Assembly (NCBI GenBank): GCA_003569165.1
Contig: BGOI01000018.1
Span: forward strand, 1-37,910
Source: Opitutia bacterium
GTDB taxonomy: Bacteria; Verrucomicrobiota; Verrucomicrobiia; Opitutales; UBA953
DNA: 37,910 bases
Direction: 5' to 3'
Position numbers and translations under genes: made by a program. Each line of letters opens with the position of its first letter. The stretch's first letter is position 1. Of the stretch, positions 1 through 37,910 are shown piece by piece. The notes below the pieces were generated by a model. It ran no database searches and had not been told where the DNA came from. It saw only the letters and a program-made list of their open reading frames with translations.

Positions 1-42
1 CAGGCAGAGCAGGGCGAGCAGGGGGATGCGCGGGGTGGGCAT
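1..42 (-). CDS. 5' end of a secreted protein (cut by the window edge)
   Basis: An ATG at 42-40 opens a minus-strand frame reading MPTPRIPLLALLCL before the edge of the window. This is the start of a typical hydrophobic signal peptide, so the product is probably exported. A promoter-like signal (48-77) lies directly upstream, with its -10-like hexamer ending only 5 nt before the ATG. Nothing can be said about function. Confidence 0.6.
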   Translation of the reverse strand, partial: MPTPRIPLLALLCL

Positions 43-47
43 ACTTA

Positions 48-77
48 TTTAACCACTCCAATGGGCGGGAGTTGCGA
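48..77 (-). promoter_or_regulatory. Promoter-like element TCGCAA-N18-GTTAAA
   Basis: On the minus strand TCGCAA (77-72) is followed after exactly 18 nt by GTTAAA (53-48), 5 nt before the ATG at 42. The same layout precedes genes starting at 10273, 11918, 16506 and 37043. The 12-mer containing the -35-like box (71-82) recurs exactly at 16571-16582. Assignment to a sigma factor is inference. Confidence 0.5.
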
Positions 78-95
78 GCAATCTCCGGCCACGGG

Positions 96-2740
96 TCACT
101 TCAGCGTCTTGATGTAAAGGATCAGCGAGTCGACCTGGGCGTCGGTGAGGACGCCGGCGAAGCTGGGCATGGCGAACTCGGACTTCACGAAGGAGGCGTC
201 TTCTTGGCGTTGGGTTCGAGAATCGATTCGCGTAGGTAGCCGAATCGACGGTCGTCGAGCCCTTCTTGCCGTTCTCGGCCACATAGTCGCGCTTCGATTC
301 GAAGAGACCCTTCCACTTCGGGCCGACGTTGCTCATGGCGGTATCCGTGACGGAGTGACAGGCGATGCAGCCGAACATCGTGGCTAGTCTCTTGCCTTCG
401 TCAGCGGAGACGACTTCGGCCTTCTTCGCGGCGGCGGCCCGCGGGGTGAGGTCGACGGTGAGCGGACCGAAGCCTTCGGCGACAGGGTCGAATTTCGTGA
501 GCTCGTAGGGCGTCGTATAGGCGTTCGCCCGCATCTCGGAGCCGGCGACGGAAGCGAGAGCCCAGCCGATACGCAGCTGTTCGACGGGTTCAGTCCGGGG
601 ACGCCGATGAAGACGCTCTTACCATCCGTGCTCAGGTAAGCGCTGCTGGCCGTGAGCCAATCGTTACCGGTCTTGCCGTCGGCCTTGTATTGTGCCGAGC
701 CATAGGTGTAGGCGCGTTTATAGTGCCAAGTTGCGAAGGAATAGTTGTCCGGGTTCGTCGCCTTGGCCGGGTCGAGGGAGACGTCGAAACGAAGGAGGAT
801 GCCACGGTCCGTCGGGATGACCTCGCGGGGCGTCAACGAGGGCGCACCGGTGTGGCGGACACGTTCGATGCCGGTGAGCGTCTTCAGCGTGTTGCCCCAG
901 CCGGCGATCTGGAAGCCGGCGATGTACAGCTGGCCGTCGGCCGGATTGACGGAGCCGTTGAGGGGTGGTGTGGTGAAATCGCTGGCGATGCTGACGACAC
1001 TGGCCTGCGGGCGCGAGCTGCGATGATTCCAGAGGACCCGCAGGAGGTCGGGTTTATTGAAGCAGATCTGCACCATCTCGTCATTGAGCGGGCCCATCTT
1101 GGCGTCGAACAGCCAGACCTGCGAGAGGGCGGAGGCGTTGACCGCATGGGGGATCCAGGTGAGCGGTTCGGCGATCGGGGCGGGATATTTCTCCTTGGGG
1201 AGCTTGTCGCTCAGGAAGCCGTAGAACTGGTCGTCTTTGACGATGTGGATCGGCGTGCTGGGAATGTACTGTCCCTGCTGGTCGCTGGCGACGACCAGGC
1301 CCGTGCGCGGGTTGACGGAAAGGTTAGGCTGGCGGAAGCCGTGGCCGAGCAGGGTAGCCGTCTGCCCGTCGGCGGAGATGCGCAGGATGCTGCCGTTGTG
1401 CTTGCCGATGGTCGTCGCTTCCTGTCCGCCCTTGCCGATGACAAACTCGCCTTTCGGCGCCAGGCGGATCGTGCTGGGGAATTCGCGCATGTCGGCCGTC
1501 TGGGCGAAAGCGTTCGAGAAGAGTTCGTGGACGTCCGCTTCGCCATCGCCGTCGGTGTCGCGAAGGCGCCAGATTCCGTTGCGGTCGAAGACGTAGATCT
1601 GTTCGTCGCGGATGGCACAGGTCATCGGCTCGTGCAGGCCGGAAGCGAAGCGTTTCCACGTGACCTTGGTGGAGCCTTCCTTGAGGCCACGGGCCAGCCA
1701 GACGTCGCCGTCGAGGGTGACGACGACCGCCGTGCCGTCCTTGAGGAATTGGATATCGCCCGTGCGGACGGCGCGCTTCCATGGGTTGTCGACGGGGAGG
1801 GCGACGTGGTCGATGACGTAGGTGTCCTGGGTCGAGCTAAGCGCGATCTTGGTCGTGACCGAGGAGTTCCATCGGCGTGAAGTCGGTCCGGCGGGGATGG
1901 CGACGGCGGCGATACTGGGGGCGGGGTGTTCATCGCAGAGCGAGACACAAAGCGCGGACGCGGCCGCGTTAGCCGGAATCTTTACCACAAAGAAGTCGTC
2001 GTCAGGGATGAGTTCGGCCGGGCCGCTGACCGTGACTCCCGTCTCTAGTTCTTGGGATGGCCCTTGGTGGCGGGCTCCGACGACGAGGAGCAGGTCCTTC
2101 GTATGGGCAGAGACCGCGAGATGGCGTTCGATGACGATTTGGCCGTCATGCTCGGAAGTCTTCCAGAGCTCGCGGATAGTCGCATCGTCGACGCGATAGG
2201 TGAGGACGACGTCCTTGCCGACGAGTTCGACGGATTGGAATTGGCCGAGCGACGTCGGGATAGGACCGCGGCCGACTTCCTCCGGCGAAGGGGCGGGAAA
2301 GCGCGGGTCGGTGCGGTCGACCGTGGCGCCGAGCTGCCAGCCGGGGATGATGGCGTGGCCGAGCCAGAGTTTGCCTTCAGGCTGCGGGCGGGGAACTGGC
2401 CGCCGAGTGTCTTGCGGCTGGGGTCGTGATAGGAGCCGGGTGCGAGGGCTTTGTCGCTCACGCCTTTACCACGCCAGACAGCGGAGACGCGGAGTAGGTC
2501 GGTGTCAAAGCAGGCCCAGGTGTCATGGGTCAGCTTGATGATGATTCCGCGTGGCGTGAGGTTGTTCTTACCGAGTCCGTCCCGGCGTGCGTCGAGGATC
2601 GATGAGAAGAAAGGGAAGTCAGCTTCTACCCAGGTGCCCCAAGGTTGCAGCTGAACCTTCGCCGGCTTTTTCACCGGCTCGGCCGCGAGACAGCTCAGCG
2701 CGCCGAGGAGCAGGGTGAGGATGAGCCGGCTGACGATCAT
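96..2740 (-). CDS. DUF6797 / PVC-type cytochrome c protein (frame interrupted)
   Basis: A secreted protein of about 880 residues, starting MIVSRLILTLLLGALSCLAA (signal peptide). The N-terminal ~220 residues resemble DUF6797. A beta-propeller-like region follows (TGDIQFLKDGTAVVV, DTDGDGEAD, VNPADGQLYIAGFQI). The C-terminus is a cytochrome c domain with haem motif CIACH and the distal part YLRESILEPNAK...MPSF. Such proteins are presumed periplasmic redox or sugar-dehydrogenase-like proteins; substrate unknown. The frame is broken near 2385, 585, 239 and 205. The first three breaks are explained by one missing base in short C runs and the last by one missing base in an A run, and the conserved sequence continues in the next frame each time. 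The 534-residue central frame is open upstream of its apparent start. It lies 67 nt after the membrane/spermidine-synthase-like gene and ends 53 nt before the partial gene. Confidence 0.8.
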
Positions 2741-2807
2741 GGGTGGGTAAGGGGTAGCCCTCGCCCCGATAAAAGGCAATAAGACCTACTCGAGACCAGT
2801 GAAAACC

Positions 2808-4897
2808 TCAGAGTCCCTGCAACCAGCGGAGGAAGCTGCCTTCCTCGGAGACCATGATGCGGAGTAAATCGCTCCGTTCGTCAGTCCAGGGGAGGACGCG
2901 GGCCGAGAACTCCACGTGCTCCTTGGTTACGTCGAGCAGGAGCGGCTGCTTCAGCAAGGCTTGATTGCGCGTTATGATGATCCAGTCCGAGCCATAGAAA
3001 CCAGCGTCCTCATAGGCCGTATCATTGTCGTCGATGGTAATAGCCGGGAAGCCGATCTTCTCTGCGATGCGGTAGACCACGGGGTGGAGGTCGAGGTAGC
3101 GGTTCGAGACGTGGATCACGATGGCACCTTCAGGCTTGAGGTGGCGCTGGTAGGTCGCGAAGGCTTCCAGCGTGAGCAGGTGCACCGGAATCGCGTCGCT
3201 GCTGAAGCGTCGAGGATGATCACGTCGTATTGCTGATTAGGTTCCCCATCCATGCGGAGGCGAGCATCGCCCATGACCAGTTCGGTCTTCGCCTTGGAGT
3301 CCTTCAGGTAGGTGAACGTGCTCGTCGCGAGGCGGGCCACGTCGTCATTGATTTCGTAGAAGCGGAACGTGTCACCGGTGCGACCCCAGGCGGCGAGGGT
3401 GCCGGAGCCGAGGCCGACGGCACCGACGCGGCGACCACCTTCGGGCTTGACGGTGCGCAGAAGTCGCCCGACGCCGCTGGTCGAGGTGTAGTAACTGCTG
3501 GGGTTGGTGCGTTTCTCAGGGGCGACGTATTGGAGTCCGTGGATCGTAGCGCCGTGCTGCAGCGTGAGATGATGTAGCTCGGGATTGCCGGCATCGTTCT
3601 CGATGACCTTGAGCACGCCGTAGAAACCGCGGGTGACCGAGAGGGCGCCCCGCAAGGACGTCGCGGCGACGTCGTACAGGCCGTAACCGAAGGCCGGGAG
3701 TAGCAGGAGTAGGACGGCCCAGCCCCAGCGGCCGCGGCCCTTCTGTAGGAAGTTCGTAGCGTCTTGGCGGAGGACGCCCAGCACGAGCGCCGCCGTGAGG
3801 AAGAGCGCGAGGTGGAGCTCAAAGTAATCCAGGAAGATGAACGGGGCCACGAGGGCGACGAAGAGACCGCCTGCTGCGCCGCCGGCGGAGATGGAAAGGT
3901 AATAGCCGGTGAGGCGGCTGGCACCTGGGCGTAGGCGGAAGACCTCGCCGTGACAGACCATGCAGGCGACAAACATCGTGCCGAGGTAAAGCGTGGCGAG
4001 CGGCGTAATGTTCGGGTGCGATTCCGCCTGGTTGAGATTATACAGTACCATGCCGAGTAGCGCGGCGAGGAGGGGCAACCAGACGGCGCGGTGATACCAG
4101 CGCGGGCTGTCGAAGCTGATGATGAACGAGAGCAGGTAAAGGCTAAGTGGCAGGACCCAGAGGAAGGGCACGACGGCGATGTCTTGGCAGAGCTTATTGG
4201 TAATCGCGAGGAGCAGCATCACGCCACATGCGGGCAGGGCGAACCAGAGTAGCTTACGGCTCGTCGACGGGGCTTCTTCCGCGTCGTCCGCGATGGCCGA
4301 CTTCGTATCGGCGCCGGCGCTCTTCCAGACCTTGTAACCGCACCAGCCGGCGAGGCCGGCGTACAGGGCGAGACCGATGGACCACCAGTTGGCCTGGGCC
4401 TGACGGGCGAGCTGGGGTTCGAGCACGAACGGATAGACGAGTAACGCGAGGAGGGAGCCGATGTTCGAAAGGGCGTAGAGACGATAGGGCGAGACGCCGG
4501 GGTTCGCCTTGCTGAACCAAGCCTGCAAGAGCGGGCCGGTGGCCGAGAGTACGAGATAGGGGAGGCCGAGGCAGGCCAAGAGTAGTAGTAGGATGTGTCC
4601 AGCGGCATTGGAACCGTCGGTCGGCTTCCATTGGTCGCCCGGGGTGATCGGGAGCAGGGCCACCGCGAGCGCCAACAGGCAGAGGTGCGTGATGACCTGA
4701 CGGCGAGGCGGCAGGCGGCTGATGCTGAAGTGGGCGTAGGCGTAGCCGCCGAGGAGTAGGACCTGGAAGAACAGCATGCACGTCGTCCAGACGGCAGGTC
4801 CGCCGCCGAACCAAGGGAGGATGAAGCGCGCGATCAGCGGCTGGACGAGGAAGAGCAGGCAAGCTCCCCAGAAGATGGTCAGGCTGAAAGCGAACAT
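2808..4897 (-). CDS. Membrane protein fused to spermidine-synthase-like domain (one frameshift)
   Basis: About 696 residues. Residues ~1-420 are strongly hydrophobic with roughly ten or more membrane segments, as in 'fused MFS/spermidine synthase' proteins. The C-terminal ~240 residues form a Rossmann methyltransferase-like fold, with motif I GLGSGTLAAWG, an acidic EIND at the end of strand 2, and YDVIILDA. The frame breaks near 3203, where the family motif DAFSSDAIPVHLLT would be restored by one extra T (TT to TTT), so a homopolymer loss is likely. After the break the protein runs to RWLQGL and a TGA. Real polyamine synthesis is not implied: family members are often of unknown function and may act on other amine or nucleoside-like substrates. 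It stands alone between the P450 and DUF6797 genes with 87 and 67 nt gaps, so it probably has its own promoter. Confidence 0.85.
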
Positions 4898-4984
4898 GGC
4901 GGGGTACGTGTTTGGAACCCCGCTGTGAGGCGAAGGTTAGGGCAAAGAAGGGCTAGGTCCTCGCCTCCCTCATGGCAACCCCGT

Positions 4985-6151
4985 TCAGGCCCGCGGGTGG
5001 AACTTCAGCACCAGCGACTCATACCCGAGCTTACGCACGTAGTCATGCTCGGTCTCGGTGCGTTCCTCGGCCGAGACGATCTCCATCGAGCCCACGAGCT
5101 CGACGCATTTCTGGAGCAGCGTGCGGACGATGAGGCGGGCGTGCGGGGCGCCGAGGCAGAGGTGTTCGCCGAAGCCGAACGACAGGTGCGGGTTCGGCTT
5201 GCGGTCGATTTTGAATTCGTCGGCCTGCGGGAAGACGGTTTCGTCGCGGTTGGCGGAAGCCCAGCCGAGCGAGACGCGACCTCCCTCGGGGACTTGTTCG
5301 CCGTGCACGGACGTGGCGACGGGGCAGACGCGCCCGATGTGCGTCAACGGCATGAAGAACCGGAAGAACTCCTCGCTCGCATGCACGATGCGCTTCGGGT
5401 CTTCGCGCAGGTAGGCCAGCGCCTCGGGGTTGGCGGCGAGATGGCCGAGCGCGCAGGCGACGGTGTGGATGATGGTATCGCGGCCACCGGCGAAGGCCAG
5501 GTTAGCGAAGCCCATCATCTCTTCGCGTGTGAGCGGACGGCCGTGGAAAGTCGCTTGCGTCAGCGCGCTGAAGAAGTCGGCGCCAGGCGCGCGGCCAGCC
5601 GCATCGAACTTGGCGTGCAGGTAGTTCTCCAATTCGACGCCTTTCTTCAGGCCGCCCCGGACGCGGAAGACGTGGATGCCCCAGCCGATCCAGAGGTCGG
5701 CTTCGCTTTCCGCGGTATTGAGGAGATAGGTGAGCGCACGGGCCTGGAGGGGCAGGGCGAAGCCGTGCACGATCTCGGTCGTGTCGCGGGCGATCGCATC
5801 GCGTAAGAGGCTATCGATGAGATGTTCGACCTGTGCGATCATCTCAGGCAGCTTCGGACGGTTGAAGAACGGTTCGACGATGGCGCGGTATTCCGAGTGT
5901 TCGGGTGGATTGGTCTCGATCGGTAGCTGGCGCATCGAGCGGGCTTCTTCCTCGGACGGGATCGGCACGCGGAAGGGCGCGTCGGAACTATAAGTCCTCC
6001 AATTCTTGGCCGCCTGCCGGACGTCGGCATGGCGCAGGATCATGGGAATCTGTTCTCCCTGGAATTCGTAACGCGCGACCGGTCCGGCTTCCCGCTTCGC
6101 CTTGAAGGGGTCAGACGGCTTGTGGCCAAAGGGACATTTTCCGCCGAACAT
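4985..6151 (-). CDS. Cytochrome P450
   Basis: An intact 388-residue soluble P450, slightly shorter than the usual ~400. Hallmarks are visible: the haem-ligand signature FGFGEHLCLG near residue 340 (FxxGxxxCxG), an I-helix AGGRDT near 225 (acid-Thr pair D-T), and a K-helix ExxR as EEFFR near 268. It would need a ferredoxin/reductase pair, and none is encoded in the window. No signal peptide is present, so it is cytoplasmic. It starts 4 nt after the stop of the upstream sulfatase and is surely co-transcribed with it. P450s beside algal sulfatases in marine bacteria demethylate 6-O-methyl-galactose; a similar role here is inference. The N-terminus carries an unusual GKCPFGH. Confidence 0.93.
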   Translation of the reverse strand: MFGGKCPFGHKPSDPFKAKREAGPVARYEFQGEQIPMILRHADVRQAAKNWRTYSSDAPFRVPIPSEEEARSMRQLPIETNPPEHSEYRAIVEPFFNRPKLPEMIAQVEHLIDSLLRDAIARDTTEIVHGFALPLQARALTYLLNTAESEADLWIGWGIHVFRVRGGLKKGVELENYLHAKFDAAGRAPGADFFSALTQATFHGRPLTREEMMGFANLAFAGGRDTIIHTVACALGHLAANPEALAYLREDPKRIVHASEEFFRFFMPLTHIGRVCPVATSVHGEQVPEGGRVSLGWASANRDETVFPQADEFKIDRKPNPHLSFGFGEHLCLGAPHARLIVRTLLQKCVELVGSMEIVSAEERTETEHDYVRKLGYESLVLKFHPRA

Positions 6152-6155
6152 GAGC

Positions 6156-7730
6156 TTACTTATTCTTTTTTACCTTCTTCTTGCCACCTTCGGCTCCTGG
6201 CGCCGGAAGCACGTGTGCGCGTTCGGCCCAAGTGCGCCAGAGGGCGGCGAGTTCCTTGGCCTTCGCGGGCTGGCTCTGGGCGAGGTCGTGTAGTTCGGTG
6301 CGGTCGGTCTTCAGGTCGTAGAGTTCCCAAGCGCCGTTACGGCCTTGGCGAACGAGCTTGAGGTCTCCCTGGCGGACGGCGGCGTTGCCTTCGTGCTCCC
6401 AGTAGATCGCCTCGCGCTCGATAGGCTTGTCGGCGAACGCCGGCACGAGGCTGCGTCCTTCCATCGGCAGGATTGCCTTACCGTTGAATTCCTTCGGATA
6501 GGCGGCACCGGAGACGTCGACCACTGTGGCCATCACGTCGATCAGGTGGCCGGGCTGGCGGCGGAATTCATTCTTCGCCGCGATGCCGGCGGGCCAGTGG
6601 GCAATCAGTGGGGTACTGATGCCGCCTTCGTGATTGAAGTGCTTGTAGAGACGGAAGGGGGTGTTTTGGGCATAGGCCCAACTTTCGCCAGAATACCACT
6701 GCGACTTGCCCGTGCTGGGATCGCCTTCGGTCCGTCCCTTGGCACCGGCCTCGGCATTGCCGCCGTTGTCGCTCATGAAGAGGATGAGGGTGTTGTCGAG
6801 GACGCCGCGCTGCTTCAAGCCGTCCACGAGGTCGCCGATGGCCTTGTCCATCCGGGACATCACGGCAGCGTAGGTGGCCATGAGGTGATCGAAGCGCTTC
6901 TTCTCTTCAGCGGGCACATCCTTCCAGGCCTTAATCGCGTTCGGCATCGGCGAGCTCGCCCACTGCTTGTCAATCAGCCCCATCTCCAGCTGGCGTGCGT
7001 AGCGGCGGGCACGGACTTCTTCCCAGCCGAGCTGATATTTGCCGAGGAACTTCTCGATGTCGGCCTTAGGCGCCTGGAGCGGGAAGTGTGGTGCGTTATG
7101 GCAGAGGTGAAGGTAGAATGGCTTCTTCGCGGCGAGCGCTTCGTCGATGAACTTTAGGCCGAAGGTCGTCCAGAGGTCGGTGCTGTACCAGTCTTTGGGC
7201 AGGCGCGGGTCATCCTTAGCGAGTTTTTCTCCGTCGAGGAAGAGTTCCGCTCGCGGGGCGTCGGAGAAGAAGAAGCCACCGGCGACGGCATTGAGGCTAC
7301 GATCAAAGCCGCGGGACTTCGGGGTGACGCCGTGGTTTTGGCCGACATGCCATTTACCCGTCATGGCGGTGAGATAGCCTGCAGGACGAAGCACTTCGGC
7401 CATCGTCACGCAGCTGTCGTTGAGGCGGCCGACGTAGCCGGGGAGTTTCTGGTCCTCGGTCATGTGGCCGATGCCTGCCTGGTGGGAGTAGACGCCGGTG
7501 AGCAGGGCAGCACGCGTCGGGCAGCAACGGGCGGTATTATAGAACTGGGTGAAGCGCAGGCCGTTCTGGGCGAGCCCGTCGAGGTTTGGCGTCGGGATTT
7601 CGCTGCCGTAACAGCCGATATCAGAGAAGCCCATGTCGTCGACAAGGATGACGACGATGTTGGGCTTGGTGGCAGCGGAGGCACCGGCGCCGAAGGCGAG
7701 GAGGGCCAGCAGCAGGCGGAGCGTCTTCAT
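6156..7730 (-). CDS. Secreted type I (formylglycine) sulfatase 1
   Basis: Intact, 524 residues. A signal peptide ends near residue 20. Metal-binding DD follows (ILVDDMG, 31-32). The formylglycine motif is C69-C-P-T-R73, followed by AALLTG. GKWHVGQ, and FMSDNGGN near 315 supplying the distal Asp-Asn metal ligands, complete the site. Hydrolyses a sulfate ester after maturation of C69; the expected substrate is a sulfated polysaccharide or its oligosaccharide. The C-terminus ends in a lysine-rich tail (GGKKKVKKNK). It starts 6 nt downstream of the cytochrome c/HEAT gene and is followed 4 nt later by the P450, so the three appear to form one operon. It resembles the sulfatase at 32379-34007 (FTQFYNTARC before the active site). 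Confidence 0.93.
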   Translation of the reverse strand: MKTLRLLLALLAFGAGASAATKPNIVVILVDDMGFSDIGCYGSEIPTPNLDGLAQNGLRFTQFYNTARCCPTRAALLTGVYSHQAGIGHMTEDQKLPGYVGRLNDSCVTMAEVLRPAGYLTAMTGKWHVGQNHGVTPKSRGFDRSLNAVAGGFFFSDAPRAELFLDGEKLAKDDPRLPKDWYSTDLWTTFGLKFIDEALAAKKPFYLHLCHNAPHFPLQAPKADIEKFLGKYQLGWEEVRARRYARQLEMGLIDKQWASSPMPNAIKAWKDVPAEEKKRFDHLMATYAAVMSRMDKAIGDLVDGLKQRGVLDNTLILFMSDNGGNAEAGAKGRTEGDPSTGKSQWYSGESWAYAQNTPFRLYKHFNHEGGISTPLIAHWPAGIAAKNEFRRQPGHLIDVMATVVDVSGAAYPKEFNGKAILPMEGRSLVPAFADKPIEREAIYWEHEGNAAVRQGDLKLVRQGRNGAWELYDLKTDRTELHDLAQSQPAKAKELAALWRTWAERAHVLPAPGAEGGKKKVKKNK

Positions 7731-7736
7731 ATAGAT

Positions 7737-10273
7737 TTATTTGGCGGTCTTCTTAGTCGGCGGGCGGAGTTCGTCGGCAGTCCAGGAATTCGAATGATCG
7801 GCGTACTGCTTGCGGATGCCGGTGACGAACTTGGCGTCGACGGGCGAGCCGTTGTGTTCCCATTCGCGACGGATGTACGTGAGGACGCCGGCCACCTCTT
7901 CGTCGCTCAACATACCCATCGGAGGCATGGAGAGGTCCCAGATGCGGTTCCCGACTTTCACGGGTCCGCCGAGTCCGTGGAGAATGATACGGGTGGTCAC
8001 GTCGGGCTTACCGAGGACCCAATCGCTGTCGACGAGCGGAGGCGCGAGGCCGTCGAGGCCATAACCGTGCGGTTGATGGCAGGCTGCGCACAGGTTGGTA
8101 TAGGTGACCTTACCTTTTTCTAAGAGTGCCTGTTGGGCTTTTGTAAGGGCGACTACCTTGGGTGGAGCGGGGGCGCCAGGCTTGCCGACCCAAGCGAGGC
8201 GGGCGGTGACGCTTACTAAGTTCTTAAGGACGTTGGCTTCAGTGACGGTCTTCTTCAGCTTGGCGAGCGATGTCGGTTCGGCGTTGAGCCAGATCGTCTT
8301 GATCGGAGCGGACTTTTTCGTCTTCGGGTCACGGATGGATTGGTCGAGGCCTCGGAGGATGGCGGCGCGTAGGTGGCGGTCGCCGAGGTTGGCGGCGATT
8401 TCGAGCATGCCTTCGAATGGACCAGCCTTGCTGGCTTGGGAGATGAGGGTAGCGAAGCCATCAAGGACTGGGCCCGTTTGCTTGAGATTGGCATCGGAGC
8501 CTAGCGCGGCGACAGCCTTGGCAAGGGCGATTTCGCGACCACGCGCACCAGTGAGGGCGCCTTCGCGCACGAGCACGATGTCGCCATGGGCGACGAGCAG
8601 TTCGGCGAGAGCCTTGTCAGTTTCGGCCAGGTTGGCGGCTGATAGGCGAATCGCCAAGTGCGCGAGTACGAGGACCTCTTTTTCGTCTTTGAGCGCACAG
8701 AGTTCGGCCAGCATCTCGGCCGGGGCGATGCGGATCGCGGCCGCGCGGACTTGGGCGTCGGTGTCCTTAAGGGCGAGGCGCACATCTTCGGGACGGGCGG
8801 CCGCAAAGCCGTCGAGGGACCAAAGGGCGTGCAGGCGGGCGGTGGCGGGGGCTTGGGCGTCGGCGAGCAGCGTGCGGAGCGGGGCAGCGGCAGCGACGTC
8901 GGCGGATTCGACGAGTAGGCGCTGGGCCGAATCGCGCACCCAACCGTTGGGGTGCGTCAGGAGCTTCACGCGAGCAGCGGCGTCGACCGGGATCTTCGTG
9001 GCCTTGGGCGCGGCTTGGTCATCGCGGACGATGCGCCAGATACGGCCGCCGGAGACGGGTAGCTCGAGGTGGCGGGCCTTGATGTTGGCGATGAGGTAGT
9101 GCGTGAGGAAGGCCGGGTGCTGGAGCATGCCGCGGTAGAGGTCGACGACGTAGAGCGCGCCGTCGGGTCCGTTGGCCATCATCACCGGGCGGAAGCGTTC
9201 GTCGGTCGAGGTGAGAAATTCTTTTTCTTCGTAGGCGTTGGCGCCCGTAAGCAGGCCGTCTTTTTCCGTGATTGTAATGCGCTTCACCAGATTGGAGGAA
9301 GGCTCCGGAATGAAGGCGTTGCCGCGGAATTCGGCGGGGAAGGCGTCGCCGCGGTAGATGGCGGCGCCGCAGGTGGAAGTGGCATTGGCGAGCGTGCCGT
9401 CGGCGCGGAGCGTCTTGGCATCATAGCCGCGGTTCACGCCGGGGGTCGGGTGGGAAGGGTAGACCGACTGTTCCTTGATCACCTTGTTGTTGATGCCGAG
9501 CGCGTCGCGGAGGAGCGGGTTGCGGGCATAGGCCGCGGCGGGGAGGAGGTCGGTACGGAGCAGGTCCGAATTGTAGTTATAGAACAGGCGGCCGGCATCA
9601 TCCTGGGTGAGACCCCACTGGCCGCGACCGAGCCCGGGCCTTTCAGCCAGGCGCCGTTGGTGAGCTTTAAGCTTGTGCCGTAGTTGGCGGCGTAGACGCG
9701 GTTATCCAGCGCCCACGTCGGCGTGTTGGCCATGTGCTCGGGCTGGCCGCCCAGCGTGCCGAAATCGGACGCAATCAGGACCTTCTCGTCGGCCACGCCG
9801 GTGCCCTTGGTGTCGCGACAAAAGAAAAGGTTCGGCGGCTCGGCGATGAAGGCGCCGCCTTTGACGGCCATCACACCGCGGGGCATCACGAGATTGTCGA
9901 GGAAAGCCGAAGCCTTGTCCATGCGGCCGTCGCCATCGGTATCGGTGAGCAGCGAGACGCGGCTAGTCGGGTCCTTCTCCGTGGTGCCTTCGAGGTCGCG
10001 CATGTAGCTCCGCATCTCGACGACGAACAGCCGGCCTTGGTCGTCGAAGCTGATGGCCACCGGCGATTCGATCATCGGTTCGCTGGCGACGAGCTCGATG
10101 CGGAAGCCGGGCGGGAGGCGGAAGCTCTTCAGGGCTTCTTCGGGAGAGAGGGGTGCGGGTGCCGGCAGGTTGAACTTCAACTGAACGTCGGTGGGACCGG
10201 CGTTGCCCTTGTTGAGGGCGAAAGCGGACGTCGCTCCAACGAGCAAAGCTAGGACGGCAAGCGGGGTCTTCAT
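7737..10273 (-). CDS. PVC-type haem-binding CxxCH protein with HEAT-like repeats (one frameshift)
   Basis: About 845 residues, starting MKTPLAVLALLVGATSAFA (signal peptide). The N-terminal half is the membrane-bound-dehydrogenase-like beta-propeller typical of PVC bacteria (FRLPPGFRIELVASEPMI, DTDGDGRMD, RPVMMANGPDGALYVVDLYRGM). The middle is helical and HEAT-like (LLTHPNGWVRDSAQRLLVES). The C-terminal cytochrome c has CAACH and SMPPMG for haem ligation, then the tail RPPTKKTAK. The frame breaks near 9635; one extra G in CCCGGGCTC restores LGRGQWGLTQD and joins the two halves. Such proteins are presumed periplasmic redox enzymes acting on sugars, though none is well characterised. A promoter-like element (10283-10312) lies 9 nt upstream; sulfatase 1 follows 6 nt after the stop. 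Confidence 0.87.
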
Positions 10274-10282
10274 GCTGGTTTT

Positions 10283-10312
10283 TAAGACAGTCCAAACTCC
10301 CGGGGGTTGCAA
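10283..10312 (-). promoter_or_regulatory. Promoter-like element TTGCAA-N18-GTCTTA
   Basis: TTGCAA (10312-10307) and GTCTTA (10288-10283) on the minus strand, 18 nt apart and 9 nt before the ATG at 10273. The box overlaps a hairpin (10302-10323). This is one of the best copies of the repeated promoter layout in the window. Confidence 0.55.
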
Positions 10313-10323
10313 GGCGAACCCCC
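10302..10323. terminator. Hairpin downstream of the sialate esterase
   Basis: A perfect 7-bp inverted repeat: GGGGGTT (10302-10308), an 8-nt loop, then AACCCCC (10317-10323). It lies 35 nt beyond the stop of the esterase at 10358. The T-run (GTTTT) is on the plus-strand side, so as an intrinsic terminator it fits plus-strand readthrough better than the minus-strand operon. It overlaps the -35-like box of the next gene. Confidence 0.3.
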
Positions 10324-10357
10324 CGTTTTCCCCCTAGATAAAGCCGGGGCCGATGGC

Positions 10358-11918
10358 TTACTTCTTGCCCTTAGGTGCGGCGGCTACCGCGACCGGCCAG
10401 TCGTCGGTCCGGAAGGGGGAGGCGGGCAGGCCGGCGCCGTTGGCGAGGCTGTATTCCGGCCAATCCTTCCAGGCATAGCGGACCGCGGCAGGCTGGGCGA
10501 CTTCGGCGCTGCTGACGACGACGGTCTCGCCGACGATCTTCGCCTCGGCGGTCTTCCATTGCTTGTCTTCGCCGGCGATCTGGAAGCCCGTGAGGGCGCC
10601 GCCCTGCATGGACTTCAGTCCGCCGTTCGTGTGCTTGAAGGAAACCGTAATCGCGTTGCCGCTGATCGAGGAGCCGGCCGGAAGCGGGCCGCTGATGGCG
10701 AGGACATTCTTGCCGTAGACCGTACCAAGGGCCCAGAAGGAGAGGCGCTTGCCGACGTCCTGCTTATTCTTCGGGTGGATGTCCTTGGCGTCGCCGAGGT
10801 CGATCGTGATGGCCATGCCGGTCTTCGGGAGTTCCAGCGTCTTCATCATCGACTCGCGGACGCGGGGCCAGCCTTCGCCGGGCGAGGTGTAGTTCGGAAG
10901 CTGCACCCAAGCGAAAGGAACTTCGTCCTTCCACAGGGTGCGCCAGCTCGTGACGAGTTGGGAGAGCTGCTTATGATAGAGGCCTGGGTTGCCGGCGTTG
11001 CCTTCGCCCTGATACCAGAGCATGCCGCGCAGGGTGTAGGGGACGAGGTTGACCACCTTGCCGTTGAAGAGGCCAGCTGGTCCGCCCTTGAGTTTGCGCA
11101 TAGCCAGCGGATCGCGGGGCGCCGGGGTCACGAAAGGTGTGCCGTTGGCCTTGGCTTTGGCGACGGCGGCTTTCCAGGTAGCCATCTGCTTCTGGAAGAG
11201 TTCGGGCGCCTTCTTTTCATCGAAGGCGAGGTAGTCCTTCATCTTAGCGTCGAAGTTGGCTTTCGTCTCAGGATTGGAGGACTGCGCCTCGGCGGAGACC
11301 CAGGATTCGATGGGCGTGCCGCCGACGGAGGTGTTGATCAGGCCGACGGGCACGCCGACTTCCTGATGGATCTCGCGACCAAAGAAATAGAGGATGGCGG
11401 AGAAGCGACCGACGTTGTCGGGCGTGCAAGCGCTCCATGCACCTTTGCCTTCGGTGGCAGGGGTGGCGGAGTGGGTCGAGGATTCCTGGTAATGACGGAT
11501 CAGCGGGTAGTTCGCGGCGGCCTTCTCGGCGTCGAAGTGATTCGAGGACTGCACGGTCATCGCCATGTTCGACTGGCCGGACCCGAGCCAGACTTCGCCC
11601 ACGAGTACGTCTTTTACTTCGAGCTTATGTCCTTCCTTGCCGGTCACGACGAGTGTCCGCGGTTCGGCGGAGGCCTTGAGGGCATCGAGCTTGAGCATCC
11701 ACTTGCCGTCGGCATCCGCGGTGGCGGACTTGGACTGGCCAGCGAAGGCGACGGTGACGGATTCACCTGCATCGGCCCAGCCCAGACGGCCACAGGCTTT
11801 TCGCGTTGCAGGACCATGTGGTCGGCGATCGGGCGGCCAGGCGGAAGCCGGCGGCGAAGAGGGAGGAGCAGCCAGCTAGTACAGCCAGTAGGATGGTGAG
11901 GAAGCGAGGGGTACGCAT
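10358..11918 (-). CDS. Sialate O-acetylesterase-like SGNH esterase (two frameshifts)
   Basis: About 520 residues, starting MRTPRFLTILLAVLAG (signal or lipoprotein-like peptide; a Cys follows at residue 17, AGC, so a lipid anchor is possible). The N-terminal all-beta domain has IADHMVLQREKPVAVWGWAD. The catalytic SGNH domain has nucleophile motif GSGQSNM, the mid motif NTSVGGTPIESW, LWYQGEGNA, and DAKDIHPKNK with the catalytic Asp-His. It removes O-acetyl groups from sugars, extracytoplasmically. The frame breaks near 11842 and 11777; adding one C (GCCGCCCCG) and one G (TGGGGC) restores the family motifs. It ends with lysine-rich PKGKK. It lies 80 nt downstream of the DUF1501 gene and has its own promoter-like element. 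Confidence 0.85.
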
Positions 11919-11924
11919 ACCTTT

Positions 11925-11954
11925 CAAACAACTGAAACCCCCCCTAGGTTGCGA
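11925..11954 (-). promoter_or_regulatory. Promoter-like element TCGCAA-N18-TGTTTG
   Basis: TCGCAA (11954-11949) and TGTTTG (11930-11925) are 18 nt apart on the minus strand, 6 nt before the ATG at 11918. The -35-like box keeps CTCGCAAC, shared with the elements at 48-77 and 16548-16577. The -10-like box is the weakest of the set. GAAAGG lies between it and the ATG. Confidence 0.45.
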
Positions 11955-11966
11955 GAATAAGCATAA

Positions 11967-11990
11967 GGCCTAGCCCCAGCCCTAGCCCTG
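11967..11990. repeat. Short tandem hexamer repeat (GCCCTA-like, four units)
   Basis: Four consecutive 6-bp units on the plus strand: GGCCTA, GCCCCA, GCCCTA and GCCCTG. They begin 8 nt beyond the stop of the DUF1501 gene and end 12 nt upstream of the -35-like box at 11949-11954. A similar hexamer array lies at 37113-37148 with the same 12-nt offset. Confidence 0.55.
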
Positions 11991-11998
11991 TCACTCCT

Positions 11999-13417
11999 TT
12001 AGGCCAACAACTGCTTCACCACGTGGCAGGGCTCCACGCCGGTGAGGCGGAAGTCCAGGCCGGCGTTGCGGAAGGTCAGGCGTTCATGGTCGATGCCCAG
12101 GCAGTGCAGGATGGTCGCCTGCAGGTCGGGCACGCGGACCTCGTCCTTGACGATGTTGAAGCCCATCTCGTCGGTCTCACCGATCGTCTGACCGCCCTTG
12201 ATGCCGCCGCCGGCCATCCACATGGAGAAGGCCTGCGGGTGGTGGTCTCGTCCCTGGCTGCGGCCGAGCGAGACGCTCGACTCGACCATCGGGGTGCGGC
12301 CGAATTCGCCACCCCAGACGACGAGCGTGCTATCGAGCAAGCCGCGACGTTTGAGGTCCTTGACGAGCGCGGCGGAGGCCTTGTCGGTCTTGGCGCAGTT
12401 GTTCCGTACGTTGCCGGCGACGTCGCTGTGCGCGTCCCAGCCCTCGTTGTAGATGTTGATGAAGCGGACGCCGCGTTCGATCATGCGACGGGCCAGTAGG
12501 CACGCGCGGGCGAAGGACGGCACCTTGGGGTCGCAGCCGTAGAGCTCGAGGGTCTCCTTGCTCTCGGAAGAGAGGTCCATGAGGTCGGGCGCCGAGGTCT
12601 GCAAGCGGTAGGCCATCTCGTAGTTGGCGATGCGCGTGGCGATCTCGCTGTCGCCGTCGAGGCGGAGGCGGCGGTCGTTCATCGCGTTGATCAGGTCGAT
12701 GGTGTCCTTCTGCGTGCCCGGGTCGATGCCGGCCGGCGTGCTGGTGTTGAGGATGGCGTCGCCGGCGTTGCGGAAGCGCGTGCCGGTGTAGCTGCTCGGG
12801 AGGAAGCCGCTGCTCCAGCAGGCGGCGCCGCCGCTGATGCCGGAGCCGGTGCTCATCACGACGAAAGAGGGAAGGTCCTTGGACTCGGAGCCGAGGCCGT
12901 AGGTGATCCAAGAGCCCATGCTGGGGCGGCCGGGCTGGGAGAAGCCCGTGTTCATGAAGATCTGCGCGGGGGCGTGGTTGAACTGCGTGGTGCGACAGGA
13001 TTTCACGATCGCGATGTCGTCCGCGATGGTCGCGATGTTCGGCAGCATCTCGGAGAGCTCGGCGCCGGACTGGCCATGGCGGGCGAACTTGAAGCGCGGA
13101 CCGAGCACGGCGGCGTCCGGGCGGATGAACGCATAGCGCTGGCCGTTGATGATCGAGGGCGGGAGGGGCTTGCCTTCGAGCTTCGCGAGCTCGGGCTTGT
13201 TGTCGAAGAGCTCGAGCTGCGACGGGGCGCCGGCCATGAAGAGGTGGATGACCGCCTTGGCTTTCGGGGCGTGGTGAGGCAGGCCCGAACGCATGCCGGA
13301 GCCGGCGGCCGCGAGGCGCCCCATCGCGCCGTCGGCGATCAGGGAGGCGAGGGCGATCTTACCGACGCCGACGCCGCAGTCCTGGAAGAAGTGGCGTCGG
13401 GTGATGTTTGGATTCAT
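11999..13417 (-). CDS. DUF1501 Tat-exported protein
   Basis: Intact, 472 residues. A twin-arginine signal is visible (TRRHFF, R7-R8, then a hydrophobic stretch), so it should be exported folded by the Tat system. The body matches DUF1501: HLFMAGAPSQLELFDNKP, NHAPAQIFMNTG, and the C-terminal VVWGGEFGRTPM with GRDHHPQAF. The fold belongs to the alkaline phosphatase/sulfatase superfamily, but the biochemical role is unknown. DUF1501 genes almost always sit beside a DUF1549/DUF1553 cytochrome protein, as here (gene ending at 13558). The 140-nt gap between the two carries heptamer repeat arms. Confidence 0.93.
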   Translation of the reverse strand: MNPNITRRHFFQDCGVGVGKIALASLIADGAMGRLAAAGSGMRSGLPHHAPKAKAVIHLFMAGAPSQLELFDNKPELAKLEGKPLPPSIINGQRYAFIRPDAAVLGPRFKFARHGQSGAELSEMLPNIATIADDIAIVKSCRTTQFNHAPAQIFMNTGFSQPGRPSMGSWITYGLGSESKDLPSFVVMSTGSGISGGAACWSSGFLPSSYTGTRFRNAGDAILNTSTPAGIDPGTQKDTIDLINAMNDRRLRLDGDSEIATRIANYEMAYRLQTSAPDLMDLSSESKETLELYGCDPKVPSFARACLLARRMIERGVRFINIYNEGWDAHSDVAGNVRNNCAKTDKASAALVKDLKRRGLLDSTLVVWGGEFGRTPMVESSVSLGRSQGRDHHPQAFSMWMAGGGIKGGQTIGETDEMGFNIVKDEVRVPDLQATILHCLGIDHERLTFRNAGLDFRLTGVEPCHVVKQLLA

Positions 13418-13436
13418 GATTTTTAAAGTAGGCTAA

Positions 13437-13464
13437 GTTCTTGGTTCTTAGTTCTTGGTTAAGA
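13437..13464. repeat. Left arm of inverted heptamer repeats (GTTCTTG)
   Basis: Three 7-bp units on the plus strand (GTTCTTG, GTTCTTA, GTTCTTG) and a degenerate fourth (GTTAAGA), so GTTC recurs every 7 bp at 13437, 13444 and 13451. It lies 20-47 nt upstream of the DUF1501 start and mirrors the right arm at 13510-13537. Confidence 0.65.
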
Positions 13465-13509
13465 AACAAGGGCTAGGGGGTTGAGCGTGATATTGGGTGT
13501 GGCAGCTGC

Positions 13510-13537
13510 TAAGAACAAAGAACGAGGAACTGTGAAC
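13510..13537. repeat. Right arm of inverted heptamer repeats (GAAC every 7 bp)
   Basis: Four 7-bp units on the plus strand (TAAGAAC, AAAGAAC, GAGGAAC, TGTGAAC), the inverted form of the left arm. Over 22 bp the arms match at about 18 positions. The spacer is about 45 nt. The arm begins 20 nt beyond the stop of the DUF1553 gene. Confidence 0.6.
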
Positions 13538-13557
13538 ATCATATCTTCGATTGTGCG

Positions 13558-16506
13558 TCACGGATGCGTGATGCTTTCGTCCAGATTGAGGGCGGCGCGG
13601 GCGACGGCGGTCCAGATGTCCTGGTCGGCGACCTTGCGGGCGCGTTGGGCGGCGACGAAGGCCTTCATGGTCGCGAGTTCGTCGGGCGCGGGCGGGCGGG
13701 TCACGCAGCGGCGGAGCACGAACGTGATGCGGCCGTCGTCATCGCCGGCGGCGGCGATGGTCTTGGTGCCGAGGACGCGCGCGGCCTCCATGAACATCTC
13801 GTCATTGAGGAGCGTGAGCGCCTGAAGCGGGCTGTTGGAGACGTCGCGGCGGGCGATGCACGATTCGCCGGTCGGGGCGTCGAAGGTCGTGGCCATCGCG
13901 AACGGGGCGGTGCGCTTGATGAAGGTGTACAGCGAGCGACGGTAGCGGTCTTCGCCTTCGCTGACCTTCCATTCGATGCGTCCGTAGGTGCCTTCGCTGG
14001 TCACGCTGGCGGGTTGGGGCGGGTACACGCCCGGGCCGCCCATCTTGGCGGAGAGCAGGCCCGCGGCGCTGAGGGCGCTGTCGCGGACGATCTCGGCGTC
14101 GAGGCGGAAGCGGCTGCCGCGGGCGAGCAGGAGGTTCTCACGATCCTTCTCGGCAAGCTCACGCGTGACGATGGACGACTGGCGATACGTGCCACTGGTG
14201 ACGATGAGGCGATGGAGTTTTTTCATCGACCAGCCGGACTTCACGAAGTCGACGGCGAGCCAGTCGAGCAGCTCGGGGTGCGTGGGCGGCTGGCTCTGGT
14301 AGCCGAAATCCTCGAGCAGACGCACGAAGCCGTGTCCGAAGAAGGCCTGCCACTGGCGATTGACCGCGACGCGCGCGGTGAGCGGGTTCTCCGGCGCGAA
14401 GAGCCAGCGGGCGAACGTCAGGCGGTTGGCCGGAGCGTCCTTGGGCAGGGCGGGCAGGAAGGCCGGCACCGCGGGCGGGACGGCTTGCTTGGGGCTGAGG
14501 TATTCGCCGCGGTGGTGGAGGAAGGTCGGACGCGGGTGGGCGGCCGGACGCTCGCGCATCACGAGCGTGGCCTGGCCGCGCGGGACTTGTTTGCGTAGGT
14601 TGGCGAGCGCCTTGGTGTGGGCCGAGAGTTCGGGGGCGGTCTCGAGGAAGCGCTGACGGAGCTTGGCTTGGTCGTGCGGGGCGGCGCCGGCAAGCATGGC
14701 TTCGATCTCGGCGGGATGGCCCGTGGCGGTGGCCTGCACGTCGGTCGTCACGGAGATTCGGAAATGTCCGACCGGAGCGGCGTAATGCTTTTCGAACAGC
14801 ATCTTGAGCGCCCAGCCCGCGGAGAGGTCGGTCGGCTGGTCAAAGTGGAAGACCGCGACATGATTCTGACCGAGGCCGCCGAGGACCTGCCAGCCGCTGG
14901 ACATCTCGCCGTCCAGCGCGGCCGAGGCGTTGTTCTTCTTGCGGTTGGCGGCGGCCTTGGGCGCGGCCGCGGCATCACTGATCCGGTCTTCCTCTTCGTC
15001 ATTGGTCGCGGTAGCGTCGTCGAACTTCAGGCGTCGGTCGCCCTGCCAGGCCTGGAATTCGCTGAGGAAGAAGCCGCCGAGCGGGCCTTCGTAATTCGTG
15101 AGGCCGGGGCCGTCGTTGGGCAGGAGCGGGTGGGGCGCGACTTCGATGCGGATGGCGATGGCGCCTTTGATGGCCCGGTCGAAGGCCAGGTCGTAGACGT
15201 CGCTTTTCGTGATGTCTCCGCCGCCGAGGATGAAGCCGTCAGGCTGCACGTCGAGTGTCGGCATCGTGGTCTTCAGCTGGCTCGGGCGGAGCGTCTCCCA
15301 TTTCGCGGCGCGCTGGCTTTCGGCGTTCAGCCATTCGCCGAAGCGCTTCTCGACGGCCGCGGGGCCGCCGGGGAACTTGCCTTCGAGGGATTCTTCCGCC
15401 GCGCGGATCTTCTTCGCGTGGTCGGCCTGGCGCTGCGCGAGGTCGGCCGGCGGGATATGATAGGTCGGCTCGTCGGCGTTGTTGAGCAGCGCCATCACCG
15501 AATAGTAATCGGTGTGCAGGATCGGGTCATACTTGTGCGTGTGGCACTGGGCGCAGTTGAGCGTGAGGCCCATCCAGGTGGCGCCGGTGGCGCCGACGCG
15601 GTCGACCATGGAGTAGAAGCGGTATTCGTTCGGATCGGCACCGCCTTCTTCGTTGAGCATCGTGTTGCGGTGGAAGCCCGTGGCGATGAGGTCTTCGGGC
15701 GTGGCGCCCGGGAGGAGGTCGCCCGCGAGCTGTTTGATGCTGAACTGGTCGTAAGGCAGGTCGGCGTTGAGGGCCTTCACGACCCAGTCGCGGTAGGGCC
15801 AGATCGAGCGGGGGCGGTCCTTCTCGAAACCGTTCGTGTCCGCATAGCGGGCGAGGTCCAGCCAGCGGCGCGCCCAGCGTTCGCCATAGCGGGGCGAAGT
15901 CAGCAGGCGGTCCACGAGCTTCTCGTAGGCGTCGGGAGATCGGTCGTTGGCGAAGGCGTCGGCCTCTTCGGGCGTGGGCGGGACGCCGGTGAGGTCGAGG
16001 GTGACGCGGCGCACGAGCACGTAGCGATCGGCTTCGGGCGAAGGCTTGAGTCCTTCCTTGTCGAGGCGGGCGCGGACGAACGCATCGATGGGATGATTGG
16101 AGCCCTTTGGCAGGGGGGCCTGCTTCGGTGCGAAGAACGCCCAGTGGTCCTGATACTTGCCGCCTTCGGCGATCCAGGCGCGGAGGATGGCCTTGTCCTT
16201 GTCGGACATGGGCTTCTTCGATTCCGGCGGCGGCATGAGCTCGTCGCTGTCGTGCGAGAAGATGCGGCGGACGACTTCGCTCTTGTCCGGCTGGCCGGCG
16301 ACGATGGCGAGTTCGCCTGACTTGCCTTTGCCGTGGGCCGATTCCGGGAGGTCGAGGCGCAGCTTGGCCTTGCGCGAGTGCTCGTCCATGCCGTGACAAG
16401 CGAAGCAATGCTGGGCGAGGATCGGGCGGACTTCCTGGTTGAAGTCGACGGCGAGGAGGCGCGTGGCGACAAGCAGAAGCAGGGGGGCGGACGAAAGGCG
16501 GAGCAT
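13558..16506 (-). CDS. DUF1549/DUF1553 planctomycete-type cytochrome c protein
   Basis: Intact, 982 residues from MLRLSS, chosen because it begins a clean signal peptide; the longer frame to 16581 has no such start. PSCyt1 domain with CFACH at residues 34-38 and a LMPPPESKKP distal region. DUF1549 follows (~140-340: RRVTLDLTGVPPTPEEADAF, RYGERWARRWLDLARYADTN). A second CxxCH, CAQCHTHKYDP, lies near 345. The C-terminal DUF1553 (~715-960) has NPLTARVAVNRQWQAFFGHG. These large proteins are presumed periplasmic multi-domain c-type cytochromes; the reaction is unknown. The DUF1501 partner follows. The upstream intergenic region is shared with the divergent hydrolase gene at 16640. Confidence 0.94.
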   Translation of the reverse strand: MLRLSSAPLLLLVATRLLAVDFNQEVRPILAQHCFACHGMDEHSRKAKLRLDLPESAHGKGKSGELAIVAGQPDKSEVVRRIFSHDSDELMPPPESKKPMSDKDKAILRAWIAEGGKYQDHWAFFAPKQAPLPKGSNHPIDAFVRARLDKEGLKPSPEADRYVLVRRVTLDLTGVPPTPEEADAFANDRSPDAYEKLVDRLLTSPRYGERWARRWLDLARYADTNGFEKDRPRSIWPYRDWVVKALNADLPYDQFSIKQLAGDLLPGATPEDLIATGFHRNTMLNEEGGADPNEYRFYSMVDRVGATGATWMGLTLNCAQCHTHKYDPILHTDYYSVMALLNNADEPTYHIPPADLAQRQADHAKKIRAAEESLEGKFPGGPAAVEKRFGEWLNAESQRAAKWETLRPSQLKTTMPTLDVQPDGFILGGGDITKSDVYDLAFDRAIKGAIAIRIEVAPHPLLPNDGPGLTNYEGPLGGFFLSEFQAWQGDRRLKFDDATATNDEEEDRISDAAAAPKAAANRKKNNASAALDGEMSSGWQVLGGLGQNHVAVFHFDQPTDLSAGWALKMLFEKHYAAPVGHFRISVTTDVQATATGHPAEIEAMLAGAAPHDQAKLRQRFLETAPELSAHTKALANLRKQVPRGQATLVMRERPAAHPRPTFLHHRGEYLSPKQAVPPAVPAFLPALPKDAPANRLTFARWLFAPENPLTARVAVNRQWQAFFGHGFVRLLEDFGYQSQPPTHPELLDWLAVDFVKSGWSMKKLHRLIVTSGTYRQSSIVTRELAEKDRENLLLARGSRFRLDAEIVRDSALSAAGLLSAKMGGPGVYPPQPASVTSEGTYGRIEWKVSEGEDRYRRSLYTFIKRTAPFAMATTFDAPTGESCIARRDVSNSPLQALTLLNDEMFMEAARVLGTKTIAAAGDDDGRITFVLRRCVTRPPAPDELATMKAFVAAQRARKVADQDIWTAVARAALNLDESITHP

Positions 16507-16639
16507 AGGGCTGAGGGGTCGCCGGGCGGGGTGCGTCGGGATGACCATAAGACAGTCAAGACCGCCCGGGGTTGCGAGCAATTAGCAGGCAGGGGTTCGC
16601 GGTTGCGGGCCTATGATAGGTGGCTAATTTTGCGATGTC
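16507..16639. promoter_or_regulatory. Divergent intergenic region
   Basis: 133 nt between the minus-strand DUF1553 gene and the plus-strand hydrolase. It holds the minus promoter-like element (16548-16577). For the plus gene, TTGCGG with TAATTT 16 nt further on (-10-like) and a small palindrome CCTATGATAGG (16610-16620) lie just before the start. The two related segments GTTGCGAGC and GTTGCGGGC (about 30 nt apart) may be repeated binding sites. Confidence 0.4.
16548..16577 (-). promoter_or_regulatory. Promoter-like element TCGCAA-N18-GTCTTA
   Basis: TCGCAA (16577-16572) and GTCTTA (16553-16548), 18 nt apart, 41 nt upstream of the DUF1553 start at 16506. Unlike the copies at 48-77 and 11925-11954, this one leaves room for a normal leader. 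Its upstream box lies in a 12-mer identical to 71-82. Confidence 0.55.
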
Positions 16640-17701
16640 GTGTCCCGCTTAGCCCTCATTTTCTGTCTTATCGCCGTAGGGGTGTCCGCCGCTGACGACC
16701 CGAAGTTGGGCGATGGTTCGCAGTACAAATGGCGGCAGGCGCTGGGCTCCCCGAGTTCGCCTTTCGGTCAGGCTGGTCCGGCGGAGCTGGTCGAGTCCTT
16801 CGACACTCCGGATTTCCGGGCGCAGTTGTTCCGCCAGCGTACCGGTCCGGAGACCTGGCAGCGGATTCTTCTCCTGAAGCCCTTGCGGCTCGAGGTCCGG
16901 ACCGCCGGAGTCGTCGTGCCTTTCTATGACCCCGATCGGATGTGCGGTTACGATCTGCGGACGAAGCAACGGCTCGGGCCGGAGCGGAATACGGCTTTCT
17001 TCGGCCTGCATCTCGTGCGGCAGGGCTACGTCGTCGCCGCGGTCGAAGCTTATCCGTTCAACCTGCTGACGCCGGACGAGCAGAAGGCGAGCAAGGGCGG
17101 GATGGGGGTCTGGCGTGACGCGGCGGCCAAGCTCGCCCGGCAGGAGCCCGGATGGACGGGCATGGGTAAGCTCACCCACGACACGCTCTTGGCGGCCGAC
17201 CTCCTGGCGGCAGATGCGCAGGTCGACCCGGCTCGTCTCGCGGTGATGGGGCATTCGCTCGGCGGCAAGATGGCTTTCTACGCGGGCTGCCTGGACCCGC
17301 GTTTCCGGGCGATTGTCGCGAGCGACTTTGGTATCGCGTGGGATTCGACCAACTGGGGTGACGCCTGGTATTTCGGCTCCAAGCTCAAGGCAATGCGCGC
17401 GGATGGGCTGTCTCATGAGCAGCTGCTCGCCTCTGCCGCGCCGACGTCCTTCTTCCTCATTGCCGGGCAATACGACAGCCAGGCTGCCAGCGGACCGATC
17501 CTAGATGCGGCGCGCAAGGTGCACCTGCTCTACGGCAAGGACGACTCTATCGAGATGTTTGACCATCACACCGGACACCAGCCCACCTGGCCGTCCTTGA
17601 AGGCCGCCTATGTCTGGCTGGCTCGGCGGATGGACATGCCCGCGCCTGATTTCGCGTATCTCGACCAGCTGGCCCGCGAACAAGCGAAGTCCGCCAAGTA
17701 G
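16640..17701 (+). CDS. Secreted alpha/beta hydrolase (dienelactone hydrolase/esterase type)
   Basis: Intact, 353 residues; the only plus-strand gene I accept. The start is a GTG whose frame gives a signal peptide (MSRLALIFCLIAVGVSAAD); the nearby ATG at 16635 is in another frame. The nucleophile elbow is GHSLGGKM near residue 205. Asp in LIAGQYDSQ and His in DHHTGHQPTWP are plausible triad partners. It resembles bacterial acetylxylan-esterase-like or dienelactone-hydrolase-like enzymes of polysaccharide loci, so removal of acyl esters from a glycan is a reasonable guess but unproven. It is divergent from DUF1553 and converges on sulfatase 2, with stops 4 nt apart and no clear terminator between them. 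Confidence 0.85.
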   Translation: MSRLALIFCLIAVGVSAADDPKLGDGSQYKWRQALGSPSSPFGQAGPAELVESFDTPDFRAQLFRQRTGPETWQRILLLKPLRLEVRTAGVVVPFYDPDRMCGYDLRTKQRLGPERNTAFFGLHLVRQGYVVAAVEAYPFNLLTPDEQKASKGGMGVWRDAAAKLARQEPGWTGMGKLTHDTLLAADLLAADAQVDPARLAVMGHSLGGKMAFYAGCLDPRFRAIVASDFGIAWDSTNWGDAWYFGSKLKAMRADGLSHEQLLASAAPTSFFLIAGQYDSQAASGPILDAARKVHLLYGKDDSIEMFDHHTGHQPTWPSLKAAYVWLARRMDMPAPDFAYLDQLAREQAKSAK

Positions 17702-17705
17702 GCGC

Positions 17706-19133
17706 TCACTTCTTTTTCTTCTTCGCGCCGGCTTTGCCGGCTTCCGCGCCGAGCGCTGGGCCGTTGTCAGCCGGCAGGGAGCGATGCCAGGCGAGCACCG
17801 CGGCCGTGAGGCGTTCGGTGACGGCGGATTCCTTAGCAGCAAGGTTCGTCATCTCTCCGACATCTTTGGAGAGGTCATAGAGGAGTGGCTTAGAGCCGTC
17901 ATATTCGCACAACAGTTTCCAATCGCCTTCGCGGACGGCGAGGTCGGGCTGTGGAACCGCCAGGGCAGGGAGCCAGACCTTTCGTTCCGGCGGACGGCGC
18001 CAGAAGATCGCGCCAGGGTGGGAGGCCGGCGCTTGACCGAGTAGCGTGGCCGAAAGGTCCGCGCCATCGAGTCCCTGGGGTGCCTTCGTGCCGGCGAGGT
18101 GCGCCAACGTAGGGGCGAGGTCCATCGCGGCGAAAACCGAGGCGGCGTCGAGGGTGCCGACCTTGGCTTTCTCCATGAGTCCGGGGGCCCAGACGACAAG
18201 GGAGGAGCGGATGCCGCCTTCGAAGAGCTGTGATTTCTTGCCGCGGAACGGGCTGGCGCTGCCGGCACCTGGTTCGGGTCCGTTATCGGAGCAGATCACG
18301 AAGACCGTGTTATCGCGTAAGGCGGCATCGCCGCGGATGCGCTCGAAGAGGCGGCCGAGCTGTCGGTCCATCTCCTCCAGCACGGCCAGGTAGATCTGGT
18401 GTTTCTCTGGCGACCATTTCTCGAGCGGAGGGAAGTAGGGGCTGTGGACGTCGTCGGGCCAGACATCGACATAGAACGGCTGCTGCTTGGCCGCGGCTTG
18501 GTCGATGAACTTCAGGGCCGCGTCGGTATAGCCGGTGGTGATCTCCGTGCGGTTCATCCAGGTGACCGGGCCGCCGAGGCGTTCGGCGTCGGCCCAGATC
18601 TTCTTCGGCTCCTTGTCGCCGGGCTTGAGCGTGAGAGGGAGGAGCTTAGGTCCCATCCCTTCGAAATTGGTCAGCGAGGCGTCGTAGCCGTAGGCCGTGA
18701 TCGCGGGGGCATCGTCGACGTCGCGTTGGCCGCCGAGGTGCCATTTGCCAAAATGCCCGGTCGCGTAGCCGACTTCTTTGAGCGAGCGAGCGAGCGTCGG
18801 GGCTTTCAGGTCGAGCCACTGGGCGTTGCCGCGGCGGGTGTTTTCGGCGCGGTTATCGAGGAAGGAGTTGATGCGCCAGCGCTGCGGGTATTGGCCTGTC
18901 ACGAAGGCGCAGCGGGAAGGGGAGCAGATGGGCGAGTTGACGTAGAACTGGGAGAAGCGGAGTCCTTCGGCCGCCAGGCGGTCGATGTTAGGCGTCTTCG
19001 CTTCCTTGTTGCCGAAGCACGAGAAGTCGCCCCAGCCCATGTCGTCGATGAGCACGAAGACGAAGTTAGGCTGGCGGGCTGCTTGGGCGCAAAGGCTGAA
19101 GCAAAGCCAAGAAATGAGCAGGGCGTAACGCAT
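17706..19133 (-). CDS. Secreted type I sulfatase 2
   Basis: Intact, 475 residues. Signal peptide MRYALLISWLCFSLCAQAA; metal-binding DD (LIDDMGWGD, 30-31); formylglycine motif C70-S-P-S-R74. GKWHLGG and VICSDNGPEP complete the site. Extracytoplasmic sulfate ester hydrolase, substrate unknown. The C-terminus is lysine-rich (AGKAGAKKKKK). A canonical -35 (TTGACA at 19173-19168) with a weak TAAGCC 17 nt on lies just upstream, inside the 45-nt gap after sulfatase 3, so it may be transcribed independently as well as by readthrough. Confidence 0.93.
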   Translation of the reverse strand: MRYALLISWLCFSLCAQAARQPNFVFVLIDDMGWGDFSCFGNKEAKTPNIDRLAAEGLRFSQFYVNSPICSPSRCAFVTGQYPQRWRINSFLDNRAENTRRGNAQWLDLKAPTLARSLKEVGYATGHFGKWHLGGQRDVDDAPAITAYGYDASLTNFEGMGPKLLPLTLKPGDKEPKKIWADAERLGGPVTWMNRTEITTGYTDAALKFIDQAAAKQQPFYVDVWPDDVHSPYFPPLEKWSPEKHQIYLAVLEEMDRQLGRLFERIRGDAALRDNTVFVICSDNGPEPGAGSASPFRGKKSQLFEGGIRSSLVVWAPGLMEKAKVGTLDAASVFAAMDLAPTLAHLAGTKAPQGLDGADLSATLLGQAPASHPGAIFWRRPPERKVWLPALAVPQPDLAVREGDWKLLCEYDGSKPLLYDLSKDVGEMTNLAAKESAVTERLTAAVLAWHRSLPADNGPALGAEAGKAGAKKKKK

Positions 19134-19178
19134 GGGGTAGGGAGGGCTTACCCCTGACGCTCTAAGTTGTCAAAAGGC

Positions 19179-20588
19179 TTAACGCCAGAGCGGTTCGGCC
19201 TGCGTCTTGCTCCACGCTTCCCATCGAGCAATCAGGGTCTTGGTCAACTCTTGGTGGCTCGCGGACACTTCCCTCTTTTCGGAAGGGTCAGCTTCCAGGT
19301 CGTAGAGTTCCCAGCGGGGGCCACCCTTGAAGAGTTTCCACTTCCCGGATCGCAAGGCGCCACTTTTGCCGACGCGCCAGTAGAGCGTCTCGTGGAGGGG
19401 GCCGACGTCAGGATTTACGAAGAGTTTGCGCAGGTCTTTGCCGTCGGCATCGGCCGGAGTCGCGACGCCGGCGGCGGCGAGTGCCATAGCGGTGAGATCG
19501 GTGGAGATGACGGGGGTCTTGATGACCGTTCCGGGCTTCGTCACGCCGGGCCAAGTCACCGTAAAGGGCACGCGGATACCGCCTTCGAGCAGCTGGCCTT
19601 TTTCGCCGCGGAGGGGGTGGTTGCTTGAGGTGAGCTCGCGCGTGGGGCCGCCGTTGTCGCTGAGGAAGACGATAATCGTATTCTCGGTCTGCCCATTGGC
19701 GTCGAGCTTGGCCATGAGTTTGCCCACGGATTCGTCGAGGTGCGTGAGCATCGCGGCGAAGATGCGTCGTTGCACGTCGGGGATATCCTTGAAGCGAGCC
19801 ATGTGGGCGTCGGTTCCCTGCATCGGGCTATGGACGGCGTTGTAAGCGAGATAGAGGAAGAAAGGTTTGTCTTTCGTGCGGTCGAAGAAGTCCATCGCCT
19901 CGTGCGTGAACGCATCCGTGAGGTTGCGAGGTTCTTCGATGGCCTTGTCGCCGCGCATCATGGGGTTGTCTTTGTTGTATTCCGGTTCGTCGGACTTCAG
20001 GTGGTCGCTCTCGATCAGGCGGCCATCTGGCGAGGTCCAGCGCCCCATGGCGCCATCAGGCAAGTTCTTCCGGCGCAGCCAGGTGGTATTTCCCTTGCCG
20101 ATTGCGGGCTCGAAGTAGCGGCCTTCGTGGAGGAAGCCGAAGAAGTCAGCGAAGCCTCGCTGTTTCGGGTGGAAGGGGGCGGTGCCGCCCAGATGCCATT
20201 TGCCGACCAGACCCGTGTGATACCCCGCGGTGCGCAGGCGATCGGCGATGGTCGGTACGCCGACGGGCAGGCCGATGCCAGGTTCCAGGTTCTTGCTGCC
20301 GATCGGGTTGAATTCGAAACCAAAGCTCGTCTGGTAACGGCCAGTCAGCAGGGCGGCCCGAGAGGCGGCGCAGAAAGGAGCGGTGACGTAGCCATCCGTG
20401 AAGCGTGCGCCCTTCGCGATGAGCCGATCGATGTTCGGCGTCGGGATGCCGTTGCCACCATAGCAACCCAACTCTCGGTAGCCGAGGTCATCTGCGACGA
20501 TGAACAAGACGTTGGGCTTCTTCGTTTCCGCCGCCAGAAGCGGTGCTAATGAAGTGAGCAACAGGCTGAAGAAGGTGAGTGGCTTCAT
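19179..20588 (-). CDS. Secreted type I sulfatase 3 (CxAxR motif)
   Basis: Intact, 469 residues from MKPLTFF, preferred over an upstream in-frame start because it begins the signal peptide. Metal-binding DD (IVADDLGYRELG), GKWHLGG and FLSDNGGP are present. The maturation motif is C73-A-A-S-R77: Ala replaces the usual Pro, which the consensus C/S-x-P/A-x-R allows. Extracytoplasmic sulfate ester hydrolase. Unlike its neighbours it has no lysine tail, ending AEPLWR. It follows the FAD oxidoreductase gene after 99 nt. A candidate element TAGCAA-N18-TAGTGT (20632-20603) precedes it. Confidence 0.93.
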   Translation of the reverse strand: MKPLTFFSLLLTSLAPLLAAETKKPNVLFIVADDLGYRELGCYGGNGIPTPNIDRLIAKGARFTDGYVTAPFCAASRAALLTGRYQTSFGFEFNPIGSKNLEPGIGLPVGVPTIADRLRTAGYHTGLVGKWHLGGTAPFHPKQRGFADFFGFLHEGRYFEPAIGKGNTTWLRRKNLPDGAMGRWTSPDGRLIESDHLKSDEPEYNKDNPMMRGDKAIEEPRNLTDAFTHEAMDFFDRTKDKPFFLYLAYNAVHSPMQGTDAHMARFKDIPDVQRRIFAAMLTHLDESVGKLMAKLDANGQTENTIIVFLSDNGGPTRELTSSNHPLRGEKGQLLEGGIRVPFTVTWPGVTKPGTVIKTPVISTDLTAMALAAAGVATPADADGKDLRKLFVNPDVGPLHETLYWRVGKSGALRSGKWKLFKGGPRWELYDLEADPSEKREVSASHQELTKTLIARWEAWSKTQAEPLWR

Positions 20589-20687
20589 CGGGATACGAGC
20601 CGACACTATCGACGTAGGTCCTCGCTTTGCTACGCTTTATTCAGGCGCGCAGGTTCTAATTTTCGGCAATTGGCAGGGGGCAGATTC

Positions 20688-22752
20688 TCAGCGCTTCACC
20701 GGCAGCCACTGCACGGCGTCGACGATCACGTGTCCGTCGGTGCCGACGTTGGAGATCTCGACCCAGCCGGCCTGACCGGCGCTGAATTCGAAGGTGCCGA
20801 CGACGTGGAAGAGGCCGTCGACGGCGGGCTTGAGCTTCTGGTTCACGAGGACCTTGGTCTCGCCCTGGGCGTGATGAATCGTCACCGGAACGTTTGTGGC
20901 GCGGTTACCATTGATGCTGTAGGAGACCGCGACGCGGTAGGAGCCGGCCGAAGGCAGGGCGCTAGTGAAGCGGGCGGTCATGGCACCTTTCTCGGCGTTG
21001 CCATCGTGGCGATAGCCATCGCCGACATAGCCTGGGGAAGTGTGGCCGGTGGATTCGAACCCTTTGAGCGTGGCGGCGGCGTCATCGACGACGACCCCGG
21101 CGAGTTTCGCCTTATCCACGCCGTGGCCGGCTGCGGCGGTCGTCACGAAGTCGAGCATCTGGCCGTTGGCGAGGAGGCGTTCCTTGAGTGCGCCGTAATC
21201 GACAGCCTGCACGGAGGTATTGCCTTCGATGGCGAGACCAGCGGCGGTGGCGGCAGACTGACCCATGACCATGAAGACGGGCTCCATGCGGATCGAGCCG
21301 TAGGCGATGTGGCTCGCGCTCAGGCAGACCGGCACGAGCAGGTTGGTGCATTCGGAGGCGCGCGGGCGGATGCTCCGGTAGCTGACGGGGTAGGGTTTGC
21401 TACCGACTTGGATGTCGCCCTCGTTGCGCACGAAACCTTCCTTGGTCACGAAGCGCTGGATGTGGTGCGAGTCCATCTGGTATGCGCCCATGCCGACGGA
21501 GTCCTCGATGACTTCGACCCGGCGGCAGTTCTTCTCGGACATCACGTAGTCGGCGATCATGCGGCGGGCTTCGCGGACGTAGAGCTGGCGGGGCCAGTTG
21601 CCGTTATCGTTGAACTCATCCTTCGCGAGGCCGAGTTTTTGGAAGGCCAGGCGCATCTTCTCGGGCACACGCGGGTGATAAGCATAGGTCCACATCAGGC
21701 CCTTCTGCCAGTCTTCGTGGGCCTGCCAGATCTTGGCGCGGGTGGCGTAATCGGCGTCAGCGTAATCCCAGTTCTGGCCGATGAAGTCGGTGCTAATCGC
21801 GAAGTTGTTGTTCGTATCCGTCTTGCGGTTGGGCATCGGCGTCGGGGCCCAGGAGTTGCGGTCTTCGCCGGCTTCGACGTTGCGGAGGGCGAGTTCGTAC
21901 CAGCGTTCGTCGTAGTTCGCCGGCTTCTCCCAGTCGCGACGGTTCTCCGGCACGTCCGTCGTGCACATGCGGAAGTTGTAGGCCTGGATTTTGCGGTCGC
22001 CGGAGCCATCGGGACCGGGGATTTCTTTTTCAATGCCGGGTAGCAGTCCGCTGGTAGGGTCGCCCTTCTTGACGTAAGGGTCGACCTCGACCTTGAATTG
22101 GTGGGAGCGCGCGTGGCCGACCTGCACGCCGTTGAGCGTCTCGCCGTAGGTGGCGTTGGCTTCGCGGCCGACATGGTAGCTGACGCCGGCTTTGGCCATC
22201 AGGTCGCCTTCATAGGTCGCGTCGATGAACATCTTACCGGAAAACTCGCGGCCGCTCTCCATGACGATTTTCACGATGCGCGTGCCGTCCTTGACCACGC
22301 CCTTCTTGAGGTCGAGACGTTCGCCAAAGACGACGGTGACCTTGTCGCCTGCCGCCTTGAGCATCCGATCGTAGATGGCGGAGGCCACGTGTGGCTCGAA
22401 GGTCCACATCGTACCTTCGTCGGCGGCGTTACCGTGAGGGCGCTTCGAGAAGTAGGCTTCGCGGGTCTGGTGGACCCACTTCTTCTCGTCCGCGTAATGC
22501 GAACCGATGGCCGTGTAGAATTCGCGGGAGATCCCGCCGATGGCCTTCTTGTTGCCGATGTCCGTGGCGCCGAGGCCGCCGGTGGTCAGGCCACCGAGGA
22601 ACTTGGTCGGCTCGATGAGTACCGCTGTGCGGCCTTCGCGGGCCGCCTGGATGGCCGCGGTGATGCCGCCGGATGGTACCACCGTAGATGACGATGTCCT
22701 GGGCGGGGAGGGCGGCGGTCAGGCCGAGCAGGGACAGCAGCAGGGGGCGCAT
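20688..22752 (-). CDS. FAD-dependent oxidoreductase with golvesin-like C-terminal domain (one frameshift)
   Basis: About 687 residues. The N-terminus MRPLLLSLLGLTAALPAQ is a signal peptide. Then comes IVIYGGT, and after an apparent one-base insertion near 22676, SGGITAAIQAAREGR, which together form the FAD-binding Rossmann loop. The family is the 'FAD_oxidored' group common in Verrucomicrobiota and Planctomycetota (FIDATYEGDLMAKAG; SIRMEPVFMVMGQSAATAAG near the C-terminal flavin contact). The last ~130 residues (GYVGDGYRHDG...VIVDAVQWLPV) resemble the golvesin/xanthan-lyase carbohydrate-associated beta domain. Probably periplasmic oxidation of a sugar or glycoside, electron acceptor unknown. 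It lies 49 nt after the DUF1552 gene, whose operon may read into it. Confidence 0.87.
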
Positions 22753-22801
22753 GGGGATGCGCCGATGTCAGCAGGTCCCGGCGACCCTGCAATCCCGTTC
22801 C

Positions 22802-24036
22802 TTAAGAGCGGAGCCCGCGCAGGGTTCCGGTGCTGGTGGCGAACTTATCGGCCTCGACCCCGAGATTCTGGAGCATGCTCACGTAGAGGTTGGCCAGCGG
22901 GGTGTTGTTGACGGTGTCGAATGCGAGGTGCTGGCCGTGGCGGAAGCCACCCCAGCGAGGATCAGCGGGAGGTTCTGATTGCTGTGCGAGTTGGCGTTAC
23001 CGAGGCAGCTGCCGTAGAGGATCTGGGTGCGGTCGAGGAGGTTGCCGCCGGTTTCGCGGGTGTCGCGGAAGCTCGAGAGCATCTCGCCGAAGACGGCAAG
23101 TTGGGCTTCCTCAATCTTACGGAGCTCGGCGATCTTATCCGGCTCGTTGCCGTGGTGCGTCAGGCCGTGGGTCTCGTTCTTTACGCCGGGCACGTGCGGT
23201 ACGACGGAGAAGGTGCTGAGCGAAAGCGTGACGACGCGGGTGCTGTCGGTCTGGAGCGCGAGGCGGACGAGGTCGAACATCAGGCGCGAGCGGGCGACGA
23301 CCTCGTTGGCGTCGGCGATGTCCTTCGGCATCGGATAATCGACCTTCGGCTTGGGTCTGTTCTCCCAAGCGATGCTGCGTTCGAGGCGGCCTTCGAGCTC
23401 GCGCACGCTCTGGAAGTATTGATCGAGACGGGCGCGGTCCTGCGGGTCGGAGCTCTTTTCGAGTCGCTTGGCCTTGTCGAGGATCAGGTCGAGCACGCTA
23501 CCGCCGGCCTGGATGCGCCGCATCGTGGCGGCTTTCTCTTCGGGCGTGCCGGCGACGAAGAGCTTGCGGTAGAGCCGTTCGGCGCTGGCCTCGGACGGCA
23601 GGATGACGCCGGAGCGGGAGACGGCCACGGAATCGGCGTAATGTTCGCCTTGGCGGACCGCCACGGCGAGCGAGGCGAAACGGGTGTCTTCGCCGATCTT
23701 CTCAGCGACGAGTTGGTCGAGCGAAAGGCTATTACGGAAAGTTGGCTGACCCGGGTGCGGCGCGCCGGAGAGGAAGCATTGCCCGGCGTGGTGATTGCCA
23801 TCGACGCCGGGGTGGGAGAGTCCCGCGAAAGTCGTGAACTGGTCGCGCTGTTTCGCCAGCAGGTCGAGGTAGGGGCTGGAAGTCTCACCGGCCTTAGGGA
23901 AGAAGTAAGCGGGCATCATGCCCAAGGGCACGTGGATGGCCAGCAGGCGCTTGGGCGGAGCCTTCTCCGCGGCTTTGGCGAGGGCTGGCAGGGCCAGACA
24001 GGCGCCGGCAGCGAAGAGGAAGTCACGTCGGTTCAT
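22802..24036 (-). CDS. DUF1552 Tat-exported protein (one frameshift near the end)
   Basis: About 411 residues. Twin-arginine signal [19 protein letters not shown]. The DUF1552 body includes [33 protein letters not shown] and [17 protein letters not shown]. The frame breaks near 22947: one G lost from a run of five, after which [20 protein letters not shown] and a conserved C-terminus read to the TAA at 22802. Function unknown. DUF1552 proteins pair with DUF1592 cytochrome proteins; here the partner's stop lies 2 nt upstream of this start, so coupled expression is likely. Confidence 0.88.
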
Positions 24037-24038
24037 GG

Positions 24039-26660
24039 TCAGCGAGAAGTGGGAAGGAAGAGCGGGCTTTGGGCGAGGGCGTGGAGGAGCGAGCGCAGGC
24101 CGTAGCCGTTTGCTTTGGTCTGGGCGACGATGCGGCGGATCTCGGCCCGGTCGGCGAAGCTGATTTCCGTGCCTGTGGCGTAGCGGGCGAGGTGTGCCAC
24201 GAACGCGCGGGCGAGTTTCTCATCGTCGGACGCGAGCAGTTCGACGAACGTGGCCGTGTCGCGGAAGGCGCGGCCGTCGCGTAGTTCGCCGGAGGCGTCG
24301 ACCGTCGGGCCGAGCTTATATTCCACCTTCCAGTCGGTGTGGCCCTTTTCGGGCGGCAGGTCGCCTTGGCCGTTAGAGCGATAGCGCGAGCGTAGGCCAC
24401 CGACCGGGTCAAAGGCTTCGAGGGCGAAGCCTGGCGCGTCGATCTTGGCGTGGCAGGCGGCGCAGTTCGGGTCGGAGCGGTGCTTGGTCAGCTGTTCGCG
24501 GATCGTCGTCGTACCGCGGGTATCAGGGTCGACCGCGGAGATGCCCGGCGGTGGCGGCGGGGCGGGGTCGTTCAGGAGTCGATCGGAGACCCAGACGCCA
24601 CGTTTGACGGGGGAGGTCGTCGTGCCGTTGGCGGTCAGCTTATGGATCGCGGCTTGGCCGAGCAGGCCACCGCGCAAGCTTTCTGAGGGAAGGGTCACCT
24701 TGCGCTGCTCGACGCCCGTGACGCCCTTGATGCCATAGTGTTCGGCGAGACGCTGGGTGAGCATGGCGAAGCCGGGCTTCAGCAACGAACGGGCCGGGAG
24801 GTCCTTGGTGATGAGTTCACGGAGGAAGGCGGGGGTCTCTTCAGCGACGCCTTGGCCAAGCAGGAAGCGGTATTCCGGGTAGAGCAGGGGGTCGGGATTG
24901 GTCTCGTCGAGCCGGCCGAGCTCGAGCCACTGGCGCGCGAAGTCCTGGGTGAAGCGTTCGGAGCGCGGATCAGCGAGCAAACGGTCGATCTGGGTGCGGA
25001 GCACTTCGGGACGGTGGAGCGAGCGGTCGCGGGCCGCGGCGAGGAGCGCTTCATCCGGAGGGCCGTTCCAAAGCCAATAGGCGAGGCGAGCAGCGAGGGC
25101 TGCGTCGTCGTCCGGCGCGGGGAGGAAGAGGAATTCCGGCGAGGTCAGCACGGCGACGTACACCCGGCGCATGGCGTCCTCGAAGCAATCCTTGGCGTCG
25201 AGCCGTGTCTGCAGGAGTTTCAGGTAAGGTTCGATCTCCGATGCGGTCACGTCGCGGCGAAACGCTCGTGGAAGGAAGTCGGCGAGGAGTTTGCGAGCGT
25301 CTTCGAGGGGCTGGTCGGAACTGACCGTCTCGAGCTTCGGCGTGCGCTCGGCCGGCGTCAGATCGAGGTGCATGCTCGGCAGGTAGCCGCCGATGCTCCT
25401 GATCTTCTCGCGTCGAGGCGGGATGATATCGCTCCCGGCGTCGAACGGCTTGATCGGGAGCTGGCCAAAGAGGCGCGCATGGCTCACCGGCGGCCAGACC
25501 GGGTTGAGCGGGCCTTCGATTTCGAACCAGTCGAGGGCGACGCCGGGGCCGACATGTTTGGCGGCTCGTCCGGCGACCTGTCCGATGCGCAATCCGTTCC
25601 AAGGCACCGACACCGGGTCGAAGACGATCGATTCATGGGCGTCGAGCCAGGTGACGATCTCGCCTTCCTTTGATTCCATGGACGGAGCCGTGAACGCGGA
25701 GAGGAGTCGGCCGCCTTCTTGCTGTTTACCTTCTTCGTGGGCGCGCAGGACCGCGGCTTGGGGTGCGTCGCAGGGATTCGGCTTACCGTTCGCCCAGCGG
25801 AAGCCCCAGACCGACAGTCGCAGGCGATAATTACCTGCGAAGATCGGTGAGACGTTCATCGCGGCCTCATAGCCGGCGAGGTTGGGGTTGAGCAGGCCGA
25901 CGGCGCTCTGGCTCGTGGCGACCGCCGGGCTCTTGACCAAGGCACCACGTTCCTTGAGGTCGGGACCTTCGAAGCCGACGTGGCCCTTCTTATTCTCGTG
26001 GCCGCCGCGGACGGGCAGGGCGGGGTCGGGCTGCTTGTCCTTGAGCAGCACGTATTGTCCGTGGGAGAGGTTGCCGCCAAACTTGAATAGCCCCGCCGGG
26101 TAGATGCGCTTCTGATACACCCGCGGGGCGGTGCTCTGTGTGGCGATCGCGACATCGAGCGCCTTCTCGATCGCTTCTTGGTAAGCCGCGAGATGGCCGG
26201 GAGAGAGATCGAGGCCGCTACCGATCTTGTCGTAGCCGGCGACACGACCATCGGCCGGCAGGAGCGACTGGATGTCGAGGCGGGGTAGGGCGAGGAGGTC
26301 CTTGAGTGAATTCTCGAATTCGCCGCGGGTGAGCCGACGCAGGGAGATGCGGGTCGGGCTGGCCTCTTTCGAGGCGGTAGACAGTCGGGTATCAAGTGAG
26401 GTGACGAAGGCGGCGCTCTCCGCGGCCGAAGGACGGACCTTTTTCTTGGCCGGAGGCATCTCGCCCTCGGTGACGGCGTCATGGATCTTGATCCACCGGT
26501 CGAGCTGCTGCTTTTCCGAACCAAGCGATTCGAGGTCGAGTCCGCCTTTCTTCGTCTCCTTGTCGTGGCACTCGTAGCAATGCTGCTCGAGGAATGCCCG
26601 CGGTTCCGCCGCCGAGGCGAGGGCGGAGAGCAAAGTCAGGATGGCGAACCGTAGGGACAT
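24039..26660 (-). CDS. DUF1587/DUF1592/DUF1588/DUF1585 cytochrome c protein
   Basis: Intact, 873 residues. Signal peptide, then a cytochrome domain with CYECH at residues 28-32 and EGEMPPAKKK as distal ligand region. DUF1587 follows near 105-170 (RRLTRGEFENSLKDLLAL). An inserted beta-rich region lies at ~170-400. DUF1595/DUF1592 follow (LPRAFRRDVTASEI, RRVYVAVLTSPEFLFLP). DUF1588 (KRGVWVSDRLLNDPAPPPPP) contains a second CxxCH, CAACHAKIDAPGF. DUF1585 is at the end. Presumed periplasmic or surface cytochrome of unknown reaction. It starts 1 nt after the tandem SGNH gene and is followed after 2 nt by DUF1552, so the genes are tightly linked. Confidence 0.94.
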   Translation of the reverse strand: MSLRFAILTLLSALASAAEPRAFLEQHCYECHDKETKKGGLDLESLGSEKQQLDRWIKIHDAVTEGEMPPAKKKVRPSAAESAAFVTSLDTRLSTASKEASPTRISLRRLTRGEFENSLKDLLALPRLDIQSLLPADGRVAGYDKIGSGLDLSPGHLAAYQEAIEKALDVAIATQSTAPRVYQKRIYPAGLFKFGGNLSHGQYVLLKDKQPDPALPVRGGHENKKGHVGFEGPDLKERGALVKSPAVATSQSAVGLLNPNLAGYEAAMNVSPIFAGNYRLRLSVWGFRWANGKPNPCDAPQAAVLRAHEEGKQQEGGRLLSAFTAPSMESKEGEIVTWLDAHESIVFDPVSVPWNGLRIGQVAGRAAKHVGPGVALDWFEIEGPLNPVWPPVSHARLFGQLPIKPFDAGSDIIPPRREKIRSIGGYLPSMHLDLTPAERTPKLETVSSDQPLEDARKLLADFLPRAFRRDVTASEIEPYLKLLQTRLDAKDCFEDAMRRVYVAVLTSPEFLFLPAPDDDAALAARLAYWLWNGPPDEALLAAARDRSLHRPEVLRTQIDRLLADPRSERFTQDFARQWLELGRLDETNPDPLLYPEYRFLLGQGVAEETPAFLRELITKDLPARSLLKPGFAMLTQRLAEHYGIKGVTGVEQRKVTLPSESLRGGLLGQAAIHKLTANGTTTSPVKRGVWVSDRLLNDPAPPPPPGISAVDPDTRGTTTIREQLTKHRSDPNCAACHAKIDAPGFALEAFDPVGGLRSRYRSNGQGDLPPEKGHTDWKVEYKLGPTVDASGELRDGRAFRDTATFVELLASDDEKLARAFVAHLARYATGTEISFADRAEIRRIVAQTKANGYGLRSLLHALAQSPLFLPTSR

Positions 26661-26661
26661 C

Positions 26662-28497
26662 TTAACGTTTCAAGGCGGCGTCGACAGCGACCTTCAACTT
26701 GGCGGCGAAGACCTCGTAGCCGGCGAGATTCAAGTGCAGGTATTTATCGGAATACAACTCGCTCTTCAACGAGCCGTCGGCGTGGGTGAAGTCGGCCGCG
26801 ACATCGATGACGCGGACCCGGGGGTCGGCGTCGAGTTTGAGCGCATCGAGGGCGACGTTCACCTCGCGGACCTTGGCGCCGACCTCTTTGCTCGGGTCGA
26901 AGGCCGGCAGGATCTTCACGACGATGATCTGCGACTGTGGGCAGCGGAGGCGGAGGTTCTCGACGCAGAGTCGGATCCCATGGGCGGCGGCGCTGACAGG
27001 CACGCCGTTGCCCTGGATGAGCGGGGCGTTGTTCACGCCGATCTTTAGGACGATCACCTTGGGCGAGGCGCCGTCGAGGGCGCCGTGGTCGAGTCGCCAA
27101 AGGATGTGTTCCATACGGTCACCGCCGATACCGAGGTTCACGGCTTTCAGTCCGCTGAAATATTTCTGCCAGGCGGTGTTGAAGGGCGTGCCGTCGAAGC
27201 CACCGCCCCAGCCTTGGGTGATGCTGTCGCCGATGAGCGCGACATCGATGGCGCCGGCGGCCTTCACGTTTGCGATATTGGTCGCGTGATGCGCAAGCCA
27301 GACATTGCCATAGGTCGCATCCTTGCCACGCCAGCGTCCGGCAGTCGGGGTGACGAACCACATCTCGGGCAGATGCTTCTTGATCTCGTGTCCCGGTTTG
27401 CGGGTGTATTCGTCTTTATTGGCCCAAGCCATTTCGGCTTCGGTCAGCGGCCAACCCGTCAGCTGAGGGTCGAGCTTACCCTCGTTGTAAGGGGTGTAGG
27501 GGTAGAGGAGCGATTTTCCGTCCGCGGATTTGGGCGTCGGACCTTCGGGCGTAGAAGGCTTCGCCTCGGGTGCCGAACCGGGTTTGGTCGAGGTCTCCTT
27601 CTTGGGGATGACGACCGCGGAGCCCAGTCCCTTGCCGCCGAGGGTTGCGTCCAGTAGAGGTTTGAGGCGGGTGGCATAGACTTCGTAGCCAGCGAGGGAC
27701 AGGTGGATATTATCCGGGGTGAAGAGCTCTTTCTTGATCGTACCGTCTTCGTTGAGGAAATCCTTCGTCAGATCGAGTAGCTTGACCTTCGGGTCGGCGC
27801 CGAGGTTCAGTTTATCAATCTCAGCGTTGGTCAGGAGGATGTCCTCGTAGAAACGTGCCTTGGGTGCGTGGCAGGGCAGGATCTTCGCGACGACCACGTC
27901 GGCTTCGGGGAATTTTTCGCGGAGGTTGGCGAGGCAGGCCTTCACGCCTTGGGCGGCGGCGGCCACGCCGGTCTCGGGCGTGAAGAACATGTTGTTGTTA
28001 CCGATCATCAGCACGATGGCCTTAGGCTTCAGCCCATCGACGCCGCCGTGGTCGAGGCGCCAGAGCACGTTCTGCGCTTTATCGCCGCCGATGCCGATGT
28101 TGATCGTCTTCGCGTCAGGGAAGGCCTTCAGCCAAGCGGCGTTCAGCACGCCCTTGTCGAGCGGGCTGCCCCATTGCTGGGTGATCGAGTCGCCGACGAG
28201 GAGCACATCACAGGGCCCCGGGTTCGCTTGGACGTAGGTGACCAGCTTCGCGTGCGTATCGACCCAGGAAGTGCCACCCCAGGTGCCGGCGGAAGGTACG
28301 GCCGGCCAGAGCTGCGGGAGGTGTTGGTTGTTCTCTCGCCCCGGGCGACGTTCGTATTCCGGCTTCGCGATGAACGCGCTTTCCTCCGCCGTGAGCGGCC
28401 ATCCCGTCGGTTGAGGGTCGGCTGGCTTGTGGGCGTATTCGAGGGCGGGTAGGGCTGAGCCGAGCAGCAGGGCGGCCAGGGTGAGGCGTAGGTTCAT
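26662..28497 (-). CDS. Tandem two-domain SGNH/GDSL hydrolase
   Basis: Intact, 611 residues with a signal peptide. It contains two homologous SGNH domains of the PAF-acetylhydrolase type joined by a Pro/Lys/Ser-rich linker (~300-330). Domain 1 has S104 in GDSITQQW, GIGGDK, IGNNN and D262/H265 (DNIHLS). Domain 2 has S425 in GDSITQGW, GIGGDR, IGVNN and D584/H588 (DKYLHLN). Each domain is preceded by the same lead-in (PTGWPLTAEES... and LTGWPLTEAEM..., then a conserved HLP-W), so the whole precursor minus its signal was duplicated. Both active sites look intact. Probable extracytoplasmic carbohydrate esterase. It overlaps the upstream small membrane gene by 4 nt. Confidence 0.93.
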   Translation of the reverse strand: MNLRLTLAALLLGSALPALEYAHKPADPQPTGWPLTAEESAFIAKPEYERRPGRENNQHLPQLWPAVPSAGTWGGTSWVDTHAKLVTYVQANPGPCDVLLVGDSITQQWGSPLDKGVLNAAWLKAFPDAKTINIGIGGDKAQNVLWRLDHGGVDGLKPKAIVLMIGNNNMFFTPETGVAAAAQGVKACLANLREKFPEADVVVAKILPCHAPKARFYEDILLTNAEIDKLNLGADPKVKLLDLTKDFLNEDGTIKKELFTPDNIHLSLAGYEVYATRLKPLLDATLGGKGLGSAVVIPKKETSTKPGSAPEAKPSTPEGPTPKSADGKSLLYPYTPYNEGKLDPQLTGWPLTEAEMAWANKDEYTRKPGHEIKKHLPEMWFVTPTAGRWRGKDATYGNVWLAHHATNIANVKAAGAIDVALIGDSITQGWGGGFDGTPFNTAWQKYFSGLKAVNLGIGGDRMEHILWRLDHGALDGASPKVIVLKIGVNNAPLIQGNGVPVSAAAHGIRLCVENLRLRCPQSQIIVVKILPAFDPSKEVGAKVREVNVALDALKLDADPRVRVIDVAADFTHADGSLKSELYSDKYLHLNLAGYEVFAAKLKVAVDAALKR

Positions 28498-28847
28498 GGG
28501 AGGGGGCAGAAGGTCTGGTAGGCTTGGAGGGCTCCGCCAAGGAGCATGAGGAGCGCCGAGGGTATCAGGCGCAGGCCGCGATGCTGATCGTGAGGTTTGG
28601 CCATTTCATTAATTAGGTCCAGCTGTCCCAGGCAGAAAACTTGAGCGCCGATCAAGGTGATCGGTAAGCCTGACCAATACTGCAGGCCCATCGTCACGAA
28701 GACCAAGATGGTCGCAAGTTGGGCGTAGATCTTGAGCGCTAAGATGAGGCCGCGTTTGTACGGATTCTCTGCCGGCGGTATTCTCATCTGCCAGATCTGG
28801 CGACCGGCGATGTGGGGTTCGGTCATCTTGGTAGGTGGCACGTGCAT
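28494..28847 (-). CDS. Small membrane protein of unknown function
   Basis: 117 residues, not recognised. Two or three hydrophobic stretches (ILVFVTMGLQYWSGLPITLI, around LIPSALLMLLGGALQ) suggest an inner-membrane protein. The ATG at 28847 follows the upstream TGA directly; an internal ATG (MTEPHIAG) is possible. It overlaps the next gene by 4 nt (ATGA). Its position between the anti-sigma-like gene and the esterase suggests a partner in signalling or export, but the sequence itself gives no function. Confidence 0.7.
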   Translation of the reverse strand: MHVPPTKMTEPHIAGRQIWQMRIPPAENPYKRGLILALKIYAQLATILVFVTMGLQYWSGLPITLIGAQVFCLGQLDLINEMAKPHDQHRGLRLIPSALLMLLGGALQAYQTFCPLP

Positions 28848-29789
28848 TCAGCGGGCGGCTAACTCGGCTTTATTCTGGCGCGTGCGGAGGGTCAGGCGGA
28901 TATCGTCTGCGTATTGGGCGCCGAGTTTGGGCGAAGCCTGGCCGGGTTGGCCGGCGCTGCCGGCACCGAGTTGCACGACGAGGAAGCCGGCGGTGGGCGG
29001 CAGGACGCAACGGGTCGTGAGGGTCTGCCAGCCGGCGCCGCCGTGCATGACTTGGAACTGCGCGCCGCTACCGAGGACTTGGTCGGCGGCCGGGGGCCAG
29101 TTGCCTACGATCGATGCGGGGTCGCCTTCGAAGACGTAGACTTTGGCGATGAAGCGCACGGGCTGCGCATGAGCCGGGCGGGCGTCATGGATGTTCGCCT
29201 GCAGTTCGACGTAAGCCTCGCTGGAGGTCAGGAGTTCCGTGCGCACGGACTTGAGGCCGATGACTTGAAAGACATCGCAGGACTGGCGCGGGCTGTTGGG
29301 GATGTTCGGTTCACCAGCGGCCTCGAGGAAACGCAGGGCGGTGGGATGGCCGGCGACGGAGGCGACTTCGCTGGGGTCGCCGCCCCAGGTGAAGATTTCG
29401 GAGGGGAAGCCGTCGGGCATGTGGCCCTTGAGCGCTTCGAAGCCGCCGTCGTGGATGCCGAGTGGGCGCGTCTCGGCGTGTTCGGCGCGGGCCGAGAGCA
29501 GCCAGCCGAGCGAGGCGACGGTCAGGCCGACAGCGAGGAGCATGGCCGCAAGGCCAAGCGTCCGGCTGCGCGAGGGGAAGTCGATCGGCTTGGTGGGGGC
29601 GGTTGCTTGGTCGAGGTTAAGTCCGTCGAGCGCGGCGTGCAGCTGGCCATGGAAGGCGGCATCAGTGCGGAAGCGGGCGCGGGCTTCGGGGTCGGTGCGG
29701 AGGAGCGCGCTGAGTGCGGTTGCTTCCGCCGGAGTCAGGCGTGACTCCGACCAGGCGTCGAAGAGGAATTGGTAACGTTCGTCGTTCAT
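28848..29789 (-). CDS. Anti-sigma-like membrane protein with periplasmic jelly-roll-like domain
   Basis: Intact, 313 residues. Residues 1-55 form a helical cytoplasmic segment typical of PVC anti-sigma/FecR-like proteins (FDAWSESRLTPAEATALSAL, LRTDPEARARFRTDAAFHGQ). A single membrane helix lies at ~77-99. The periplasmic part (~105-313) is beta-rich, with DGGFEALKGH..., aromatic-rich strands, two Cys that could pair, and a closing YADDIRLTLR reminiscent of CBM4/9-like jelly rolls. It overlaps the sigma gene by 4 nt (ATGA), which strongly supports the anti-sigma role. The likely job is holding the sigma factor at the membrane until a ligand binds outside. The ligand and the domain assignment are inference. 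Confidence 0.75.
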   Translation of the reverse strand: MNDERYQFLFDAWSESRLTPAEATALSALLRTDPEARARFRTDAAFHGQLHAALDGLNLDQATAPTKPIDFPSRSRTLGLAAMLLAVGLTVASLGWLLSARAEHAETRPLGIHDGGFEALKGHMPDGFPSEIFTWGGDPSEVASVAGHPTALRFLEAAGEPNIPNSPRQSCDVFQVIGLKSVRTELLTSSEAYVELQANIHDARPAHAQPVRFIAKVYVFEGDPASIVGNWPPAADQVLGSGAQFQVMHGGAGWQTLTTRCVLPPTAGFLVVQLGAGSAGQPGQASPKLGAQYADDIRLTLRTRQNKAELAAR

Positions 29790-30324
29790 GAAAGTTCTGA
29801 GGTGCCGAGCGTGCGATCGACGCAGGCGCGGAGGGTCTGGCGGGCGCGGGTGAGGGCGACGCGCACGGAGTTGGGCGTCCAGCCGACGGCGGGGGCGATG
29901 TCTTCCGGCATCTGCCCGAGGTGGTAGCGGCGGCGGATGAGGTCGCCGCCTTGGGCGCGAGTTTGCCGAGCAAGCCCTTGAGTGCTTTGGGTGCGCGGCT
30001 CGAGCATCTCAGGCGCCGGACCATCTTCCCCGTAAGCATCTCCATCACGTCGTCGTCCAGCCGTGCGGCGGCCCGGGCGCGGTTGCGTTGAAACTGCAGG
30101 GCTTGGTAGCGGGCGACCGTGCAGGCCCACGCGGGGAAGTTGGTGCCGAGGGCGTAAGTCTCCGCCTTGCGGCTCACGGTCAGGAACGCTTCCTGCACGA
30201 TGTCCTGGGCGTCACCGAGGTTCGGTTCGATCGTCAGGACGTAATATAGAACCACCTGCTGGTGCTGGACGAAGAGTCGCTGCACCTGCAGGGTGTGGTC
30301 GGAGGGGGTGGGGGAGTCTCCCAT
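29786..30324 (-). CDS. ECF-like sigma-70 family factor, Rhodopirellula/Verrucomicrobium type (three indels)
   Basis: About 179 residues from the ATG at 30324; the TTG six bases upstream is less likely. Region 2 is clear (LFVQHQQVVLYYVLTIEPN, DAQDIVQEAFLTV, FPAWACTVARYQALQFQR). Region 4 is clear in another frame (DLIRRRYHLGQMPEDIAPAV, then PNSVRVALTRARQTLRACVD). Between them the frame shifts near 30016, 29985 and 29950; two G losses and one C gain restore a continuous linker (GEDGPAPEMLEPRTKALKGLLGKLAPKG). It directs RNA polymerase to a specific promoter set. The stop overlaps the anti-sigma start by 4 nt. A perfect hairpin sits 6 nt upstream of the ATG. Confidence 0.85.
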
Positions 30325-30330
30325 ACGCAA

Positions 30331-30354
30331 GAGACCGCCAGGGGGTGCGGTCTC
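30331..30354. promoter_or_regulatory. Palindrome/hairpin just upstream of the sigma factor start
   Basis: A perfect 8-bp inverted repeat GAGACCGC (30331-30338) and GCGGTCTC (30347-30354) with an 8-nt loop. It ends 6 nt before the ATG at 30324, where a ribosome-binding site would lie. It could be an operator or an mRNA hairpin masking initiation. A second small inverted repeat, TCAGG-AAAA-CCTGA (30361-30374), lies upstream. Confidence 0.5.
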
Positions 30355-30375
30355 GTAGCATCAGGAAAACCTGAC

Positions 30376-30390
30376 GGCGGGGCAACCGCC
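30376..30390. terminator. Possible weak terminator after the SGNH hydrolase
   Basis: GGCGG-ggcaa-CCGCC (30376-30390) forms a 5-bp GC stem 12 nt after the stop at 30403. On the minus strand the adjoining 30361-30374 repeat adds a TTTT loop but no terminal U-run, so termination here is doubtful. Confidence 0.25.
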
Positions 30391-30402
30391 GACGGGGCCT
30401 AT

Positions 30403-31146
30403 TTAGGAGGCGGGCTTGGGGAGCTCGCGGGTGATGACTTCGGCGACCTGCTTGGCCAGTACGGCCTGAACCTGAGGCCATGAAGTGGACGTTACGCTTC
30501 CCCTGCAGTTGGTCCTGCTTGGCTTCACGGCGGCCCAGAGGTCGTTCCAGGCCACGCCTTCCTCGGCCATGACCTTCTTGGCCACGGCGTGTAGGGGAGT
30601 TCGGAGTCCTTGACGTATTTAGCGGCGTCGGATTCCGGGACCGGTGTCGTGCTGCCGAAGATGAGCTTGGCCCCGGTCTGCTTCAGGCGGGCGATGAATG
30701 AGGCGGAGAGGTTCTTCTCGTATTGCTCGACGGAGACATTGGGTCGGCCGCCGTTGGTCGGCGAAGCGGTAGTCGCCTTGATCGTTCTTATCGCGGTCGT
30801 CCGGGAAGCGGTAAGACAGGTCGTGCAGGCCTCGTTGAAGTGGATCACGTCCCCATTTCTCGCCCGGCTTCAGCCAGCGGATGAGGCCGTAGTCGCCAAG
30901 GCCGTGCGGGTCGAGCCGCCGTTAGCAGGGATGCGGTGGACGTTGGCGACGCCGGCGAGGTTCTTGCGAACGTCGAGCGTGTAGGCGACCGAGACCGAAT
31001 CGCCGATGATGAGCACGCGCGGCAGCTTAGGGTCGTCGACGATCGGGGGCGAAATTCCTTGCGCACCGTCGGCGCGCTCTTGGTGGCGGGCGTATCCGCG
31101 GCGAAGCCGAGGGCGGCCATGAAGCTCGGCAGAGGATCGCGCGCAT
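30403..31146 (-). CDS. SGNH/GDSL hydrolase (several frameshifts)
   Basis: About 250 residues when the frames are joined: a short N-terminal signal-like segment, [20 protein letters not shown] (nucleophile Ser in GDS), then [50 protein letters not shown] and a C-terminal [16 protein letters not shown]. At least five 1-nt indels interrupt it. The Asp-His near the end (nvHFMASG) is consistent with the family. Probable exported carbohydrate esterase. It starts 11 nt after the upstream esterase gene and so belongs to the same operon. Confidence 0.7.
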
Positions 31147-31157
31147 AAAGTCGGATC

Positions 31158-32297
31158 TCAGCGCGCCTGATAGCCCTGCCAGAGCCATTCGAGGGCGGAG
31201 GGCAGAAGTTGGGGGCGTGGCGTTACCGATGCCGTGGCCGAATCTTGGCAGAAAGTATACCTGATAGGGATAGCCCTTGGCCTTGAGGACCTTGGCCATG
31301 CGGTGGTTGGCTTCGACCCAGTCATGCATGCCGTCGCGCATGACGTTTGGGTTGTAGTTGTCGCGGTCGCCGACGGCCATGCTAGAGGCGGATGTGCTTA
31401 CGCTCGCTCTGCGGGATGAGGGTGTCGTTGGAAATCCCAGGCGCCGCCCGGGTCTTGGGGTCGAAGGGGCCACTGCTGGTTGACGCACGTGCCGGAAAGG
31501 GTGAGGCACGCGACGGAACCATTCGGTGATACCAGGCCATGATCAGCGCAGGCGGAACCGCCGGAGCTCGTGCCCATCGTGGCGCGGCTTCCGGGTCGGA
31601 GGTGAACTTCACGCCGTAATTCTTTCTCAACCAGCGGGAGCACCTCGTGGCTGGATGTATTACGGCGTAGAGGCCGGACATGTTGTCGTATTCCTTACCG
31701 CGTTCGTGTCCCTGGGCGTCGCCGCCACCGTTGGCGATCTGCACCATGATGAGGGCGGGGATGCGCTTCTGGGCGATCAGGTTGTCGAGATGCGCGCCGT
31801 GTTGAGGTCGCTTGCCGAGGCCGGGGCCGTCGTGGCGTGACGAGCAGGGGGGCGGCGGTGCCCGGGACGTATTGGGCCGGGATGTAGACCGTGATGGTGC
31901 GCTTGTAGTCGATGGTGTGCGTCTTGACGATCAGGTCTTGGGATTGTTCGGATCCGGGATTGCCGAACTCTTCGCGGGGCGATGCCGGGGTTTTAAGCGC
32001 TGCGTCGTCTTCGAATCGATCTGGAACTGCTGGATCTTGCCCTGCGGAAACGCCTTCGACGGCCTTGGTCTCCGGGCGGGCGACGTACGTCGGGCCCACG
32101 AGGGTAGTTGCCGTCGGCGAGCGAAAGTCTTGTCGCCGAGCTTCACGAAGGCCGGCGCGCCCGGGGCATCGAACGCGCGCGTCGGCGGCGTCGGGCGAGC
32201 TTGTTTTCTTCGGCGCCTGAGGGGCGGCCTTGGGCTTATCAGCCGCGGTGAGCACAGCCAGCGGAGCTAGCAGCAGGAGGGCGAGGAGGGAGCGCAT
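31158..32297 (-). CDS. Secreted esterase of the Esterase D/PF00756 type (many frameshifts)
   Basis: About 380 residues when joined. Signal peptide MRSLLALLLLAPLAVLTAAD; a linker; DYKRTITVYIPAQYVPGTAA, the usual entry to this alpha/beta hydrolase family. Next comes MVQIANGGGDAQGHERGKEYD, the nucleophile elbow GTSSGGSA, VGDRDNYNP, and FGHGIGN with the catalytic His. It ends ALEWLWQGYQAR. At least eight single-base indels are needed, the highest density in the window. The reaction is probably ester cleavage on a glycan side chain. Tandem 8-bp repeats lie upstream at 32333-32364. Confidence 0.72.
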
Positions 32298-32332
32298 GAT
32301 TTTAAATTAGGGGCAGGGGTAGACTTTACTTC

Positions 32333-32364
32333 TGGCCAACGGGTCAACCGTTCAACGGATCAAC
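32333..32364. repeat. Four tandem 8-bp repeats (GTTGANCS-like) upstream of the esterase
   Basis: Read on the minus strand, four consecutive octamers each start GTTG (GTTGATCC, GTTGAACG, GTTGACCC, GTTGGCCA). They begin 14 nt beyond the stop of sulfatase 4 and end 35 nt before the esterase ATG. The 8-bp spacing differs from the 7-bp array at 13437-13537 and the 6-bp arrays at 11967 and 37113. Confidence 0.6.
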
Positions 32365-32378
32365 TTCCTGTCTCTGGC

Positions 32379-34007
<1,629 letters not shown>

Positions 34008-34056
34008 GGGGGTGAGGGGAAACTACGGGGCAAGGGTGCCGAAGGGCAAAGACGGA

Positions 34057-34094
34057 AATGGGGTCAGACCCCATTAAGAGGGTCTGACCCCATT
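34057..34094. repeat. REP-like palindromic element
   Basis: A perfect 15-bp inverted repeat: AATGGGGTCAGACCC (34057-34071) and its complement (34080-34094), with an 8-nt loop. Each arm is itself nearly palindromic around GGGTCAGACCC. It sits in the 106-nt gap between two co-directional sulfatase genes. Similar GGGTCAGACCC palindromes are dispersed in many bacterial genomes, often with REP-associated transposases; that link is from memory. Only this copy is in the window. Confidence 0.7.
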
Positions 34095-34113
34095 ATGGGG
34101 GAATGGTTCAGGT

Positions 34114-35543
34114 TTACTTCTTCGCCGGGTTAGCGCCCTTTTTCTTTCGTCCGGCTTTGCTTGGCGTCTTCGGCGGCGAGTTGCTCCTTGCTCGGTGGCG
34201 TCCAGTTCGCCGGAGCGGGGTTAGCCACGCTGAGCGGGAAGGCGTCCGTCGTAGGCTTTCATTTCCGCGCCGAGTCGAGCTTGGAGGCGACGTAAGGTTT
34301 CGCGTGGGCCGGAATTTCGGCGAGGTTGGCCAGTTCGCGCGGATCCTTCTCTAGGTCGAAGAGCTGGGTTCGGTCGACGAGCGGATAGCGGATGACCTTC
34401 CAGCGTCCGTCGCTGAAGGAGGCGCATGCAGTCACGGTAGGCCAGATAAGCCCCGTCGCGGACCGCCGGCTTTTCGCCGCGGAGCACCGGCGTCAGGTCG
34501 AGGCCATCTACGCCGTCCGGCGACTTGGCGCCGGCCAGCGAGACGAAGGTCGGGAAGAGGTCCATCAGGTAGGTGAACGCGGCGCTGCGGCCGTGAGGGA
34601 TGCCGGGTCAAGCGATGACCAGCGGGACGTGCATGCCGCCGAACTCGTAGAGGTTCTGCTTACCGAAGAGGCCGTGCTCGCCGAGCGAAAGGCCGTTGTC
34701 GCCGGAGAAGGACGATGATGGTGTTCTCCCACTGGCCGGTCTCCTTGAGGGCGGCGAAGATCCGGCCGACGTGGTGGTCCATTCCGGTCACGCAGCGTAG
34801 TAGTCGGCGGTCTGTTGCCGGGTGTCTTTTTCCGTGCGTGGCCACGGAGCAAGGCGTTCGTCTCGCACCGCCATCTCCCCGTTGTCCCAAGGGTGTTGCG
34901 GCATGAACGCCGGGGACAACGCGATGCGTGCGGGGTCATACATTGCGTGGAAGCGGGGTTCGGCCGAGCGCGGGTCATGCGGTACGGGTGGTGCCAGATA
35001 GGCGTAGAAAGGCGCGGCGTCCTTGCGGCGGCATGCTCCTTCAGGAAACCGATCGTGCGGTCGGCGAGGCGCGCGCTCGCGTGGGCGCGATCGGTGGCGG
35101 GGTCGGTCGCCGTCCTTGGCGTCGTCGAGGATGCTCGTCTGGAATGTCTTCAGTCCCTCGGTGAACGCGTTGCCTCCTTTGCCCATGTGCCAAGTGCGAT
35201 AGCCGGCCGCCGCCAGCACGCTGGGCAGGAAGGTCTGCGGGTCGTTCGCGCCGGGGCGGGCGGACTTCGCTCCCGGGATGCGCTGCCAGGAGCGTCCGGT
35301 GAGCATCATCGTGCGGCTCGGGGTGCAGACCGCGCCGATCATCGAACCTTGGGTGTAGGCCCGGGTGAACGTCATGCCGCGGGCGACGAGGGTATCGAGG
35401 TGCGGGGTGATTAGGCCCGGAGCGCCGAGCGCACCCAGACCGTCGGCCCGGTGGTCGTCGGCGTGGATGTGCAGGATGTTCGGCCGCGCCGCCAAGAGCT
35501 GCCCGGCGAAGCAGGCCGAGAGCAGAAGAAAGAAAGCGCGCAT
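34114..35543 (-). CDS. Secreted type I sulfatase 5 (several frameshifts)
   Basis: About 480 residues when joined. Signal peptide MRAFFLLLSACFAGQLLAA; metal-binding IHADDHRADGLG; formylglycine motif C73-T-P-S-R77 (TMMLTGRSW); WHMGKGG; a central YYA-CVTGMDHHVGRIFAAL segment; TYLMDLFPTFVSLAGAKSPD. The C-terminus, restored by frame changes, is lysine-rich (KAGRKKKGANPAKK) with TAA at 34114. At least six 1-nt indels. Extracytoplasmic sulfate ester hydrolase, substrate unknown. It starts 5 nt after the DUF1080 stop, so the two are one transcription unit. Confidence 0.82.
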
Positions 35544-35548
35544 GGAGC

Positions 35549-36330
35549 TTACTTCTTGGCCGGGGCCTTCTTGGCGGGCGGATTCTTGCCCTGGCGCTGA
35601 CGACCTTGGCTTGTCGATCTTCTTAGAACCGGAGGGGAGGGCGGCTTGGTCGAAGGGCAGGATAGGCCCATCTTCGAGGACCTGAGCAGGACCTGCTTGA
35701 CGTAGGTCTTATGCGGGTTGCCGGCGTGGAGTTGGATGGCGATGAGGCCGTCGAGGGCGCGGCCCTTCTCGTCGTGGTCGATGAACACCGAGGTCGTTTG
35801 GCCGTTGACCTTGTGCTCGAGGCGGTTGCCGCGGGCGATCACCGTGAACTCGTTATACTGGGAGATGTCGGCCTGCACGCGCGGGCGTTCGCCGACCTGC
35901 CAGCGCTGGCCAGTCGGGTCCATCACCACGTCGACGCCATTGTAGCCAAAAATGCCGCGGCCCGCGTTCTTCGTAGGTCATCGCCGTATGGACGTCGGTC
36001 GGATGGACGTCGCACTGGTAGCCGAGGATCGTCCAAGGCGTGATCTCGGGCAGGCGGCGGCTGCGGTATTGCACGCCCGAGTTGTTATCCGCCGACGACC
36101 TTGACCGTCGCGCGCACTTCGAAGTCCGTCACCTTGCCGTTCAGATCAGGACGAATTCGTCTTCGGCTTGCCGACTTCGCTCGTGCCCACGATCACGCCG
36201 TCTTCGACGGCCCAGAGGCCCGGTTCGCCGTCCAACCGGAGAGGTCCTTGCCGTTGAAGAGCGGCGTGAAGCCGTCTTGGGCGAAGACGGGAAGCGTGAA
36301 GGTGAGCAGGAGTAGGTTCAGTGTTTTCAT
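35549..36330 (-). CDS. DUF1080 (3-keto-disaccharide hydrolase-like) protein (several frameshifts)
   Basis: About 260 residues when joined. The start MKTLNLLLLTFTLPVFAQ is a signal peptide. DUF1080 hallmarks: GFTPLFNGKDLSGW, WAVEDGVIVGTSE, NNSGVQYRSRRLPEITPW, GYQCDVHP, and a late NEFTVIARGNRLEHKVNGQT with AIQLHAGNP. The lectin-like beta sandwich is linked to sugar binding or cleavage of 3-keto-glycosides; activity here is unproven. Lysine/alanine-rich end (NPPAKKAPAKK). Four or more 1-nt indels. It lies 30 nt after the SGNH gene and 5 nt before sulfatase 5. Confidence 0.83.
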
Positions 36331-36360
36331 GAGGGATGGGGTGACGGTGAAGGGCATAGA

Positions 36361-37043
36361 TTATTTCCAGGTCTCTCGGACCACGCGCTCCCACTCATCG
36401 GCCATCAGTTGGTGGCCGCGGTAGGTGGGGTGAGACGCTGTCCCAAACCCAGTAGTCGTCGGCGGTCTTGGCGGCGGCGTCATCAAAGAGTTTCTGGAGT
36501 CGGACGAGGGCTGCGCCGTGTTTGAGGGCTAACTTCGCCACGATGGCCTGGCGGGCGACGATGCCTTCGGGCACCGGCTTGCCGGGATGGCGGACGAACG
36601 GCTCCATCAGCACGAGCTTGAGCTTCGGATTCTGTGCCCGGGCCTCGGTGAGGATTTTTATCGTAAGTGGCTTCGTAGGTTTCGAGGGCGACGCCTTTGC
36701 CGTTATCATTCACGCCGATCATGACCGAAAGCAGGTCGGGCTTGAGCGCGAGCGTGTCCTTGGCCCAGCGTGTCTCGAGGTTGAGCACCGTGTTACCGCT
36801 CACGCCCCGATTATAAAAGTCGAGTTTCCGTTCGGGAAAGGCGGCCCCATGTCTGGCCGCGATGATGAACGCGTAGCCATGGCCGAGGATGTGGTTTGGG
36901 TCGAGGGAGCGCCCCCGATTGCCGTCGGTAATGGAGTCGCCCTGAAAGAGGACGCGGCTGCCCTGGCTGAACGCGGCGATCGCGTCGACGGCCTTCACCT
37001 CGACGACGAGGGCTAGAAGAAGGAGGGTGAGCAGGTAACGCAT
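36361..37043 (-). CDS. SGNH/GDSL hydrolase (two frameshifts)
   Basis: About 226 residues. Signal peptide MRYLLTLLLLALVVEVKA; block I VLFQGDSITDGN (nucleophile Ser); NRGVSGNTVLNL; VMIGVNDNGKG; block V WDSVHPTYRGHQLMADEW with the catalytic Asp-His. It ends ERVVRETWK. The frame is broken near 36662 (one A too many in an A run) and 36434 (one extra base before CACCCC). Probable exported deacetylase or esterase of a glycan. A strong promoter-like element precedes it (37071-37100); DUF1080 follows. Confidence 0.85.
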
Positions 37044-37070
37044 ACTAAAGAAGCGGGGAGGCTATCCCGT

Positions 37071-37100
37071 TAAGACAGCAGGATAGGGGAAAGGTTGGAA
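37071..37100 (-). promoter_or_regulatory. Promoter-like element TTCCAA-N18-GTCTTA
   Basis: TTCCAA (37100-37095) and GTCTTA (37076-37071), 18 nt apart, 27 nt before the SGNH ATG at 37043. The -10-like box is identical to those at 10283-10288 and 16548-16553. Confidence 0.5.
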
Positions 37101-37125
37101 AGTGTTTTCAAGCCTACCCCTATCC
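37081..37125. repeat. Inverted repeat in the intergenic region
   Basis: GGATAGGGG (37081-37089) and CCCCTATCC (37117-37125) form a perfect 9-bp inverted repeat around a 27-nt spacer. The spacer holds an inner near-palindrome (TTGGAAA ... TTTTCAA). The stem would enclose the -35-like box of the SGNH promoter, so it could be a terminator/antiterminator or an operator. Confidence 0.4.
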
Positions 37126-37148
37126 CGACCCCTGCGCCCACCCCTAAG
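37113..37148. repeat. Short tandem hexamer repeat (CCTACC-like, six units)
   Basis: Six consecutive 6-bp units on the plus strand, all starting CC (CCTACC, CCTATC, CCGACC, CCTGCG, CCCACC, CCTAAG). The array starts 12 nt from the -35-like box at 37095-37100 and ends 4 nt from the stop of the upstream gene. Confidence 0.5.
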
Positions 37149-37152
37149 GCCC

Positions 37153-37910
37153 TTAGAGCGCGAGGAAGACCAGCTCGCCGGCCTTGCTGTCGGGGACGAT
37201 GAGCACGCCGGCCTGTTCGTCGAGGAAGTGGTCGGCGGCGGCCTTGAGGCCCTGGCCGAGTTCCTTGGGGGCGGAGCCGTCGGCTTCGTAGCGGGTGACG
37301 CGACCGGTCATGACTTCGGAGATGTAGAAGCGGCCCTTGGAGTCATGGACGATGCCGTCGCCGGAGCGGTGGCCCTTGGCGATGGTCTTCCACTTACCCT
37401 TGTTGTATTCGAGCACGTCGCCGGTGAAGAACTCGGCGATGCGGATGCGACCGTTGGCCATGACGTCGATGCCGTTCGGGTTGAGCATCTTGGCAGTCGG
37501 AGCGATGACTTCGGTGACCTTGCCTTCGAGCGTGACCTGGAAGACGCGGGCGACGACCGGGATGGCCTTGTGCTCGGCGCTGTTGATTTCGAAGAGCTTG
37601 CCGTCGGCGCCGCGCATCTTGGTGACCGCACCCATGTCGGTGATCAGCACGCTCTTCTGTCAGGTGAGACACGACGTCGTTCAGGAAGGTGGGCGGAGTG
37701 GGGAAGGCGGAGGGTCCGGCGAGGAGGGTCTTCTTGCCCTTGGCGTCGATGGACCAGACCTTATCGAAATCGGCCGTGATGAGCTGTTTGCCGACGAAGA
37801 CGATGCCCTTCGGGTCATCGAGTCCTTCGGTCAGCACCGTCACCTTGTCGCCGTCGACCTTGACGATCTTGCCGTCACCGTCGCCCTGCTTGCGGGAGGT
37901 GCCCATGAGG
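37153..37910 (-). CDS. SMP-30/NHL-like beta-propeller protein, 5' end missing (one frameshift)
   Basis: The frame is open to the window edge, so the start and probable signal peptide lie outside; the ATG at 37906 is inside the domain. Repeated propeller blades are visible: GKIVKVDGDKVTVLTEGLDD, KGIVFVGKQLITADF, NPNGIDVMANGRIRIAEFF, GDGIVHDSKGRFYISEVMTG. This is the SMP-30/gluconolactonase-like or NHL type. One indel near 37660 joins FLNDVVSHL to SVLITDMGAVTK. It ends GELVFLAL. Likely an exported sugar-lactonase-like or binding protein; the calcium-site residues cannot be checked here. Confidence 0.8.

Follow-up and report, generated by a model that had tools for sequence, protein, structure and literature searches.

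In FecI/FecR surface signalling, an ECF sigma factor is followed by a one-pass regulator, and RsgI anti-sigma factors have carbohydrate-binding outer parts. Surveys of planctomycete ECF sigma factors reportedly note sigma/cytochrome contexts as well. In Rhodopirellula, an ECF sigma factor was proposed to regulate a DUF1549/DUF1553 protein (Studholme et al., via PMC2754498), and the same source gives Rhodopirellula baltica 41 copies each of two PSCyt-type domains. We found 2 to 59 DUF1592 matches per genome in nine Verrucomicrobiota genomes. Among freshwater Verrucomicrobia, PSCyt3-type genes usually lie beside one unknown family, and sulfatases occur near PSCyt genes, for which a carbohydrate role was proposed (PMC5615132). 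According to that 2017 article, nothing was known of the functions of PSCyt-type proteins; the word sigma is absent from its main text. The preliminary description of the DNA analysed here knew of no named system with the same composition. Our literature search (titles and abstract starts, with few subscription journals) likewise returned no paper on a DUF1592-DUF1552 composition, on such a sugar-module anti-sigma factor or on an anti-sigma/PSCyt fusion, but the Rhodopirellula proposal (PMC2754498) is a forerunner. With a little more belief than doubt, we read the locus as a glycan-sensing, self-regulated ECF switch for a planctomycete-type cytochrome operon.

The window, that is, the whole stretch of 37,910 nucleotides that was analysed, is from contig C18 of an assembly of 2.03 Mb in 37 contigs (86.6% complete). 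Six genes follow each other on the minus strand from 30324 to 22802. The features of the locus and its flanks, in the direction of the genes, are:

30400 to 31150 (approximate ends), minus strand: SGNH/GDSL hydrolase gene upstream of the sigma gene, frame-broken; open in G027, absent in G012
30334 to 30360, minus strand: conserved element TGCTA(A)YG-N14/15-GCGGT upstream of sigma, ending 9 nt short of its start codon, from an alignment of five species
29786 to 30324, minus strand: ECF sigma factor gene, frame-broken (Sigma70_r2 3.8e-12; weak r4_2 piece, 0.0093, in another frame)
28848 to 29789, minus strand: candidate anti-sigma factor (N-terminal helices 3-56, membrane helix at about 76-102, outer jelly-roll domain 104-305)
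28494 to 28847, minus strand: small membrane protein, optional by comparison with relatives
26662 to 28497, minus strand: tandem SGNH/GDSL hydrolase with two domains (Lipase_GDSL_2 3.8e-46, two stretches in Pfam)
24039 to 26660, minus strand: planctomycete-type cytochrome, PSCyt1-PSD3-PSD5-PSD4(DUF1592)-PSCyt3-PSD2, with two CxxCH motifs
22802 to 24036, minus strand: DUF1552 (HXXSHH) protein with a Tat-like leader (PF07586 8.1e-71; one-base frame break near 22951)
20688 to 22752, minus strand: FAD oxidoreductase with a golvesin-type C-terminus, the next downstream gene (frame break near 22674)
28447 to 31155, minus strand: segment missing in G010 and G015, which holds the GDSL gene, sigma, anti-sigma and small membrane protein

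From sigma to DUF1552, the five junctions are -4 (sigma stop 29786, anti-sigma start 29789), 0 (28848/28847), -4 (28494/28497), +1 (26662/26660) and +2 nt (24039/24036). Pfam and the ORF coordinates bear out the families, the order and all five junctions of the preliminary description, with two corrections. Its sigma gene belongs to the ECF family but is not an open frame in the window, owing to three single-base indels. Its DUF1552 gene is rightly named, but the frame stops at 22879 and reaches 22802 only across a one-base shift.

The intact sigma ortholog in L009 (181 amino acids) has regions 2 (2.3e-12) and 4 (r4_2, 4.6e-7) and a length near 180 residues, which define an ECF sigma factor; its region-3 match stays under that family's cut-off. 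It belongs to TIGR02989 (Sig-70_gvs1; 140.4 bits, curated cut-off 124.55), and SigI is not in the 25 listed of the 75 NCBIfam families matched. A second intact ortholog, that of L031, is also over the cut-off (140.1 bits). In the window, ORF 29662-30330 holds region 2, with the remainder in other frames, and this broken copy alone scores 88.0 bits over 112 positions, below 124.55.

The gene directly after the ECF sigma gene, which it overlaps by 4 nt, encodes a helical cytosolic part, one membrane helix and an outer domain, the layout of membrane anti-sigma factors. The membrane helix was placed by hydropathy, as pLDDT is low there, and the other parts were taken from a structure model built on 20 sequences (mean pLDDT 78.4); a first model from 6 sequences (pLDDT 53) was too poor to search. 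In the later model, the outer domain (104-305) is a predicted jelly roll nearest to sugar-binding modules, with a CBM-like fold. Comparing its sequence with those of solved structures brought no usable hit (best E 0.0015 over 25 residues). The window protein has no Pfam match up to E 0.1 and no NCBIfam match up to E 1. No Pfam anti-sigma domain was over a cut-off in it or in its 20 homologues scanned, and FecR (PF04773) was found neither in it nor among the 7 families listed for these homologues (E up to 1). This membrane protein is a candidate anti-sigma factor and probably sugar-detecting. The "anti-sigma-like sensor" named earlier is indeed a one-helix membrane protein after the sigma gene, but one that no Pfam or NCBIfam family recognizes.

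The DUF1592 protein has two CxxCH motifs, CYECH and CAACH, and six Pfam families over cut-off; its PSCyt1, PSCyt3 and PSD domains and haem motifs identify it as a PSCyt protein. The DUF1552 protein starts MNRRDFLF, and its Pfam TAT_signal score is 17.2 bits, under the cut-off of 22.7. In the second SGNH domain, a Lys replaces the Asp of the first domain's DxxH (KYLH and DNIH, aligned on His). G156 and G026 lack the small membrane protein, which led us to reject it as a core part; it is present in L013 and G012, and G027 has a 34% relative. One of the six DUF1592 genes in the source genome, which is incomplete, lies beside a sigma gene. Elsewhere in the window, a second pair of another type (DUF1549/DUF1553 and DUF1501; 12002-16581) has no adjoining sigma gene. 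There are also sulfatases at 6159-7730, 17709-19133 and 19182-20606, a DUF7133 cytochrome-type protein over two meeting ORFs (7740-9482 and 9482-10312) and a cytochrome P450-like protein (4988-6151; PF00067, 7.5e-21).

The order of genes is not unique to this contig; it is seen again in the genus and, with either DUF1592-DUF1552 or DUF1553-DUF1501 as the pair, at some loci from other families. Close anti-sigma proteins (67-87% identity) were found in five others of the 38 genus genomes examined (G000-G036 plus G156), namely G026, G007, G027, G012 and G156, and G024 has a homologue at 30%. The 4-nt sigma/anti-sigma overlap is shared by G007, G012, G026 and G027. G156 (99% complete, 8 contigs) has sigma, anti-sigma, tandem SGNH, DUF1592 and DUF1552 in unbroken succession, each with an open frame, and this intact order, minus the small membrane protein, indicates that the arrangement is more than chance; its junctions are looser (4, 21 and 13 nt at three, by ORF ends). 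Directly before the G156 unit are sulfate-assimilation-type genes (L031:10441-15629), comprising a GTPase/APS kinase, two PAPS-reductase-type genes and a sulfite-reductase-type gene, and a sulfatase gene lies downstream. L013, from a metagenome-assembled genome, has a 98% identical anti-sigma fragment, then the small membrane protein, tandem SGNH, a broken DUF1592, DUF1552 and FAD. In G026, sigma (which begins on another contig) is followed by anti-sigma, a single-domain SGNH, DUF1592 and DUF1552, and G027 has sigma, anti-sigma, a sulfatase, the small membrane protein, SGNH and the start of DUF1592. G007 shows sigma, anti-sigma and the start of SGNH before the contig ends. In G012, one contig end carries sigma, anti-sigma and the first part of a sulfatase-type gene, and another carries a sulfatase-type end, the small membrane protein, SGNH, DUF1592 and DUF1552.

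Six genes as one fixed module, as first suggested, is more than these loci allow: two lack the small membrane protein, SGNH is single-domain in G026, no SGNH gene was found at the G120 locus, and G010 and G015 keep SGNH-DUF1592 with no sigma pair beside it. Across 57 genomes, the nearest DUF1592 relatives (79-94%) are those of G012, G015, G010, G026, G024 and G027. A genome-wide search of G010 and G015 found no anti-sigma; in both, 51 bases separate the BLAST match to the upstream esterase gene from the one to the SGNH gene, and the 2.7-kb block with the sigma pair is missing. The switch is thus separable from the enzymes. This raises the rival explanation that the sigma pair is a movable or erodible neighbour, packed by chance in a dense block of envelope genes and serving a wider regulon or nothing specific, and that the true unit is the esterase-cytochrome trio, driven by a promoter of its own. 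We consider this rather doubtful, but it does account for the trio with +1/+2 junctions in G010 and SGNH-DUF1592 with +1 in G015 (where the contig ends inside DUF1592), both without the pair, and for the variation of GDSL, sulfatase and small membrane genes at the same place. It also draws on the DUF1592 tree, in which G015 is the partner of the carrier G012 within a group that also holds the window. Against it, the sigma link turns up in three or more DUF1592 lineages with good support (probably four) and spans more than one family, and anti-sigmas elsewhere that have this inner part precede, or are fused to, the other cytochrome type. Because G015 groups with carriers, and the sigma-linked gene G212 C100 of another family branches next to the genus clade, loss of the block is the simpler history, at least for G015.

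A profile search with the anti-sigma in 387 phylum genomes gave matches in at least 37 genomes and at least 62 places, counted as scored candidates with at most 5 per genome in most genomes (G267/G367 and G368/G263 are near-duplicates). Among the matches listed, 18 cover much of the outer domain, and 16 of these are outside the genus. DUF1592 lies on the same strand within 5 kb downstream in five of the 16: G120 C7, G269 C50, G239 C10, G212 C94 (where DUF1552 comes first) and G212 C100 (where a TonB-receptor-like gene and SGNH stand between anti-sigma and DUF1592). Two others (G251 and G239 C1) have DUF1553-DUF1501 in this range. The remaining nine have neither type in range; they include G287 C29, with a divergent DUF1592-DUF1552 pair, and G287 C40, with DUF1501 and then DUF1553 farther away. 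How often the sigma/anti-sigma pair adjoins DUF1592-DUF1552 was a count proposed in the preliminary description. For DUF1592, the five neighbours observed are far more than the 0.11 expected under uniform random placement (Poisson) for the 14 of 16 loci covered by DUF1592 genome counts.

As a control, we used 40 of the 44 places that match only the inner part of the anti-sigma (N-terminus and membrane helix), leaving out G172 C184, G046 C17, G122 C4 and the second match in the G287 C40 frame; one sigma count for these loci took a sigma ORF anywhere in the locus. None of the 40 has DUF1592 in range (three have it elsewhere in the locus), and ten have DUF1553 in range (nine by script plus L100, whose overlap is over the script limit), six of them from one genus. 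The DUF1592 link was seen in 5/16 full-length against 0/40 inner-only loci (Fisher 0.0011), in 4/15 without G120 (0.0040) and in 4/16 by script count (0.005). For either cytochrome type, the script counts of 6/16 and 9/40 (p 0.21) are not clearly different. Therefore, the DUF1592 link goes with the outer domain, and a link to either type is no peculiarity of that domain. On the anti-sigma tree, the DUF1592 label takes 6 changes (shuffled mean 7.7; 68/500 as low), and on the DUF1592 tree the sigma-linked label takes 7 (mean 7.9; 165/500 as low), so the link was made or lost several times. A general TIGR02989-DUF1592 link was rejected: among 40 TIGR02989 loci from 145 phylum genomes (the 39 best-scoring of at least 150 and a partial one; contig ends truncate some) it is confined to L016 and L031, the two that carry the window-type anti-sigma. 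DUF1553-DUF1501 occurs at L023 (divergent) and L041 (upstream) in this set.

At three of the ten inner-part loci with DUF1553, in G292, G370 and G341, the inner part, hydrophobic stretch included, is fused to PSCyt1-PSCyt2-PSD1 (DUF1549/DUF1553) in proteins of 1155-1178 amino acids (L095:9554-13024, L100:9380-12844, L108:6428-9961), each encoded directly downstream of an ECF sigma gene. Two of these sigma genes were scored (L095 and L108), and both are TIGR02989 over cut-off. Such fusions are what would be expected if the cytochrome were the sensor and the anti-sigma responded to its partner's substrate turnover or redox state, not to a bound glycan. For the window we think this unlikely, as the proteins are separate there and the anti-sigma has a sugar-module-like domain of its own.

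The upstream element bears on how the switch may be controlled. TGCTAAYG-N14/15-GCGGT occurs once each in G156, G007, G012, G026 and G027, always at the sigma gene. The exact pattern has no match in the pair-less G010, G015, G018 and G011, nor in G000, the window copy being one base shorter; the backward control pattern has three matches in the 10 genomes. The pattern was derived from four of the five genomes, and therefore what is new is the fifth genome and the absence of second copies. A different element, CGGTAA-N16/17-ACATAC, stands upstream of four sigma genes of another family, f27 (L073:11393-11421, L075:8990-9018, L076:9031-9058 and L077:9001-9028), where DUF1592-DUF1552 and DUF1553-DUF1501 are found downstream alike. 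There are thus two lineage-specific elements, one of the genus (f1) and one of family f27. Counts of 6- and 7-mers upstream of 58 TIGR02989-like sigma genes gave no promoter motif common to all. The genus element is a candidate autoregulated promoter. If it is the promoter of its own sigma gene, it suggests a self-regulated local unit and not a large regulon.

Compared with relatives, the window has breaks between 20688 and 34010 in FAD, DUF1552, sigma, GDSL and sulfatase genes, those at about 30.4-34 kb included; SGNH, DUF1592, small membrane protein and anti-sigma are open between the broken genes. Alignment of the sigma DNA with four relatives shows three single-base indels (-1, +1, -1), and DUF1552 has one against two relatives, near 22951. 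We think it improbable that sigma is a pseudogene in the window's population, with the operon now constitutive or under another promoter, since for all the single-base indels in sigma (three), DUF1552 (one) and FAD (one) and the broken GDSL, esterase and sulfatase genes upstream, the metagenomic relatives have indels themselves (DUF1592 of L013, DUF1552 of L007) and the sigma region-2 piece, indels aside, matches four orthologs at 95-99% identity, which is what sequencing or assembly error, or very recent decay, would leave.

Our preferred reading remains the glycan-sensing switch. In the mechanism that we infer, a sigma factor of the TIGR02989 kind would be kept at the membrane by an anti-sigma factor, the outer domain of which is predicted to fold like a carbohydrate-binding module. 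Binding of a glycan or glycan fragment outside would release sigma, and the freed sigma would transcribe its own operon, as one transcript, starting at the element that closely precedes its start codon. The products would be secreted SGNH esterase(s), a two-haem DUF1592 cytochrome and a Tat-exported DUF1552 partner. Next to the neighbouring sulfatases, esterase and cytochrome pair may then deacylate and oxidise a sugar substrate. More tentatively, and with doubt outweighing belief, we propose a signalling class spanning several Verrucomicrobiota families, in which TIGR02989 sigmas would be gated by exchangeable glycan-binding or cytochrome-fused anti-sigmas; planctomycete-type cytochromes would serve inducible oxidation of extracellular sugars, the cytochrome sometimes being the sensor's outer half. 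A sensor with a sugar-module fold near both cytochrome types, and an inner part fused to one of them, offers a handle on the function of these cytochromes, and the ligand of the sensor, once found, may reveal their substrate class.

Among described systems, RB10049 (ECF sigma) and RB10051 (PSD1/PSC2) of Rhodopirellula baltica resemble the locus in that an ECF sigma factor was proposed to regulate a planctomycete-type cytochrome protein with a neighbouring number (PMC2754498). They differ in having DUF1549/DUF1553, not DUF1592-DUF1552, and the part of PMC2754498 that concerns them describes no esterase or sugar-module anti-sigma. Similar to FecI/FecR, the window has an ECF sigma gene followed by a one-pass regulator; the FecR domain is present in four sister proteins scanned, and in L080 anti-sigma and SGNH are separated by a gene that carries a TonB receptor plug. 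In contrast, the window anti-sigma has no FecR match, and no receptor was found beside it. In SigI/RsgI of Clostridium thermocellum, a membrane anti-sigma that detects biomass substrates outside the cell frees sigma to induce polysaccharide enzymes (PMC12203970, PMC4711584), much as proposed here. The window differs from it in its TIGR02989 ECF sigma, in an anti-sigma with no Pfam domain and in outputs that are cytochromes and esterases. By analogy, we predict that the window switch works like SigI/RsgI of clostridia, a likeness that need not imply membership.
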